Of a stretch of 64,000 nucleotides of DNA, positions 1 through 64,000 are shown one piece after another (within the stretch, counting starts at the first letter, position 1; each line of letters begins with the position of its first letter). The position numbers and the translations under genes were made by a program. The DNA comes from Caldisericia bacterium. Lineage in GTDB: Bacteria; Caldisericota; Caldisericia; B22-G15. The notes beneath the pieces were generated by a model that was given only the letters and a program-made list of their open reading frames with translations, was not told where the DNA came from and made no database searches. The stretch lies in contig JASEFN010000001.1 of assembly GCA_030018355.1 (NCBI GenBank), positions 124,001 through 188,000 on the forward strand, given 5' to 3'.

Positions 1-236
1 GTTCACTCAAAATAAAGGAATTTGATTCACTCTTAAATAAACCAGTTATAATTGAATTTGATAAAATCAGAATAAAAAATATTGAAGATAAAATATCTTT
101 TATAACTTTTCTTATAATTGATAATTATAAAAAAGGTGTTCCGGTTGGATTAAAAATAAAAGATAAACTTTTTAAACCAGAATTTTCATACACACATAAA
201 TTAAATTTATTAATGGAACTTGCTCTATATGAATAG
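1..236 (+). CDS. DUF58 family protein, C-terminal end (partial)
   Basis: Reading frame 3 is open from the left edge to a TAG at 234-236, giving about 77 residues. The tail has the GVPVGLKI stretch and the closing helix typical of DUF58 proteins, which carry a vWA-like fold. The next gene is a transglutaminase-type membrane protein, and DUF58 plus transglutaminase (usually behind a MoxR ATPase) is a common bacterial operon, which supports the call. The two genes overlap by 8 bases if the next gene starts at ATG 229. The function of the family is not settled; a role in assembly or maintenance of surface or membrane protein complexes is inferred. The N-terminus lies outside the window. Confidence 0.6.
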   Translation, partial: SLKIKEFDSLLNKPVIIEFDKIRIKNIEDKISFITFLIIDNYKKGVPVGLKIKDKLFKPEFSYTHKLNLLMELALYE

Positions 237-2139
237 AATTGAGATTAAAAAAGTTTTAAACATATTAACATATTTAATTGGATTTGAAATGTTTATTTTC
301 TCTTTTAAAAATATCTCTTATCCATATTTTTTAATTTCATCTTTTATTTTTTTAATTTCAATATATAGAGATTTTATAAAATATTTTAGATTAAATAGAG
401 TTCTATTAAATATAGTTGCAATAATTTTTATAATTCTCATTTTTTTAAGAGTAACACTACAAGACATAATAACTCCAGCGCTTGAATCTCTAATTGTTCT
501 TCTTTCAATTAAATTTTTAGAAGATAAAGAGAAAAGAGACTATCTTCAAATTTTTCTCATATCAATTTTAATATTTACTGGTGCAACAATTTTTTCTTTT
601 GAAATATCATTTCTTGTTTTCTTTTTAATTTTTATTCTATTAATAAACTTTTCAATAATATTTTTGACATATTATTCTGAAGATAAAAATCTTAAACTTA
701 AAACAAATGAAGTGATAAAAATAGTAAAGAAAGCAATTTTAATACCAATTATTGCTCTTCCATTTTCAGCAATTTTATTTTTTGGTCTCCCAAGATCTCC
801 AAATCCGCTTTTCTCATTCTTTGGATCAACATTAACAGCAAAAACTGGTTTTTCTGAAACAGTAAAACTTGGAACTGTTTCAGAAATTCAAGAGGATGAT
901 TCAGTTATATTTAGAGTTTCAACTGAAAAGTTAAATGACTCTGAACTATATTTTAGGGGAATTACATTGAATTATTATGAAAATAATGAATGGAGTTATG
1001 TTAGGGGTTTTGAGAATACAAAAAATATTGAAATAACAGGTAAATTAGTTGAACAGACAATTTATCTTGAACCGTATGGCGGAAATTATCTTTTTTCTTT
1101 AGATAAACCTATTGCAATTTATTCATTTTTAAGATATGAAACTGAAGGGTTAAATTTTAAAACAAGAGAGATAATTTCAAATAAGGTTAAATATGAAGCA
1201 AAATCAATTATTTCAGATGTTATTTATGAAAAAGGAATTGATAAAAATTTTTACACACAACTTCCAAAAAATCTTTCAAATAAATTTTATGAACTTGCCA
1301 AAAGTTTCAATGGAAATGAAGAATTAGAGGTCATTAAAAATGTTCAAAATTATTTTTTAAGTGGGGAATTTAAATATAATTTAAAAAATTTACCAGTTTC
1401 AGAAAACCCTATTGAAGATTTTCTTTTTAAAACAAAAGAAGGGAATTGCGAATATTTTGCAACCTCAATGGCTTTAATTTTAAGAGCACTTCAAATTCCA
1501 TCAAGGGTTGTTGCAGGTTACAAAGGAGGGATTTATAATGAAATAGGAAAATATTATATTATAAAGCAATCTGACGCACATCTTTGGGTTGAAGCATACA
1601 TTGATAATATTGGATGGATAAGACTTGATCCAACCCCATCATCTCAAAGAGATTTTGCCCTTTTAAAATCAAGAAAGATTTCCAAATTTAGAATTTTTCT
1701 CGACACAATAAATTATTACTATAATACTTTTGTCATAAATTATGATCTCGAAAAACAAATTGCATTACTTAATAAAATAAGAGATATAAGGTTTGATTTT
1801 AAATTAAAATTTAATTTGATAACACTTTTTAAAAATTTAAATTTATTCTTGATAGTGGCCTCGATGCTACTTGTTATCTTTTTATTAAAAGGATTTAAAT
1901 TTGAAAGGATCCAATTTGAAGATAAAATAATAAAACTCTTTTATAAAAAATTAAAAAAACTTCACATAAAAAAAGAAAAATATGAGGGGCTTCATGAAGT
2001 GATGGAAAAAATTAAAGATGAAAGAATAAAATCTAAAATAAAAGAATTTATAATAAATTTTGAGGAATATTATTATAAGGATGAAAAATTTGATAAACTC
2101 ATTTATTTAAAATTAAAAAGACTATTAAATGAGATTTAA
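229..2139 (+). CDS. TgpA-type membrane transglutaminase-like protein
   Basis: A 636-residue membrane protein. The first ~190 residues are a run of hydrophobic helices (DUF3488-like), then an extracytoplasmic region with a transglutaminase-like core, another membrane helix near residue 545 and a charged cytoplasmic tail. The papain-like triad is present: Cys407 in GNCEYFA, His451 in SDAHLWVE and Asp467 in LDPTPS. The family is known as TgpA/transglutaminase-like and acts on the outer face of the membrane, with substrate generally unknown. ATG 229 is chosen because it overlaps the stop of the upstream DUF58 gene in the usual coupled way; a TTG at 220 is also open. It forms an operon with the DUF58 gene. 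Confidence 0.85.
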   Translation: MNRIEIKKVLNILTYLIGFEMFIFSFKNISYPYFLISSFIFLISIYRDFIKYFRLNRVLLNIVAIIFIILIFLRVTLQDIITPALESLIVLLSIKFLEDKEKRDYLQIFLISILIFTGATIFSFEISFLVFFLIFILLINFSIIFLTYYSEDKNLKLKTNEVIKIVKKAILIPIIALPFSAILFFGLPRSPNPLFSFFGSTLTAKTGFSETVKLGTVSEIQEDDSVIFRVSTEKLNDSELYFRGITLNYYENNEWSYVRGFENTKNIEITGKLVEQTIYLEPYGGNYLFSLDKPIAIYSFLRYETEGLNFKTREIISNKVKYEAKSIISDVIYEKGIDKNFYTQLPKNLSNKFYELAKSFNGNEELEVIKNVQNYFLSGEFKYNLKNLPVSENPIEDFLFKTKEGNCEYFATSMALILRALQIPSRVVAGYKGGIYNEIGKYYIIKQSDAHLWVEAYIDNIGWIRLDPTPSSQRDFALLKSRKISKFRIFLDTINYYYNTFVINYDLEKQIALLNKIRDIRFDFKLKFNLITLFKNLNLFLIVASMLLVIFLLKGFKFERIQFEDKIIKLFYKKLKKLHIKKEKYEGLHEVMEKIKDERIKSKIKEFIINFEEYYYKDEKFDKLIYLKLKRLLNEI

Positions 2140-2172
2140 CTTAATAAGAAATGTTTAAAATTTTAAAATTTC

Positions 2173-2200
2173 TTGACAGAAATCATAATTGATTTAAAAT
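2173..2200 (+). promoter_or_regulatory. Sigma-70-type promoter
   Basis: TTGACA at 2173-2178, a 16-base spacer, then TAAAAT at 2195-2200. It lies in the 100-base gap after the transglutaminase gene. A start near 2207 would leave a leader of about 33 bases with an AGGAGAGG ribosome site before ATG 2240. It would drive the CstA-like/KtrB/KtrA group. Confidence 0.7.
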
Positions 2201-2239
2201 TTATGATTGTATGAAAACATTATTATTAAGGAGAGGATT

Positions 2240-3769
2240 ATGAAATTGTATATTTTATCAACATTTGTTTTTATTTTAGTATTTGTTTTATATTTTTTAT
2301 CTAAAATCTTCTTTGAAAAAAATTTTAAAATCAAAAGAGAGGCAGGTGAATCCCTTATACCTTTTGGTGAAAAATTAGGTGCAATTGGTGGAATTTATCT
2401 TTTCCTTGCTCCTATTGTTGCAATGGAGTGGGGGTATGTTCCAACTATTTTAATAACTCTTGCTATGATGATCTTTTTAGGATACCCTCTTTCTTTTCTT
2501 TCAACCCTATTAGGTTTAAGAGAAAATCTAAAAGAAAAATTGACAAATAACAAATATTTTAAAAATATAATTTTGATTTTTTTAATTATTTTCTCACTAA
2601 TAATTTCGATTTCATTTATTCACTACACTACAGAACTTTTAGGACAAAATAGAGGTATCTCAACATCTTTTCTTTTACTCATTTTTTTATCTTTTATATT
2701 CTCTTATTTCTTAATGAAGAAAAAAGAAGAAATAATTCCATATACAATATTTTTCCTTGTTTTTCTCTTTTACATCATTTTTCTTGGTGGATTTTATCCA
2801 TTTTCTCTTCCGTTTAAAGTTGTAACTGAAAAGTTTACTTTTGGCTTAATAGTTATAGGTTTAATTATACTTTTTGTGTTTTTAAAGGATGAACTTCTTT
2901 CAAAACCATTTTCATATCTCTCCTCTTATCTTTTGTTTGTGATTCTTTTTGCTGGATTTTTTGGACCATTTATTGGTCTAAGAATACAAAGAGAAGAGTT
3001 TATTTTTGTAAGTTCGAGAGGTTTAATGATTCCGTTAATTTTTGGTACTCTCTCTTTTGTTGTATTCTCTGGATTTGAGTCTCTCTTTTCAATTTTATAT
3101 ACATCCAATGAAGTAAAAGGTGAGAAAAGTGTTTCTAAAGTATCACTTTTGCCTTTATCTATTCTTTCACTTACTGGAATAGTTTCTTCTTTCTCATTAA
3201 TAATTTATGCAAAAACTGAACCACTTATAAAAGGAAAAGATCCTTTAACTTTATTTCAAGAGGGTATGGCAAAATTCCTTCGTTTCGCTGGATTAAGTGA
3301 AAGTTATAGCAAAAATTTTGTTCTATTTTTGACTGTTGTTTTTATGTTTTCATTTATTGTTTATTCATTAAAATCTCTAAAAAAGTGTATAGGATATATT
3401 GAATTTAAAAGAGGAAATTTAATTGTTCCAATAATTATTATTTTAACTTTCTTAACCTTTTTCCTTCCAAAAGATTTTTTAGGCGGAATAACAAACTGGT
3501 GGCTTAGATTAATAAATGTGAACACCTCTGCAAATTTCTTACTTGCATCAATTATGCTTCTTTTTATTTCATTTTTATTGAAATTAAAAGAGTATATTTT
3601 CATATCCAAAATTTTAAATATCTTATCAACTTTACTTTTTATCTACCTTATATTTATTAACTTAAAAGATTTTGTTTCACTTTTCCTTTCAATTATATTC
3701 TTATCAATTTCTCTTTCTTCTTTATATTTATCTTTTAAAATTAAAGAATATGATAAATCATCTATCTAA
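2240..3769 (+). CDS. Divergent CstA-family membrane protein
   Basis: A 509-residue, very hydrophobic protein with about 14 likely membrane helices. Several places match the layout of carbon starvation protein CstA (peptide/pyruvate uptake): an early GGIYLFLAPIVAMEWGYVP segment corresponding to the CstA region before its PAL-type helix, a mid-protein SGFESLFS like the CstA SGFHSL site, and a late NTSANFLLAS like CstA NQLLA. The usual Cys-Gly before SGFH is missing, so it is a distant member at best. The start at ATG 2240 is set by the AGGAGAGG site; an in-frame ATG at 2207 has no such site and lies at the predicted transcription start. It overlaps ktrB by 20 bases. Substrate unknown. Confidence 0.5.
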   Translation: MKLYILSTFVFILVFVLYFLSKIFFEKNFKIKREAGESLIPFGEKLGAIGGIYLFLAPIVAMEWGYVPTILITLAMMIFLGYPLSFLSTLLGLRENLKEKLTNNKYFKNIILIFLIIFSLIISISFIHYTTELLGQNRGISTSFLLLIFLSFIFSYFLMKKKEEIIPYTIFFLVFLFYIIFLGGFYPFSLPFKVVTEKFTFGLIVIGLIILFVFLKDELLSKPFSYLSSYLLFVILFAGFFGPFIGLRIQREEFIFVSSRGLMIPLIFGTLSFVVFSGFESLFSILYTSNEVKGEKSVSKVSLLPLSILSLTGIVSSFSLIIYAKTEPLIKGKDPLTLFQEGMAKFLRFAGLSESYSKNFVLFLTVVFMFSFIVYSLKSLKKCIGYIEFKRGNLIVPIIIILTFLTFFLPKDFLGGITNWWLRLINVNTSANFLLASIMLLFISFLLKLKEYIFISKILNILSTLLFIYLIFINLKDFVSLFLSIIFLSISLSSLYLSFKIKEYDKSSI

Positions 3770-5087
3770 CATAAGAAAAGAACCAGGAAGATTTATTATT
3801 TTTTCATATTTATTAATAATTTTAATAGGAGCAATTCTTTTAATTTTTCCTTTTTCTTCAAAAGGAAAAAATTGGACAAATCCAATCGATGCTCTTTTTA
3901 CTGCAACATCAGCAACTTGTGTAACTGGACTTGTGGTTCTTGATACAGGAAATTACTACTCAACTATTGGTCAAATAATAATTCTTTTATTAATTCAAAT
4001 TGGTGGCTTGAGTTATATGACAATTTTCACTTTTCTATCTTTACTTCTTGGAAGAAAAATTCCTCTTTTAGATAGAATCCTTTTAAAAGAATCAATAAGT
4101 TTTTTCAGTATTGGTGGAATAATAAAACTTGCAAGAAGAATTCTTTATGTAGTATTAATATTTGAAGGAACAGGTGCTGTTATTTTAGCAAATGTTTTTG
4201 CAAAAGATTACCCATTTCCAAAATCTATCTTTTATGGTTTATTTCACTCAATTTCAGCGTTTTGTAATGCTGGATTTGATTTAATTGGTGGATTCAGAAG
4301 TTTTACTATTTATAGAGGAAATCTTCTTTTAAATATAACCATAATTTTACTAATTGTGTTTGGAGGAATAGGTTTTGGAGTTATAAGTGAATTAATTGAT
4401 TTTCCAAAATCAAAGAAACTTTCAACACATGCAAAACTTGTTCTTTTAACAACAATTATTTTAATAGTTTTAGGTGCGATTCTTTTTTATCTTTTTGAAA
4501 TTTCTAACCCGAGAACACTAAAATTTTATTCAATAAAAGAGAGAATCCTTTCTTCAATTTTCCATGCTGTAACACCAAGAACTGCTGGATTTAGTACAGT
4601 GAATGTAGGTTATTTAAATTTACCAACTCTTCTTTTAACTATAATTTTAATGTTTATTGGAGCCTCTCCTGGAGGAACAGGAGGTGGTATTAAAACCACA
4701 ACATTTGCTCTGATTTTACTTAATATTAAAAATTGGATAAAAGGAAGAGAGGGTGTTACAATTTTTGGAAGGTGCATTGAAACTATCTCAATTAAAAAAT
4801 CATTTCTTATTTTTACAACTGCAATTTTTCTTATTTCTTTATCAACATTTTTACTTTCAATTACTGAAAAGTTTGGTTTAACTTCAATATTGTTTGAAGT
4901 TGTTTCAGCATTTGGAACTGTTGGACTCTCAACAGGAATAACACCAGAACTTTCACCTATTGGAAAATTCATAATAATCTTCACAATGTTCACTGGAAGA
5001 GTAGGAATTTTGTCTTTTTTAACAAGCATAATTGTAAAAAAATCTCAAAGAGTTTATTTACCAGAAGACAAAGTTATGGTAGGATAA
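3750..5087 (+). CDS. ktrB: KtrB/TrkH-type potassium channel subunit
   Basis: The 445-residue pore subunit of a K+ (often Na+-coupled) uptake system in the inner membrane. The four pore loops that line the selectivity filter are visible: TCVTGL, FCNAGF, RTAGFS and GTVGLS, each with the conserved Gly. The length fits KtrB rather than the longer proteobacterial TrkH. ATG 3750 lies inside the previous gene and begins a KtrB-like N-terminus; the frame is also open further upstream but that part does not look like the family. The regulatory subunit KtrA follows 4 bases after the stop. Confidence 0.92.
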   Translation: MINHLSNIRKEPGRFIIFSYLLIILIGAILLIFPFSSKGKNWTNPIDALFTATSATCVTGLVVLDTGNYYSTIGQIIILLLIQIGGLSYMTIFTFLSLLLGRKIPLLDRILLKESISFFSIGGIIKLARRILYVVLIFEGTGAVILANVFAKDYPFPKSIFYGLFHSISAFCNAGFDLIGGFRSFTIYRGNLLLNITIILLIVFGGIGFGVISELIDFPKSKKLSTHAKLVLLTTIILIVLGAILFYLFEISNPRTLKFYSIKERILSSIFHAVTPRTAGFSTVNVGYLNLPTLLLTIILMFIGASPGGTGGGIKTTTFALILLNIKNWIKGREGVTIFGRCIETISIKKSFLIFTTAIFLISLSTFLLSITEKFGLTSILFEVVSAFGTVGLSTGITPELSPIGKFIIIFTMFTGRVGILSFLTSIIVKKSQRVYLPEDKVMVG

Positions 5088-5091
5088 AATT

Positions 5092-5751
5092 ATGAAGAAA
5101 ACTTTTGGAGTTATTGGACTTGGTAGATTTGGATTTTCAGTTGCATTAAATATAGAAAAAAGAGGTTTTCCTGTTCTTGCAATAGATAATAATAGAGAAA
5201 TAATTGAAAGAGTAAAAGATAAATTAAGTCATGTTATTCTTGCTGATGCAACAGATGAACTTGCTCTTGAAGAGGCGGGTATTAAAAATTGTGATACAGT
5301 TATTATTGCAATTGGAGACAATAAGGAGCATAGTATACTTTCAACTATGATTGTTAAAAGTATGGGTATAAGATATGTAGTTGCAAAAGCTGTTGATGAG
5401 TTGCATGGAAAAATTCTTGAAAAAATTGGTGCAGATCTTGTAGTTTATCCTGAAAAAGAAAGAGGTGAGACACTTGCAATTCAATTAACATCATCTTCTT
5501 TACTTGATTTTATTGAGATATCTCCTGAATATAATCTTGAAGAGGCAAAAGTTCCTAAAGAGTTTGTAGGAAAAACAATAAGAGAATTAGATTTAGGAAA
5601 TAAATATAAAATTATTATTCTTGGTATTAAAAGAGGTGATGAATTTATTGTCGCACCTTCATCTGAAGAAATGTTTAGACACGATGATATAATTGTTTTT
5701 ATAGGAAGAACAAAAGACATATCTAAATTTACAAAAGAATTTATTGAATAA
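5092..5751 (+). CDS. ktrA: KtrA, RCK-domain regulator of potassium uptake
   Basis: A 219-residue cytoplasmic protein with an N-terminal Rossmann (TrkA_N/RCK) domain, shown by GLGRFG at residues 8-13 and an acidic residue at the end of the second strand (AIDNN), and a C-terminal TrkA_C domain from about residue 135. KtrA forms an octameric ring that gates KtrB in response to ATP/ADP and, in studied cases, cyclic di-AMP. It is directly downstream of ktrB in the same operon. Confidence 0.92.
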   Translation: MKKTFGVIGLGRFGFSVALNIEKRGFPVLAIDNNREIIERVKDKLSHVILADATDELALEEAGIKNCDTVIIAIGDNKEHSILSTMIVKSMGIRYVVAKAVDELHGKILEKIGADLVVYPEKERGETLAIQLTSSSLLDFIEISPEYNLEEAKVPKEFVGKTIRELDLGNKYKIIILGIKRGDEFIVAPSSEEMFRHDDIIVFIGRTKDISKFTKEFIE

Positions 5752-5808
5752 AAATTTTGTAACAAAAACCCAATTCTAATGTATTAAATATAAAGGAGGT
5801 AATTAAAC

Positions 5809-7038
5809 ATGAATGATTTTGAAAGAAAGGATGAAGAGTTTAAAGATAGTGAGATAAAAGAGGTTGAAGAGGAGATAAAAGAACGCCTTATCTCTCAAGA
5901 ACCAAAAAAGAAAAAAGGTACAACTTTTATTATTTTTGTTATGTTTCTTATTGGAGCACTTATTGGTGGTGGTTTAGGAAGTTTAATTACTTTTAAATAT
6001 ATAAAATCAAATTTCTATATACCAAATACACAAAATCCAACAAAAATTCAATATTTAAATGTGAGTGATGTTATAAAAGTTGAAGAGTCTCAAATCATTA
6101 ATGTTTCTGAAAAAGTCAGCCCTGCAGTTGTTAGAATATCAACAACTCAAGTTGTTGAGGATTTCTTTTTTACTTATGAAACTCCTGGTCTTGGTTCAGG
6201 ATTTATTATTTCCCCAGATGGTTTAATTGTTACAAACAATCATGTTATTTCAGGAGCAAAAAAGATAACAGTAACTCTTAGTGATGGAACAGAATATGAT
6301 GGGTTTGTTGTTGGAACAGATCCATCTTCAGATGTTGCTCTCCTTAGAATTAATGCTAAGGATCTTCCATACCTCACCTTTACTGATTCTTCAATGCTTA
6401 AAGTTGGCCAAACTGTCATAGCAATTGGTAATCCATATGGTTTTGATCACACAGTTACAACAGGAGTTATTTCTGCTTTGGAAAGGACACTTACATTTGA
6501 AGATGGAACTACACTAGTTGGAGTGATTCAGACTGATGCAGCAATAAACCCTGGAAATTCAGGTGGACCCCTTTTAAATCTTTCAGGTGAAGTTGTTGGA
6601 ATGAATACTGCAATATACGCAGCAGGACAAGGAATTGGATTTGCAGTATCTTCAAATACAATTCAAAAAGTTATATCTGACCTACAAATTTATGGAAAGG
6701 TAAAATGGCCCTTCCTTGGAATTAGTGGAGTTTCAATAACAGATGAAATTGCAAAAAGAAATAATCTTCCTGTAAATAAAGGAATTCTTGTTGTTCAAGT
6801 TTTTAGTGGAACAAGCGCAAGTGAAGCAGGTTTAAAACCATTTGATATAATAACAAAATTTGATGGGAAAGATGTAACTTCAGTTCAAGAATTAACAAAA
6901 TATATAAGACAGAGAAACATTGGAGATAAAGTTAAGGTGGAAATTATAAGAAATGGCAAAAAAATTGAATTAGAAGTGACTCTAAAAGAAAGACCTCAAG
7001 GTTTAAGTGCTACAAAGGGCTCAGGAATTTTAATTTAA
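5809..7038 (+). CDS. HtrA/DegP-family serine protease
   Basis: A 409-residue membrane-anchored protease. Residues 1-40 are charged and cytoplasmic, followed by one membrane helix (about 41-63), a trypsin-like domain with catalytic His145 (TNNHV), Asp175 (SSDVALLRI) and Ser251 (GNSGGP), and a single PDZ domain from about residue 300. The N-in anchor with a single PDZ matches the Gram-positive HtrA/DegS-like layout. The family degrades misfolded envelope proteins. A strong AAAGGAGG site precedes ATG 5809. I see no clear promoter in the 57-base gap after ktrA. The gene converges on the SDR gene with only 2 bases between stop codons. Confidence 0.93.
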   Translation: MNDFERKDEEFKDSEIKEVEEEIKERLISQEPKKKKGTTFIIFVMFLIGALIGGGLGSLITFKYIKSNFYIPNTQNPTKIQYLNVSDVIKVEESQIINVSEKVSPAVVRISTTQVVEDFFFTYETPGLGSGFIISPDGLIVTNNHVISGAKKITVTLSDGTEYDGFVVGTDPSSDVALLRINAKDLPYLTFTDSSMLKVGQTVIAIGNPYGFDHTVTTGVISALERTLTFEDGTTLVGVIQTDAAINPGNSGGPLLNLSGEVVGMNTAIYAAGQGIGFAVSSNTIQKVISDLQIYGKVKWPFLGISGVSITDEIAKRNNLPVNKGILVVQVFSGTSASEAGLKPFDIITKFDGKDVTSVQELTKYIRQRNIGDKVKVEIIRNGKKIELEVTLKERPQGLSATKGSGILI

Positions 7039-7040
7039 AT

Positions 7041-7832
7041 TTACATTAAACCTCTAAAGGCACCACCATCTATCAAAAGAGTAACACCTGTTACATAACT
7101 TGCTCTTTCAGATAAAAGAAATGTAACAACATCAGCATACTCTTCAGGATCTCCAACTCTACCTAAAGGTATCTCTTTCGTTAATTTATTTAACTCTTCT
7201 TCAAAAGTTGTCCCATTTTTCTTACTTCTATTTTCAATCACTTTTCTTAACCTATCTGTCATTGTATATCCAGGTGCAACACAATTTGCAGTTATATTAT
7301 ACTTTCCGACTTCTCTTGATAAACTTTTAATAAAAGCAACAACTGGTGTTCTTGAAACATTAGAGAGAATGATATCTTGAAGTGGCTCTTTAACAGAAAT
7401 TGATGTTGAAGCAACAATTCTACCATATTTTTGATTTATCATATACTCTATAAATGCATAAGTTAAGTTAATTGTGCTCATTAAATTCAAATTGATAGCA
7501 TCAAGATAATCTTTTTCTTTAAAATCAAAAAAGCCACCCGTTGGTGGACCACCACAATTTATAAAAAGAAGATGAATTGTTCCATAAAATTTAATAACTT
7601 CTTCTTTAAATTTCAAAATATCATCTTTTTTTGTTAAATCACATGGATAAACAAAAATCTCAGTTGTGAAACTTTCCTCGATTTCTTTTTTTAAATCATT
7701 GAGATCTTTTTCACCTCTCGCACAAACTGCAAGGCGTGCCCCTTCTTCAGCAAGGGAAAAAGCTACCGCCTTTCCTAAACCCTTGCTTCCTCCTGTAACA
7801 ACTGCAATTTTGCCTTTTATTCCAAGATCCAT
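7041..7832 (-). CDS. SDR-family oxidoreductase with atypical active site
   Basis: A 263-residue short-chain dehydrogenase/reductase. The NAD(P)-binding glycine motif GGSKGLGKA, the later NCGG and the IDGG near the C-terminus are present. The catalytic YxxxK is not: at the expected place the protein reads SNVSRTPVVAF, so Tyr and Lys appear to be replaced by Ser and Arg. This matches the BKR-like SDR subgroup that lacks the standard tetrad, so the reaction is uncertain. ATG 7832 is chosen because an AAAGGAGG site lies just upstream; a longer frame runs back into the previous gene. It is the last gene of the operon 12926-7041, 14 bases after the DUF362 gene. Confidence 0.85.
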   Translation of the reverse strand: MDLGIKGKIAVVTGGSKGLGKAVAFSLAEEGARLAVCARGEKDLNDLKKEIEESFTTEIFVYPCDLTKKDDILKFKEEVIKFYGTIHLLFINCGGPPTGGFFDFKEKDYLDAINLNLMSTINLTYAFIEYMINQKYGRIVASTSISVKEPLQDIILSNVSRTPVVAFIKSLSREVGKYNITANCVAPGYTMTDRLRKVIENRSKKNGTTFEEELNKLTKEIPLGRVGDPEEYADVVTFLLSERASYVTGVTLLIDGGAFRGLM

Positions 7833-7846
7833 AAAAACCTCCTTTT

Positions 7847-8941
7847 TTATGTTTTTAAAATTTTTGAAATAATGCCTCTTTTTAAATAAATTGCTCCCTC
7901 TGGACATAGTTCATGACAACAATAACATAAGACACATTTTTCTCTATTAAAATTAGGATATGGATTTAAAGTTATCGCTTTTCCAGCACATACAGATGCA
8001 CAAACTCCACACTTGACACATTTGTTTTTATTAACATATGGTTTTGGTTGAATATAATCACCTAAATATCTGTAAATGAGGGAAGCAATTTTTGAGGTTC
8101 CTTTTAAAGTCAAAAGAAATGTTTTTGGTTTTTCAGATTTCTTTATAAATTCATTAATATTTCCATCTAATTCATAATTTAGAGGAATCTCATTTTTAAA
8201 AAGAGGAACATCATTTATTTCAAAATCCATAATTTTACTCATTATTAAATCAGCAATTAGTGGATCATCTGAAATAATTAAACAATTATAAGTAACTGGA
8301 TTTCCAAAAGACGGACCATCTCCTTCCATTCCTAAAATTCCATCCATCAAAATAATTTGAGGAACTGGTAAAAATTTATTAATATCAATTAAAACTTTTG
8401 AAAATAAAATAGGATCAGAAATTGAGTGAATAGTCAATCTATCTTTTCTGGGTATTAAACCAAAAAGATTTTTTGTTGCTCCACTAATAAAAGTTAATGA
8501 GTGTGTTTTCATTTTTGGAAGATTAAAAACTCTTTTAACTTCCCAAAGAACTTGGGAGAGTTTTATCTCTAGCCCATTTACAGATTTACCTGCAACTCTA
8601 AATCCATAAATTCCAAGATCTTCAATTTTTAAATTTTCACCTTCTAAATCTAAAACTCCAGAAAGTTCTTTAAGTTTTGCTCCACTCATTGATCTTCCAG
8701 GAATATCTCCAATAATTACATTTAGATTATTTTCAAGAAGAAATTTCACGAATGCTTTTATAAAAATTGGGTGTGTTGTTACTGCTCTTTCAGGTGGATT
8801 ATAAGATAAAAAATTTGGTTTAACAAGAACCTTATCCTGTGGCTTAAGTCCATTTAAAATAAAATTTTTATTTTCTAAAAAAACACTCTTTATTAAATCT
8901 TCATTATATTCATTTACTTTTCTTATTATTGCTTTTGCCAT
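7847..8941 (-). CDS. DUF362 protein with two [4Fe-4S] ferredoxin motifs
   Basis: A 364-residue protein. The N-terminal ~290 residues are a DUF362 domain, with VKPNFLSYNPPERAVTTHP near the start and MKTHSLTFISGATKNLFG in the middle. The C-terminus carries two CxxCxxCxxxC motifs (CVKCGVCASVC and CVLCYCCHELC), enough for two [4Fe-4S] clusters. The family is common in anaerobes and its reaction is not well established; an electron-transfer role is inferred. ATG 8941 has a GAGG site 9 bases upstream, better than the in-frame TTG at 8956. It overlaps the topoisomerase gene by 32 bases. Confidence 0.85.
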   Translation of the reverse strand: MAKAIIRKVNEYNEDLIKSVFLENKNFILNGLKPQDKVLVKPNFLSYNPPERAVTTHPIFIKAFVKFLLENNLNVIIGDIPGRSMSGAKLKELSGVLDLEGENLKIEDLGIYGFRVAGKSVNGLEIKLSQVLWEVKRVFNLPKMKTHSLTFISGATKNLFGLIPRKDRLTIHSISDPILFSKVLIDINKFLPVPQIILMDGILGMEGDGPSFGNPVTYNCLIISDDPLIADLIMSKIMDFEINDVPLFKNEIPLNYELDGNINEFIKKSEKPKTFLLTLKGTSKIASLIYRYLGDYIQPKPYVNKNKCVKCGVCASVCAGKAITLNPYPNFNREKCVLCYCCHELCPEGAIYLKRGIISKILKT

Positions 8942-11288
8942 AACTCTTTTCCTCAAAAATAAATTTTAGTTTATCATCTTGAAGCATAAGTTGTGCGTTA
9001 AATTTTTTTCCTTTTGATTTAAATTGATACATTTTTGTTTTTTTCCCATTTAATAAATCAATCATATCTTCTCTTTTTAATTCTCTTCCAAGAATAAATT
9101 TATTTATTGAAAATGAACAATTTTCATTTTCACATCTAAATTTTGTCTCCCTCTCAATAACTTTTGATCCACAAATAGGACATTTTCCAAGAGACTCTTC
9201 ATCAATTATTTTATCTTCTGGAAATGTAAGTGTAACTTTTCCATCTTCTCCAATAGATAAATAACTTGAAAACTTTTTTTTGTTTTTTGAAATAAATCCA
9301 TGTAAAAGTTTTGTTTTTCTATTGTTGATCAATTCCAAAACTTCATCCTTTGTAATTTTTCTACCGAGAAAAATTTTTGGTATATAAAAAGAGCAATTTT
9401 TTTCTTTGAAATTTTTACAATAGTAACCTCTCTCTCCTTCAACAACTTCACTGTCACAATTTGGGCATTTACCAATAACTTCAGTTATTTCATCTTTAAT
9501 TCTTTTACCTTCTCTTTTTATAACTTTATCAACAATCTCTTTTGTAAAATCTATTATTTCCTTTATAAATTTTTCATATTTCAGTTTTCCCTTCTCTATA
9601 AGTAAAAGTTTTCTTTCCCACTCTCCAGTTAATTCAGGAGAAAGAAGTTCCTCAAGTGGAATTTTTTTAAGAGTTTCTATTAGTTTCATACCTTTTGGAA
9701 GTGGTTTTAAATATTTTCCTTCTCTCTCAACATATCCTACTTCAATTAATCTTTCTAAAATTTGTGCTCTTGTTGCAGGAGTTCCAATTCCTTTCTCTTT
9801 CATAATCTCTCTTAATTCTTCATCCTCAATTAATTTTCCGCATGTTTCCATTAAAGAAAGAATTGCACCGTCAGTAAATCTCGGAGGTGGCTCTGTATAT
9901 TTTTCAACTTTCTCAATTTTGTATGTTTTAACTGAATCTTTTATTTTTAAAGGAACCTCTTTATATAACTCTTCTTCTTTTCCATAAACTTTCATCCATC
10001 CTGAAAAGATAAGATACTTTTCGTCTGTCTTAAATTTTTCATCCACAATCTTCGTTATAATTGTCAATTTGAGTTCTTCTGCTGGAGGATAAAAAACAGA
10101 TATAAATCTTTTTACAATAAGATCAAAAATCAATCTCTTATCCTGAGAAAGAGTTTTTAGTATAACTCCTGTTGGAATAATTGCAAAATGATCTGTTACT
10201 TTAGAATCATCTATAATTCTTGAATTAAATTTAATTCCATCTTTTAAAATATTTTCTATATTTTGTTTATAAGTATTAACTTGGGTAAGTTTTTTCAAAA
10301 TTTTAGGTACTTCAACTTTCATTGAAGATGGAAGATACCTTGAATCTGTTCTTGGATATGTAATTACCTTTTCTTGTTCATAAAGAGATTGTGCAATTGA
10401 CAATGTCTTTTGAGCAGTAAAACCAAAAAGTCTATTTGCTTCTCTTTGAAGTTCTGTAAGATCATAAAGAAGTGGAGGTAAAATTTTATTTTTCTTTAAA
10501 TCAATTGAATCAATTACACCGTCTTTTCCTTTTATTTTTTCTAAAATTTTATTTAATTTTTCTTCGTTAAAAATTCTCTCATCCTTTTCATCAAACCACT
10601 TTCCTTTATATTTAAATTTCTCTTTTTCAAAATAGGCGAAAATTTCAAAATATTTTTCTTTTTTGAAAGAGATGATCTCATTTTCTCTTTCAACTATCAT
10701 ATAAAGAGTTGGAGTTTGAACTCTTCCTATTGAAAGAAGAAGACCTTCTTTTCTTGTAAAGGCTCTTGTTGCATTGATTCCAACAAGCCAATCAGCCTCT
10801 GCTCTTGCCTCTGCTGCAATTCCTAAATTATCAAACTCTTCTCCATCTCTTAAATTATTTAGTCCATTTATAATTTCCTCTTTTGTTAAAGCATTTAGCC
10901 ACAATCTCTTTACTTTAAGATTTGAATTTGAAAGTTTATAAATGTATCTAAAAATTAACTCCCCTTCTCTTCCTGCATCACAAGCATTAACAACAAATTT
11001 AAATGATTTATCTTTAATAAACTTTTTAATAAAAATAAATTGATCTTTTGTCTCTTCAATGGGCTTTAATTTAAACTCTTTTGGAATTATTGGCAAATCT
11101 TTAATTGTCCAATATTTTAACTTTTTTTCATAATCTTCTGGTTCGCAAAGTGTTACAAGATGTCCTAATGCGAAAATAATTGTATACTTTTCATTTTCAA
11201 AATAATTACCCTTTCTTTTAGCATTAAGTACTTTAGCAATATCTTCTGCTACTGATGGTTTTTCGGTGAGTATTAAAATTTTATCCAT
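8910..11288 (-). CDS. topB: Type IA DNA topoisomerase, TopB (topoisomerase III) type
   Basis: A 792-residue enzyme that nicks and passes single DNA strands to relax or decatenate DNA. The TOPRIM domain opens with ILTEKPSVAEDIAKVL and has DACDAGREGE. The catalytic Tyr311 sits in TYPRTDSRYLP. The LRDGEEFDNL and EARAEADWLVGINATRA stretches are typical of topoisomerase III. The C-terminus has two zinc-ribbon-like Cys pairs (CPNC...C and CPICG...CENENC), each followed by a repeated topoisomerase C-terminal module. It overlaps surE by 8 bases and the DUF362 gene by 32, so it is translated within the operon. It could assist recombination intermediates, but no recQ is nearby. Confidence 0.93.
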   Translation of the reverse strand: MDKILILTEKPSVAEDIAKVLNAKRKGNYFENEKYTIIFALGHLVTLCEPEDYEKKLKYWTIKDLPIIPKEFKLKPIEETKDQFIFIKKFIKDKSFKFVVNACDAGREGELIFRYIYKLSNSNLKVKRLWLNALTKEEIINGLNNLRDGEEFDNLGIAAEARAEADWLVGINATRAFTRKEGLLLSIGRVQTPTLYMIVERENEIISFKKEKYFEIFAYFEKEKFKYKGKWFDEKDERIFNEEKLNKILEKIKGKDGVIDSIDLKKNKILPPLLYDLTELQREANRLFGFTAQKTLSIAQSLYEQEKVITYPRTDSRYLPSSMKVEVPKILKKLTQVNTYKQNIENILKDGIKFNSRIIDDSKVTDHFAIIPTGVILKTLSQDKRLIFDLIVKRFISVFYPPAEELKLTIITKIVDEKFKTDEKYLIFSGWMKVYGKEEELYKEVPLKIKDSVKTYKIEKVEKYTEPPPRFTDGAILSLMETCGKLIEDEELREIMKEKGIGTPATRAQILERLIEVGYVEREGKYLKPLPKGMKLIETLKKIPLEELLSPELTGEWERKLLLIEKGKLKYEKFIKEIIDFTKEIVDKVIKREGKRIKDEITEVIGKCPNCDSEVVEGERGYYCKNFKEKNCSFYIPKIFLGRKITKDEVLELINNRKTKLLHGFISKNKKKFSSYLSIGEDGKVTLTFPEDKIIDEESLGKCPICGSKVIERETKFRCENENCSFSINKFILGRELKREDMIDLLNGKKTKMYQFKSKGKKFNAQLMLQDDKLKFIFEEKSYGKSNNKKSK

Positions 11289-12048
11289 TTTTTAACAAAC
11301 TTAGAAAATCCCTTTCTTTTTTTATTAAAATTTCATATGTCTCATAATCAATTAAATCAAGATGAAGTGGAGTAATTGAAACAAAACCATTTTTAACTGC
11401 CCAAGTGTCAGTATCTTCTTCACCTTCCCAAACGGGTTCACCAATTATCCAATAGTAGGGTCTTCCAAGAGGATCAATTCTTTTAACTGTTCTATTCTTG
11501 TACCAAACTCTTCCAACTTTTGAAATCTTAATACCCTTAATTTCTCCTTCACCTGGAAAGTTTACATTTAAAAATGTCCCTTTTTTAAGAGGATTTTTAA
11601 TTAAATATTTTACAAGTTCTTTTGAAAATTTTGCTGCAAGAAATAAATTTTCTTTAAATCCAAGAATTGAAACAGCAATAGATGGAACTCCATTTATAAC
11701 TGCTTCCATACTTCCAGAAATTGTCCCAGAATAAGTAATATCATCACCAACATTAGGAAGTTCATTTATTCCAGAAACTATAAAATCAATTTTTTTAACA
11801 AAAACATCAACTCCTAAAATAACACAATCTGCAGTAGTACCATTTGTTGCATAAATTTTTAAATTTTGTTTATTTGACTCAATCTCTTTTACTCTTAATG
11901 GTTTATGTGTAGTTATTGAATGCCCTAAAGCACTCCTCTGTCTTTCAGGAGCAATAATAAAAGTTTCAAAATCTTCAGCAAAAACTTCTCCTAAAACTTT
12001 TATTCCAGGAGAATCTATACCATCATCATTTGTAATTAAAACTCTCAA
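11281..12048 (-). CDS. surE: 5'/3'-nucleotidase SurE
   Basis: A 255-residue metal-dependent nucleoside monophosphate phosphatase. The N-terminal ITNDDGIDSPGI motif with the paired Asp residues, the SALGHSIT stretch and the SGIN motif are all present, and the length is usual for SurE. It hydrolyses 5'- and 3'-nucleotides in the cytoplasm. Its ATG overlaps the stop of the upstream gene by 4 bases and its stop overlaps topB by 8 bases. Confidence 0.95.
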   Translation of the reverse strand: MRVLITNDDGIDSPGIKVLGEVFAEDFETFIIAPERQRSALGHSITTHKPLRVKEIESNKQNLKIYATNGTTADCVILGVDVFVKKIDFIVSGINELPNVGDDITYSGTISGSMEAVINGVPSIAVSILGFKENLFLAAKFSKELVKYLIKNPLKKGTFLNVNFPGEGEIKGIKISKVGRVWYKNRTVKRIDPLGRPYYWIIGEPVWEGEEDTDTWAVKNGFVSITPLHLDLIDYETYEILIKKERDFLSLLKNG

Positions 12049-12926
12049 GTCTCTTCCTCCTTTATTAAATCATCTAAAACAATTCTAATACTTTCTTCAA
12101 TACTTCTTTTTGAATTAAAAACATATAAACCTTGACTTACTTTGTAAAAGCCATTTCTTATCATTTTACCAATAAATTTTCTTTTAACTCTTCTCAACAA
12201 GAATTCCATATTATCTATTATATTCCTTTTTATATTAAGTGTTGTATCTATAAATAAAATTGATACATTTGTACCAACCGAAACAACTCTTTTTATAAAA
12301 TTCTCTATTTCCTCAATAGATATATTATTTGGTGGTGATGATTTTATTTCAAGATATGAAAGGTTTCCGAGAAGTAGAAAAAATATGTCAAAATCACCAC
12401 CTTGTTTTATGTTTTTAATTTCAATATTTGAAACAATAGGAATTGAAAATTCTCTTTTTAGCACCTCACCAATATACCATTCAAGCGTATTACCAATATT
12501 ATCAATTTCTATAAAATTTGAAATATAATTTGAGTTATCTTTTAATAAAATTTCATATTGTACTAACTTAGTTAAATATTTATCAACAACTTTACTTCCC
12601 CATTTTTCTTTTAGTTTTGAAATAAAGTCTAAGGAAAATTCTTTCTTTTTAATTGTGTCTTGCAATATTCTTCTAAAGTAATAACTTTTCAAATTTTTAA
12701 AATATTCTTCAAAATAAATTTCATTTTTTGGTAATATAATTCTTTTATCTATAATTTCTCTAACTTCAAAACCTCTTTCTTTAAGAAGAGAAATAATAAT
12801 CTCTTTTCCATAATTTTTATCAATAAAATAAATTATTTTAGATAAATTCTCTTTCAAATTCTTAAATTCAATTTCAAGTTTTTTTAATCTTTTATTTAAA
12901 TTGTCCATCTTTTTGAATTTTACCAT
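12045..12926 (-). CDS. PD-(D/E)XK nuclease-like protein of unknown function
   Basis: A 293-residue soluble protein. The first ~45 residues are a charged, probably coiled-coil stretch. In the last third the protein reads GGDFDIFFLLLGN then YLEIKSS: an Asp on one strand and E-x-K on the next, the arrangement of a PD-(D/E)XK nuclease site, with hydrophobic strands around it. Apart from that I do not recognise it. It is the first gene of the operon with surE, topB, DUF362 and SDR, and overlaps surE by 4 bases. No good ribosome site is visible before ATG 12926 or the in-frame ATG at 12908, so the start is uncertain. A role in DNA or RNA processing is only an inference. Confidence 0.6.
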   Translation of the reverse strand: MVKFKKMDNLNKRLKKLEIEFKNLKENLSKIIYFIDKNYGKEIIISLLKERGFEVREIIDKRIILPKNEIYFEEYFKNLKSYYFRRILQDTIKKKEFSLDFISKLKEKWGSKVVDKYLTKLVQYEILLKDNSNYISNFIEIDNIGNTLEWYIGEVLKREFSIPIVSNIEIKNIKQGGDFDIFFLLLGNLSYLEIKSSPPNNISIEEIENFIKRVVSVGTNVSILFIDTTLNIKRNIIDNMEFLLRRVKRKFIGKMIRNGFYKVSQGLYVFNSKRSIEESIRIVLDDLIKEEET

Positions 12927-12983
12927 TTATTTTTTGTTATTTTAATCTTATAAAATTACAAAAATTCTATCTTATTCACCCAC

Positions 12984-13011
12984 TTGACAAAAAAATAAAT
13001 TTTATTAGAAT
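12984..13011 (+). promoter_or_regulatory. Promoter of the tRNA cluster
   Basis: TTGACA at 12984-12989, a 16-base spacer, then TAGAAT at 13006-13011. The first tRNA begins at 13021, so transcription should start only a few bases before the mature 5' end. It has the same -35 box and spacer as the promoter at 2173. Confidence 0.8.
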
Positions 13012-13020
13012 AATAAAGCA

Positions 13021-13095
13021 GGGCGAATGGCTCAGCGGTAGAGCACTTGCTTCACAAGCAAGGGGTCACAGGTTCGACTCCTGTTTCGCCCACCA
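13021..13095 (+). tRNA. tRNA-Val (anticodon CAC)
   Basis: All arms fold: acceptor GGGCGAA with TTCGCCC, D-arm GCTC/GAGC, anticodon stem CTTGC/GCAAG around loop TTCACAA, and T-arm ACAGG/CCTGT. The CCA end is encoded at 13093-13095. It is the first of four tRNAs. Confidence 0.95.
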
Positions 13096-13112
13096 TAGGG
13101 AGCGAAATGAGC

Positions 13113-13189
13113 GGGGTCGTGGTGTAGCGGTCCAACACGCCAGCCTGTCACGCTGGAGATCGCGGGTTCGAATCCCGTCGATCCCGCCA
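13113..13189 (+). tRNA. tRNA-Asp (anticodon GTC)
   Basis: Acceptor GGGGTCG pairs with CGATCCC including one G-U pair. Anticodon stem CCAGC/GCTGG holds loop CTGTCAC, and T-stem GCGGG pairs with CCCGT (closing G-U). CCA is encoded at 13187-13189. The gene is very GC-rich in an AT-rich region. Confidence 0.95.
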
Positions 13190-13190
13190 T

Positions 13191-13265
13191 GCGGGAGTAG
13201 CTCAGTGGTAGAGCACCACCTTGCCAAGGTGGCCGCCGCGGGTTCGAGTCCCGTCTCCCGCTCCA
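13191..13265 (+). tRNA. tRNA-Gly (anticodon GCC)
   Basis: Acceptor GCGGGAG pairs with CTCCCGC. Anticodon stem CCACC/GGTGG holds loop TTGCCAA, and the T-arm is GCGGG/CCCGT. CCA is encoded at 13263-13265. It starts one base after the end of tRNA-Asp. Confidence 0.95.
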
Positions 13266-13303
13266 ATAAGAATTTCATTTTTATCATTTTCCATACAATT
13301 TTT

Positions 13304-13375
13304 GCCAGCGTAGCTCAGTGGTAGAGCGGCTGATTCGTAATCAGCTGGTCGCCCGTTCGAGTCGGGTCGCTGGCT
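13304..13375 (+). tRNA. tRNA-Thr (anticodon CGT)
   Basis: Acceptor GCCAGCG pairs with CGCTGGC. Anticodon stem GCTGA/TCAGC holds loop TTCGTAA, and T-stem GCCCG pairs with CGGGT. Unlike the three tRNAs before it, no CCA is encoded (CTT follows the discriminator base), so CCA-adding enzyme is needed. The hppA start codon lies only 24 bases downstream with no terminator between. Confidence 0.95.
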
Positions 13376-13399
13376 CTTAAAAATTGAGGAGGTTAAATA

Positions 13400-15430
13400 A
13401 TGGAGTCTTTAGCACATTCTCTTTTATTTCTAACATTTTCTATTTTAGTTAGTATTATTGGTATTCTTTTTGCAATTTTTTTAATTTTTAATGTTCTCAA
13501 AAATCCTGAAGGAGAAGAAAAGATTAAAAAGATCTCTCTTGCCATAAGGCACGGTGCTGAGGCTTTTTTGGTAAGAGAGTGGAAAGTAATGGGTGTAATT
13601 GTTGTTATTTTTGCAATTATCGTTTCAGTTTTGATTTCTCCTTATGTTGCATTATCATTTATTTTTGGAAATTTCTTATCTGCATTCTCTGGCTTTATAG
13701 GAATGAGTGTTGCAACAAGAGCAAACGGTAGAACAACATTTGCTGCAAAACAAAGTGGAGGAAAAGCAATCGATGTCGCATTTACTGGTGGAGCAGTTAT
13801 GGGAATTACAGTCACCTCCTTAGGAATACTGGGTTTAGTTATAGTTTATATTGTTGGAATTAAATTTCTTACAAACATTGGTCCATTACCTCTTATTACT
13901 GGCTATTCTATGGGAGCAAGTTTCGTTGCTCTGTTTGCAAGAGTTGGTGGTGGAATTTTTACGAAAGCGGCTGATGTTGGAGCAGATTTAGTTGGAAAAA
14001 TTGAAGCAGGAATTCCAGAAGATGATCCAAGAAATCCTGCAGTCATAGCAGATAATGTTGGAGATAATGTTGGTGATGTTGCTGGCATGGGAGCAGATCT
14101 TTATGAATCATATGTAGGATCAATTGTATCATCAATTGTTATTGCCTATGCTTTAGCAATAAAATCATCTTCTCAATCAATTCTTGTCTACTATCCATTT
14201 TTAATAGTATCACTTGGCTTAATTTCCTCTTTATTAGGTGTTTTGTTTGTTAAATTTTCTTCAAGAATTTTTAAAACAATAACTCCTCAACTTGCATTAA
14301 CTGGTGGTACAATTTTTAGTGCAATTATTTTTGCAATCTTGGGATTTATTTTTACTTTAATATATATAAAAAATTTATCTCCATATTTTGCAACATTTTT
14401 AGGTTTAATAAGCGGTGTTATTATTGGTCTTATAACTGAATATTATACTGGTGGAAAACCAATAAAAAGAATTGCAGAAGCAGCAACAACTGGAACAGCA
14501 ACAAATATCTTAGCAGGTTTTTCAGTAGGAATGGAATCAACAGTATTGCCATTGATAATTTTAGCCTTATCAATATATGGTGCATATCTTTTTGCAGATA
14601 TATATGGAATTGCTCTTGCAGGGGTTGGAATGCTTGCAACTTTAGGAATTTCTCTTTCAGTAGATGCTTATGGTCCAATTGCAGACAATGCAGGTGGAAT
14701 TGCAGAAATGTCTCATCAAGATCCTTCTGTAAGGAAAATTACAGATTCACTTGATGCTTTTGGAAATACAACTGCTGCAATGGGTAAGGGTTTTGCAATA
14801 GGTTCTGCAATTTTAACTGCTCTTGCTCTTTTTGTTGCTTATTCACAAGTAGCAGGTATAGATAAAATTGATCTTTTAAAACCAAATGTTGTTTCTGCTA
14901 TGTTTATTGGTGGTGTTTTACCATTTCTTTTCAGTGGATATGCAATCTCCGCAGTTGAGAAAGCAGCATTTAGAATGGTTGAGGAAGTAAGAAGACAATT
15001 TAGAGAAATTCCAGGACTCCTTGAAGGTAAAGCAGAACCAGATTACAAAAAATGTGTTGATATTTCAACAATAGGCGCTTTAAAAGAAATGATATTACCA
15101 TCTTTAATTGTTATTATATCTCCATTTATAATTGTATTTATCTTCGGTAAAGATGGTCTTGGTGGATTTCTTGCAGGTTCACTTGTTTCAGGTGCTCTTA
15201 TTGCAATTCTTATGGCGAATGCAGGGGGTGCATGGGATAATGCAAAAAAATTAATCGAAAAAGGTCTTTATGGTGGAAAAGGTTCTCCTGCTCACAAAGC
15301 AAGTGTAGTAGGTGATACAGTTGGTGATCCATTTAAAGACACAGCAGGACCATCAATTAATATTTTATTAAAACTTATGAGCATAATTTCTTTGGTATTT
15401 TTGCCATTTTTCTTAAAAATTTTAAAATAA
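13400..15430 (+). CDS. hppA: Membrane-bound ion-pumping pyrophosphatase (K+-dependent type)
   Basis: A 676-residue integral membrane enzyme with about 16 helices that uses pyrophosphate hydrolysis to pump H+ and/or Na+ out. The PPi-site block [18 protein letters not shown] and the [19 protein letters not shown] stretch are intact, as is the second set near the end ([22 protein letters not shown]). The motif [10 protein letters not shown] has Ala459 where K+-independent enzymes have Lys, so it should be K+-dependent. Whether it pumps Na+ or H+ cannot be told from these motifs. A GAGGAGG site precedes ATG 13400. It starts an operon that runs to 24183 and may also be transcribed from the tRNA promoter. 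Confidence 0.96.
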
Positions 15431-15444
15431 AAAGGAGGTGCTGA

Positions 15445-16839
15445 TTGACGAGAGAAGAAGAGTTAAAGAGTAAATCAATGAAAGAACTCTACAAAATTTC
15501 TCAGGCACTAAAAATAAAAAACTATTCTCACTATAGAAAGGATGAGTTAATCAAAAAGATTCTTGAAGCAGAAGGTAGTAAAATAGAAGACAAAATTGAA
15601 GAAGAGGAAGAATTTAAAGAAATCTTACCAAAAGAAGAGTTAGTAATTGTAAAAGAGAGACCATCTTTTTCAGAACTACTTGATAAAAGGTTAGATTATT
15701 TTCCAGGAATACCACCAGAGGAACAGTATATTGATAAAGGAATTCTTGAAATTTTACCAGAAGGGTATGGGTTTTTAAGAGCAAAATATACTCCTTCTCC
15801 AAAAGACATTTATGTTGCACCTTCTCAAATTAAAAAATTTAATTTGAGAGTAGGAGATCTTGTTGAAGGTTGGGTTAGAAAACCACCTGAAAAAGATAAA
15901 TACCCTGCACTATTAAAAATAATTTCTATAAATGGTCTCTCTATAGAAGAAGCTAAGACTCGACCTATTTTTGAAAATTTAACCCCAATTTTTCCAAACA
16001 AGAGAATAAAGTTAGAAATTCCAAATGCAGATTTAGCAATAAGATTAATTGAACTTATTGCACCTCTTGGAAAAGGACAAAGAGGATTAATTGTATCCCC
16101 TCCTAAAGCAGGAAAAACAACATTAATTAAAAAAATTGCTCAATCAGTAGAGATAAATCACCCTGAAATTCACCTTATTATACTTCTTGTTGATGAAAGA
16201 CCTGAAGAAGTTACAGATATGGAAAGATCAACAAAAGGGGAAGTTATATCATCTACATTTGATCTTCCACCTGAAAATCATATAAGAGTTACAGAGCTTG
16301 TTGTTGAAAGAGCAAAAAGACTTGTTGAATTAGGAGAAGATGTTATGATTCTTGTTGATGGAATAACAAGATTAACTAGAGCATATAACTTAGTCACTCA
16401 ACCATCTGGTAGAACACTTTCAGGTGGTCTTGATCCTGCTGCAATTAGAGGACCAAAGAAATTTTTAGGTGCTGCAAGGAATATTGAAAATGGTGGAAGT
16501 TTAACAATTATCGCCACCGCTTTAATTGAAACTGGTAGTAAAATGGATGAGGTAATTTATGAAGAGTTTAAGGGCACTGGAAATATGGAACTTGTTTTAG
16601 ATAGAAGAATTGCAGAAAGAAGACTATTTCCTGCAATTGATGTTAAAAGATCTGGAACTAGAAGAGAAGAACTTCTATATGATCCAGAAGAGTATAAAAG
16701 AATTTGGGTCTTAAGAAAAGCACTTGCTAATGCTGATACATTTGAAGCACTTCAGAAACTCGCAGATATGCTTGCAAAAACAAAAAATAATAGAGAATTT
16801 TTGAAAACAATAGTTCCAGAGGAGAATGGATGGGTATGA
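15445..16839 (+). CDS. rho: Transcription termination factor Rho
   Basis: A 464-residue hexameric RNA helicase that ends transcription. It has an N-terminal Rho_N domain (residues 1-45), an acidic linker, a cold-shock-like RNA-binding domain (about 90-170, with GYGFLRA), then the RecA-like motor with Walker [10 protein letters not shown] (about 216-224), Walker [10 protein letters not shown] and the Q-loop/R-loop regions. The start is TTG 15445 behind a strong AAAGGAGGTG site. It follows hppA by 14 bases and overlaps tdk by 10. Only one clear intrinsic terminator was seen in this window, so Rho may carry much of the termination load. Confidence 0.97.
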
Positions 16840-17420
16840 AAAAAGGAATAATAGAAGTAATAACCGGATGTATGTTTTCTGGTAAAAGTGAGGAACTAAT
16901 AAGAAGAATAAAAAGAGCGAGAATTGCAAAACAAAAAGTTCAAGTTTTTAAATCAACTCTTGATACGAGATATGATGAAAAAAGTATAGTTTCTCACTCA
17001 GGTGCAAAAGTTGAAGCAATTAGCATTGATCATCCTGAAGAAATAATTTTGAAAATTGAAGATGACACTCAAGTTGTTGCAATAGATGAAGCACAATTTT
17101 TTAATGATAAAATTATTTATGTTATAGAATTTCTTGCAGATAAAGGTTTAAGAGTAATTGTTGCAGGACTTGATACAGATTTTAGAGGTGAACCATTTGG
17201 ACCAATGCCTGCAATATTAGCAAGAGCAGAAAAGGTTGATAAATTAACTGCAATTTGTGTTGTTTGTGGAGAAGAGGCAACAAGAACTCAAAGAATTATA
17301 AATGGAAAACCTGCATCATATTATGATCCAATTATTATGGTTGGTGCATCTGAAAAATATGAACCAAGATGTAGAATTCATCACATAGTTCCAGATAAAC
17401 CAGATATCCATCACAGATAA
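16830..17420 (+). CDS. tdk: Thymidine kinase, type II
   Basis: A 196-residue salvage enzyme converting thymidine to dTMP with ATP. It shows the P-loop [10 protein letters not shown], the DEAQFF motif with the catalytic Glu, the lasso-region YDP and four zinc-ligand cysteines (CVVC and PRCRIHH with its neighbours). The start is ATG 16830 or ATG 16836; both lie inside or at the end of rho behind GGAG. It is part of the hppA-to-DUF4330 operon. Confidence 0.95.
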
Positions 17421-17422
17421 AA

Positions 17423-17899
17423 ATGTTTAAATTAGAAGAAAGAGTTTCTTTTTGGAAAGAAATTAAAAATAAATACAATTTTCATTTTATTAAAAGAGAA
17501 GATTTAAAAGATATAAAAGAGAAAACAAAAGATAACTTTTTAATTCTTCCATCTATTTTTTATCTTGAATATTTAGAAATAATCAAAAAGTATTTTTTTG
17601 GAGAGATCTTTTCAGAAACTTTAAATTTATTCTATTTTATTAAAAGAGATGTTGAAATTATAAATGATGAAATTTTTAAATATGAACTCAATCCTATATC
17701 TCAGAGCATTAAAATTAAAGTTTTTAATATTCATACAAAAGAGATGTATGAGATAGAAGAAAAATTATTTACTCCAATTGGAATTGTTGAGTTTCTACAG
17801 TTTAATGGTTTTAAGGTAAAAGAGATAGCAGGTGATAAGTTAGGGAGTAAAATAAAAGAGAGTTCAAGATATTTAGTTGTGAGGTTTGAAAGATCATGA
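17423..17899 (+). CDS. Hypothetical protein between tdk and prfA
   Basis: A 158-residue soluble protein I do not recognise. It is rich in Phe, Tyr, Ile, Lys and Glu and has no signal peptide, membrane helix or metal-binding cysteines. The last 40 residues (a [19 protein letters not shown] stretch, then SRYLVVRF) resemble the final strands of some SAM-dependent methyltransferases, but no SAM-binding glycine motif exists, so this is not enough for a call. It starts 2 bases after the tdk stop and overlaps prfA by 4 bases, so it is translated as part of the operon. Confidence 0.75.
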
Positions 17900-18943
17900 A
17901 AATTGAGAAAAAACTTGAAGAACTTGAAAAAAAGTATGAAGAGATTCAGAAATCTCTTTTTGATGAAAACATATATAAAAATAGTGAACTTTTAAATAAA
18001 TATCTTAAAGAAAAAAGTGAAATTGAAGAAAGTGTGATTCTTTATAGAGAATTGAAGGAAATTAGAAAAAATATTTTAGAAACAGAAAAACTTCTTAATA
18101 ATGAAGAATTAAGACCCCTCGCAGAAGAGGAATTAGAAGATTTAAAAAAGAAAGAAGAAGAACTTTTAAATAAAATTGTTCAATCTTTAATTCCCAAAGA
18201 TGAAAGAGATGAAAAAGATGCAATTATGGAAATTAGGGCTGCTGCTGGAGGAGAAGAAGCAGCACTTTTTGCGGCTGATCTATTTAGAATGTATTCATAT
18301 TATGCAGAAAAAAGAGGTTGGAAAATAGAAATAATTGATTCACATCCAACAGATTTGGGAGGATATAAGGAGATAATTTTTTCAATTAAAGGAAAGGGGG
18401 CTTATGGTGATTTGAAATTTGAAAGTGGAGTTCATAGAGTTCAGAGGGTTCCTATAACTGAATCATCTGGAAGAATTCATACATCAACAGTTACAGTTGC
18501 AGTTCTTTCAGAAACAGAGGAGGTTGAAATCGAAATAAATCCAGAAGATTTAAAAATTGATGTTTTTAGAGCAAGTGGTCATGGAGGACAATGTGTTCAA
18601 AAAACTGAATCAGCAGTAAGAATAACTCATATACCAACAGGTTTTGTTGTTACTTGTCAAGATGAAAGGTCACAACTTAAAAATAAAGAAAAAGCCCTCA
18701 GAGTTTTAAGAGCAAGACTATATGATTTTTATCAGAGAAAAAAACAGGAAGAGTTAGGAGAAGAAAGAAAAAGACAAATAGGATGGGGCGAAAGAAGTGA
18801 AAAAATAAGAACATATAATTATCCTCAAAATAGAGTTACAGATCACAGAATTGGTTTAACTTTATATAATCTTCCAGAAATAATGGAAGGAAATATTGAT
18901 GAAATTATAAATGCTTTAAAGGAAGAAGATAGAAAAAGAAAAA

Positions 18944-18963
<20 letters not shown>
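17896..18963 (+). CDS. prfA: Peptide chain release factor 1
   Basis: A 355-residue factor that reads UAA/UAG and triggers peptide release. The GGQ motif is at residues 230-232, within SGHGGQ. The tripeptide after RV is P-I-T, fitting the RF1 P-x-T codon-recognition motif rather than RF2 SPF. After GGQ the sequence is CVQKTES, where most RF1 proteins have HVNTTDS. It is followed at once by prmC, the methyltransferase that modifies the GGQ glutamine, with an overlap of 20 bases. Confidence 0.96.
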
Positions 18964-21384
<2,421 letters not shown>

Positions 21385-21388
<4 letters not shown>

Positions 21389-22488
21389 AAAAAATCAAAA
21401 CTCTTATTATTTTTGGAACAAGACCTGAAGTTATAAAACTATTTCCACTAATTTATGAACTCAAAAAAGAGGATACATTTGAAGTAAAAATAGTAAACAC
21501 TGGTCAACATAAAGAAATGGTTGATGAACTTCTTGAACTATTTAAAATAGATGTTGATTATTCACTTAAAATTATGATTGAGAGACAAACACTTGAATAT
21601 ATAACTGAAAAAATCCTTGAAAAATTATCCTTAATTATTAAAAGTGAATCACCAAATTTAACAATAGTTCAAGGTGATACAACAACTGCTTTTGTTGCAT
21701 CTCTTGTCTCTTTTTATAATAAAATCCCAGTTGCACATGTAGAGGCTGGTTTAAGAACCAAAAATATCTATTATCCTTTTCCTGAGGAGATGAATAGGAC
21801 TTTAATTGGAAAACTTGCAACTTTTCATTTTGCACCAACAGAAGAAGCGAAAAAAAATTTATTGAATGAAGGAGTTAAAGAAGAAAATATTTTTATAACA
21901 GGAAATACAATAGTTGATGCTCTTCAAAAGATTTTACACCTTGAACCAAAAATCACAATTCCTATTCCTCAAGACAAAAAACTCATTGTTGTTACAGCGC
22001 ATAGAAGAGAAAATTGGGATGAGGGAATTATAAGAATTGCAAATGCTATAAAAACACTATGTGAAAAATATGATGATCTATTTTTTATTATTCCAGTACA
22101 TAAAAATCCTATTGTTAGAGAGAAATTTAAAAAAGTTTTAAAAGATGAGAAAAATGTTTTATTTACTGAACCATTAAATTACATTAATTTTATACATTTA
22201 CTTAAAAAATCTTTTCTTATTTTATCTGACTCAGGAGGGATCCAAGAAGAAATTCCAACACTTAAAAGGCCGCTTCTTGTCTTAAGAAATGAAACTGAAA
22301 GAGAAGAAGCAGTAAAATTTGGTTTTGTTAAACTTGTTGGTACAGATGAAAAGAGAATAATCGAGGGAGTTGAGGAGGCTTTAACTAATGGATTTAAACC
22401 AAAAATCGATTATAATCCTTTTGGTGATGGAAAAGCGTCAGAGAGAATAAAAAATATTCTAAAGGAGAAACTCTATGGAAGTATATAA
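21385..22488 (+). CDS. wecB: UDP-N-acetylglucosamine 2-epimerase (non-hydrolysing)
   Basis: A 367-residue cytoplasmic enzyme interconverting UDP-GlcNAc and UDP-ManNAc. Family features visible are GTRPEVIKLFPL at the N-terminus, VQGDTTTAF, HVEAGLRT, the PFPEEMNR segment, TAHRRENW and SDSGGIQEE. With the preceding transferase it suggests a linkage unit of the teichoic-acid or enterobacterial-common-antigen kind. It overlaps murA by 14 bases. Confidence 0.95.
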
Positions 22489-23737
22489 AATAAGAGGAGG
22501 TAAAAAACTTAAAGGTGAAGTAAATATTCAAGGTTCAAAAAATGGATGTTTACCTTTAATTGCAGCATCACTATTAACAGATGAACAGGTTTTTATAAAA
22601 AATGTTCCCAAACTTCTTGATATTGTAATGCTTCTTGATGTTATAAGATCAATTGGAGTTAAAGCAAAATTTATAGATGAAGACACAATTTTAATTGAGG
22701 CATCAAATTTAAATCATGAGGTTAAAAATGAAAATGCAAGCAAGTTAAGAGGAAGCATAACCCTTGTTGGTGCCCTACTTGGAAGAGTTGGAAAGGTTAA
22801 ACTTCCATATCCTGGAGGTTGCCATATTGGTTCAAGACCAATTGATCTTCATCTAAAAGGTTTCTCTTTTCTTGGTGCAGAAGTTAATGCAATAGGTTCA
22901 ATTGTTGAAGGAAGTGTAAAAAAACTAAAAGGCGAAAAAATTTATCTTGATTATCCTTCAGTTGGAGCAACTGAAAACATTATGATTCTTGCATCAGTTT
23001 CTCCTGGAGAGACAATAATTGAAAATGCTGCACAAGAACCAGAAATTGTTGAACTTGCAGAATTTCTAAACTCAATGGGAGCAAGGATCGAAGGAGCAGG
23101 AACAAGATGTATAAGAATTGAGGGTCAAAAAAAACTTCATGGAACAACTCATACTCTTTATCCTGATAGAGTTGAGGCAGGAACATTTGTGATTGCAGTT
23201 GCAGTAAATGGAGGAGATGTTACTCTTAAACCAGTAATTTTCGATCATCTTGTTCCACTTATTTTTAAATTAAGGGAAATTGGTGTGGATTTAAGAATTG
23301 AAAATGGAAAAAGATTAAGAGTAATTGCAAAAAGAAGAACAAAAAGCTTTGAGATAAGAACCATGCCATTTCCTGGCTTTCCAACTGATCTTCAATCTCA
23401 AATGGTAACTCTTGCCTCTGTTTCAGAGGGAGTAAGTTTAATAACTGAAACTGTTTTTGAAAATAGATTCAATGTAGTTCCTGAGTTAAGAAAAATGGGT
23501 GCAAAAATTAAAGTTGAAGGTAATACTCTTTTTGTAGAGGGAGTAGACAAATTATATGGAACTGAGGTGGTTGCACCTGATTTAAGAGCAGGTGCAGCAC
23601 TTGTTATTGCAGGTCTTTTTGCAGAAAATGAAACAGTTGTAAAAAAAATATATCATATAGAAAGAGGATACTTTAAATTTGATGAAAAATTAAGAGCATT
23701 AGGAGGAGATATATGGAAAGAAGAGATACCAGATTAA
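22475..23737 (+). CDS. murA: UDP-N-acetylglucosamine 1-carboxyvinyltransferase
   Basis: A 420-residue enzyme of the first committed step of peptidoglycan synthesis, adding enolpyruvate from PEP to UDP-GlcNAc. The N-terminal GGKKLKGEVNIQGSKNG and the loop PGGCHIGSRPID are present. Cys116 is in the position attacked by fosfomycin (Asp here gives resistance), so the enzyme is predicted sensitive. The protein shows two inverted alpha/beta domains of the EPSP-synthase fold. It overlaps the DUF4330 gene by 25 bases. Confidence 0.96.
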   Translation: MEVYKIRGGKKLKGEVNIQGSKNGCLPLIAASLLTDEQVFIKNVPKLLDIVMLLDVIRSIGVKAKFIDEDTILIEASNLNHEVKNENASKLRGSITLVGALLGRVGKVKLPYPGGCHIGSRPIDLHLKGFSFLGAEVNAIGSIVEGSVKKLKGEKIYLDYPSVGATENIMILASVSPGETIIENAAQEPEIVELAEFLNSMGARIEGAGTRCIRIEGQKKLHGTTHTLYPDRVEAGTFVIAVAVNGGDVTLKPVIFDHLVPLIFKLREIGVDLRIENGKRLRVIAKRRTKSFEIRTMPFPGFPTDLQSQMVTLASVSEGVSLITETVFENRFNVVPELRKMGAKIKVEGNTLFVEGVDKLYGTEVVAPDLRAGAALVIAGLFAENETVVKKIYHIERGYFKFDEKLRALGGDIWKEEIPD

Positions 23738-24183
23738 AAAGTTTTAAATTATTTGGACTCTTTAACCTTTTTGATATAGTTGTATTTTTGTTAATCATAT
23801 TGGTTCTATTTTACTTTTTAAAACCAATTCTTGTGAAAAAACAAGTTACATATAACAATTACATTATTACTATGAAACTTCTTGAAGTCCCACCAGAAAT
23901 GGCAAGTGCAGTTAAAAAGGGAGATAGAATAGTAGACAAAAGTGGAAGAGTTTATGGTTTTATTTTAGAAGAACCAAAAGTTGAACCCTCAAAAAAATGG
24001 GTTGAAACTTCAGATGGAAGAGTTGTAATTGCAGAACAGCCAGTTTTAAAAGATATAACAATTAAATTCTCATATAAATCTACAAGTTTAAAATATGGAA
24101 CAGATGTCTTTAAAATTGGATATGAACTTGTTGTTGAATCTGACTTTTGGGCTTTAAAAGGGGTTGTTTTATCTATAAATTAA
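23713..24183 (+). CDS. DUF4330 membrane-anchored protein
   Basis: A 156-residue protein with one N-terminal membrane helix (about residues 15-37: LFDIVVFLLIILVLFYFL) and an outside domain rich in beta strands. The N-terminal pattern and its place after a wall gene match DUF4330, a small family of unknown function in Firmicutes-like bacteria. It starts inside the end of murA. The last gene of the operon, it converges on nadE with an 11-base overlap of the 3' ends. Confidence 0.7.
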   Translation: MERRDTRLKSFKLFGLFNLFDIVVFLLIILVLFYFLKPILVKKQVTYNNYIITMKLLEVPPEMASAVKKGDRIVDKSGRVYGFILEEPKVEPSKKWVETSDGRVVIAEQPVLKDITIKFSYKSTSLKYGTDVFKIGYELVVESDFWALKGVVLSIN

Positions 24184-25111
24184 AATTCAAAACATTAGGT
24201 GGGGGATTTCTTAAAAATTCTGTGTTTATATGAGTTTTATATAAATTTATAATACTATCTAAAGGAATATTTAACTCTTCACTAATTTTTTCAAAAGGAA
24301 CATTTTTTATAAATCTTACAATAATTCGATCAATTTCTAAATAGTTTAATCCAATTGAAAACTCATCTTCTATTCCTGGTAGCAAATCTGGACTTGGCTT
24401 CTTTTTTAAAAAAACTTCTGGTAAATTTAAATATTCTCCAAATTTAAAAATTTGAGATTTAAAAAGATGAATTATTGGTTCAAAATCTGATGCATAATCT
24501 CCATATTTAACAAAAAAGCCCAAAAATTCTTCTGTTTTATTTGTTGTTCCTGCAACAACTCCATTTAGAAGATCTGCATAGTAATATAGTGTAACCATTC
24601 TAATTCTATGTTTTATTCTTAAGTAGGAGATACCTTTAAAAAACCAAGTATCTCCCTTTAACTCATTTGGTATATCATATTGAAGGTAAAACGGAGATTT
24701 ACCATAATTTTCTTTATATTTCTCATAAAGTTTTTTTGTATAATTTTCCCTTAATTTTCTTGTAGGAAGTATAAAATAAGGAACAGAAATGTATATGCCA
24801 AATTTTGAAAGAATTTTTGTTATGTTGATTATTTTATATTTAACACCTAAATCTTTTGCGAGGCTAATTGCATGAATAACATTTTTTTTATCTGTGTCCT
24901 TTTCTGGTAAAATTAAAGCAAAAATATTCTCTTTTGGAATTGAAAGAGTTAAAAGTTTAAGAACTATTGCTGAATCAATTCCTCCAGATAAACCTAAAAC
25001 AACTCTTTCCTTGTTAACTTTTTTTAAAAAAGAATTTATAAAATTTTTAATTCTTGTGAGTTCAAATTGAGGGTCAAAACTTAATTCTTGAGGCAAAAGA
25101 TCTAATTTCAT
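24173..25111 (-). CDS. nadE: NAD+ synthetase, ammonia-dependent type
   Basis: A 312-residue enzyme of the last step of NAD synthesis (deamido-NAD plus ammonia plus ATP). The PP-loop SGGIDS is at residues 42-47, and a second conserved stretch is GTTNKTEEFLGFF then KYGD. There is no glutaminase domain, so ammonia is used directly or delivered by a partner. An insertion around residues 110-165 makes it longer than the usual ~250-275-residue form. It is encoded after nnr with stop and start sharing one base, so NAD synthesis and NAD(P)HX repair are coupled. Confidence 0.93.
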   Translation of the reverse strand: MKLDLLPQELSFDPQFELTRIKNFINSFLKKVNKERVVLGLSGGIDSAIVLKLLTLSIPKENIFALILPEKDTDKKNVIHAISLAKDLGVKYKIINITKILSKFGIYISVPYFILPTRKLRENYTKKLYEKYKENYGKSPFYLQYDIPNELKGDTWFFKGISYLRIKHRIRMVTLYYYADLLNGVVAGTTNKTEEFLGFFVKYGDYASDFEPIIHLFKSQIFKFGEYLNLPEVFLKKKPSPDLLPGIEDEFSIGLNYLEIDRIIVRFIKNVPFEKISEELNIPLDSIINLYKTHINTEFLRNPPPNVLNFNL

Positions 25112-26685
25112 TATAAAACCACCTCAATTGAATACCTTTTTTTAATTTCTTCAAAATTTTCTTTTATCTCCTTTAAAGCCAATGGTAAATATTCAATCAT
25201 CTGTGTTGCAACAACACCATTCTCTCCAAATTTTTCTTTAATAAGATCACCACAAAATCCATGTACAAAAACACCCATACGTACACTTTCTTCAATATTA
25301 AACCCAAGACCATACATTGCTGGAATTATACCATCAAGAATGTCACCCATTCCAGCAGTTGCCATACATGGATTTCCAGTTAAATTAATAAAAATTTTCC
25401 CATCTGGAGTTGAAATTAAAGAGTGGTAGCCCTTTAAAACAACATATGATTTAAATTGAGAAGAAAAATCTTTTAAAATTTTAATTTTTTCTTTTCTTAT
25501 TTCATCTTTTGGAATTTCTGTTAATTTAGAAAATTCACCTAAATGAGGAGTTAAAATAGTAGGTGCCTCTCTATCTTTTAATAGATCTTTATTTTTTGAA
25601 AGCAAAGTGAGTCCATCTCCATCAATTAAAACTGGTTTTTTAATTTTTTTAATTAAGTTCTTTATCAATTCTTCTAAATCTTCATTTATGCCAATTCCAG
25701 GACCCAAAACAACAAATTTAACCTCATCTGACAATTTAATTAGAAATTCTTCATTCTCTTTTGACATAGTTCCATCCCTATTCTCTTTTAAAGTATAAAA
25801 TATAACTTCTCTTGCATTTAAACTAACTGATTTTATTACATCTTCAACAGTTGCAAGTCGGGAATAACCCCCACCACTTTTTAGAAATGAATAAGATGAG
25901 AAAAATGGGGCACCAAAATATTTTTTTGAACCAGAGATAAAAAGAGTATCTCCAAAATCTTTTTTATGTGTGTTCTTTTTTCTATCTTTAATTTTTAATG
26001 GTTCATTTAAAAAAATAGAGGAATTTACATTTTCATATAACGCTTTTGGATATGAGATATAAGAGAGATAAAGTTTTTTTGTTTTTTCAGCACCATCTTC
26101 AATTAAATTTCCAATTTTTGGTAGACCAAATGTAACAACAATTTGAGCATTAACTGATATACCCATTTCAATTCCATTATCTCCATTTATTCCAGATGGA
26201 ATATCAACACTTAAAACAAATTTATTAGAATTATTTATTAACTGAATTACTTCTTTTATATAACCCTCAATTTCTCTTTTTAAACCAGTCCCAAAAATAG
26301 CATCAATAACTATTTCTGAATCATCTAATTCTTTTTTAATAATTTCAATTTGAGGATTAGATAAAATTGGAATTTTAATTTTTTTAACTCTTTCAAAATT
26401 CAATTTTGCATCAAAACTTAATTTACTTTCATCTCCAAGCAAAATAAATTTTACATCTCCTCCAAGTGAATGAATCTTCCTTCCAATGGCAAATCCATCT
26501 CCACCATTATTTCCTATTCCACAAAAAATTAAAAAATGCTTCCCTTTTAAGCAAGAAAATTCCTTTAAAAGAGAAGCAACAACACTTAAAGATGCATTTT
26601 CCATTAAAACTTGAGAACTTATCCCAAACTCCTCTTCAGCCTTTTTATCTAACTCTTTTATTTTTTCTGTATCAACTACTTTCAT
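25111..26685 (-). CDS. nnr: Bifunctional NAD(P)H-hydrate epimerase/dehydratase
   Basis: A 524-residue fusion that repairs hydrated (heat- or acid-damaged) NAD(P)H. The N-terminal YjeF_N epimerase domain (about 1-215) has IFCGIGNNGGDGFAIGR and DAIFGTGLKRE. The C-terminal ribokinase-like dehydratase domain (about 225-520) has VVLGPGIG, PVLIDGDGL, TPHLGEFSKL, the VLKGYHSLI strand and NPCMATAGMGDILDG. An AGAGG site lies 5 bases before ATG 26685. The 49-base gap to mre11 must hold divergent start signals. Confidence 0.95.
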   Translation of the reverse strand: MKVVDTEKIKELDKKAEEEFGISSQVLMENASLSVVASLLKEFSCLKGKHFLIFCGIGNNGGDGFAIGRKIHSLGGDVKFILLGDESKLSFDAKLNFERVKKIKIPILSNPQIEIIKKELDDSEIVIDAIFGTGLKREIEGYIKEVIQLINNSNKFVLSVDIPSGINGDNGIEMGISVNAQIVVTFGLPKIGNLIEDGAEKTKKLYLSYISYPKALYENVNSSIFLNEPLKIKDRKKNTHKKDFGDTLFISGSKKYFGAPFFSSYSFLKSGGGYSRLATVEDVIKSVSLNAREVIFYTLKENRDGTMSKENEEFLIKLSDEVKFVVLGPGIGINEDLEELIKNLIKKIKKPVLIDGDGLTLLSKNKDLLKDREAPTILTPHLGEFSKLTEIPKDEIRKEKIKILKDFSSQFKSYVVLKGYHSLISTPDGKIFINLTGNPCMATAGMGDILDGIIPAMYGLGFNIEESVRMGVFVHGFCGDLIKEKFGENGVVATQMIEYLPLALKEIKENFEEIKKRYSIEVVL

Positions 26686-26722
26686 AAATTCCTCTAAATT
26701 TATTTTATCTTATTTTATAAGT

Positions 26723-26728
26723 TATAAT
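26723..26728 (+). promoter_or_regulatory. -10 box placed for leaderless transcription of mre11
   Basis: A perfect TATAAT ends 6 bases before ATG 26735. Transcription would begin at or within a base or two of the start codon. No ribosome site and no convincing -35 box are seen. Confidence 0.55.
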
Positions 26729-26734
26729 TAAATT

Positions 26735-27697
26735 ATGAAAAAAATCCTTTTCTTTACAGATACACATCTACAGGAAGACCCTATTTCTTCAAGAAAAGAT
26801 GATTATCTTAAATCAATTTTAACAAAAATAGAAGAGGTGTCTCAAATTGCAAATGATGAAAATGTAGATTATGTTTTATTTGGTGGTGATTTTTTTACAA
26901 GACCTTCTCCAAGTTATGAAGTTACAATCTCTTTAACACAAGTTTTGAAAAAGTTCAATTCAAGACCAATAATAGGAATTCTTGGCAATCATGACATTGA
27001 AGGAAGAAATCCTGAAACATATAATAGAAAAGCAGTAAAAATGCTTGAAGAGGCAAAAGTTTTAAAAATAATTAAAGAAGGGGAAATTTTTCCACAATTT
27101 GATGAAGAAATTGAAATTGTGGGTATAAATTATAAAAATGGTATTGATGATAACATTGAACTACATAAAATAAAAAAGAGGGATAGAAGTAAAATTTTAA
27201 TTGTACTTGTGCATGCATATCTTCTTCCTTTTAAAGCAAATTTTCCACATATTCCAATTGAAGAAATCTCAAAAATAAGCGAAGGAGATATTTTTTTAGT
27301 TGGTCACTATCATGATGGATATGGGATAAGAGAAATAAATGGAAAAATTTTTGTATCTCCAGGAAGCATTGCAAGAGATTCAAAAACTCAATTTGATAGG
27401 ATACCACAAATTGCTCTTTTAAATATAAATAATGGAAAAATTGATATTAAGTTGGTAAAATTAAAAAATGTAAAAAGAAGAGAGGAAATTGAATTAAAAG
27501 AAGAGAGAGTTTTAAATTCTGAATTTTCTTTTCTTGAATATTTTAAGGCTCTTAAAGATGAAAATTTAGGTGCTTCAATTGATCCTGAAAAAATTTTAAA
27601 TGAAATATTAAGTGATAGAAATATAGAAGATGAAGTAAAGGAAGAAGTTAAAAAAAGATATTATGAAGCAAAAGAGAGAATATATAAAAAATATTGA
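26735..27697 (+). CDS. Mre11/SbcD-type DNA repair nuclease
   Basis: A 320-residue metallophosphoesterase, the nuclease partner of Rad50. Metal-binding motifs in order: TDTHLQ (Asp9, His11), FGGDFF, LGNHD, VHAYL and GHYHDGYG. The C-terminal part is short and charged, suitable for contact with the Rad50 coils. It lacks the longer cap and tail of eukaryotic Mre11. First gene of the cluster mre11-nurA-herA-rad50-like, and it overlaps nurA by 35 bases. In archaea the same four proteins process double-strand breaks to give 3' tails; that role is inferred here from the neighbours. Confidence 0.9.
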   Translation: MKKILFFTDTHLQEDPISSRKDDYLKSILTKIEEVSQIANDENVDYVLFGGDFFTRPSPSYEVTISLTQVLKKFNSRPIIGILGNHDIEGRNPETYNRKAVKMLEEAKVLKIIKEGEIFPQFDEEIEIVGINYKNGIDDNIELHKIKKRDRSKILIVLVHAYLLPFKANFPHIPIEEISKISEGDIFLVGHYHDGYGIREINGKIFVSPGSIARDSKTQFDRIPQIALLNINNGKIDIKLVKLKNVKRREEIELKEERVLNSEFSFLEYFKALKDENLGASIDPEKILNEILSDRNIEDEVKEEVKKRYYEAKERIYKKY

Positions 27698-28670
27698 TTA
27701 TTTTAAGGAAAAATTTAATAAACTAAATAATAAAATAGAGAGTCTCTTAGATATAGAAAATAATAAAATTTTTATTGATTATATTTTAAAAAATAAAGAA
27801 AAAGTACCCATAGACACTTCAAATTTTAAATTTAATACTTTTTTTGTTGATGGCTCTATGTCAAAAATTGGAGAAAGTTTTCCAAATTTTTTCTATATTT
27901 TTAGATCTCTTTCATATTCTCCAAATTTAGATATTAAAATTTTTATCTATGATCTTTTTTCTCCTCTCATTGATGAAGATAGATTACTTTTTGAAGAAAA
28001 ATTGCTTTATCTTCAAAATAAAAAAAATCAAAATGAAATTGATTTAAATATATTTGACATAAATTATGTTGAGGAATACTTAAGATATATTTTGATGGCT
28101 AAACTTGAGATAGAGGCAGCGAAGGAATCAATTAATTATCTTAATAAAGGAGATATGCTTTTTATGGATGGTTCTTTAAACCATTTTAAAGGTGAAGTGC
28201 CTCAAGAATTTAACTCTCTTCTTAAAATATGTTATGAAAAGGAAGTTTTGATATGCGGAGTAGTAGAAGACATTGGAAGTATGGTAATTTCAAATATTGT
28301 TAAAGAAAATGGAAATACAATGAAACCACATGATAAGGAACTTCTAATTGGAAATCTTAATGAGGGAGAAATGATTCATATAAAAGAACCATTTAGAAAA
28401 GAGGGATTTTCTATAACATTTTTAAGAATTTCTTCTGATCCAACGCCAATATCTTTCGAAATTCCAGTAAAGTGGGAAGATAAATATAAAGAAGTTGCTC
28501 AATTTCTAATGTTTATAACTGAAAAATATGGTAGAGGAGTTCCTATTTTCAGAGATTTCGCACATGAAGATGTAAAATTAACTGATAAGGAGAGTTATTT
28601 AATTTCAAAAAATTTTATAAAAAATGAATATTTAGAAAAACTTTTTAAACTTAAAAGGTGGCTAAGATGA
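27663..28670 (+). CDS. nurA: NurA 5'-3' nuclease
   Basis: A 335-residue nuclease with an RNase H-like fold that works on the face of the HerA hexamer. The NurA signature is visible: TFFVDGSMSKIG (catalytic Asp), LFMDGSL, ICGVVED and, near the C-terminus, RGVPIFRDFAHEDVKLT with the conserved His-Glu-Asp. NurA with HerA is typical of thermophilic archaea and is uncommon in bacteria. It overlaps mre11 by 35 bases and herA by 4 bases (ATGA), which supports tight stoichiometry. Confidence 0.88.
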   Translation: MKQKREYIKNIDYFKEKFNKLNNKIESLLDIENNKIFIDYILKNKEKVPIDTSNFKFNTFFVDGSMSKIGESFPNFFYIFRSLSYSPNLDIKIFIYDLFSPLIDEDRLLFEEKLLYLQNKKNQNEIDLNIFDINYVEEYLRYILMAKLEIEAAKESINYLNKGDMLFMDGSLNHFKGEVPQEFNSLLKICYEKEVLICGVVEDIGSMVISNIVKENGNTMKPHDKELLIGNLNEGEMIHIKEPFRKEGFSITFLRISSDPTPISFEIPVKWEDKYKEVAQFLMFITEKYGRGVPIFRDFAHEDVKLTDKESYLISKNFIKNEYLEKLFKLKRWLR

Positions 28671-30436
28671 GTGAAATATATGTAGTTGGGGAAAGTAATC
28701 AATTTGAAGTTTACATTGCTTCAAGAGAAGAAAGATTTTCATTAAGAGATTACTTTTTCATAAAGGATGAAAAAGAGTATCTTGGAGAAATTGTTGAATC
28801 ATATACAATAAATAAATTTTTTCCAAGACCAGACACATTTTCAGAGAGAGATGAAAAAATAATTGAACATCTTAAAATTCTTGGTTTTGATATTGAAAAA
28901 GAAGATATTAATATTGCTAAAATTAAACTTCTTGATGAACCACCATATCCTATTAGAGTTGGAAGTAAAGCAAGAAGAGCCAATTTTTCAGAGATAAAAA
29001 ACATTTTTAAAGTTGAAGAAAAGGGGTTAGTCCTTGGTGGAATTAAAAATAGCGAAAGATTTTATGATGAATTACCTCATAAACTCAAAAATTTATATAA
29101 AATAATTGAAGATGGAAAAGAGAGAGAACAAAGAGAGATCCCTTTTATTTTTACAATTGAAGAAATGATTCAATATCCACACATTGGAATTTTTGGTGGT
29201 TCTGGTTCTGGAAAATCTTTTCTTGTAAGAGTTATGATTGAGGAAATAGCAAAATTTGGATATCCTGCAATAATTTTTGATCCTCATTTTGAAATGAGTT
29301 TTTCAAGTTTAAATAAAGATGAAAAAGGATTATCTGATTTTATTAAAAATATTAGGGTTTTTACAGTAGGAGAAGATACTGGAATCGAATTTTCTGAAAT
29401 TTCAGAAAGAGAACTTGAAAATCTTTTTAAATCAATTGGAGAGGTCGAAATTCCACAAGAAGATGCAATTTATAATGCATACCTAATGATGGGAAATGAA
29501 AGAAGTTTAACAAATTTTAGAGAAAATTTGATTTTCCTCTCACAAAAAAGTAAAGATGAGAGTGATAAAAATATTGTAAGTAGAAGCAGTGCGAGAGCAG
29601 TTTTAAGAAAATTAAGTCATCTTGAAAGATTAAACATATTTGGAAAAAGTGATAGAGAGCTTTTGAACTGGGTAAAAAGCGAAAAGATTGCTGTAATTCA
29701 AGGCTCTCTCGAAACTCTAAAAACTTTTGCATCATTTTTCTTAGAAAAAATTACTGAAAAAAGAAGAGAATATAAAGATGGAGAAAAGAAAGGTGAAAGA
29801 AAAGAATATTTCCCTCCTTTTTTTGTGATTTTGGATGAGGCTCATAATTTTGCTCCAAAAGAATCAATATACTTTATTCCATCAAAAAGAGTTTTAAAGA
29901 CAATTTCACAAGAAGGAAGAAAATATGGAATTTTTTTAATTCTTTCAACTCAAAGACCTTCTCTACTTGATGACACAATTTTAGCACAACTCTCAACAAA
30001 ATTTATTTTAAGAACAGTAAGAGAGACAGATCTTGATACAATTAGAAAAGAGACTGATCTTTCAGGAGTTGATATTGGAAGACTCCCATATTTAAAAACT
30101 GGAGATGCTTTTGTTTCATCAGCAATTTTTCAAAGATCAATTCCAATAAGAATTAGAAAAACTTTCACAAATCCACCACCCTCTAAAAACCCATTCCTTG
30201 AACTTAAAGAGAAAAAAGAAGACAAAAAAGAACAAATTCTTAATTATTTAAAGAGAGAAGGAGTTATTGAGGAAATTTTCTTTGAAAGAGTTATAAAAGA
30301 TTTTGAGGTTGAAGGAGTTATTTTTAAAGATATTAATGAGATTAAAATTGTATTGAATGAACTTGAGAGAGAAGGATTAATAGAAAAAGAAGAAAATCCA
30401 ATTACCACAATTTGGAGAATGAAAAATGCATATTAA
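28667..30436 (+). CDS. herA: HerA hexameric DNA translocase
   Basis: A 589-residue FtsK/HerA-type ATPase. The N-terminal HAS-barrel covers about residues 1-110, then the RecA-like motor with Walker A GGSGSGKS (177-184) and Walker B VILDEAH (Asp390-Glu391), a STQRPS sensor and an arginine-rich segment further on. It pumps DNA into the NurA dimer during end resection. ATG 28667 is chosen for the AAAGGTGG site and the ATGA overlap with nurA; a GTG at 28658 is also in frame. The C-terminal ~90 residues look like a small winged-helix-type tail. It overlaps the rad50-like gene by 11 bases. Confidence 0.92.
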   Translation: MSEIYVVGESNQFEVYIASREERFSLRDYFFIKDEKEYLGEIVESYTINKFFPRPDTFSERDEKIIEHLKILGFDIEKEDINIAKIKLLDEPPYPIRVGSKARRANFSEIKNIFKVEEKGLVLGGIKNSERFYDELPHKLKNLYKIIEDGKEREQREIPFIFTIEEMIQYPHIGIFGGSGSGKSFLVRVMIEEIAKFGYPAIIFDPHFEMSFSSLNKDEKGLSDFIKNIRVFTVGEDTGIEFSEISERELENLFKSIGEVEIPQEDAIYNAYLMMGNERSLTNFRENLIFLSQKSKDESDKNIVSRSSARAVLRKLSHLERLNIFGKSDRELLNWVKSEKIAVIQGSLETLKTFASFFLEKITEKRREYKDGEKKGERKEYFPPFFVILDEAHNFAPKESIYFIPSKRVLKTISQEGRKYGIFLILSTQRPSLLDDTILAQLSTKFILRTVRETDLDTIRKETDLSGVDIGRLPYLKTGDAFVSSAIFQRSIPIRIRKTFTNPPPSKNPFLELKEKKEDKKEQILNYLKREGVIEEIFFERVIKDFEVEGVIFKDINEIKIVLNELEREGLIEKEENPITTIWRMKNAY

Positions 30437-31595
30437 AGAAATAGTTATTAAAAATTTTCAATCACACAAATATACAAAGATTACTCTTTCAGATAAAATA
30501 AATGTTTTTCTCGGAAAAGGAAATAGTGGTAAAAGCGCAATCATAAGAGCCTTAATTTGGGTCTTTTTCAATGAACCTCAAGGAACAAGTTTTATAAGAA
30601 AAAATGAACAAAGTGCTTTTGTATCAATAACACTTGATAGTGGTTTTAAGGTTATAAGAGAAAGAGGAGTTAATATAAATAAATATATTTTAATAACTCC
30701 AGAAGGAGAGAAAAAAGAATTTTCAAATTTTGGAAGAGAAGTTCCAGAAGAAATAAGAAAAGTTCTTGGAATAAAAACCCTTCCACTTGAAAATGGAAAA
30801 AAACTTAACCCTCAAATAAAAGATCAAATTGAAAATATTTATCTACTCGATGAACCACCTTCAACAATCCACTCTACTTTACTTACAATTTCAGGTGGAC
30901 AAGTTTTTGACGAAGCAATAAATTCAATTCTTGTTGACCTTCAAAGATTAGATAGAAGAGAAAAAGATATCAAAAAGGAAATTGATGAAAAAAACAATTT
31001 ACTTAAAAACTTTGAAGGAATAGATGAAAAAAAGGAAGAATTAGTTAAGATAAAAAACGAAATAGATGTTTTCAAAAAAATTCAAGAAAAGAAAAATATT
31101 TTTGAGAAATTAAAACTTGAATTAGAAAACATCAAAAAGGAGAAAGAAGAAATTGAACTAAATATTAACTCATTAAAAAGGGTAGAATTAATTGAGAAAG
31201 AGTCTGATTCTCTCAACTCTAAAAAAGATAAATTGATAAACTTAATAGATCTAAATCAAAAAATAGAAAAAGTAAGAGAAGAAATTAATAAAATTTCACA
31301 TGATTTAAATTTGCTTAAGAAAAGCAATTTAAGTGAAGATTTATCTTTTGAATTAAAAATTAAAAATGAAAAATTAAATAATCTTAAAAATTTAAAAGTT
31401 AATCTTTTAAGAGTCAAAAATGATATTTTCAATTTGGAAAAGGAGTCTAAAGAAATTGAAAAGAAAATAATTGAGGATAAAAATCTATATGTTGCCTTAA
31501 TATTGAATAGTAAAGTTTGTCCTATCTGTACAAGGGAAATTGATGAAAATATGAAAGAAAAGATCAAAGAGAATTTAAATAAAATGTGGAGGTAA
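30426..31595 (+). CDS. Rad50/SbcC-like ATPase, N-terminal lobe plus zinc hook (split gene, part 1)
   Basis: A 389-residue protein holding only the first half of a Rad50/SbcC-like ATPase. It begins IKNFQSHKYT, has Walker A GKGNSGKS (30-37) and a lobe to about 190, then about 170 residues of coiled coil, and ends with the zinc-hook CPIC at 365-368 and 21 more residues. A usual Rad50 returns from the hook through a second coil to a C-terminal lobe; here a TAA (31593-31595) ends the protein first. The missing parts are encoded by the next two genes. The N-lobe resembles the SbcC-like group often labelled chromosome segregation protein SMC. Zinc-hook dimerisation should still be possible. Confidence 0.85.
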   Translation: MHIKEIVIKNFQSHKYTKITLSDKINVFLGKGNSGKSAIIRALIWVFFNEPQGTSFIRKNEQSAFVSITLDSGFKVIRERGVNINKYILITPEGEKKEFSNFGREVPEEIRKVLGIKTLPLENGKKLNPQIKDQIENIYLLDEPPSTIHSTLLTISGGQVFDEAINSILVDLQRLDRREKDIKKEIDEKNNLLKNFEGIDEKKEELVKIKNEIDVFKKIQEKKNIFEKLKLELENIKKEKEEIELNINSLKRVELIEKESDSLNSKKDKLINLIDLNQKIEKVREEINKISHDLNLLKKSNLSEDLSFELKIKNEKLNNLKNLKVNLLRVKNDIFNLEKESKEIEKKIIEDKNLYVALILNSKVCPICTREIDENMKEKIKENLNKMWR

Positions 31596-31598
31596 GGT
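31587..31598 (+). promoter_or_regulatory. Shine-Dalgarno site overlapping the end of part 1
   Basis: TGGAGGTAAGGT: the GGAGG at 31588-31592 ends immediately before the TAA stop (31593-31595) of the N-lobe gene and lies 6 bases before ATG 31599. The placement indicates real re-initiation and argues against a simple nonsense error. Confidence 0.75.
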
Positions 31599-31877
31599 AT
31601 GAGTAATGAGGATATCATTGCAAAAATTGATTTGATTCATCAAAAAATAAAACAGTATATAAAAAAGAGAGATGAGTTAACTGGAAAACTTGAAGCACTT
31701 AAAAAAAGGGAAGAAGAGATTTTTTTAGAACTGAAGGAAAAGTATGGTATTGAATCTATTGAAGAATTAAATGAAGAGATAAATAAACTTGAGAGAGAAA
31801 TAAAAGAGAAAATAACAAAACTTGAATATTCAATAAAAGAGATAGAAAATGAACTCAATAGAAAGTATAGAGAATAA
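31599..31877 (+). CDS. Short coiled-coil protein, middle piece of split Rad50-like ATPase (part 2)
   Basis: A 92-residue, almost wholly helical, Lys/Glu-rich heptad protein with no cysteine. It lies in the same reading frame as the N-lobe gene, separated by one TAA and a GGT codon, and has its own ribosome site and ATG. By position it corresponds to the start of the returning coil after the zinc hook. It could run antiparallel to the coil of part 1, bridging it to part 3. It overlaps part 3 by 29 bases in another frame. Confidence 0.7.
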   Translation: MSNEDIIAKIDLIHQKIKQYIKKRDELTGKLEALKKREEEIFLELKEKYGIESIEELNEEINKLEREIKEKITKLEYSIKEIENELNRKYRE

Positions 31878-32520
31878 TTTTTTCAAAATTTATCAATTTG
31901 TTGAAAGAAAATTAGGGGAGAGAGAAAGAATTAAAAAAGAAATTATAGAAAAAGAAAATGAATTAAAAAAAATTGAAAAAGATAAAATTATTTTAAAAAA
32001 AAGTGAAGAGATATTAAAAAATGCGTATGAGAGAATAAGAAAAAACACAATGGAAGGAATAGAGATACTTGTTAATAAAGCGCTACAAAAAATTTTTGAT
32101 GATTTAGTATTTAGAATAGAACTTGAGGATGAAAGAAATAAAAAAGTTGCAAAACCTCTTATTAAAAAGATAACCCAAAATTTTGAGTTTGAGGGAGATC
32201 CACTTAATTCAAGTGGTGGAACTGTAAGTCAAATAATTTCTCTTGCTTTAAGAATAAGTATTCTTGAGAAGAGTCTTAATCCCAGATTTGAAGGTCCATT
32301 AATTTTAGATGAACCGCTTACTTTTCTTGATGAGGGAAGTAAAAGAAAAATTGGGGAGTTTATAAAATCAGTAAGTGAATATTTAAGAAGACAAATTATT
32401 TTAATAACTCATGATAGAATTTTAATGGAAATTGGGGATAAAACTTTCTATGTGACACAAGAGAATGGTGAAAGCATAGTTAAAGAGATTGAAAATATAG
32501 AAGAGATAGAGGAAATTTAA
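31849..32520 (+). CDS. Rad50/SbcC-like ATPase, C-terminal lobe (split gene, part 3)
   Basis: A 223-residue protein with the second half of the ABC-type ATPase. About 75 residues of coiled coil come first, then the signature motif NSSGGT (120-125, in the place of LSGGE), Walker B LILDEP (Asp154-Glu155), the D-loop FLDEGS and the H-loop LITHD. It has no Walker A, so it must pair with the N-lobe protein to make a working site. ATG 31849 lies inside part 2 (+1 frame). Together the three parts make about 704 residues, a little shorter than a typical Rad50. Confidence 0.85.
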   Translation: MNSIESIENNFFKIYQFVERKLGERERIKKEIIEKENELKKIEKDKIILKKSEEILKNAYERIRKNTMEGIEILVNKALQKIFDDLVFRIELEDERNKKVAKPLIKKITQNFEFEGDPLNSSGGTVSQIISLALRISILEKSLNPRFEGPLILDEPLTFLDEGSKRKIGEFIKSVSEYLRRQIILITHDRILMEIGDKTFYVTQENGESIVKEIENIEEIEEI

Positions 32521-32596
32521 AAATTTGAAACTTTCCCCTTTTTTATTAGTTTAATATATTATACAATTTATAAGAATAGATATGAAAGGAGGTAAA

Positions 32597-33076
32597 ATGA
32601 AATTTATTAAAATTGTTTTATTATTAATTGCTTTGTTGAGTCTACTATTTTCATTGAGTGCGTGCGCTATAAAAGAAAAAGAACAAATTGTAAAACTTTT
32701 TTATTACAATCCTGAACTTGATAAAGATCAAGAAGGTAATATTTTATGCAGTGAAAAAGGACTTGTTCCAGTTGAAAGAAAGATTAAAAGTGATAATGTA
32801 ATTGAGAATACTATTAAACTTCTTTTAGATGGAAAATTGACAGATGAAGAGAAAAGCAAAGGAATTACAACAGAATATCCTCTTGAAGGTGTTAAATTAA
32901 TTAAAAGTGAATTAAAAAATGGGACACTTATTTTAACTTTTGAAGATCCATATTTCAGAACATCTGGTGGTGCCTGTAGATCAAAAATATTGTGGCTTCA
33001 AATTGAATATACAGCAAAACAATTTGATGAAGTTAAAGAGGTAAAATTTTACCCAGAAGACCTTTTCCAACCATAA
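32597..33076 (+). CDS. GerMN-domain lipoprotein
   Basis: A 159-residue exported lipoprotein: basic start, hydrophobic helix and a lipobox ending LSAC. The rest is one GerMN domain (KLFYYNPELDKD at the start, then the LLDGKLTDEEK helix and a GTLILTFEDPYF strand), a fold found in spore germination protein GerM and in many non-sporulating bacteria, with unknown ligand. The start at ATG 32597 has AAAGGAGG before it; an earlier in-frame ATG (32582) lies upstream of that site. It follows the rad50-like genes by 76 bases and is probably unrelated to repair. Confidence 0.85.
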   Translation: MKFIKIVLLLIALLSLLFSLSACAIKEKEQIVKLFYYNPELDKDQEGNILCSEKGLVPVERKIKSDNVIENTIKLLLDGKLTDEEKSKGITTEYPLEGVKLIKSELKNGTLILTFEDPYFRTSGGACRSKILWLQIEYTAKQFDEVKEVKFYPEDLFQP

Positions 33077-33096
33077 ATGTTCTGTCATAAAAATTA

Positions 33097-33129
33097 ATGT
33101 TACAAAAGTGTCTGACACTTTTGTAACAT
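33097..33129. repeat. Perfect 33-base palindrome
   Basis: Arms of 16 bases (ATGTTACAAAAGTGTC and its exact complement) around a single T. It lies between two convergent genes, 8 bases before the terminator hairpin. No T-run follows on either strand, so it is not itself a standard terminator. The shape is like a mobile REP-type palindrome or a dyad operator; I saw no second copy in this window. Confidence 0.8.
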
Positions 33130-33137
33130 ATTAAAAA

Positions 33138-33159
33138 GGGCTCCCAAATTTGGGAGCCC
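33138..33159. terminator. Bidirectional Rho-independent terminator
   Basis: A perfect 22-base stem GGGCTCCCAAA/TTTGGGAGCCC. On the + strand AAAG then six T follow; on the - strand five T follow directly. It sits between the convergent GerMN gene and the giant surface-protein gene and should end both. It is the only textbook intrinsic terminator I found here. Confidence 0.9.
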
Positions 33160-33184
33160 AAAGTTTTTTATCAAATAAAACCCT

Positions 33185-36100
33185 TTATGGATAGTAGGTG
33201 ATTGTTACTTTCTGTAAAACCGGATCCCAGTCAACTTTTGCTCCAAATGCTTCTGCTATAAATCTAATTGGAACTACTGTTCTTCCTTGTGGTTCAACAG
33301 TAAATGGAGCAACATCTAATACATATGGTTTTCCATTTACATATGCAATTTTATTTCCAAGTTGCATATCAATAATAACCATTGATCCATCGCTCTTCTT
33401 AAGTTCAATATGAATTCCTTCAGTTTTTGGATCCCAATCAACTTTTGCTCCAAATGTTTCAGCAATAAATCTAAGTGGAACCATTGTTCTTCCAGGTGGC
33501 ATTGTGAATGGAGCAATCTCATAAATAACTGTAGTTGTAACACCATCTTTTGTTACCTTTATAACTGGTGAGTCAATTATCATTTCAATTATTATCTCTC
33601 TTCTAAATTTAACTGTCTTTGAAACAGTTGATACATTTCCTGCTTTATCTTGTGCTTTCACTACAACCTGAATTTCATTTTCACCGACAGGAATTGTTAA
33701 GGTGTATGAGAACGATCCATCTGGATTTACTAAAACAGGTTCATCATTTATTGTAACTGTTGCACCAACTTCAGTTGTTCCCTTAATCTCAAATATCCTT
33801 TCTAAAACATTTTCTGGAATAATTACTTGAAGTTTTGGTGGAGTTGTATCAAGTGTAACTGAAATTCTTTTTGTTTTTGTTAGAGTTCCTTTTTCTGCTT
33901 TAATCACAATTGTATTTAATCCTTCAATTAATGTGTAAGAAGTTTCGAATTTTCCTTCTTCATCAACATCTATCTCTTCATCATTTATGTAAACAGTTGC
34001 ACCCTTATCAGTTGAACCCTTAATTGTTATTACTGGAGTATTTACAAATGAAGGTATAGGTTCAACATTTAATGTTAGTGTTGGTGGTTTATAAGTTACA
34101 TATATTTCTTTAATACCAATATTTCCAAATTCATCAACAGCGATAACTCTAATTCTATTTGTTCCTTCATCAAGTGTTACATAAGTCATAAATGTGCCGT
34201 CTGGAAGAAGGTCAACTCTCATTCCATTTACATAGACTGCTGTCACTGAAGATTCATCTGATACTTTTCCTATAACTTCAATTTTTGTTTTTTGAGTTTC
34301 GCTTCCATCCTCTGGTTCAAGTATAGTTATTTCAGGAGGAGTTGTATCTTCTGTTACCTCTCTTGCATAGAAATAGTCATAGAAAACATACTCCTTATCT
34401 TGTTTCTTTACTACAATATCATATCCACCTGCATATTTTGGTTTAAAGTCGGTAAAAACAACTGTGCCTGAATTGTCAGTATATCCTTTCAAGTCATATA
34501 CTGTTTGAGCATAGTTATATGCAAATGTTATTCCCACTTCTGCACCTAAAATAGGATTATTATGAGCATCTACAACAGTTATCTTAATTCTATTTGGTTT
34601 ATTAACAATTGCCTTATCAATTATTGTTCCTTGAGGTGTTGAAATTTCTACAGTCACCTTTACTGATACAAGATCAAATTCATTTAAAATGACATATTTT
34701 CCAACTGGAGTATCATTTGTTGTGTAGTAAAGAATAACTTTTGGTGAATCTTTTAGTGTTGGATTTTTGTTATCTCTTCCATTAACTGTTAATGTTCCAG
34801 ACGAAACTCCACTTAGTGAAACCTTATTCATAATTACTGTTCTAAATCCAAATGGCGCACCATAAGAATCAAGTTTTCCATCTGCTCCAACCTCTTTTGC
34901 ATAGAATGGTGCATTTGTTATTGGATCAAATAGTGAGAATGTTACAACTTCATTTATTTCAGCAGAAAGAATATTATCTTGTGGAGTTATAACCAACTTT
35001 GGTTTAACAATTGGGATATCAATTTCTCCGTATGTATCTCTATTTGGTCCAATTGCAACAATTTTTGCTTCTCCTTCTTCAAGATATGGTTCACCAAGAG
35101 TAAGTGTAAATGTACCATTCATATTATTTACAAATGTTGAGCCTTTCGAACCAATTGCTATCATCTCTGAACCATTAGGAACACCTGGCGCATTTATCAA
35201 AAGTTGATGTTTTCTTCCAGCAAGAATCTTGTTATAGGTTGTTATTCCATCTATAGAAAGAAGAGATATATTAAGAGTTTTCTTTGGTTTAATAACAAAT
35301 GCATAAGGTAAATATCCCATAATTTTTGAAGTTGGAATACTTGGATCACCAGTATAAACTTTAACAAGAGTGTATCTTCCAACTTCAAATGGTGTTCTTT
35401 CTTTTTCAGGATCTGCTGCGTGGTTAAATCCTACATTGAGTTGAGTATAAACTCCATTAACAATATTTTGATTAAGAGGATCAAGGTGGGATGCATCAAT
35501 TGTAATTTTTGGTGTTGCTCCACCTACATTAAACATATCTCCTACAGGTGAACCATCTTTGTTATATCCCCAAATCTCTACCCAAGCATTATTTCTTGGA
35601 ACACCATTCTCATCAAGAACTGTAACACTTATACTACCTACTCCACCTTGAACAATCTCTTGTGGTGCTGTTTCAACTTTTATCTTAAATCCTAAAATAT
35701 TTGTGAATTTATTGAATAATTTAAAGTTAATTTCACTATCAGAAACTTTTCCATTTTCTTCATCACTTCTATTATCAACACCTCTTAAGGTAAATTTTAG
35801 ATTAATTGGAAGTTCAGTGTACATACAAGGTATAAATTTAAGTTTAATTTCAGTATCGCTTCTTGAAATCTCCTCAACAAATATTGTGTCATCTTTATCA
35901 ATTTCATATCCTTTTGCTGGATCAAAAACAACAAGGCCAGGTGTTGGTGGTTGATGGAATCCGAAAACAAGAATATACTCTTCTCCTACAACTGCTGGAA
36001 TCATCTCTCTATCTAATCTTACAGATTTTAGATCAATGTAAGCATATGGATTATAAAGAGATAGTGGTTGAATTGGTAAAGATAAAAGAACCGCACCAGC

Positions 36101-39100
36101 AACTTTAACAAGTAGTGACCCACTTCCTGTTCCAACTGGAGTTAGAGAAATAAGATATGTTCCTTTTGTTATTGGTTTAACTAACTTATTTTGGAGTGTC
36201 CAACCTGGTGGAAGTTCAAACGTGAACTTATCTTTAAGATTTAAAGACAATTCATCAAGAGGATTTCCTGATGAATCTGTAACAAAAATTGTGAAGTAAT
36301 TTAATTTATTTGCATAAAGAACTGTTGGTTCAACAAGAAGAGTGGCTTTATAATTTGGAGCACCAATTGTGAAAGGTCTATATGGAACAGGATTACCTAT
36401 CTGATTGTAATATCTTCCATATTTATAATCACCTAAACCACTTTTCTCATTTCCAACTCTTGTAAAGATAGCATAACTTCCAAGTTCATCAATTATTGCA
36501 TAAATCTTAAAATATCCATTTGGACCAAGTTTTACAGGTGCATATGTTTGAGGTGGAAGATTTGCTCTTACTATTTCGTTTATAGGTCCATCTGAAATAT
36601 TTACTCTTTCATAACCTTTAACTGGATCAACCTTCCAAAGTTCAACATAAACATCATTATTTCCTGGGGTAAGGCTTCCTGGAAGTTGAAGTGTCCCTTC
36701 TATAATTTGTGGAGTTGAAAGATCAACAGTTAGTTTAGATAAATCAGTTGTAATTGTATCTTTATATTTAAGGTAAATATACATATAAACTTTTGGATTG
36801 GTTTGTGCTTCAATAATATAGATCCCATCATACTTTGCGCCTTGATAACCTGTAACAGAATTAAAACTCCCTGTAACAATAGAGAAAAGACCATTTATAT
36901 CAGTAGATGTTGTATAAACAACTGAAGACCAAGGTTCAAGATAAAAGTTACCATATTCATCAAATCTTCCTGGACCTGTCATAGTTATAGTTACAAAATT
37001 TAATGGATCAAGTTTACCATCAAAATTCAGGTCTGATAATGTAGTAAGAGTTCCAGGAAGAGTATCGCCAATTGTTGCTATTAATATACCATCACATCCT
37101 GTTTGTCCACCCACTGTCATTAAAGGAGTTGCTTTGAATTCAAACTGTTCATAATCTTCAAGCCACCATTTTGTTGAAGGATAAGAAGGCACAACATCAC
37201 CCCTTATAGTTACAGTTGTAACTTGTCCAACATTTAGACCAAGTTCTTGTGCTGAAATATAAATTGGAATATTAACCCATTGCCCTGGAGTTGAAACAGG
37301 AGGTGATTTATCAATAATTTTTGCATATCCAGTATTTGTTGTAATTGTAACTTTTAATTTATCACCAAGTTGATCAATATACCACTTAATATTTACCAAA
37401 AATCCAGATCCACATAATTTAAATGAACTTTTAACAACATCAACAAGAGCATTTACTCTTACAAAACCCGAAGTTATCGCCCAATCTGGTGGCATCAATG
37501 GAGGAACAGTTGAAGAAATAGTTCCACAACAAGAAGTATATACTGTTGCAATTATATAACCAGTTGGATGATAGTTTGAAGATGCAGTAAATAGACCTGT
37601 TTCAGAATCAATTGTACCAATAGGAATGGCTGGATCATTATTTAAAATACTCCATTTTGGAGATGGAGTAATAACTGTATGATATAAAGCATCTTCGGTT
37701 CTTGCAAAAAATTGTTGTCTTTCCCCAGAAATCAAACTTATACTATCAGGAGTCACCCAAACTTTTATTCCCATTGTTACTTGGGCAAAAACTGGATTTG
37801 AATTATATACAATAGAAAATCCACCACATGCATTTCCTGGACACCCATCATTGTAATTAAATGAAGCCCATATATTGTATGTTCCACCACCACATGAAGG
37901 TGAATAGAAGGTCCCATTTTTATCAATTGTGGCATTTATATCTTCATAATCATTTAATCTTATATCACCTATCTCAACTATGCCATTTCCATTAGTATCT
38001 ATATAAAGAGGCTCACCAGGGTTCCAGGCTACATCTCCATTATTATCTACAAATTTTATTGGTGAACTTTGAAAAGAATTTAGAGAATGTGTTATATCTG
38101 TATCAGTAGGGCCAACTATTGAATTTGGTTTATAATTTGAAACCCATGCTAACCTTATATCACCAGAAGATACAGTACCAGAATTATCAACATCTATATA
38201 TATAGGCTCTCCCCAATCATATAAACCATTTCCGTTTGTATCAACAAATTTTTCTGAAGAAGTAAAAGAAATTAAATTAATTGAATCTGCAGGCGTATCA
38301 CCTGCTAAAGATAAATCTTTATCACCAAATTGTACTTTAGAACCTGATGGATATATTATCCAATCATTTATTGATGTATCAAATATTTTTACTTCACTTA
38401 CTCTAATATCTCCGATAGAAATTGTACCAGAACTATCCATATCTTTATATATATATTCATATAACTCAATTAAATTATTGTCACCAGCAAGAGGAGCAAT
38501 ATCTGTTCCTGGATCAAATAGTCCATTTCCATTAACATCTGTCCATTCAATATCCACTCCAGTAGGTGTATATTTTCCATCACTACTTAAATTCTCAGCA
38601 TGAAGGGGTTCAAATGAAACAAGAGGTGTTCCAATATCACCATCACCATTTGAAACATCTCCAGGGGCAAGACCACAAGCACATGAAACTAATCTTTTAT
38701 CATTTTTACTTACTTTATTATCAACATCTATATCTATATATAAATATTCACCTAAATCATAAGTTCCATTCCCATTTAAGTCAACAAATTTTACATTGGT
38801 TAAGGAAATTAATGATTTACCTGAATCTTTATCACCAACGATAGAGTTTGCAGGGAAGATGTTTCCTTTACCATCTTTTACATCTGTTAATCTAATATCA
38901 CCTTCACTTACTTTTCCATCGCTATCAACATCTCTATAAATATTCTCTCCAATATGGTATACAATTGGAATAGAAGATACCTCTTCTGTATGTTTTTCAT
39001 TTGGTTTAAAATCGATTAATGTTCTTCCCATATCTGCTTCACAGGTTGGACATAGTGTACCAACAATAGAACCAGCAGGATAAGTTATCGTGCCTATCTT

Positions 39101-41989
39101 AACAAGAGTTAATCTTACATCTCCATAAGACACTGCACCATTTGAATCCATATCTTTATAAATCCATTCACCAGCATCATAAAGACCATTTATTGATACA
39201 TTTTCAGTGTGTCTTTCAATTCCAGGTACAAAATTAAATAAATTTTTATCTTTATCAGGTGAAAAGTCAACCTTTGAGTTCTTTGGATAACCCACTCCCC
39301 AATTCACAAAGTTTTCAGCAAATGGAATTGAATTATTATTTTTATCTGTAACAGTTGCTTTAAATTGATAATTTGTACATGGTGCTATCCAAATTATCTG
39401 TGGTGAAATAACTACCTTTGGTGGTCCTAAAAATACTACAACTTTACTTGTTACTGTTCTTGTAATTGCTCCAATTGTTAAATTACAAGTTATTGTATGT
39501 TGTTGTGGTGGTCCAGTTATTACAGGTGATGTGTAAAAACCATTTCTATCAATAGTACCACCGCCAGTTGAGATAGACCAACTCATAAAGAATGGTTGTG
39601 AAATTCTTAAATCACCACTATCAACAATTTTATTGCTCTTAAAATCTATATAAAATTGTACTGGTTCATTATCATCCCAAACTTTGTTGTTATTATCATC
39701 ATAAAATCTGTATATAATTGGGTAATAAGATAAATATGATTCACCATTATATATTGATATATCTTTTAGTTCAAAAAATTTATACTGTTCTATATATGGA
39801 TTATATGGTTTTGCATCAAAATCAGTATTAAATCCATCATCTTTAACTGTTGTTCCTGCCTCATAGTGATAAAATTTTCCATCTTTTGTCCAGAAAGAGA
39901 TTGGTGTCATTCTAACATCACCAGGAGTTACACTTCTTGAATTATCAAGATCAAGATAGATAAAATCACATGCATCAAACACATCATTTGTATTTGTATC
40001 CAAAAATCTTAATGAAGGAGTAAAAAGTCTTGTATCATTTGTATCAACTAAATTATTAGTATTATTGTCTATATAAATCCTTTCACCAGGTGAATATGAA
40101 CCAGATGAATCTTTATCAACATATTTTAAATTACCACCAAATGCTGTTAAACTTAATCCAACATCTGCATCTATCCCTAAAACAGTTGTTCCTGCTTTAT
40201 AATATTTTCCACCAAAATTTACATTTGATAATCTTTTATCACCAGCATTTACTGTTCCATCTAAACTATAATAAATCCAATCAGCAGGGCTATAACTTCC
40301 GGAATTATCTCTATCAACAAATCTTTCATTTGCAGAAAAAACACTTAAAGCATTACCATCATCTTCATCGCTTAATTTAACTATTGTTCCATTAGTTGGA
40401 TTTGGAAATGTATATAGATATTCAAGAGGTCTTCCTAAATCTGGATCTAAAGTTTTAACAACTGTTCCTGGAGTGCTACCAGCATAAAATGAACCAGAAA
40501 TTCTAATATCTCCTCTTGATACAGTTTTTGAATTATCAGTATCAAAATATATACAATCTAACTGGTCATAAAATCCATTTCCATTTGTATCACAATATCT
40601 AAAATTAGCATCATGACCATCTTCAGGTGGATCTTGAGGTGCTGCTATTTTTCTTTCAAAATCATCAAAAAATAGAGTAGTTCCTGTTAAAGTTTTTATA
40701 TAAAAATCATCCCAATAAGTTTCTCTTGCAGTTGCATCACCACCATATTGCCAAACACCAAAAATTCCTGTAAGAATAGGTGAAGGATCTGTATAATCAA
40801 TATATAAAGTATTATCAACATAAACTTTTATATTTGAACCTGATGCAACAATTTTTAAGTTATAAAATGTATTTGCTAAACCAATCGTAAAAACTTGTGT
40901 TGTCAAGACAGTGTTAACTCCGTTAACAACTTTTACAAGTCTTATATTTCCACCCCAAAAATCAACATAATAACCATTTGCTTTTGGATTATTTCTTGTA
41001 AGGTAATCATTAAATCTAAATTTTACACCACCATGGTAATTTGAAGTACTACTAAATGCTATTTTTGTTTCGAGAATAAAATCTGATAGATTTTTATTGT
41101 AAAGGGGGTGAATGAATAGAGATGTATCATCAGGACCAACTACATTTGGATGTGATAGATAAATAAAATTACCTGTTCCAAATGGTGTATCCCATCTCCA
41201 CCCTGCTGGATTACCTGTATCACTTATTCTAAACCATCTTGCAGTGGGTATAATTTTCGAAGGATCATTAGTTGCATTAATTCCGCAATCATCATCTGCA
41301 TCTCTTACAAATGTACCAAATCCATGGGTAAAACCCTCATAAATTGTATTTCCATAAATATCTTTAGGCTGTGGAACAAGTATAGTGTTATTACCAAAAC
41401 TTGCATTAATACCCCCTGTAGGGTAATAGTTTGATTCTACAAATGCTGGATCTGGTATTAATACCATATGGTCAAATAGTCCAGGTTTAACATAAATTGA
41501 GAATAAGGATTGAATATGTTTATTTGTTTGTAATTTTATTTGATAGAATCCAGATTTTGTTGGGTTTTTAATTCCACATGGTAATAAAAATGTAAGTGTG
41601 TGATTAAGATCTTTAGGAAGATTAATTGAAGTTATAACAGCAATTCTTTTATTTAATAAATCAACTTGAACATCTGAAATATTATTACTTCCATCAATTA
41701 AAACTTGAGTTTTTGGAATTACATTTGGAATATAAAATTCTTTTTGTGCATCTCCGGTTGGGTCAGTGGGGAAAATTACTTGAATATTATCTGTATTTGC
41801 TAATAGATCTACAGTTTTTAATTCAAAAATTATATCTATTCTTGTAATCTCACCAACAATATCTGGAGTTAAAGTGATTTCTTTAATAATTGTTTCATTA
41901 GCAAGATTTAATCCTAAAGATAAATTAAATTTAGGAAGATAAACAAAAATTAATAGTAGAGTTAAAAAAATCCCTAAAAATTTTTTCAT
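33185..41989 (-). CDS. Giant secreted multidomain repeat protein
   Basis: A 2,934-residue protein with a signal peptide (about 1-25). In order: an export-type beta domain (~30-160); a LamG/DUF1080-like sugar-binding fold (~240-442, ending FFDDFER); eleven units of paired D-x-N-x-D calcium-loop motifs (~460-1350) interrupted by Ig-like segments; many Ig/carboxypeptidase-regulatory-like domains to ~2540; Glucodextranase-B-like Ig domains after DTTPP at about 2548; and at the end two copper-amine-oxidase-N-type halves (each with VPxRFIAExFGAKVDWDP, ~2804-2934), a module common on thermophile surface proteins. No LPXTG, S-layer homology or C-terminal anchor is seen. ATG 41989 has an AAAGGAGAGG site; an in-frame ATG at 42025 does not. 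Likely an adhesin, surface fibre or envelope layer component; exact role unknown. Confidence 0.85.
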   Translation of the reverse strand: MKKFLGIFLTLLLIFVYLPKFNLSLGLNLANETIIKEITLTPDIVGEITRIDIIFELKTVDLLANTDNIQVIFPTDPTGDAQKEFYIPNVIPKTQVLIDGSNNISDVQVDLLNKRIAVITSINLPKDLNHTLTFLLPCGIKNPTKSGFYQIKLQTNKHIQSLFSIYVKPGLFDHMVLIPDPAFVESNYYPTGGINASFGNNTILVPQPKDIYGNTIYEGFTHGFGTFVRDADDDCGINATNDPSKIIPTARWFRISDTGNPAGWRWDTPFGTGNFIYLSHPNVVGPDDTSLFIHPLYNKNLSDFILETKIAFSSTSNYHGGVKFRFNDYLTRNNPKANGYYVDFWGGNIRLVKVVNGVNTVLTTQVFTIGLANTFYNLKIVASGSNIKVYVDNTLYIDYTDPSPILTGIFGVWQYGGDATARETYWDDFYIKTLTGTTLFFDDFERKIAAPQDPPEDGHDANFRYCDTNGNGFYDQLDCIYFDTDNSKTVSRGDIRISGSFYAGSTPGTVVKTLDPDLGRPLEYLYTFPNPTNGTIVKLSDEDDGNALSVFSANERFVDRDNSGSYSPADWIYYSLDGTVNAGDKRLSNVNFGGKYYKAGTTVLGIDADVGLSLTAFGGNLKYVDKDSSGSYSPGERIYIDNNTNNLVDTNDTRLFTPSLRFLDTNTNDVFDACDFIYLDLDNSRSVTPGDVRMTPISFWTKDGKFYHYEAGTTVKDDGFNTDFDAKPYNPYIEQYKFFELKDISIYNGESYLSYYPIIYRFYDDNNNKVWDDNEPVQFYIDFKSNKIVDSGDLRISQPFFMSWSISTGGGTIDRNGFYTSPVITGPPQQHTITCNLTIGAITRTVTSKVVVFLGPPKVVISPQIIWIAPCTNYQFKATVTDKNNNSIPFAENFVNWGVGYPKNSKVDFSPDKDKNLFNFVPGIERHTENVSINGLYDAGEWIYKDMDSNGAVSYGDVRLTLVKIGTITYPAGSIVGTLCPTCEADMGRTLIDFKPNEKHTEEVSSIPIVYHIGENIYRDVDSDGKVSEGDIRLTDVKDGKGNIFPANSIVGDKDSGKSLISLTNVKFVDLNGNGTYDLGEYLYIDIDVDNKVSKNDKRLVSCACGLAPGDVSNGDGDIGTPLVSFEPLHAENLSSDGKYTPTGVDIEWTDVNGNGLFDPGTDIAPLAGDNNLIELYEYIYKDMDSSGTISIGDIRVSEVKIFDTSINDWIIYPSGSKVQFGDKDLSLAGDTPADSINLISFTSSEKFVDTNGNGLYDWGEPIYIDVDNSGTVSSGDIRLAWVSNYKPNSIVGPTDTDITHSLNSFQSSPIKFVDNNGDVAWNPGEPLYIDTNGNGIVEIGDIRLNDYEDINATIDKNGTFYSPSCGGGTYNIWASFNYNDGCPGNACGGFSIVYNSNPVFAQVTMGIKVWVTPDSISLISGERQQFFARTEDALYHTVITPSPKWSILNNDPAIPIGTIDSETGLFTASSNYHPTGYIIATVYTSCCGTISSTVPPLMPPDWAITSGFVRVNALVDVVKSSFKLCGSGFLVNIKWYIDQLGDKLKVTITTNTGYAKIIDKSPPVSTPGQWVNIPIYISAQELGLNVGQVTTVTIRGDVVPSYPSTKWWLEDYEQFEFKATPLMTVGGQTGCDGILIATIGDTLPGTLTTLSDLNFDGKLDPLNFVTITMTGPGRFDEYGNFYLEPWSSVVYTTSTDINGLFSIVTGSFNSVTGYQGAKYDGIYIIEAQTNPKVYMYIYLKYKDTITTDLSKLTVDLSTPQIIEGTLQLPGSLTPGNNDVYVELWKVDPVKGYERVNISDGPINEIVRANLPPQTYAPVKLGPNGYFKIYAIIDELGSYAIFTRVGNEKSGLGDYKYGRYYNQIGNPVPYRPFTIGAPNYKATLLVEPTVLYANKLNYFTIFVTDSSGNPLDELSLNLKDKFTFELPPGWTLQNKLVKPITKGTYLISLTPVGTGSGSLLVKVAGAVLLSLPIQPLSLYNPYAYIDLKSVRLDREMIPAVVGEEYILVFGFHQPPTPGLVVFDPAKGYEIDKDDTIFVEEISRSDTEIKLKFIPCMYTELPINLKFTLRGVDNRSDEENGKVSDSEINFKLFNKFTNILGFKIKVETAPQEIVQGGVGSISVTVLDENGVPRNNAWVEIWGYNKDGSPVGDMFNVGGATPKITIDASHLDPLNQNIVNGVYTQLNVGFNHAADPEKERTPFEVGRYTLVKVYTGDPSIPTSKIMGYLPYAFVIKPKKTLNISLLSIDGITTYNKILAGRKHQLLINAPGVPNGSEMIAIGSKGSTFVNNMNGTFTLTLGEPYLEEGEAKIVAIGPNRDTYGEIDIPIVKPKLVITPQDNILSAEINEVVTFSLFDPITNAPFYAKEVGADGKLDSYGAPFGFRTVIMNKVSLSGVSSGTLTVNGRDNKNPTLKDSPKVILYYTTNDTPVGKYVILNEFDLVSVKVTVEISTPQGTIIDKAIVNKPNRIKITVVDAHNNPILGAEVGITFAYNYAQTVYDLKGYTDNSGTVVFTDFKPKYAGGYDIVVKKQDKEYVFYDYFYAREVTEDTTPPEITILEPEDGSETQKTKIEVIGKVSDESSVTAVYVNGMRVDLLPDGTFMTYVTLDEGTNRIRVIAVDEFGNIGIKEIYVTYKPPTLTLNVEPIPSFVNTPVITIKGSTDKGATVYINDEEIDVDEEGKFETSYTLIEGLNTIVIKAEKGTLTKTKRISVTLDTTPPKLQVIIPENVLERIFEIKGTTEVGATVTINDEPVLVNPDGSFSYTLTIPVGENEIQVVVKAQDKAGNVSTVSKTVKFRREIIIEMIIDSPVIKVTKDGVTTTVIYEIAPFTMPPGRTMVPLRFIAETFGAKVDWDPKTEGIHIELKKSDGSMVIIDMQLGNKIAYVNGKPYVLDVAPFTVEPQGRTVVPIRFIAEAFGAKVDWDPVLQKVTITYYP
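37950..40602 (-). repeat. Protein-level tandem repeat region of the giant gene (about 11 units)
   Basis: Eleven diverged units, full period roughly 65-75 residues where contiguous. Core: FVDxNGNGxYDxGExIYID followed by DNSGxVSxGDIRL, then a YPAGSxVG-like hairpin and D-x-D-x-G. Each unit carries two dockerin/EF-like loops of Asp/Asn at alternate positions. Units 1-5 (about 40602-39610) and 6-11 (about 39220-37950) form two blocks. Copies differ widely in DNA, so expansion was not recent. Confidence 0.75.
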
Positions 41990-42081
41990 TCTTTCCTCTC
42001 CTTTCTTCCTTTTTTTAATTAACATAACTCCCTATTACACCTCTCTATTTATAAAAAATTTTATAATAAAATAAAAATAAT

Positions 42082-43497
42082 TTACTCTTCGCTTACATTT
42101 TCAAAGTTTTCTATGATTATATTATAATCTCTAATTTTATTAAATAAAGATTTTCTTGATATCCCCAATAGTTTTGCTGCTTTAGTTTTATTGCCCTTAC
42201 ACTGTTTGAGTGCTTTAATAATCATTTCTTTTTCCGCCTTTGCAACAACTTCATTAAGTGGTAAAATCTTATCTCCGTTTATGTTATTAGATACTAATTC
42301 TTCTTTTTTGTTCCCAATAATTGTTTGAGGAAGATAATCTTTTAAAATTATTTGACCATGTGAAGCAACAATTGCATGTGCAATTGCATTTTCAAGTTCT
42401 CTTACATTTCCTGGCCAAGAGTAGTTCATAAAAATTTCCATCACTTCAGGATCTACTCCTGTTACAACCTTTTGATATTTATGGGAATATTTAAATATAA
42501 AATATTCAACAAGATCAGGAATATCTTCTTTTCTTTCTCTTAATGGTGGAAGTGTTATTGTAAAAACATTTAATCTATAATAAAGATCTTCTCTAAATTT
42601 TTTTTCTTCAACAAGTTTTAAAAGATTTTTATTTGTTGCTGCGATTATCCTTGCATTTGTATAAATTGTTTCTGTTCCTCCAACTCTCTCAAAAGATCTC
42701 TCTTGTAAAACTCTCAAAATTTTTGCTTGAAGTGGTAAACTCATATCACCTATTTCATCTAAAAAAATTGTTCCATCTTTCGCTTGCTCAAATTTTCCAA
42801 TATGTCTTTCTTTTGCATCTGTAAATGCACCTTTTTCATGACCAAAAAGTTCTGATTCAAGTAATCCCTCAGGAATTGCTGCACAATTAACTGTTACAAA
42901 TGGTTTATCTCTTCTTGAAGAATTCTTATAAATTGATTTTGCAACAAGTTCTTTACCTGTTCCACTCTCTCCTAAAATTAATACTGTTACATCAGAGGAG
43001 GCTGCTCTTCCAATTTGTTTATAAACTTCTTGCATGACTTGAGATTTTCCAATTAATCCCTCTGCTTGAAAATCTCCTTCATAAATTCTCTCTTTTTTCT
43101 TAATTCTCTCTGATAGTTTCTTAAGTTCTATCGCTTTTTTTAAAGTAACTCTTATTTCATCAAGATCAAGTGGTTTTGTAACATAGTCATATGCTCCTTC
43201 TTTCATTGCTTGAATTGCAACTTGACTTGTGCCATATGCTGTCATTAAAATAACAGGAAGATCTTTATCAATCTCTTTTATTTTTAAAAATGCCTCCATC
43301 CCATCCATTCCAGGCATCTTGTAATCCATTAGTACAACATCAGGATAAAACTCACTTACTTTTTTTAAAGCCTCCTTACCATTTTTTGCTTTAATTATAA
43401 TATATTCATCTTTAAGTGCTTCATTTAAAAATTCAAGAATATTTTCTTCATCGTCAACAATTAAGACTGTTACTTTATCATTTTTCCTCATATTCAT
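42082..43497 (-). CDS. NtrC-family sigma-54 response regulator
   Basis: A 471-residue regulator with a receiver domain (phospho-acceptor Asp58 in VLMDYKMPGMDG), a linker helix, a sigma-54 AAA+ domain (Walker A GESGTGKE, GAFTDA loop for sigma-54 contact, Walker B GTIFLDEIGDM) and a Fis-type helix-turn-helix at the C-terminus (NKTKAAKLLGISRKSLFNKIR). ATG 43497 or 43491 are both possible starts. It follows the kinase by 16 bases, so they form a two-component pair. Its presence implies an RpoN sigma factor elsewhere. The giant surface gene starts 93 bases downstream and might be a target or be co-transcribed. Confidence 0.93.
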   Translation of the reverse strand: MNMRKNDKVTVLIVDDEENILEFLNEALKDEYIIIKAKNGKEALKKVSEFYPDVVLMDYKMPGMDGMEAFLKIKEIDKDLPVILMTAYGTSQVAIQAMKEGAYDYVTKPLDLDEIRVTLKKAIELKKLSERIKKKERIYEGDFQAEGLIGKSQVMQEVYKQIGRAASSDVTVLILGESGTGKELVAKSIYKNSSRRDKPFVTVNCAAIPEGLLESELFGHEKGAFTDAKERHIGKFEQAKDGTIFLDEIGDMSLPLQAKILRVLQERSFERVGGTETIYTNARIIAATNKNLLKLVEEKKFREDLYYRLNVFTITLPPLRERKEDIPDLVEYFIFKYSHKYQKVVTGVDPEVMEIFMNYSWPGNVRELENAIAHAIVASHGQIILKDYLPQTIIGNKKEELVSNNINGDKILPLNEVVAKAEKEMIIKALKQCKGNKTKAAKLLGISRKSLFNKIRDYNIIIENFENVSEE

Positions 43498-43513
43498 AAA
43501 ACAATTATACCAT

Positions 43514-45199
43514 TTAATTTATTGGTAAATACACAAAAAAACTTGTACCATTTTGATCTGAGTTAAACCAAATCTTCCCATTATGCATTTCAACAAGTTT
43601 TTGTGAAATAGGCAATCCAAGACCTGTTCCTTTCTCCTTTGTTGTAAAAAATGGAGTAAATATTTTTTCTTTATCTTCTTCTTTAATTCCAAATCCAAAA
43701 TCTCTCACTTCTATTAAAATTCCATCTTCATATCTTTTTGTTTTTATTATAATTTTTCCATTATAATCAGAACTTTCAATTGCATTTAATATTAAATTTA
43801 ATAAAACTTGCTCCATCTGTTTAGGATCAAAGTTAAACTTTGGATCAAAATTTATATCTAATTCAATATTCATATTTTTTTCACTTATTTTTTCTTGAAG
43901 AAGAGATATTGAATCTTTTATTACACTTGAAATATGTGATAAAACTTTATTTGGAGGAGAGGGTCTTCCATACATAAGCAAATCTTTAATTATATCCTCT
44001 AATCTCTTAACTTCATTTAAAATTGTTCTTGTATATTTTAATTCATCACTATCTTTTTCAAATTTCTTTTCAAGAATTTGTGTAAATCCTTTTATTGCAG
44101 TAAGAGGATTTCTAATTTCATGAGCAACACCTGTTGTAAAAATTCCAAGTGTTTTAAGTGCTTCTGTTCTTCTTTTCTCTTCAAGAAGTTTGACCTCTTC
44201 AGTTACATCTTCAAATGTTATCAAAATCTCATCTGTATTAAATGTAGTTGAGAATATATTAAAGATTTTCTCTTCCTTTTGAATTTTTACTCTTTTCTCT
44301 TTAAGTTTTCCCTTATTAAAAAGTTCTAAAATTATTTCTTTTAAAATAGGAATAGAATTTATATTTTTTTCAAGAATATCTTTTTTCTTCAAATCTAAAA
44401 GTTTTTCAAAAGCCCTGTTTAGGTCTTTTATAATTCCATCTTTTGTAATTACAAGAACTCCAGTATTAATTGTTTCAAGAATTTTTTCTGAGTTACTTCT
44501 TGTTACAAGAAGAGTCTGAGCAAGATCATTTATTGCAAAACTTATCTCACCCATCTCACCTGTCATTTTAGGAAGTTTATATGAAAGATCTAATTTTAAA
44601 TTTTCAAGACCTCTCTTTATAACAGTAACTTTTCTAACAAAAATTGCTGAAATATAAATTGCAAAAATTCCTGAAATTAAAACTACAACATAAAGAATAT
44701 TTCTTTGAGTTAATTTCAATTGACTAATTTTTGAGGTTACAATTTCTTTAGGTTCTTCTACCCAAACATATCCAGCCTCTTCACCAAATTCATAAAGAGT
44801 TAATATAACTCTATATTTTTCTGAAAAGGTAGAAGAAGATTCATAAAACGCCACAGGTCTATTAAAATAGTCTCCATATATAAAATATCCAACGCCATAC
44901 ATAGGATTTTGCTCATGAATTGTATATGTGTAATCTTCTAGTGATCTTTCAAGATATAACCTTTTAGCAGTGTTTAAATCTATTTTTTGAATTGAAGCGG
45001 TTGTTATTAATCTTTCTATAATTCTTGTATATGCAATTTCAAGTTGTTTTGCAACAGTGGTTAATTTTTCTTCTTCTGCTTTCCAAAGGTTATCTTCCAT
45101 TGTTTTAATCATTATTGAACCAAGTAGAAATGTTGATACAATAACAACTATAAAGAATGAAATAATTACTTGAAACCTTAATGAATTAAAAAATTTCAT
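43514..45199 (-). CDS. Membrane sensor histidine kinase
   Basis: A 561-residue kinase: membrane helix 1 (about 9-30), an extracytoplasmic sensor (about 31-170), helix 2 (about 170-192), HAMP, a PAS domain (about 240-330), the HisKA phospho-acceptor His360 in GVAHEIRNPLTAIKG, and the HATPase with N-box NLILNAIESS, G1 DFGFGI, FTPFFTTKEKGTGLGL. The NtrB/ZraS-like layout fits the NtrC-type regulator next to it. The signal is unknown. It begins one base before the stop of the phosphofructokinase gene, so it belongs to the same transcript. Confidence 0.93.
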   Translation of the reverse strand: MKFFNSLRFQVIISFFIVVIVSTFLLGSIMIKTMEDNLWKAEEEKLTTVAKQLEIAYTRIIERLITTASIQKIDLNTAKRLYLERSLEDYTYTIHEQNPMYGVGYFIYGDYFNRPVAFYESSSTFSEKYRVILTLYEFGEEAGYVWVEEPKEIVTSKISQLKLTQRNILYVVVLISGIFAIYISAIFVRKVTVIKRGLENLKLDLSYKLPKMTGEMGEISFAINDLAQTLLVTRSNSEKILETINTGVLVITKDGIIKDLNRAFEKLLDLKKKDILEKNINSIPILKEIILELFNKGKLKEKRVKIQKEEKIFNIFSTTFNTDEILITFEDVTEEVKLLEEKRRTEALKTLGIFTTGVAHEIRNPLTAIKGFTQILEKKFEKDSDELKYTRTILNEVKRLEDIIKDLLMYGRPSPPNKVLSHISSVIKDSISLLQEKISEKNMNIELDINFDPKFNFDPKQMEQVLLNLILNAIESSDYNGKIIIKTKRYEDGILIEVRDFGFGIKEEDKEKIFTPFFTTKEKGTGLGLPISQKLVEMHNGKIWFNSDQNGTSFFVYLPIN

Positions 45200-46219
45200 T
45201 TATAACTCAAAAACATTTTTAATTGAAATCCAATATTCATCAACTCTCTTTGTCTTATTTAAAACCTCTTTTAGTGGAATTGATGTAATTTCACCATTAA
45301 GAAGTGTTGCCATTCTTCCGAATTCACCATTTTTAACCATATCAACAGCCTTTATTCCAAGTCTTATTGTCAGAATTCTATCAAAAAGAGTTGGTGCTCC
45401 ACCTCTCTGAATATGTCCAATTTGTGCAACTCTTGTATTTATATTCAATTCATCTTTTATAATTTTTCCAAGATAACTTCCAACACCTCTTTCCTGTAAA
45501 AGTTTATGACCAAAAGCATCAACTTCAACATCTTCTCTCTCTGCAACCTCAACTCCTTCAGATACACAAACCACTGCGTATCCTTTTCTTTCAAAAGCCC
45601 TTTTTACTTTCTCAATAAACTTATCTTTATCAAATTTTTCTTCTGGAATCACTGTAACATCTGCTCCACCTGCAAGTCCAGTAAAAAGAGCTACCCATCC
45701 TGCTTCTCTTCCCATAACTTCAAGAATTAAAATCCTTTTCATTGCTTTTGCTGTGTCTTTTAATTTCTCAAGAGCATCCATTGAGATTGTTGTGGCTGAA
45801 TCAAAACCAAATGTGTAATCTGTGCCAAAAACATCATTATCCATTGTTTTAGGAACTCCAACTGTATTAACCTTATACTCTTCATATAATTTTGCAGCAA
45901 CACTCAATGTATCATCACCACCAATTGCAATAAGAGCATCAATTTTTTCTTTTTTTAAAGTTTCCAAAATTCTTTCGACTCCTTTTTCTTCTTTAAAAGG
46001 ATTTGTTCTTGATGAATACAAAATTGTACCACCTAAATTTAAAATATCTTCTACATCTTGAAGATTTAAAAATTTTCCATTATCTTCAATTAAACCTTTC
46101 CACCCATCAAAAAAACCAAAAACTTCAAACCCATATTTTAAACTTCTATAAAAAACCGCTCTTATTGTTGAATTTAATCCAGGGCAATCTCCTCCACCAG
46201 TTAAAACACCAATTCTCAT
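45200..46219 (-). CDS. pfp: Phosphofructokinase, pyrophosphate-dependent type
   Basis: A 339-residue enzyme making fructose 1,6-bisphosphate. It has the family start LTGGGDCPGLNSTIR. The two positions that set the phosphoryl donor both read as PPi-type: GGDDT (Asp in place of the ATP-type Gly) and PKTMDND (Lys in place of Gly). The catalytic Asp of MDND and the MGREAGW substrate motif are intact. PPi use would make the step reversible and fits the membrane pyrophosphatase at 13400. It follows dnaE by 15 bases. Confidence 0.9.
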   Translation of the reverse strand: MRIGVLTGGGDCPGLNSTIRAVFYRSLKYGFEVFGFFDGWKGLIEDNGKFLNLQDVEDILNLGGTILYSSRTNPFKEEKGVERILETLKKEKIDALIAIGGDDTLSVAAKLYEEYKVNTVGVPKTMDNDVFGTDYTFGFDSATTISMDALEKLKDTAKAMKRILILEVMGREAGWVALFTGLAGGADVTVIPEEKFDKDKFIEKVKRAFERKGYAVVCVSEGVEVAEREDVEVDAFGHKLLQERGVGSYLGKIIKDELNINTRVAQIGHIQRGGAPTLFDRILTIRLGIKAVDMVKNGEFGRMATLLNGEITSIPLKEVLNKTKRVDEYWISIKNVFEL

Positions 46220-46234
46220 ATTTAATACCTCCTT

Positions 46235-49200
46235 TTAAGATATCTCTTTATAATAAAAGTTTTCAATTCCTATTAATTTAGATAAATTTGATAGAAGGGA
46301 TGGAGTAAGAGTAACCATAAATTTTTCTGAAAGTGAAATCTCTATTTTCTTTCCATTAATTAATAAATAAATAGTAACAGGAGTTGTTCCCTTGCTTTCT
46401 TTAAGAAAATTTGATAATTTCTCAAGAAGGTCCTCCTTTAGTTCCTCTTTTTTAAGTTTTATATAAAGATGAAAATTTGATCTATTTTCTTCTTTTATTT
46501 CTAAATCTTTAATTTTTTCATCAAGTTCACTTTTATGAATAAACTCTATAAATTTTGTTAATCTCAAAGAAATTCTCTCATCTTCAATTTTTAATTCACC
46601 CTCAATTTTTATAATTCCCTCTTTTCTTAAATAGTTTTCAATAACATCAATTTGTGAATTAAAAACTAATATATCAACCTTTCCACTCTCATCTTCAAGA
46701 ATAAATTTAAGAAAACCTTCGCCTTTCTTAGTTGAATGATGTTTAAATGAAACAATAGTACCAATTAAATTTACAATTTTCCCACTTTCTAAAAGTGGTA
46801 GGTCTGAAATTTTTGTTTCACTTTTTCTCAATTTTTCAAGATAGAATTTAAGTGGATGACCTGAAAAATAGAAACCAAATGCCTCCTTTTCCCACTCAAG
46901 AATTTTACTCTGATCTATTTTTCTTCTTTTTTGTGGAATCTCATTAAATAAAAGGGGCTTTGTTTTTTCTTCACTTTGAAGTTCTTCAAGAAGTGATGCT
47001 CTATCTTTTGAAAATTCATCAAAAGCACCTGCTTTAATTAATGCTTCAATAACTTTTTTATTTATTCTTGTATTTTTACATCTTGATAAGAAATCATAAA
47101 AAGATCTAAAATCTCCTTTTTTTCTTTCATTTATTATCTCAACTGCTGCATTTTCTCCAACATTTTTTATTGCAGCAAACCCAAATCTAATTCCTTCATT
47201 TTCAAGTGTAAAATATATATCTGATTTATTAATATGAGGTGGTAAAATCTTTATTCCAAAACTTTCAATGTCTTTTATATACACCTCTTCTTTATCTTCG
47301 TTTCCAGCAACCGAAGATAAAAGAGAAACAAAATATTCCTCTGGATAATTTGCCTTAAGATATGCTGTTTGATAAGAAATTATTGCATAAGCAGTACTAT
47401 GAGATTTGTTAAATCCATATTCTGCAAATTTCTCAATATAGTTAAAAACTTTTTCTGCAGTATCCTTGTCAATTCCATTATTTATACATCTTAATATAAA
47501 ATCTTCTCTCATTTGTTCCATAATATCTTTTTTCTTTTTACCAATTGCTTTTCTTAATAGATCTGCTTCAGCAAGTGTATAACCTGCCAATTTTTGTGCA
47601 ACTTGCATGACCTGTTCTTGGTAAACCATAATTCCATATGTTGGTTTTAAAATATCTTCAATTAAGGGATGAAGAACATCGTACCTTTCATTTGAATTTT
47701 TTCTTTTAATGTATTCTTCAACTTGGCCAGATTTAAGAGTTCCAGGTCTATACAAAGATAAAACAGCAATTATATCTTCAATATTTGTTGGTTTTAAACT
47801 TGAAAGAACTCTTCTCATTCCAAAAGATTCAAGTTGAAAAACTCCAATTGTTTTACCATCTCTTAAAAGGGAAAAAGTTTTTTCGTCATCAAGAGAAATA
47901 TTATCAATATTAATATCTACTCCTTTTCTCTCTTTTATTAATTTTATTGTCTCATCAATTACAGTTAGAGTTCTTAAACCAAGAAAATCGATTTTAAGAA
48001 GTCCTAAATCTTCTAAAGAATCTTTATCATATTGAGTTGTAATCCCTCTATCTTTTGTATATTGAAGAGGAACAATTTCAGATAAAGGTCCATCACCTAT
48101 TACAACTCCAGCAGCATGAGTTGAAAAGTTTCTATTTATTCCTTCAAGTTTCATTGCAATTTCAAATAACTCCCTCTTTTTTTCATCAGCATTCATTTCT
48201 TTAAGCAAAAGTGGTTCTTTCTCAAGTGCTTCTTTGAAACTTGAACCAAATGGAATAAGTTTTGCAATTCTATCCATTTCTGAAACTGGATAATTTAAAA
48301 CTCTTCCAACATCTCTAATTGTTCCTCTTGCCTCCATTTTTCCAAATGTTGCAATTTGAGCAACTCTATCTTCACCATATTTTCTTCTAACATAATTTAT
48401 AACTTCATCTCTTCTATCATCCGCAAAATCTATATCAATATCTGGAAGAGAAATTCTTTGAGGATTTAAAAATCTTTCAAAAAGTAAATTATATTTTAGT
48501 GGATCAACATCTGTTATTCCTAAAAGATAAGAGACAATACTTCCTGCAGCACTTCCTCTTCCAGGACCAACTCTTATTCCATTTCTTTTAGCATAAGAAA
48601 CAAAATCGCTCACAATCAAAAAGTAATCTGAAAATCCCATATCTTTAATTGTTTTAAGTTCCATGCTTAATCTATCTAAAATTTCATCACTTATTTTTTC
48701 ATATCTTTTTGGAAGTGCATTTTCACATAAATTTTTTAAAACTTCGAATGGCTCTTCTCCTTCTTTTAGTGGAAATTTTGGAAGTTTTGGAATTTGTAAA
48801 GGTATTTCTAAATTGCACTTATCTTTTATCTCAATAGTTGTATAAATTGCATCTGGAATTTCTTTGAATAAATTCCACATCTCTTCAAAAGATTTAAGAT
48901 AAAACTCATCAGTTTCAAATTTTAATCTATCAGGATTATCAATTGTTGTTTGTGTCTGTACACATAGCAATATTCCATGAACTTTAGCATCTTCTTTGTT
49001 TAGATAGTGAACATCATTTGATGCAAAAAATTTTGTATTTGTCTCTTTTGCAAGTTGAACCAATTTTGGTAAAACCTCTTTCTCTTCTCTTAAATTGTGG
49101 TCTTGTAACTCAATATAAAAATCGTCTCCAAAAATTTCTTTAAATTCATACACTCTCTTTTTTGCATCTTCATATCTTCCTTCAAGAATTAAAGATGGTA

Positions 49201-49627
49201 TTTCGCCTTTAATACATGATGTTGTAAGAATTAATCCTTTGTGATATTTTCTTAAAACCTCAATATCAATTCTCGGTTTATAGTAAAAACCTTCAAGGTG
49301 GGCTATTGTTACTAGTTTTGATAAATTAGAATACCCTTCATAATCTTTTGCAAAAAGTAAAATGTGATAATTTTCTCTATCTTCTTTTCCCTTTTTTTCA
49401 TGTCTTGAGTTTGGAGAGAAGTATAGTTCAACTCCAATTATTGGTTTAATTCCAACCTCTTTTGCTTTTTTATAAAATGGAATAACTCCATAGAGACCAC
49501 CATGATCTGTTATTCCAACTGAGTCCATATTAAGTTTTTTTAATTTTTCAAAAAGATCATCAAATTTAATCAAACCATCAAGAAGCGAAAATTCAGTATG
49601 TAGATGAAGATGCACAAAACTACTCAT
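46235..49627 (-). CDS. dnaE: DNA polymerase III alpha subunit
   Basis: An 1,130-residue replicative polymerase of the DnaE type. The N-terminal PHP domain opens HLHLHTEFSLLDGL and keeps GITDHG; the catalytic region has GPGRGSAAGS and PDIDIDF with the Asp pair; the GFNKSHSTAY motif, helix-hairpin-helix region and an OB-fold domain (about 965-1050) follow. There is no PolC-type exonuclease. It lies between gatB (overlap 4 bases) and pfp. Confidence 0.96.
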   Translation of the reverse strand: MSSFVHLHLHTEFSLLDGLIKFDDLFEKLKKLNMDSVGITDHGGLYGVIPFYKKAKEVGIKPIIGVELYFSPNSRHEKKGKEDRENYHILLFAKDYEGYSNLSKLVTIAHLEGFYYKPRIDIEVLRKYHKGLILTTSCIKGEIPSLILEGRYEDAKKRVYEFKEIFGDDFYIELQDHNLREEKEVLPKLVQLAKETNTKFFASNDVHYLNKEDAKVHGILLCVQTQTTIDNPDRLKFETDEFYLKSFEEMWNLFKEIPDAIYTTIEIKDKCNLEIPLQIPKLPKFPLKEGEEPFEVLKNLCENALPKRYEKISDEILDRLSMELKTIKDMGFSDYFLIVSDFVSYAKRNGIRVGPGRGSAAGSIVSYLLGITDVDPLKYNLLFERFLNPQRISLPDIDIDFADDRRDEVINYVRRKYGEDRVAQIATFGKMEARGTIRDVGRVLNYPVSEMDRIAKLIPFGSSFKEALEKEPLLLKEMNADEKKRELFEIAMKLEGINRNFSTHAAGVVIGDGPLSEIVPLQYTKDRGITTQYDKDSLEDLGLLKIDFLGLRTLTVIDETIKLIKERKGVDINIDNISLDDEKTFSLLRDGKTIGVFQLESFGMRRVLSSLKPTNIEDIIAVLSLYRPGTLKSGQVEEYIKRKNSNERYDVLHPLIEDILKPTYGIMVYQEQVMQVAQKLAGYTLAEADLLRKAIGKKKKDIMEQMREDFILRCINNGIDKDTAEKVFNYIEKFAEYGFNKSHSTAYAIISYQTAYLKANYPEEYFVSLLSSVAGNEDKEEVYIKDIESFGIKILPPHINKSDIYFTLENEGIRFGFAAIKNVGENAAVEIINERKKGDFRSFYDFLSRCKNTRINKKVIEALIKAGAFDEFSKDRASLLEELQSEEKTKPLLFNEIPQKRRKIDQSKILEWEKEAFGFYFSGHPLKFYLEKLRKSETKISDLPLLESGKIVNLIGTIVSFKHHSTKKGEGFLKFILEDESGKVDILVFNSQIDVIENYLRKEGIIKIEGELKIEDERISLRLTKFIEFIHKSELDEKIKDLEIKEENRSNFHLYIKLKKEELKEDLLEKLSNFLKESKGTTPVTIYLLINGKKIEISLSEKFMVTLTPSLLSNLSKLIGIENFYYKEIS

Positions 49628-51024
49628 TTCTTTAACTCCTCAATAAAAACTTCTTTTAATAAATCTGGATCCAGTCTTCCTCTACTTTTGGCCATAGCCT
49701 GTCCAATTAAGAATTGAATAACTTTCTCCTTTCCCTTTTTGTAATCATCAACTACTTTACTATTTTCTTTTATAACCTCCAATACATATTTTCTTATCTC
49801 TTCTTTTGAGGTTATTGGCATAATATTTTCATTTTTAATTATATACTCAAGTGATTTACCTTCAAAAAAAAGTTCAATTATTCTTTTTAATAATTTTGAA
49901 GAAATTCTTTTTTCATTAAACATTTTAAGAGATGTTGCAAAATCTTCCGGCGAAAAAGGTATTGTTGCTAAATTTTTATCATTTAATATACCCAAAACAT
50001 CTGTCAAAAGCCAATTTGAAATAACTTTTGGTTCATTAAATAAAGAGAGTGTTTTAAAGAAAAACTCTTTTAAAGAAAGATTTGAAACAAGAGTCATAAT
50101 TTCAGTTTCTGTAAGAGATAGATCTTTCAATTTTTCTCTAACATTTTGTGGAAGTTCACCTATACTCTCTCTCGCTTTTTTTAAAATTTCGTCATCAATA
50201 CATAAGGGTGGAAGATCTGGATCTGGAAAATATCTATAATCTTCTGCCTCTTCTTTTCCTCTCATTGAATATGTTTTACCATCGCTCTCATTAAAATGTC
50301 TTGTTTCTTGAAGCACCTCTTCACCATTCTTTATTAACTCTTTTTGTCTCTCTATTTCGTACAAAAGTGCTCTTTTTACAGATCTAAAAGAGTTCATATT
50401 TTTCACTTCGCATCTATTGTGTCCTTTAATTGAAACATTTGCATCACACCTTAATGCTCCTTCTTCCATATTTCCAGTTGAAACTCCAAGATAAATTAAA
50501 ATTAGTCTCAACTCTTCAAGAAATTCAACTGCCTCATCAGGAGAAGATAAATCAGGATAAGTAACAATTTCAACAAGTGGAACACCCGATCTATTATAAT
50601 CAACATAAGAATAATTTGCTTCAATTATATCTTCTGGATGAATTAATTTTCCAGCATCCTCCTCCATATGAACTCTTTTTATTCTTACTTTTTTACCACT
50701 TTTTGGAAGAATAAGAAAACCATCTTCAGCAAGAGGTATATCGTATTGTGATATCTGATATCCTTTTGGTAGATCTGGATAAAAATAGTTTTTTCTATGA
50801 AATAGTGATTTTCTATTTATACTACAATTCAATGCTAATGCAATCATAAGAGAATAAAGAAGCGCTTTTTCATTTAAAGATGGTAATGCACCAGGTAGGC
50901 CAAGACAAACTGGACATATATTTGTATTTGGAGGAGAATTAAAATCAATTTTGCAAGGACAAAAAAGTTTTGTTTCTGTATTTAATTGCGCATGTATTTC
51001 AAGTCCAATTATAACTTCCTCCAT
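49624..51024 (-). CDS. gatB: Aspartyl/glutamyl-tRNA amidotransferase subunit B
   Basis: A 466-residue subunit of GatCAB that converts mischarged Glu-tRNA(Gln) and/or Asp-tRNA(Asn). It shows IGLEIHAQLNT, zinc cysteines CPC and CPVC, the conserved LPKGYQISQYDIPLA, HMEEDAGKL, DYNRSGVPLVEIVT and a YqeY-like tail (GQAMAKSRGRLDP). gatA and gatC are not in this window. It starts 2 bases after argS and overlaps dnaE by 4 bases. Confidence 0.96.
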   Translation of the reverse strand: MEEVIIGLEIHAQLNTETKLFCPCKIDFNSPPNTNICPVCLGLPGALPSLNEKALLYSLMIALALNCSINRKSLFHRKNYFYPDLPKGYQISQYDIPLAEDGFLILPKSGKKVRIKRVHMEEDAGKLIHPEDIIEANYSYVDYNRSGVPLVEIVTYPDLSSPDEAVEFLEELRLILIYLGVSTGNMEEGALRCDANVSIKGHNRCEVKNMNSFRSVKRALLYEIERQKELIKNGEEVLQETRHFNESDGKTYSMRGKEEAEDYRYFPDPDLPPLCIDDEILKKARESIGELPQNVREKLKDLSLTETEIMTLVSNLSLKEFFFKTLSLFNEPKVISNWLLTDVLGILNDKNLATIPFSPEDFATSLKMFNEKRISSKLLKRIIELFFEGKSLEYIIKNENIMPITSKEEIRKYVLEVIKENSKVVDDYKKGKEKVIQFLIGQAMAKSRGRLDPDLLKEVFIEELKK

Positions 51025-51026
51025 AA

Positions 51027-52622
51027 TTACATCTCCTCTGGTGTTGATACACCCATTAAATTTAACAAAATATTTAATATAATTTCAACTCCTTTAACAA
51101 TTAAGTATCTTCTATTTCTTATTTTCTCATTTTTCTCTGACAAAACTGGAAAATCATGATAAAATGTGTGAAATCCTTTTGAAATTTCAAGGGAGTGGAA
51201 AGGCAGAAGATGAGGAGCATATTTATTTATAACTTGATATAATATTTCTTCTGTGTAAATCAATCTATTTAAAATTTCTCTTTCAATATCTGAAAAAGAG
51301 AGGTCTAAATTTTCGATATTAATCTCAACTCCTTTTTCTATTCTCTTTTTTTCAATTGATTTTGCTCTTGTGTATGCATATTGTATGTAATAAACTGGAT
51401 TCTCCATGTTTCTCTTTTTTGCTATCTCAATATCAAAATCAAGTGGGCTCTCAGATGCTCTTGATAAAAATATAAACCTTACTGTATCTTTACCAATTTC
51501 ATCTATCAATTCTCTTAAAAGAACAAACTCACCACTTGTTTTACTCATTTTTATCTCTTTTCCACCAGATTTTAAATGGACAATCTGATAAAGGATAACC
51601 TTAAGAAAATCTTTAGGAATTCCAAAAAGAGTAAGCGCGTTTTTTAATGGTTCTATATGTCCTATATGATCCCATCCCCATATATCAATCACTTCATCAA
51701 ATCCTCTTCTCCATTTATTTATGTGATATGCTATATCTGTTAAAAAATAAGTATATTCTCCATCACTTTTTACCAAAACTCTATCTTTCTCATCTCCATA
51801 AAGAGTAGATTTAAACCAAATAGCGCCGTCTTTTTCATAACTCATATCTTTATCTTTAAGAAATTTTAAAACCTCCTCAACTTCTCCTCTGTCTCTCATC
51901 TCTTTCTCTGAGAAAAAGTTGTCAAAATAGACACCAAAGTCAAGAAGATCCCTTTTTATCCAATCAATTATAATACTTAAAATCTCTTCTCTTAATTTTT
52001 TTCTATCATTCAATAAATAAATTTTTCCATTTTCAATAAGATTTTTTGCAATTTGAATAACATATTCTCCTCTATACCCATCTTCTGGAAAGGTTGTCTC
52101 TTCTCCTATAATTTCTTTCATTCTTGAAATAACAGAATCAACTAAAAGTTCAACCTTTTTTCCAGCATCATTAACATAATATTCTCTATAAACATTAATT
52201 CCTAAATATGAAAAAGTATTTGCAAGAACATCACCTATAACAGCATTTCTTCCATTACCAAGAGTAAGAGGACCAGTTGGATTTGCAGAAACAAATTCAA
52301 TTTGAATTTTTTTATCTGATTTAAATGAATTCTTTAAATAGTTTACTTCATCTTTTAAAATTCTCTTTATAAAAAAGATATAAAAATCTTCAGAAAAAAA
52401 TAGGTTAAGAAAACCAGGCTCAATGATTTCTACCTTTTTAAAAAATTTATCTCTTTCAAACTCTTTTTTAATTTCTTCTCTAATAAATTTATCTTTTAAA
52501 TTTATTAAAAAATCAGTAGAAATATCTCCATAATTTTTATTTTTAGGTAGATTTAAATTAAAATCTCTACCCTCAAGATTAAATTTACTAAACTTCTCCT
52601 GAAAAAGATGTCTTAATATCAT
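51027..52622 (-). CDS. argS: Arginyl-tRNA synthetase
   Basis: A 531-residue class I synthetase. The ANPTGPL lead-in is normal, but the HIGH-type motif after it reads TLGNGRN, so the usual first and last His are replaced. KMSKTSGEFV is intact and the DALR anticodon-binding domain (with YIQYAYTRAKSIEKK before it) closes the protein. The N-terminal additional domain is short, making it at the small end for ArgS. Its stop and the gatB start are 2 bases apart, and the BON gene ends at its first base. Confidence 0.93.
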   Translation of the reverse strand: MILRHLFQEKFSKFNLEGRDFNLNLPKNKNYGDISTDFLINLKDKFIREEIKKEFERDKFFKKVEIIEPGFLNLFFSEDFYIFFIKRILKDEVNYLKNSFKSDKKIQIEFVSANPTGPLTLGNGRNAVIGDVLANTFSYLGINVYREYYVNDAGKKVELLVDSVISRMKEIIGEETTFPEDGYRGEYVIQIAKNLIENGKIYLLNDRKKLREEILSIIIDWIKRDLLDFGVYFDNFFSEKEMRDRGEVEEVLKFLKDKDMSYEKDGAIWFKSTLYGDEKDRVLVKSDGEYTYFLTDIAYHINKWRRGFDEVIDIWGWDHIGHIEPLKNALTLFGIPKDFLKVILYQIVHLKSGGKEIKMSKTSGEFVLLRELIDEIGKDTVRFIFLSRASESPLDFDIEIAKKRNMENPVYYIQYAYTRAKSIEKKRIEKGVEINIENLDLSFSDIEREILNRLIYTEEILYQVINKYAPHLLPFHSLEISKGFHTFYHDFPVLSEKNEKIRNRRYLIVKGVEIILNILLNLMGVSTPEEM

Positions 52623-53507
52623 CTATCTTACAACTCCTATTATTCTATTTATAACTCTTTTAACATTTTTTATTTTACTTACTTTTTCTTCAATTGAATA
52701 AAGTGTATTGGGATTATAAGCCTCACCATCAAGAAACACATTTCCAGAAATTGATATGAAATTGATTTTGTCACTTAAATATTCTGGCTCTTTTAAAATT
52801 TCTCTAATCTTATTCTCAATTTCTATATCAATACTTTTTTCGTCTCTTAATGTTATTCCGTTAATAATTTCTATAATACCAGGAATTTCAGATGCTTTTT
52901 CTAAGACCTCTTCTCTTTCCTTCTCATTTTCAACATTTCCTTTAATATATAAAACTCTATTTAAGGCTTTAATTTTTAAATTAAAAATTTTACTTTTCTT
53001 TAAATAGTCATATGCAAGACTTTCAATTATAAAATCATTAATATTTTTATTTTGTTTAATTTTAATAAAACTATTTATTTTATTTATATTTAAACTTGAG
53101 AGAATTTTTTCAACCAATTTTTTCTCTTTTAAATTATTAACATTTCCATATACATTAAGAATTCCGCCTTTATAAGTTAAATTTAGATCTTTAAAACCCT
53201 TTTCATTAAGCAATTTCAATCCCTCTTCAACAATATTTACATCAATACTTCTTTTTACTTCAATTGAGAGATTATTAATAATCTTTTTTATACTCTTGAT
53301 CTCTTTTAATAAATTTTCTATTTCAGATATTACCTTTTCATTTGAAACCACTCCGTCAAGAAAAACTTCTCCACCCTTAACAGTTATATTTATTTTTTCT
53401 TTTTTAAGATTATTATTTTTATCTATTAAATTTTTAATTTTTTTTAAAATTTTTAGATCTTTTAATTTTAAGCCCTTCTCATCTGAAGAGGCTAATTTTC
53501 TCTCCAT
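52623..53507 (-). CDS. Multi-BON-domain protein, apparently cytoplasmic
   Basis: A 294-residue protein built of about four BON-type units, each with a VxLxGxV-like strand pair (VFLDGVV, LNVYGNV, LYIKGNV, VFLDGEA) and a helix with the xxxVxxVxN ending. BON domains usually bind membranes or peptidoglycan in exported proteins, yet no signal peptide or membrane helix is present. ATG 53507 is chosen: AAAGGAGGG lies upstream, with a TTG one codon earlier. It lies between dnaX and argS with small gaps. Function unknown. Confidence 0.75.
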   Translation of the reverse strand: MERKLASSDEKGLKLKDLKILKKIKNLIDKNNNLKKEKINITVKGGEVFLDGVVSNEKVISEIENLLKEIKSIKKIINNLSIEVKRSIDVNIVEEGLKLLNEKGFKDLNLTYKGGILNVYGNVNNLKEKKLVEKILSSLNINKINSFIKIKQNKNINDFIIESLAYDYLKKSKIFNLKIKALNRVLYIKGNVENEKEREEVLEKASEIPGIIEIINGITLRDEKSIDIEIENKIREILKEPEYLSDKINFISISGNVFLDGEAYNPNTLYSIEEKVSKIKNVKRVINRIIGVVR

Positions 53508-53531
53508 CAATGCCCTCCTTTCTTTTAATTA

Positions 53532-55022
53532 TTAAATATTCTCATCCTCTATATTCTCCTCAATTCTTTCAACTTTTCCCTCAAAAAACTTAAATAAAGT
53601 CTGAAGTTCTTGAGATCTTTCAATTTCTTCTTTCTCTTTTAAATAATCCTGTTCACTTTGAAGAGAAAATATAAGATCATTTATTCTGTACCCTAAATCT
53701 GATAAAAATTTTTTAATTTCATCTTTTTTTTCTTCAACCCTATCTTTATGAAATTTATAAGGAAATGGATATTCAACAAAAATCTTATCATCTTCTAATT
53801 TTATAAATTTTCCAAATCTTAACATTGCATAAAGGGCTTTGTTTGATTTTTTTAACTCCTCAAGAAAATCATCCCACAAAAAACTCCTTTTCTCCTCTTT
53901 TTTTGTCTCCACTACTTCAGTTATAACTTTCTCATGAGGTTTAATAACTATTTCTTGAGGAACTTTTTCTTTTGAAAATTTTAATAGAGTTTTTAAAAGT
54001 TTAACTTCAAATAAAAATCTTGGATAGTGTGAGTATCTTAATTCTGAACTTAAATTTATCAAAAGATCTAAAATCTCAACAAGAAAATCTTTTTTAAACA
54101 ATGAAATTGTTTCATCTTTTTTCTCATCAAAAATCTTTAAGAAAAGTGCCTTTCTACCAAAATTAATTAAACCTCTTAAAATTTCGTTAACCTCTTTTCC
54201 CTCCTCAATCAAATTATGAATTAGTTTAAGAAGTGTTGAATCATCTCCTTGTAAAATTGAAAGGTAAAATTTTTTATATATCTCTTCTTCGCTTTCTCCT
54301 AATAGAGAAAGCAAATCTTTTAAACTGATTTTATTTCCACTGAAAAGGACTATTTCTTCAAGTGTTGAAATAAAATCTCTTAATGAACCATCTGAATAAT
54401 TTGCAATTTTCTCTAAAACTTCATCCTCAATCTCAATTTTTTCGTTTGTTGCTATCATTTTACCAGTATCAATAAGATCTTTTAAACCAATGCGTTTGAA
54501 ATTAAATCTTATACATCTTGAAATTATTGTTAAAGGAAGTTTTTGCGGGTCAGTTGTTGCAAGAATAAAAACAGTCTTTTCTGGTGGTTCTTCAAGAGTT
54601 TTTAAAAGAGCATTAAACGCTTCTTGAGTTAACATATGTGCTTCATCAATTATAAAAACTCTATATCTTCCAAAAGTTGGTGCAAGATTAACTCTCTCTT
54701 TTAGACTTCTTACTTCATCTATTCCTCTATTAGATGCACCATCTATTTCAATAACATCAATATGCGTTCCATCATTTATACTTATGCAGTTTCTACACTT
54801 ATTACAAGGTTTTGATGTTATTCCTGTCTCACAATTTAACCCTTTTGAAAAGATTCTTGCAATTGTTGTTTTTCCTGTTCCCTTAGGACCAGAAAATAGA
54901 TATGCATGTGATATTTTTTTCTTTTCTAAAGAATTTATTAAAATTTTTACAATATGTTCTTGCCCTTTTATTTCACTAAAATCTTTGGGTCTATATTTTC
55001 TGTATAGGGTAAGATATTCCAT
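53532..55022 (-). CDS. dnaX: DNA polymerase III gamma/tau subunit
   Basis: A 496-residue clamp-loader ATPase. Features: LYRKYRPKDFSEIKGQEHI at the start, Walker A GPKGTGKTT, four zinc cysteines (Cys of GLNCE, then CNKCRNC), Walker B IIDEAHMLT, sensor TTDPQKLP with the SRC arginine. Domain III and a charged C-terminal part follow, but there is no long tau-type tail, so gamma and tau forms are not obviously distinguished. First gene of a long operon running to 42082. A possible -10 (TATAAT on the minus strand, at 55060-55065) lies upstream. Confidence 0.95.
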   Translation of the reverse strand: MEYLTLYRKYRPKDFSEIKGQEHIVKILINSLEKKKISHAYLFSGPKGTGKTTIARIFSKGLNCETGITSKPCNKCRNCISINDGTHIDVIEIDGASNRGIDEVRSLKERVNLAPTFGRYRVFIIDEAHMLTQEAFNALLKTLEEPPEKTVFILATTDPQKLPLTIISRCIRFNFKRIGLKDLIDTGKMIATNEKIEIEDEVLEKIANYSDGSLRDFISTLEEIVLFSGNKISLKDLLSLLGESEEEIYKKFYLSILQGDDSTLLKLIHNLIEEGKEVNEILRGLINFGRKALFLKIFDEKKDETISLFKKDFLVEILDLLINLSSELRYSHYPRFLFEVKLLKTLLKFSKEKVPQEIVIKPHEKVITEVVETKKEEKRSFLWDDFLEELKKSNKALYAMLRFGKFIKLEDDKIFVEYPFPYKFHKDRVEEKKDEIKKFLSDLGYRINDLIFSLQSEQDYLKEKEEIERSQELQTLFKFFEGKVERIEENIEDENI

Positions 55023-55088
55023 TTCCTTTTTGCCTCAAAAAATTGAGTTTCATAATAAAATTATAATAGATATTTCTTTAATTTTTTA

Positions 55089-55105
55089 TATAATTTTTTT
55101 GGAGG
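55089..55105 (+). promoter_or_regulatory. -10 box and ribosome site before the B12-binding gene
   Basis: TATAAT at 55089-55094, then GGAGG at 55101-55105, 4 bases before ATG 55110. Transcription would begin at about the ribosome site, giving a leader of about 10 bases. No clear -35 is seen. Confidence 0.5.
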
Positions 55106-55109
55106 ATTT

Positions 55110-55511
55110 ATGAAAAAAATTAGAGTTTTGATTGCAAAACCAGGCCTTGATGGACATGATAGAGGAGCAAAAGTTATCTCAAGAGCACTTATGGATGAAG
55201 GTTATGAGGTGATTTATACAGGAATAAGAAGAACTCCTGAAGAGATTGTAAAAATGGCAATAGAAGAAGATGTTGATGCAGTAGGTCTTTCTTGTCTTTC
55301 TGGCGCACATCTTGAACTTTTCAAAAGGGTTAGTGAACTTTTAAAAGAGAAAGGTAAAGAAGTGCTTCTTTTTGGAGGAGGAATTATTCCAAAAGAAGAT
55401 ATTGAAATTCTTAAGTCTTATGGATTTAAAAAAATATTTACTCCAGATTCAAGTATAAAAGAGATAGTGGAATTTTTAAATAATGAATTCAAAAATAGAG
55501 TCCTTAATTAA
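55110..55511 (+). CDS. Cobalamin-binding small subunit of an acyl-CoA mutase
   Basis: A 133-residue B12-binding protein of the methylmalonyl-CoA mutase small-subunit type. The cobalamin motif DGHDRGA (D-x-H-x-x-G), the SCLSGAH loop and the GGGIIP strand are all in place. It should hold B12 for a separate catalytic subunit, which is not found here. The next gene, meaB, overlaps it by 29 bases and encodes the mutase chaperone, which supports the assignment. Confidence 0.9.
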
Positions 55512-56385
55512 TGGTGTTATTGAGGGAGATAGGTTAATAATTGGAAAAGTTATCTCTCTTATTGAAAATGGAGAAGAAGATGGTTTTAAAATCCTTAAAA
55601 AAAGTTTTCATTTAAGAAAAAAAACCTTTATTCTTGGTATAACTGGACCGCTTGGGGTTGGAAAATCAACACTTATTGATAAAATACTTTTATCTTTTGA
55701 AGATGAAAAAATTGCATGTCTTTTATGTGATCCATCAAGTCCAATTAGTGGTGGTGCATTTTTGGGTGATAGATTAAGAATGAAATCTAAAAGTGAAAAT
55801 TTTTTTATAAGATCAATGGCAACAAGAAATTTTCCTTTTGGAATATCACCTTCTCTTCCTTTTGTTCTTGATTTACTTTCTATTTCACCATACAGATCAA
55901 TTTTTGTTGAAACAGCAGGAATTGGACAAGGAGATTCAAGTATAAAAAATTTCTCTCATCTTACAATTGTACTTCTTGCTCCATATCTTGGAGATGAAAT
56001 TCAATTTTTAAAAGGTGGAATTATGGAAATTGGAGATATGTTTGTTGTTACAAAAGGTGATTATGAAAGTGCAGAAATTTTTTATACATCTTTAAAGGCA
56101 AGTTTTAACTTTTATTTTAAAGAGGCACCAGAAACATTTCTTGTGAGTGCAATTAATGGAACAGGAATAGAAGAGGTGGTTAACTATATAAAAAGAAAAA
56201 GAGAAGAAATTTTAGATAGCGAAATATATGTAAAAAGGGAAAAAATAAGAAGAAGAGAGACATTCAAATATTTAATAAGAGAAAGATTTTTAAATAAATA
56301 TATCCAAAAGTTAGAAGATGAAAAATTAAAAAAAATTGAAGAAGGTGAATTTAATATCTACGAGTTGGAAATTGAGAGTAATTAA
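55483..56385 (+). CDS. meaB: MeaB/ArgK-type G-protein chaperone of B12 mutases
   Basis: A 300-residue P-loop GTPase that loads and protects cobalamin-dependent acyl-CoA mutases. Walker [10 protein letters not shown], the [15 protein letters not shown] block, the base-contact region and ETAGIGQGD (family: ETVGVGQSE) are visible. The usual NK-x-D guanine motif reads TKGD, a variation. The C-terminal helix is shorter than in well-studied MeaB. It overlaps the radical SAM gene by about 50 bases. Confidence 0.88.
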
Positions 56386-57223
56386 AGAATTTGACCCATG
56401 GAAAGGAAAGTTTTGCACATGTCCTAAAAAGTTTAGTTTAAACCCTTATACTGGATGTTCATTTAATTGCATCTACTGCTATATAACATCTTACATTAAA
56501 GAACCATATAGAGTTAGATTGAAGAAAAATTTAATTGAAAATGTTAAAAAAGATTTAAAAAATTTTGACAAAAGTTACTATATTATGCTTTCAAACTCAT
56601 CTGATCCATATCCATATATAGAAAAATATTTAAATTTAACAAGAGAAGTATTAAGAATATTTAAAGAAAATGGAATCAAAGTTTTAATTGTTACAAAAAG
56701 TGATATTTTATTGAAAGATATAGATATATTAAAAGAGATGAATGTAGTTATAACAGTTACTATTACAACACTCGATGAAGAATATAAAAAGATTGAACCA
56801 TTTGCTCCTCATCCTGAAAGAAGAATAAAGATGCTTGAAATTTTAAAGAAAAATGGAATTCCAACCGCTGTAAGAATTGATCCTATAATACCTTTTTTTA
56901 ATGATGATTTAGAAAAAATCGAAAAATTAATTAAAAGGGTTTCAAAATATTCAAGTCAAATAATAACATCTACTTTAAAATTGAAATATGATTCAATGAA
57001 AAGATTTAAAGAGAAAATAAGAGATCTTTATGATAAAATATTGCCCCTTTATAAGGAAAGATATGGAAATTCTCTATATATTGAAAGAGATAAAAGAGAG
57101 AAGATTTTAAAAAGCATAAAAGAAATTGCAACCTCTTACGGTCTTTATTTTTCAACATGTAGAGAAAATTTGGATTATTTAAACACTAATATTTGTGATG
57201 GAAGTGGTTTATTTAAAAAATAG
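56336..57223 (+). CDS. Radical SAM protein, SplB/Rv2578c-like
   Basis: A 295-residue radical SAM enzyme. The cluster motif CSFNCIYCY follows LNPYTG, as in the spore-photoproduct-lyase-like and Rv2578c-like groups, and the DPWKGKF lead-in also fits. A PIIPFFNDD stretch and two more Cys near the C-terminus (FSTCRE, NICDG) could bind a second centre. Substrate not known. The frame starts at TTG 56336; GTG 56345 behind GAAGAAG is an alternative. Its place beside meaB may be only operon packing. Confidence 0.8.
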   Translation: MKKVNLISTSWKLRVIKEFDPWKGKFCTCPKKFSLNPYTGCSFNCIYCYITSYIKEPYRVRLKKNLIENVKKDLKNFDKSYYIMLSNSSDPYPYIEKYLNLTREVLRIFKENGIKVLIVTKSDILLKDIDILKEMNVVITVTITTLDEEYKKIEPFAPHPERRIKMLEILKKNGIPTAVRIDPIIPFFNDDLEKIEKLIKRVSKYSSQIITSTLKLKYDSMKRFKEKIRDLYDKILPLYKERYGNSLYIERDKREKILKSIKEIATSYGLYFSTCRENLDYLNTNICDGSGLFKK

Positions 57224-57225
57224 TA

Positions 57226-57231
57226 TATAAT
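57226..57231 (+). promoter_or_regulatory. -10 box placed for leaderless transcription
   Basis: TATAAT ends 9 bases before ATG 57241. No ribosome site precedes the ATG. The predicted transcript starts within a few bases of the start codon. The -35 region is poor. Confidence 0.5.
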
Positions 57232-57240
57232 TTATGAATT

Positions 57241-58332
57241 ATGGAAGATAGATTTAAAATTAAGAGAAAAAGAGAGTTTAAACTTTCTAAAAAAATTTTA
57301 AAGACTTTAAATTTTATAATTTTCATTCTCATATATATTATTATTTTATTTTCTTTTTCACAAAAAGGAGTCTATCTCAATCAAGGAATTGATGTTTTAC
57401 CATTGAGTTTCAAAATTGGAAAAATTGATAACACGCTCTTTTACTCCACATCAAAATCAATTTATTTACTCAATGAAGACAATTTCATACCAATTTCATA
57501 TTTTATAAGAAACTTTAAAGTTGATGAAGATAAAATATATGTTCTTTCTGATAATTTAATCATTTTAAATAAAGAGTTTAAAATAATAAAAGAAATTAAA
57601 AAAGAGGGGTTTTATCCTTATGATTTATATTTCTTTAAAGACAAATTTGCTGTTAAATATATGAAAAAAGATTCTCTTTCAATTTACTTTTCACTTTTTG
57701 ATAAAAAAAGTTATAAAGAGATTAGAAATATAAAATTTGAAAATTTAACAAGTATGCCTTTCTCAACTGTCTTCTCAAATGGTGAAAAAATTTTGATTTT
57801 TCAAAATGATGGTGATCTTTTAATTGTTAATTTTAATGGAGAAATAATTCTTCAGAAAAATATAAGACCTAAAAATGAAATTTTATTTAATCCAAAGGGT
57901 TTAATTGATAATGAAAGAGAAAATATAGTTCTTTATTGGCAAAATTATTCATACTTAACAAATTCTGTTCTTTTTTTAAAATATGATGGAGATATAAAAA
58001 TAAAATTTGACATAAAAAGCAACATTGATGAGATAATAAAAATTAATAATAAATATTATATTCTATTAAACAATGAAATTATAGAAATTGAAAATGAAAA
58101 AATAATAAAAAAAATTTCTATTCCATTCTTTAAACCAGTTGCTATTTTTAATATAAACAACAAATTTGTATCAATATGGGAAGTTAAACTCTTTAATAGT
58201 GAATATAAAATACTAAAAATAGAAGGAAAAAATTTTATTTTTAGAGGAAAATTTAAAGATATATTTTTTGATGATGATAAATTTTTAGTTTTAATAGATT
58301 CAAAAATTTATATTTTAAAGTATTATGAATGA
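57241..58332 (+). CDS. Membrane-anchored beta-rich protein of an ECF sigma operon
   Basis: A 363-residue protein with a short basic cytoplasmic start, one membrane helix (about 23-43) and a 320-residue outside part made of repeating short beta strands (pattern such as IYVLSDNLIILN, YYILLNNEIIEIE), suggestive of a beta-propeller. No Cys or catalytic motif stands out. It overlaps the sigma factor gene by 8 bases, so it is probably a partner or sensor of that module. I do not recognise a family. Confidence 0.7.
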   Translation: MEDRFKIKRKREFKLSKKILKTLNFIIFILIYIIILFSFSQKGVYLNQGIDVLPLSFKIGKIDNTLFYSTSKSIYLLNEDNFIPISYFIRNFKVDEDKIYVLSDNLIILNKEFKIIKEIKKEGFYPYDLYFFKDKFAVKYMKKDSLSIYFSLFDKKSYKEIRNIKFENLTSMPFSTVFSNGEKILIFQNDGDLLIVNFNGEIILQKNIRPKNEILFNPKGLIDNERENIVLYWQNYSYLTNSVLFLKYDGDIKIKFDIKSNIDEIIKINNKYYILLNNEIIEIENEKIIKKISIPFFKPVAIFNINNKFVSIWEVKLFNSEYKILKIEGKNFIFRGKFKDIFFDDDKFLVLIDSKIYILKYYE

Positions 58333-58906
58333 AAAAGAGTTAATAAATGAGATTTTAAAAGGTGACATTGAAAAATATTCTTATTTTATAAAAGAGTACC
58401 AAAATGAAATTTACAATTTATGTTTTTCAATTGTAAAAAATAGAGACGATGCATTAGATTTAACTCAAGAAGCATTTTTAATTGCTTTTAAAAATCTTAA
58501 AAATTTCAGAGGAGAAGCATCTTTTTCAACATGGATTTATAGAATTGCTTATAACTTATCAATAAATTTTGCAAAAAGAAAGGGTCAAATATTAACAATA
58601 TTAGATAGAGATGAAGATGAGATAGAATTTCAAATTGAAGACAAAAAATCTTCAATTTGGGATGAAATTGAGAGAGAAGAGAGAATAAAAATAATAAATA
58701 AATGTTTAAATAGATTAAAGGAATTTGATAGATTAATAATTGAGTTGAGAGAAGTTAATAATCTTACTTATGAAGAAATGTCCCAAATACTTTCTTTACC
58801 TATTGGGACAATAAAGTCAAGGCTTTTTAGAGCAAGAGAGAGACTAAAAAGAGAAATAGAAAAGGAATTTATGAAAAAAGACAATGAGTCTGAAACAAAT
58901 TTTTAA
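58325..58906 (+). CDS. ECF-type RNA polymerase sigma factor
   Basis: A 193-residue extracytoplasmic-function sigma factor. Region 2 (about 20-85) has DALDLTQEAFLIAFKNLKNFRGEASFSTW in two recognisable parts, including the -10-binding helix; region 4 (about 118-180) has the helix-turn-helix LTYEEMSQILSLPIGTIKSRL. Regions 1.1 and 3 are absent, as usual for ECF. The next gene is a membrane anti-sigma candidate. Confidence 0.93.
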   Translation: MNEKELINEILKGDIEKYSYFIKEYQNEIYNLCFSIVKNRDDALDLTQEAFLIAFKNLKNFRGEASFSTWIYRIAYNLSINFAKRKGQILTILDRDEDEIEFQIEDKKSSIWDEIEREERIKIINKCLNRLKEFDRLIIELREVNNLTYEEMSQILSLPIGTIKSRLFRARERLKREIEKEFMKKDNESETNF

Positions 58907-58922
58907 TTTTTTTCTCTAAAAA

Positions 58923-59621
58923 ATGATGAAGAAAGATTTGAAAGATTTAATCAATAGATATTATGATAATGAACTTTCATCAGAAGAAAAGGAAGAACTC
59001 TTTAAAATATTAAACGAGAATGAAGAGGCTTTTTATTATTTTAAAGAATTAGAAATTTTAAAACATGATTTAGAAGAAATAAAGAGAAGGAGAGAAAAAA
59101 TTTCTTTAGAAGATAAAATATTGAAAAAAATTAAAAAAGATCTAAGAGAAAGAAAAATTTCACTCTCATTAGGTTTTGCATTAAGTTTAGTAATTCTTAT
59201 ATTAATGTTTACTCCATTTAAATATATGGATAACTCATCTAAATTTATTATTTATAACAAAACAAATCATAAATATTTAATTTCAAATATAGCAAATAGT
59301 TCAAATATAAATGAAATAGAATTAACTCTTTTCGTAAAAGATGAAAAAATCGAAGAAAAGAGAGGTAATTTAAAAATTCCAAAAAATGAATTCAATCTTC
59401 TTTATGAAACACTCAATGATAAAGGCGATGTTGTTATAGAAAAAATAAAAGGAGGGGACGAAAAAAGTGATTATATTTTAGTTAAAATAAACTATAAAAA
59501 TTACCCAGAAAGAGGCATTTTATATTATTTGGGAATTTATCTACCATATGCATTAATTGGAATTATATTTTCTCTTCCACTCATCTATATTTTAAGGAAG
59601 AAAAAGAGATATTTAAAATGA
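58923..59621 (+). CDS. Probable membrane anti-sigma factor
   Basis: A 232-residue protein. The first 60 residues form an anti-sigma-like helical domain (LINRYYDNELSSEEKEELF), without the His and Cys of the zinc-binding ZAS type. A membrane helix is at about 78-97, an outside part of about 100 residues follows, and a second helix lies near the C-terminus (about 205-224). It sits 16 bases after the ECF sigma gene, which is the main reason for the call. The start is ATG 58923 or 58926. It overlaps the next gene by 4 bases. Confidence 0.75.
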   Translation: MMKKDLKDLINRYYDNELSSEEKEELFKILNENEEAFYYFKELEILKHDLEEIKRRREKISLEDKILKKIKKDLRERKISLSLGFALSLVILILMFTPFKYMDNSSKFIIYNKTNHKYLISNIANSSNINEIELTLFVKDEKIEEKRGNLKIPKNEFNLLYETLNDKGDVVIEKIKGGDEKSDYILVKINYKNYPERGILYYLGIYLPYALIGIIFSLPLIYILRKKKRYLK

Positions 59622-60046
59622 AAAAGTTGCTTTTTATTTTATCTTTTTTAATTCTTTTCTCTTTAGCCTTTAAAGAGATAAATGTTCAAAGTATTATAGA
59701 TATTTTAAATATATTTGATGAAGGAGAGAAACTTGGTTTAGTAAAAATAAATGATATTTCATTTGAAAGAAAAGAAAATATAATAAGAGGCTATTTGGTT
59801 TTTAGTATTGAAAAAGACAATATTGTTCCTTTTGAAAATTTTTTAAAAAGTAAAAATATTAATTTTATAAATTTAAAAGAAGGGGAAAACAAAGTTTATT
59901 TAAAAGAGAATATTAAAAACCTAATAACAAATGATTTTAAAACAACTTTTTTATCAACTTTTTTTGAAATCTTTTCATCAAAATTTTTTTACTTTATCTT
60001 TCTTATATTAATTATATTTTATCTTCTAATTTTACCTAATATCTAA
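59618..60046 (+). CDS. Small membrane protein of the ECF sigma module
   Basis: A 142-residue protein with a signal-type N-terminal helix (KLLFILSFLILFSLAF), about 95 outside residues, and a C-terminal membrane helix (FYFIFLILIIFYLLIL). No known family recognised. It overlaps the anti-sigma gene by 4 bases, so it is probably made with it, and it could help sense or hold the complex at the membrane. Confidence 0.7.
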   Translation: MKKLLFILSFLILFSLAFKEINVQSIIDILNIFDEGEKLGLVKINDISFERKENIIRGYLVFSIEKDNIVPFENFLKSKNINFINLKEGENKVYLKENIKNLITNDFKTTFLSTFFEIFSSKFFYFIFLILIIFYLLILPNI

Positions 60047-60053
60047 ATTCTTG

Positions 60054-60059
60054 TATAAT
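60054..60059 (+). promoter_or_regulatory. -10 box placed for leaderless transcription of the HIT gene
   Basis: TATAAT ends 8 bases before ATG 60068, and the bases between are all A or T with no ribosome site. This is the third such placement in the window. Confidence 0.5.
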
Positions 60060-60067
60060 TAAAAAAT

Positions 60068-60556
60068 ATGAGAGTTTTATGGGCTCCATGGAGAATAAAA
60101 TATATATTGTCATCAAAGAAAAAAAGTGGTTGCTTTATTTGCCAAATTATAAATGAAAAAAAGGATGAAGAAAACCTTGTATTAAAAAGAGGACAATTTT
60201 CAATAATTATTATGAATAGATACCCATACAATTCAGCACATCTTATGATCTCTCCATTAAGACATATAAAAAATATTTATGAGTTAAATGATGAAGAAAA
60301 AAAAGAGATAATAAATTTTTTAAGTTTATCACAAAAGGTAATTGAAAAGATATATAATCCAGATGGTTTTAACATTGGAGTTAATATTGGTAAAGCAGCA
60401 GGTGCAGGAGAAGAGCATTTACATTTTCATATTGTTCCAAGATGGTCTGGAGATACAAACTTTATGACTGTTTTTAGCAAAACAAGAGTAATACCAGAAG
60501 ATTTGGTTGAAATATATAAAAAATTAAAGGAGGCGTTTATTGAAAATAATTGCTGA
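60068..60556 (+). CDS. HIT-family nucleotide hydrolase/transferase
   Basis: A 162-residue HIT protein. The catalytic H-x-H-x-H box (EEHLHFHIVPRW) is preceded by NIGKAAGAG, the pattern of the AP4A-phosphorylase/FHIT-like branch. The N-terminus WAPWRIKYI and CFIC (a possible zinc pair) also match that branch. It acts on nucleotide phosphates such as diadenosine polyphosphates. It overlaps the EndoQ gene by 17 bases. Confidence 0.92.
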   Translation: MRVLWAPWRIKYILSSKKKSGCFICQIINEKKDEENLVLKRGQFSIIIMNRYPYNSAHLMISPLRHIKNIYELNDEEKKEIINFLSLSQKVIEKIYNPDGFNIGVNIGKAAGAGEEHLHFHIVPRWSGDTNFMTVFSKTRVIPEDLVEIYKKLKEAFIENNC

Positions 60557-61763
60557 TTTACACATTCATTCAAAATATTCAAGAGCAACAAGTAAAGATA
60601 TGGATATTCCAACTCTCTCTAAATGGGCAAAAATAAAGGGTATAAATCTTCTCGGAACAGGAGATTCCACTCATCCTGAATGGGAAAAAGAGATTAAAAT
60701 GTATCTTAAAGAGAAAAACGATGGAATTTATGAATATGATGGAACAAATTTTATAATAAGCGGAGAGGTTGCCTTAATTTTTTCACAAGGTGGAAAAACA
60801 AGAAGAGTTCATTTATCTCTTTTAATTAAGAAAATTGAAGATATGGAGAAAATAAATAAAACACTTTCAAAATTTTCTGATTTAAGCATAGATGGGAGAC
60901 CTGTTCTTCCATTGAGTTGTAGTGAATTTGTAAAAATTGTGTTAGATTTAGCAGAAGATACTTTTATCTATCCAGCACACGCTTGGACACCATGGTTTGG
61001 TATTTTTGGGTCTGAAACTGGATTTGATTCTTTAGAAGAAGCATTTCAAGATGAAATTAAAAATATATACGCTATTGAAACTGGTCTTTCATCAGATCCT
61101 CCCATGAATCATCTAATTTCAAAATTGGATAAAATAACTCTACTCTCAAATTCTGATGCACATTCTCCATCAAATATTGGCAGAGAGGCAAATGTTTTTG
61201 AATGTGATTTAAAATATAATGAAATTATTGAAGCAATTAAAAAAAGAGATAAAAGCCGCTTTCTCTTCACAATAGAATTTTTTCCAGAAGAAGGAAAATA
61301 TCACTATGATGGACATAGAAATTGTGGAGTATCTTTAAGTCCAGAAGAGTCTATAAAGTTAAATAACATTTGTCCTGTTTGTAAAAGACCTTTAACTCTT
61401 GGAGTTCTTCATAGGGTTTATGAATTAAAAGATAGAGATAATTTTAATGAAAAAGATTTTATACCATTTGTTAATTTAATCCCTCTTATGGAAATTATTT
61501 CTCAAGCATTACAAAAAAATAAAAGTAGTAAGTTAGTTGAAGATGAATATATGAAAATGATACAGAAATTTGGAAATGAGATGAATATTCTTTTCTTTCT
61601 TCCATTAAATGAAATGTTAGGAAGAGTTGATGAAAGAATTTTTAAACTTATTAAAAATATGAGAGAAGGAAAGGTAAAGAAAAAACCAGGATTTGATGGA
61701 GAATATGGAGTGATTGAGGTTATAGAAGATTTTGAAAAGGAAACACCTCCATCTCTTTTTTAA
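60540..61763 (+). CDS. Endonuclease Q (EndoQ), PHP-domain DNA repair enzyme
   Basis: A 407-residue protein. The PHP metal site opens ADLHIHSKYSRATSKDM, then LGTGDSTHPEW, AHAWTPWFG and SNSDAHSP. The C-terminal part has GHRNCGVSLSPEE and CPVCKRPLTLGVLHRV, with four cysteines for zinc. This set is that of EndoQ, known in Thermococcales and a few bacteria, which nicks 5' of deaminated bases (uracil, hypoxanthine) and abasic sites. TTG 60540 is the start, with AAAGGAGG 6 bases before it. Heat promotes deamination, so the gene suits a thermophile. Confidence 0.88.
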   Translation: MKIIADLHIHSKYSRATSKDMDIPTLSKWAKIKGINLLGTGDSTHPEWEKEIKMYLKEKNDGIYEYDGTNFIISGEVALIFSQGGKTRRVHLSLLIKKIEDMEKINKTLSKFSDLSIDGRPVLPLSCSEFVKIVLDLAEDTFIYPAHAWTPWFGIFGSETGFDSLEEAFQDEIKNIYAIETGLSSDPPMNHLISKLDKITLLSNSDAHSPSNIGREANVFECDLKYNEIIEAIKKRDKSRFLFTIEFFPEEGKYHYDGHRNCGVSLSPEESIKLNNICPVCKRPLTLGVLHRVYELKDRDNFNEKDFIPFVNLIPLMEIISQALQKNKSSKLVEDEYMKMIQKFGNEMNILFFLPLNEMLGRVDERIFKLIKNMREGKVKKKPGFDGEYGVIEVIEDFEKETPPSLF

Positions 61764-61777
61764 TAAACAAAAATTAA

Positions 61778-61806
61778 TTGAAGATATTTAATTAAATTGA
61801 TAAAAT
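61778..61806 (+). promoter_or_regulatory. Promoter of the ABC transporter operon
   Basis: TTGAAG at 61778-61783, a 17-base spacer, then TAAAAT at 61801-61806, with TGA just before the -10 (extended -10 form). A leader with GAGGAGG leads to ATG 61825. Confidence 0.65.
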
Positions 61807-61824
61807 TTTAAAGAGGAGGTTCGT

Positions 61825-62583
61825 ATGAATAAAAATAAAATTATTTTATCAGTTCTAATCTTATTATTAGGTTTCACTTTTTTAGTTTCATGTAAAAAGG
61901 AGCCAAAAGTTTTAAATGTTGGAACATCAGCAGATTACCCCCCATTTGAGTATGTAGATGAAAAAACAGGAGAGTTTGTTGGTTTTGATTTAGATTTAAT
62001 TAGGCTATTGGGTAAGAAATTGGGTTATGAGGTTAAAATTGTAAATATGGATTTTGATTCAATAATTCCTGCACTTGAAAAGAAAAAAATTGATGTAGCA
62101 ATTGCATGTATAACAATTACTGAGGATAGATTAAAAGTTGCTCCTGCAATTCCATATTGGGATACAGGTCAATCAATAATTGTCAATGCAAAAAGTGATT
62201 TTAGACCAAAGTCTTTAGGAGATCTTTCAAATAAAAAGGTTGGTGTTCAAAAAGGAACAACAGGAGAACAAATTCTTGATGAAGGAATTGAAAAAAAGGA
62301 GGTTATTAATGTAGATGTAAGAAGATATACTTCTGTTATTCTTGGAATGCTTGATCTTCAAAATGGAGTTATAGATGCTATGATAATTGATACACCAGTT
62401 GCAAAATTATATGAACAAAAATATAACTATGTTGTAACTACTGAACTTGCTCCAGAAACTGCAGGAATATTTGTGCAAAAAGATAATGAAAAACTCTTTA
62501 ATGATCTTAAAAAGGCTTTAGAAGAAGTCAAAAATAGCAAAGATTGGCAAGATTTAATACAAAAATATTTTTCAGGTGAATAG
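61825..62583 (+). CDS. Amino-acid-type ABC transporter, substrate-binding lipoprotein
   Basis: A 252-residue solute-binding protein of the polar amino acid family (SBP_bac_3). A signal helix ends in a lipobox (FLVSC), then the VGTSADYPPFEYVDE start, GFDLDLIRLLGKKLG and the hinge KKVGVQKGTTGE are typical. The ligand is an amino acid or similar, not predictable further. It heads a three-gene operon with the permease 8 bases later. An AGAGGAGG site precedes ATG 61825. Confidence 0.94.
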   Translation: MNKNKIILSVLILLLGFTFLVSCKKEPKVLNVGTSADYPPFEYVDEKTGEFVGFDLDLIRLLGKKLGYEVKIVNMDFDSIIPALEKKKIDVAIACITITEDRLKVAPAIPYWDTGQSIIVNAKSDFRPKSLGDLSNKKVGVQKGTTGEQILDEGIEKKEVINVDVRRYTSVILGMLDLQNGVIDAMIIDTPVAKLYEQKYNYVVTTELAPETAGIFVQKDNEKLFNDLKKALEEVKNSKDWQDLIQKYFSGE

Positions 62584-62591
62584 AAAGCAAA

Positions 62592-63257
62592 ATGAAAATT
62601 TTTGACATTACAATTTTTTATAATGTCAAAGCTATATCATATATACTTTCAGGAATATTTAACACAGTTTTACTAACTTTATTGGGCATTGGATTGGGTT
62701 TTTTAGTAGGATCTATATTAACATTTGGGGAGGTATATCTTGCCTCCCCAATAAATTATATTTTTAGAATAGTAGGAGAAATAATAAGAGGAATTCCTCT
62801 TATGGTTCTTTTTTTAATTTTATATCTTGGTTTTAATCTTGATCCTCTCCCTTCTGCAATTTTGGGTCTTGGAATAAGAAGTGCAGCATATCAAAGTCAA
62901 ATATTTAGATCTTCTCTTGAAGCAATTCCAACTGGACAAATTCTTGCAGCATTGAGTATTGGAATGAATAAAACTCAGGTTTTTTTAAATATACTTTTAC
63001 CACAGGCAGTAAGAATTATGATTCCCTCATGGACAAATGAATTTATTACGCTTTTAAAGGACACATCTATTGCATTTGTTCTTGGAGTAACAGAAATTAT
63101 GACAAAAGCAGAACTTATTTCACGATCAGTTGGAAGATATTTTGAAATTTATATTTTTATTGCAATTTTATATTTTATTATGGTAAGATTTTCAAATTAT
63201 ATTTTTTATTCAATTTATGAGAAAAATAGAATACCTGGCTTAGGAGAGAAAAGGTGA
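62592..63257 (+). CDS. Amino-acid-type ABC transporter, permease
   Basis: A 221-residue membrane protein with about five helices (His/Glu/Gln/Arg permease family). The EAA loop contacting the ATPase is visible: EAIPTGQILAALSIGMNKTQVFLNI in two parts, then LPQAVRIMIPSW. There is a single permease gene, so it probably works as a homodimer. It overlaps the ATPase gene by 4 bases (GTGA). Confidence 0.94.
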   Translation: MKIFDITIFYNVKAISYILSGIFNTVLLTLLGIGLGFLVGSILTFGEVYLASPINYIFRIVGEIIRGIPLMVLFLILYLGFNLDPLPSAILGLGIRSAAYQSQIFRSSLEAIPTGQILAALSIGMNKTQVFLNILLPQAVRIMIPSWTNEFITLLKDTSIAFVLGVTEIMTKAELISRSVGRYFEIYIFIAILYFIMVRFSNYIFYSIYEKNRIPGLGEKR

Positions 63258-64000
63258 AAGAAGTTTTAAGAGTAGAAGATTTAAGAAAAAGTTATGGAAA
63301 ACATGAAGTATTAAAAGGAGTCTCATTTTCTATAAATGAAAATGAAATAAAAGTTATTATAGGACCAAGTGGTGGAGGAAAAAGCACTCTTCTTTATTGT
63401 ATTAACTTTTTAACAAAGCCAGATTCTGGAAAAATATTTCTTGACAATGAAGAGATAACAAAGAGCAAAATTAACCTATCGAAAATAAGAGAAAAAATTG
63501 GGTTTGTCTTCCAGCACTTTAATCTATTTATGCATTTAAGCGCAATTGATAATGTAATCATAGGTTTAACTAAAGTTAAGGGTATGAAAAGAGATGAAGC
63601 AGAAAGTATAGCAGAAAATGCTTTAAATCTTGTAGGTATTGATAAAAGATTATGGAAACTTTTTCCTGCACAACTTTCAGGTGGACAACAACAAAGAGTT
63701 GCTATTGCAAGAGCAATAGCCATGAACCCAAAAATAATTTTATTTGATGAACCAACAAGTGCTCTTGATGTTGAATTAATTGGTGAAGTTTTAAAAGCAA
63801 TAAAAAATTTAGCAGAAAAGGGGATGACAATGCTTCTTGTTACTCATGAACTTGATTTTGCAAAAGATATAGCAGATGAAATAATGTTTCTTGATGAAGG
63901 AAAAATAATAGAAAGAGGAACTCCAGAAGAAATAATTTTTGATCCTAAAAGTGAAAGAATTAAGAAATTTCTTGGAATAATAAAAAAAGAAGAAAGGAGA
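63254..64000 (+). CDS. Amino-acid-type ABC transporter, ATPase (partial, runs off the end)
   Basis: 249 codons are open to the window end with no stop. Start GTG 63254, overlapping the permease stop, behind GAGAAAAGG. Walker A GPSGGGKST, Q-loop FQHFN, signature LSGGQQQR, Walker B IILFDEPTSALD and the H-loop VTHE are intact. The part seen is already full length for this family (about 240), so the stop should lie just outside. Confidence 0.94.
   Translation, partial: MKEVLRVEDLRKSYGKHEVLKGVSFSINENEIKVIIGPSGGGKSTLLYCINFLTKPDSGKIFLDNEEITKSKINLSKIREKIGFVFQHFNLFMHLSAIDNVIIGLTKVKGMKRDEAESIAENALNLVGIDKRLWKLFPAQLSGGQQQRVAIARAIAMNPKIILFDEPTSALDVELIGEVLKAIKNLAEKGMTMLLVTHELDFAKDIADEIMFLDEGKIIERGTPEEIIFDPKSERIKKFLGIIKKEERR

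Follow-up and report, generated by a model that had tools for sequence, protein, structure and literature searches.

The resection of broken DNA ends by complexes of the nuclease NurA and the translocase HerA, leaving 3′ tails, has been described for both archaea and bacteria (PMC4351679; PMC9960219), and in thermophilic archaea the functions of NurA, HerA, Mre11 and Rad50 are found clustered together (PMC2288612). Rearranged Mre11 and Rad50 genes have also been noted before: according to the available part of a 2011 study, Mre11/Rad50 fusions without one NTPase half occur in Anaerostipes and in Bacillus phage 0305phi8-36 (PMC3175470). Full-text searches of the open literature did not bring up any account of a Rad50 that is split or made in three pieces. 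Here we describe such a protein, encoded together with Mre11, NurA and HerA in a bacterium. The DNA analysed, referred to as the window, is a 64,000-nt stretch of the 1.41-Mb Caldisericota genome G000 (100% complete, 14 contigs).

The gene cluster in the window

The break-processing cluster consists of six genes, which are all located on the + strand at positions 26735-32520 in the order mre11-nurA-herA-Rad50 N-M-C. A sequence-only reading of this DNA had named five of them, and these are present; the order, the common strand and the overlaps that it gave for the Mre11, NurA, HerA and Rad50 genes (35 bases for mre11/nurA, 13 for nurA/herA and 11 for herA/N) were found as claimed. It had overlooked the sixth, a 92-codon ORF at 31599-31877 between the Rad50 parts. 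Comparison with a sister genome shows purifying selection on each of the six ORFs, and the catalytic motifs are intact throughout the cluster.

The first gene (26735-27697) encodes an Mre11-type nuclease of 320 aa (Pfam Metallophos, 6.5e-14) with the phosphoesterase motifs D9-T-H11, GGD52, GNHD87, H160 and GHxH193. Its best match among solved structures is Mre11 of P. furiosus, and in relatives the gene adjoins, or is fused to, that for Rad50 N. The predicted NurA nuclease (335 aa, 27663-28670) matches almost the whole length of its Pfam domain (PF09376, positions 2-253 of 254, 2e-14; 54 bits with a cut-off of 21), and residues D63, E149 and D169 are invariant in five relatives; a search of the PDB with this protein returned no NurA chain among the matches. 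HerA, a hexameric translocase of 592 aa with a GTG start (28658-30436), scores 81 bits against DUF87 (cut-off 23; 1.6e-22), matches the Sulfolobus HerA structure 4d2i (1.2e-19) and has its Walker A motif at residue 181 and DEAH at 393. The genome encodes a second, distant HerA-like ATPase of 523 aa (L065:4477-6048; G000:C2), which is weakly similar to DNA-import/translocation ATPases.

Directly downstream of the cluster, at 32582-33076, lies a Germane-domain lipoprotein-like gene, which has the same position beside the cluster in two relatives, L080 and L083. It is followed on the - strand (33185-42025) by a 2946-aa ORF which, judged by eye, contains repeated domains and looks like a surface protein that is secreted; its C-terminal part resembles, again by eye, the copper amine oxidase N-terminal type.

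Rad50 encoded as three proteins

The remaining three genes encode what the earlier reading had called a split ATPase. This description holds, as the Rad50 motifs are divided between two proteins, N and C, and a further protein, M, is added to them. The N piece (389 aa, 30426-31595) comprises the ATPase N-lobe with Walker A at residue 30 and the Q-loop, a long helical outgoing arm and a CPIC zinc hook at 365-368, which ends 21 residues short of the C terminus. The C piece (223 aa, 31849-32520) contains the start of the return arm, the ABC signature, Walker B, the D-loop and the H-loop, so that the complete motif set of a Rad50 ABC head is present and shared out between N and C. For both proteins the best solved matches are Rad50: Mre11-Rad50 structures rank first for the predicted N structure (Rad50 3av0/3aux), and C matches Rad50 C-lobes (1f2t_B). 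In the crystal structure 1f2t the N and C lobes are separate chains, and therefore two chains can form one Rad50 head. Unlike a typical Rad50, which is a single chain with two matched arm strands, this one is the product of three ORFs. Conservation, motif complementation and fusions suggest that N, M and C assemble into one Rad50.

M (92 aa, 31599-31877) has no known family. The window copy has no NCBIfam or PHROG match, one Bacillota copy has no Pfam match, Foldseek returned no match for the structure model, and a phage relative belongs to PHROG 18563, whose function is unknown. The model (pLDDT 94) has two helices, residues 3-49 and 54-91. The last 29 bases of the ORF are shared with the C gene, and a Shine-Dalgarno sequence of its own (GGAGG) lies at the end of the gene before it. 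Relatives retain the ORF, and its dN of 0.10 and dS of 1.6 against the sister genome indicate strong purifying selection.

The outgoing arm of the window's N piece (30897-31517) is 207 residues long, equal to 19 + 4 x 47; this unit is evident from the arm lengths in relatives and from self-similarity at an offset of 47. Counted between the N-lobe and the zinc hook, arms of 207, 254, 301 or 348 residues (+/-1) are found in 40 of 53 sequences, and this lattice of 19 + 47k, with k = 4 to 7, would be expected to hold about three of them by chance. Compared with arms shuffled in blocks of seven residues, the self-similarity is highest at offset 47 (z = 35), which is the best offset between 40 and 54 in 35 of 42 arms; the consensus 47-residue unit carries a helix-break motif (T..LD.AE) in fixed phase, and on a tree built without Rad50 N the number of units changes at least nine times. 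A comparison of M with this unit in hhalign gave no similarity. In the window's family (f1) the two strands are nearly equal, with 207 residues outgoing and 175 returning. In Bacillota the return strand, if a single N tail and one copy each of M and C are counted, has about 172 residues, against 207-349 for the outgoing strand. Given this mismatch, with up to 348 residues opposite about 172, the Bacillota arm either departs from a simple two-stranded coiled coil with one-to-one pairing or includes more than one copy of M. It is tempting, if somewhat speculative, to suggest that M has a gene of its own because the number of M copies taken up by the arm varies: a pair of M helices would bind to every 47-residue module, and the M:N ratio would rise with arm length in steps of 47 residues. 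We regard this as rather doubtful. If it were true, this Rad50 would be a repeat-coded rod with detachable clips instead of a fixed two-stranded coiled coil.

Distribution, co-occurrence and origin

Among 54 genomes of the phylum Caldisericota, the C piece is confined to the window's family, the other genomes of which have the same cluster order, with nnr-nadE and the Germane-domain gene adjoining wherever contigs reach. The nearest HerA proteins outside this family are from Bacillota; their full-length alignments are at 35-40%, and each adjoins NurA. In 15 of 16 such Bacillota genomes a stand-alone Rad50 C piece is present, preceded by mre11, N and M. Two arrangements are seen, either recA-recX-mre11-N-M-C-rny-ymdB with nurA-herA elsewhere, or an operon nurA-herA-mre11-N-M-C, and the NurA-HerA and Mre11 sets frequently lie at separate places in Bacillota genomes. 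This co-conservation of the same genes supports the proposal, made from the window, that they form one machine. Rare fusions excepted, all Bacillota, phage and plasmid relatives that we examined, as well as IMG/VR contigs, have the split form. The split site is the same in the 42 cellular, plasmid and phage loci compared: in all complete copies the CPxC hook is close to the C terminus of N, which ends 6-29 residues beyond it.

The fusions are of several kinds. Mre11 is fused to N on plasmids and viruses, and genome G112 has a natural fusion of Mre11, Rad50 N and the C lobe (L211:6652-8754) which has lost the arm, the hook and M and adjoins addB; these fusions tie the pieces together. On a viral contig (L248:2582-4897) Mre11, N and M are apparently fused, with 138 residues past the hook and C separate, and this would appear to be an intermediate between the split and the fused forms. 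Some Bacillota genomes have a second, divergent Mre11-N-M-C set (L229 and L230; G175 and G137). In the second set of G175 the M and C genes are separated by one for a ParB-like protein, which suggests that this set resides on a plasmid or other mobile element.

The suggestion that the cluster replaces AddAB or RecBCD is supported by the window's own genome. In a search for addAB, recBCD, sbcCD and recN, as the sequence-only reading had proposed, AddAB, RecBCD and a one-piece SbcC were not found in this genome, which has no nuclease of AddA, AddB or RecB size and a single UvrD-type ORF (720 aa); RecN and RecF are present. An SMC_N search returned the window's Rad50 N together with RecF, RecN, UvrA and ORFs of transporter size, and no ORF of SMC condensin size; a 965-aa match is UvrA and was discarded. 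The genome has just two PDDEXK nucleases, both small: a Cas4 of 164 aa and a stand-alone RecB/Cas4-like protein of 242 aa (L063:4388-5116; G000:C5, - strand). The latter was rejected as a part of AddAB, as its gene has coaE-polA and gltX as neighbours; across the phylum, the same PDDEXK domain is matched by ORFs of about this length. With TIGR00618 (chain of about 1000 aa), SbcC was found in none of the five genomes of the window's family, while 18 of 20 Caldisericota relatives outside it have an SbcC, with chains 885-1083 aa long. The C piece occurs in 26 of 149 evenly drawn Bacillota genomes and this HerA type in 22, all of them among the 26. AddB was detected in 4 of the 22 HerA carriers against 87 of the 127 others (Fisher p 2e-5, kinship not corrected), and a one-piece SbcC, for which four candidates per genome were scored, in 0/22 against 59/127 (Fisher p 6e-6, likewise not corrected for kinship). 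A three-piece system of this kind offers an explanation of how breaks could be resected in genomes that lack SbcCD and AddAB.

The cluster had been read as archaeal in style, and a recent transfer of the resection genes from an archaeon is indeed suggested by the clustering of the same four functions in thermophilic archaea and by the matches of HerA and Rad50 to archaeal structures. However, the proteins fall far below the curated archaeal cut-offs: HerA scores 92 bits against the equivalog NF040937 (cut-off 800) and 72 bits against NF040819 (cut-off 970), Mre11 scores 33 of 435, and in NCBIfam the Rad50 pieces score 58 of 700 (N) and 41 of 1000 (C). These scores, obtained with curated archaeal models, led us to reject an archaeal origin. 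Furthermore, the full-length relatives found are from Bacillota, archaeal HerA sits on a far longer branch than the Bacillota HerA relatives in a HerA tree whose outgroup branches are too long, and the base composition is native, equalling that of the neighbouring genes (GC3 0.11-0.20 in the cluster, 0.11-0.13 in the neighbours). A recent archaeal source is thus very improbable. The idea of an acquired module survives in part. Acquisition is likely because the cluster occurs in only one family of Caldisericota; the source would be bacterial, and the event old since the composition is native. In a rooted tree the Caldisericota family is placed inside Bacillota, with weak support (81). Nor are HerA and NurA as rare in bacteria as had been assumed: in addition to this HerA in 22/149 Bacillota, NurA matches were obtained in at least 32 of 54 genomes of the phylum, a lower bound as the query missed the window's own NurA.

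The proposed resection machine and known systems

We propose that the six genes probably encode a bacterial machine for double-strand break resection in which N, M and C form one Rad50 that works with Mre11, HerA and NurA, and which has replaced SbcCD and AddAB/RecBCD. The proposal is built on sequence, namely on the genes and their intact motifs, the conserved three-way split, the co-occurrence of the module and the absence of the usual enzymes, all of which are observations. In such a machine the N and C lobes would form the ABC ATPase head, with the outgoing arm and the zinc hook on N and a return strand made up of the N tail, then M and then the start of C. The three-piece Rad50 would, together with Mre11, sense and open the broken end first; the HerA ring would then pump duplex DNA into NurA, which would degrade it and leave a 3′ tail, as may be expected because known NurA-HerA complexes do so. 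RecA could be loaded onto this tail afterwards, RecF being present. In the window's family the machine would stand in for both SbcCD and AddAB/RecBCD. Counting against it, four HerA carriers also have AddB, NurA-HerA is often unlinked from the other genes in Bacillota, and, as quoted in PMC9960219, survival of D. radiodurans and Thermus with nurA/herA deletions was modest or even improved.

Other explanations differ in how much of this they leave standing. The reading frame shifts between N, M and C in the window, as it would if a one-piece Rad50 had been broken by a frameshift, pseudogene formation or an assembly error. However, the same split recurs in more than 40 loci with gaps between the pieces of -74 to +845 bases, seven viral contigs have N separated from M/C by Mre11, phage vB_BboS-125 has an annotated AP2-domain gene exactly between N and M (L239:3673-4245), and each piece is under purifying selection; on these gene orders and this selection we reject the explanation, which is hardly conceivable. 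It is also improbable, though less so, that the genes form an anti-phage defence module, in which HerA, an SMC-like ATPase and a nuclease would act against phages instead of in repair. The PADLOC models HerA, mad8, mad3 and AriA do score, and plasmid and phage copies exist; against this, there is no PADLOC match for NurA, the chromosomal copies have housekeeping neighbours, which are recA-recX with rny in Bacillota and, wherever contigs reach, nnr-nadE in relatives of the window, and the system is nearly exclusive with SbcC and AddB. A narrower role, in which Mre11 and the split Rad50 merely substitute for SbcCD at hairpins and blocked ends while NurA-HerA serve a separate process, would account for the two sets being unlinked in many Bacillota, and the absence of SbcC is the strongest anti-correlation. 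We nevertheless think it unlikely, although it is the most plausible of these alternatives, as the split Rad50 accompanies HerA in 22/22 carriers and both sets form a single operon in many loci and in the window's family. We therefore retain the single resection machine as the preferred reading.

About one-sixth of the sampled Bacillota have the three-piece Rad50, which also occurs on phages and plasmids and in a single family of Caldisericota; in the records examined it is mostly annotated as a hypothetical protein or generic ATPase. The archaeal Mre11-Rad50-HerA-NurA cluster (PMC2288612; PMC4351679) brings together the same four activities, likely for the same job, but archaeal Rad50 is one chain of about 870-890 aa as opposed to three, and the window's sequences are far from the archaeal cut-offs. 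With SbcCD and Mre11-Rad50 in general it has in common the ABC head, the zinc hook and the Mre11 partner; it differs in its three polypeptides and asymmetric arms, and TIGR00618 finds no SbcC alongside it in the window's family. Deinococcus and Thermus share the bacterial NurA-HerA pair, for which the available parts of the reports (PMC9960219; PMC5448004), compared with our locus by description, do not describe linkage to a split Rad50. The fusions of PMC3175470 are likewise rearranged Mre11-Rad50 genes on plasmids and phages; in the available part of that paper the missing half is not traced to a separate gene and M is not reported, and the half-lacking proteins would fit Mre11+N fusions with an unnoticed C. 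SMC arms, too, are stepped in length, with preferred steps of about 100 aa (PMC5344682), whereas in Rad50 N the step is exactly 47 aa, the sequence itself repeats and one strand only is affected; natural variants with 4, 5, 6 and 7 units allow a test of whether periodic elements of the Rad50 arm matter, a question left open in that study. Taken together, the three-piece Rad50 with NurA-HerA is an overlooked bacterial version of these systems, common mainly to Bacillota.

Follow-up and report, generated by a model that had tools for sequence, protein, structure and literature searches.

A Rad50-like ATPase encoded by three separate genes in a Caldisericia bacterium and in Bacillota

The window, the 64,000-nucleotide stretch of a Caldisericia bacterium contig analysed here, carries a run of genes in the order Mre11-NurA-HerA-p1-p2-p3, in which the three Rad50 parts span positions 30426-32520. 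The genes and the features at their junctions are:

26735 to 27697, plus strand: Mre11/SbcD-like metallophosphoesterase, 320 aa (Pfam Metallophos, 53.2 bits, cut-off 21.5)
27663 to 28670, plus strand: NurA-like nuclease, 335 aa, overlapping the Mre11 gene (Pfam NurA, 54.1 bits, cut-off 21)
28658 to 30436, plus strand: HerA-like translocase, 592 aa, overlapping NurA (Pfam HerA central domain, 81.1 bits, cut-off 23.2; HerA models)
30426 to 31595, plus strand: p1, Rad50 N-lobe, predicted rod and putative CPIC zinc hook, 389 aa (AAA_23, 29.9 bits, cut-off 27; Rad50-head fold match; PHROG 16465)
31588 to 31592, plus strand: putative p2 ribosome-binding site GGAGG, within the final codons of p1 (W-R-stop)
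31599 to 31877, plus strand: p2, 92 aa, two predicted helices at residues 3-49 and 54-91 (distant relatives found; the Bacillota form is PHROG 18563)
31849 to 31877, plus strand: p2/p3 overlap of 29 nt, ATGAACTCAATAGA, invariant in four genomes
31849 to 32520, plus strand: p3, Rad50 C-lobe with an N-terminal coil, 223 aa (PHROG 15167, E=2.9e-33)

Rad50 is viewed as a single chain that folds back on itself at the zinc hook, and nearly all known organisms make it as one long protein. In the window, the Walker A motif GKGNSGKS lies near residue 30 of p1 and CPIC at residues 365-368, while p3 carries the SSGG signature (121-124), the Walker B motif PLILDE (150-155) and the H-loop THD (H188). The open reading frames thus agree with the first-pass annotation, which had placed Walker A and the CPIC hook in a 389-residue protein, followed by a 92-residue protein and by the remaining motifs in a third. 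The presumed zinc-binding motif CPxC is present in all four p1 proteins of the window family and CxxC in 47/47 p1 of a wider set, and the signature GG, Walker B DE and H-loop TH are invariant across 17 diverse p3 proteins.

Profile, PDB and fold searches grouped p1 and p3 with Rad50, and the nearest solved structures to both were Rad50 heads. Some of the matched heads consist of separate N and C chains (1f2t_A/B, 3qkr_A/B), indicating that a two-chain head is possible. The NCBIfam Rad50/SbcC equivalog models did not reach their cut-offs (best 57.9 bits versus a cut-off of 700), and the Pfam zinc-hook model scored 15.5 bits on p1, under its cut-off of 24.3. Folds were predicted for p1 joined to p2 by reading through the in-frame TAA and for p2 alone. 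Rad50 was the top match of the joined model and p2 on its own gave no meaningful structural match; helices were predicted for the arm. In the window the residue counts of the two rod arms balance, with ~207 up and ~190 back, but in Bacillota they do not: there p1 is ~95 residues longer, whereas p2 and p3 show no matching increase. Mixed fragment alignments placed p2 wrongly on coils and were excluded from the analysis. For the window Mre11-like protein, the mre11/sbcd models matched weakly in the profile search; its counterpart in the related genome G003 is 80% identical.

At the first junction, the p1 stop codon (TAA, 31593-31595) is followed by the p2 ATG at 31599 in the same frame, with GGAGG immediately before the stop and 6 nt upstream of the ATG, as had been described. 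The sequence GTGGAGGTA(A/G) is invariant in four genomes, 5-6 nt upstream of the p2 ATG. The reported 29-base overlap of parts 2 and 3 in different frames was likewise found, p3 being in the +1 frame relative to p2 in 4/4 family genomes. The division into three genes stands, with its placement refined in two respects: the first break lies ~21 residues past the hook and outside it, and the second is about half-way along the expected return arm.

Three further genomes of the family (G003, G002 and G004) carry the same three parts with the same two breaks, and their p3 proteins are 86, 66 and 61% identical to that of the window. The alignment of homologues proposed by the first-pass annotation thus recovered both breaks in every relative and a continuous frame in none. 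The window and G003 have p1 and p2 in one frame, but G002 and G004 do not, which shows that the TAA is no lone variant. All parts are under purifying selection (dN/dS mostly 0.06-0.46, all <0.6). Because the same parts recur in three relatives, two of them with p1 and p2 in different frames, neither sequencing error nor a single stray stop can account for the split. The three-gene arrangement is genuine and far exceeds chance, being conserved in these relatives and in the distant loci described below and kept under purifying selection.

Nor is it confined to one genome, as had been assumed: a genome scan revealed a widespread family with ~50 further loci, nearly all in Bacillota, and plasmids and phages also carry the three-way split. 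Every clear relative has a free-standing p3 of ~220 aa, and a single continuous chain was absent from all of them except for a head-only fusion in one Bacillota genome (G113). In the wider set, each of the 47 p1 proteins stops 12-48 residues past its CxxC (median 22). In this set p1 and p2 occur in all three relative frames, and they are out of frame in 39/46 loci. The parts are dispersed in prophages, one Cloacimonadota contig and one jumbo phage: at loci L135 and L143, p1 lies kilobases away from p2-p3 with whole genes between, and in the jumbo phage LR745208 all three are apart, p2 being one gene away from p3. Current annotations of family members include 'ParA' and 'hypothetical protein'.

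Among 200 Bacillota genomes, 37 contain the split family. SbcC was found in only 1-2 of these 37 compared to ~80 of the remaining 163 genomes (Fisher p 1e-8 to 2e-7, in a test that ignores shared ancestry). SbcC is also absent from the window genome and its f1 relatives, and present in the sister-family genomes G010 and G018. This mutual avoidance suggests a shared core function, and the split family seems to replace the normal SbcC version.

Almost every locus has an Mre11 gene next to it or close by; NurA-HerA is also found at L100, and HerA also in G169. In a Geobacillus plasmid, Mre11 is fused to p1 (801 aa) with p2 and p3 separate, and the fusion in G113 (700 aa) joins Mre11, the p1 head and the p3 head without rod, hook or p2. 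The two fusions tie the pieces to a single Mre11-Rad50 machine and, together with gene adjacency, provide genomic evidence for a partnership with Mre11/SbcD.

We consider it highly likely that p1, p2 and p3 are each translated on their own and together make up one Rad50-type ABC ATPase, which works with an Mre11-like nuclease and, at this locus, with NurA-HerA. Motifs, operon, fusions and phyletic pattern point to such an assembly, supporting the earlier proposal of a Rad50-like ATPase made from separate chains. The N-lobe of p1 and the C-lobe of p3 would pair to form a presumably active ATPase head, and the machine would recognise and process DNA ends, with a likely role in break repair. Since p1 would bear the rod and the entire zinc hook, hook-to-hook dimerisation would require p1 alone. 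The head-proximal section of the return arm would come from p3, and p2 would most likely be packed against the mid-rod. Coupled translation probably makes the chains together, as the genes overlap or abut and the putative p2 ribosome site lies inside the end of p1.

It is possible, if on balance doubtful, that p1 and p3 constitute the ATPase while p2 does not belong to the rod and acts on its own as a regulatory subunit. At their C-terminal end, Bacillota p2 proteins carry a conserved LLPK motif, expected to break the helix, the length of p2 is independent of that of p1, and in LR745208 the two genes p2 and p3 are not neighbours. In contrast, p2 is helical and coil-like, adjoins p3 in nearly all loci, and is missing from the very fusion that also lost rod and hook. 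A rather speculative version of the arm, which we think unlikely, is a modular rod in which p1 consists of 47-residue repeats in stepwise number (389, ~438 and ~484 residues) and p2, whose two helices are close to a repeat in length, is a free tile pairing with two of them. The arm would then be built from several subunits and could vary in length, through added p1 repeats and further p2 copies, instead of being one folded chain. Strictly alternating hairpins of p1 helices are disfavoured, because the repeat number differs by one between relatives and such a change would shift the hook to the opposite end.

We think it distinctly improbable that these proteins serve anti-phage defence and not DNA repair, as the ABC ATPase of a system in which HerA and NurA would be partners. 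The ATPase matches to such systems (PARIS AriA, MADS, Lamassu) are weak to moderate, with p1 matching AriA at 6e-17 and p3 matching mad3 at 7e-18, and HerA matches defence HerA models; however, defence ATPases share the same fold, which can explain matches of this kind. Unlike defence islands, the locus keeps a constant position among housekeeping genes in the window family and sits between recA and an rny-like gene in many Bacillota, and the avoidance of SbcC suggests a common core function. Recoding into one continuous Rad50 chain, by stop readthrough and +1 frameshifting, would fit the shared p1/p2 frame in the window and G003 and the constant +1 step to p3, but is very improbable given the out-of-frame p1/p2 pairs of G002, G004 and the wider loci, the conserved p2 ribosome site and start codon, and the whole genes separating the parts in L135, L143 and LR745208; it was rejected on relatives and dispersed genes. 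On the same grounds we give practically no credence to sequencing or assembly errors, raised in the first-pass annotation, or to a decaying pseudogene: one TAA within a shared frame might suggest either, yet identical breaks recur in three relatives and ~50 distant loci, other genes lie between the parts in phages and prophages, and each part is under purifying selection.

The preferred reading, a Rad50-type ATPase of three subunits, resembles Rad50/SbcC in its N-lobe with Walker A, predicted rod, putative CPxC hook, C-lobe bearing the signature, Walker B and H-loop, and Mre11-like partner gene, and differs in using three genes where Rad50/SbcC is one chain. Following Walker B, most split relatives read KHVS and the window family TFLD, another departure from Rad50/SbcC. 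We know of no counterpart of a free-standing p2. In the P. furiosus Rad50 head (PDB 1f2t/1f2u), N and C segments are likewise separate chains; we take this separation to be an engineered construct, whereas in the split family it is natural. The archaeal HerA-Mre11-Rad50-NurA operon unites the same four functions, but the operon described here is bacterial, ordered Mre11-NurA-HerA-p1-p2-p3, with Rad50 in three pieces. PHROG 16465, 18563 and 15167 correspond to the three protein families as seen in phages, where they are listed apart as exonuclease, unknown and ATPase and not joined as one Rad50. A search of openly licensed papers found no description of a three-gene Rad50. Mre11/Rad50 fusions are known, and one SbcC P-loop segment was not observed in those of Anaerostipes and Bacillus phage 0305phi8-36 (PMC3175470). 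The same partners are fused within the split family, although those proteins are presented as fusions and the word 'split' is absent from that text; the missing segment could be an unrecognised case of the split.

A natural and widespread version with separate head halves and arm would demonstrate that Rad50 can do without the covalent turn. Separate chains would let the ATPase head be assembled or disassembled, and small separable subunits would offer a means to study communication between hook, rod and head. The split family fills the apparent SbcC gap in many Bacillota, and the 'ParA' and 'hypothetical protein' labels of its members would be corrected.

At the site in the window where a single Rad50 would be expected, we found three genes, p1 to p3, which follow Mre11-like, NurA-like and HerA-like genes:

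30426-31595, forward strand: p1, 389 aa, with Walker A and the CPIC hook at residues 365-368
31588-31592, forward strand: GGAGG, 6 nt upstream of the p2 ATG
31599-31877, forward strand: p2, 92 aa, in the frame of p1 beyond TAA and GGT
31849-32520, forward strand: p3, 223 aa, in the +1 frame, with SSGG, PLILDE and THD

The first-pass annotation had placed Walker A and CPIC in one 389-residue protein, exactly as the ORFs run, and the signature, Walker B and H-loop in a third protein, where their motifs are indeed present. Its further claims, that p1 and p2 share a frame separated by one TAA, that GGAGG lies 6 bases ahead of the p2 ATG and that p2 and p3 overlap by 29 nt in different frames, were likewise borne out. 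Immediately 3' of p3, a lipoprotein with a Germane (sporulation/germination) domain is encoded (32582-33076, forward strand), as in the related genomes G003 and G002. The reverse strand (33185-42025) encodes a surface-type protein of 2946 aa that combines glucodextranase B domains with a copper amine oxidase N-terminal domain and numerous repeats rich in D-x-N-x-D, and four consecutive tRNA genes (Val, Asp, Gly, Thr) lie at 13021-13376, forward strand.

The same annotation had asked whether relatives share the breaks, and p1, p2 and p3 are likewise three parts in G003, G002 and G004 of the same family. Identities to the window were 86%, 66% and 61% for p3 and 83%, 55% and 49% for p2, respectively; p1, split over two contig ends in G004, was compared for G003 (70%) and G002 (51%). 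The frames of p1 and p2 differ in G002 and G004. The C-terminus of p1 reads basic residue-M-W-R in all four family genomes, with GTGGAGGTA(A/G), and ATGAACTCAATAGA, coding in two frames, is common to the p3 start. Within the family, dN/dS was mostly 0.06-0.46 and always below 0.6. A further close relative, G001, contains the operon's upstream part, its contig stopping inside HerA.

Scanning the p3 alignment against 84,980 species genomes yielded 74 loci, in about 50 of which p3 occupies a stop-to-stop frame of 213-297 aa that contains neither Walker A nor CxxC; these are nearly all Bacillota, with one Cloacimonadota. Upstream of distant p3 lie p2, 77-92 aa in most loci, and p1, mostly ~430-510 aa, with CxxC 12-48 residues before the C-terminus in 47 of the 47 p1 found. 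The p1/p2 frame offset is distributed over the three frames (7, 19 and 20 loci; n=46). Many Bacillota show the order recA, Mre11-like, p1, p2, p3 and a gene resembling rny by sequence, the names recA and rny being assigned from known features of those families. In Syntrophothermus (L100), Mre11 comes after NurA-like and HerA-like genes, and in G169 after HerA; PHROG phage families 16465, 18563 and 15167 are counterparts of p1, p2 and p3. In the p3 tree, the window clade sits on a long branch that falls outside the groups of Bacillota, beside the Cloacimonadota row, a join that may reflect long-branch attraction. The weaker remaining loci that were examined proved to be other ATPases of ~530-600 aa. 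In Caloramator australicus (L120:6195-8567), p1 is missing its hook-bearing end and the start of p3 is late, a pattern suggestive of disruption or of errors in the draft sequence.

The split family seems to stand in for SbcC. Among 200 Bacillota genomes, 37 carry the split family and 82 an SbcC match (E<=1e-15). Both occur together in one clear and one weak case, and SbcC is present in ~80 of the 163 genomes without the split family (Fisher p 1e-8 to 2e-7, inflated by shared ancestry). The sole SbcC match in the window genome spans 46 residues in a frame that by sequence is an ABC transporter, and no match of SbcC length was found in G003, G002 and G004; G010 and G018 of the sister family encode single-chain SbcC of ~1030 aa.

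Profiles of p1 and p3 matched Rad50 chains in the PDB, some of them separate N and C chains, and Rad50 heads ranked first in a fold search with an AlphaFold2 model of p1+p2. After the N-lobe, this model shows helices at 158-195, 199-249, 253-297 and 305-362, then the hook and 374-389; its overall arrangement is unreliable because of a pTM of 0.35 and a mean pLDDT of 76. Two helices were predicted for p2 both there and when modelled alone. The rod of Bacillota p1 repeats every 47 residues (autocorrelation of hydrophobicity 0.277 at lag 47, 0.245 at lag 94; maximum 0.042 over 500 block shuffles, with related p1 sequences pooled), and p1 length varies in steps of ~47. In the window, the rod would run ~207 residues from head to hook and return over ~191 (21 of the p1 tail, 92 of p2 and ~78 of the p3 coil), with breaks at distances of ~64 and ~114 residues from the hook going up and ~74 and ~113 going back. 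The Bacillota upward arm would be ~95 residues longer and the return arm no longer, an excess that several p2 on one p1, or p1 repeats partly pairing with themselves or another p1, might accommodate.

A Geobacillus subterraneus plasmid (L166:1271-4642) encodes an 801-aa Mre11-p1 fusion (Metallophos 1-223, AAA from 361), annotated as AAA family ATPase only, followed by separate p2 and p3, annotated as hypothetical. The Bacillota genome G113 (L199, reverse strand, ~6652-8754) encodes a 700-aa single chain of Mre11, p1 head and p3 head, a natural minimal Mre11-Rad50 fusion without rod/coiled coil, zinc hook or p2. Taken together, the two fusions link Mre11, p1 and p3 as components of one machine, and they suggest that p2 is part of the rod or hook, not the head.

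Coupled translation would produce p1, p2 and p3 together, the ATPase head would be built from p1 and p3, zinc would be held between two p1 hooks, Mre11 would dock at the coil base and NurA-HerA would take over resection; beyond what is shown at the level of genes, this mechanism is extrapolated from knowledge of Mre11-Rad50 and NurA-HerA (PMC9960219). By works-like criteria p1-p2-p3 is a Rad50, although it is not a single chain, and none of the three reached curated NCBIfam cut-offs. We found no description of a three-gene Rad50 split in the literature searched; the two Mre11 fusions without a P-loop segment of Yoshida et al. (PMC3175470) may be an unrecognised case of the same split.

Other genes can separate the parts. 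The p1 end lies 2.7 kb and 3.7 kb upstream of p2 at L143 and L135, jumbo phage LR745208 has the interspersed order p1, Mre11-like gene, p2-like ORF, unrelated 377-aa gene and p3, with other genes intervening, and in Microbacterium phage Magritte (L207, L208) a p1-like gp155 without CxxC and a p3-like gp2 are tens of kilobases apart. In phage vB_BboS-125, p1 is separated from p2 precisely by an ORF that carries the annotation AP2-domain protein (L163:5179-5751). AP2-domain ORFs can be homing endonucleases and, if this one is, it would point to a possible origin of the split.
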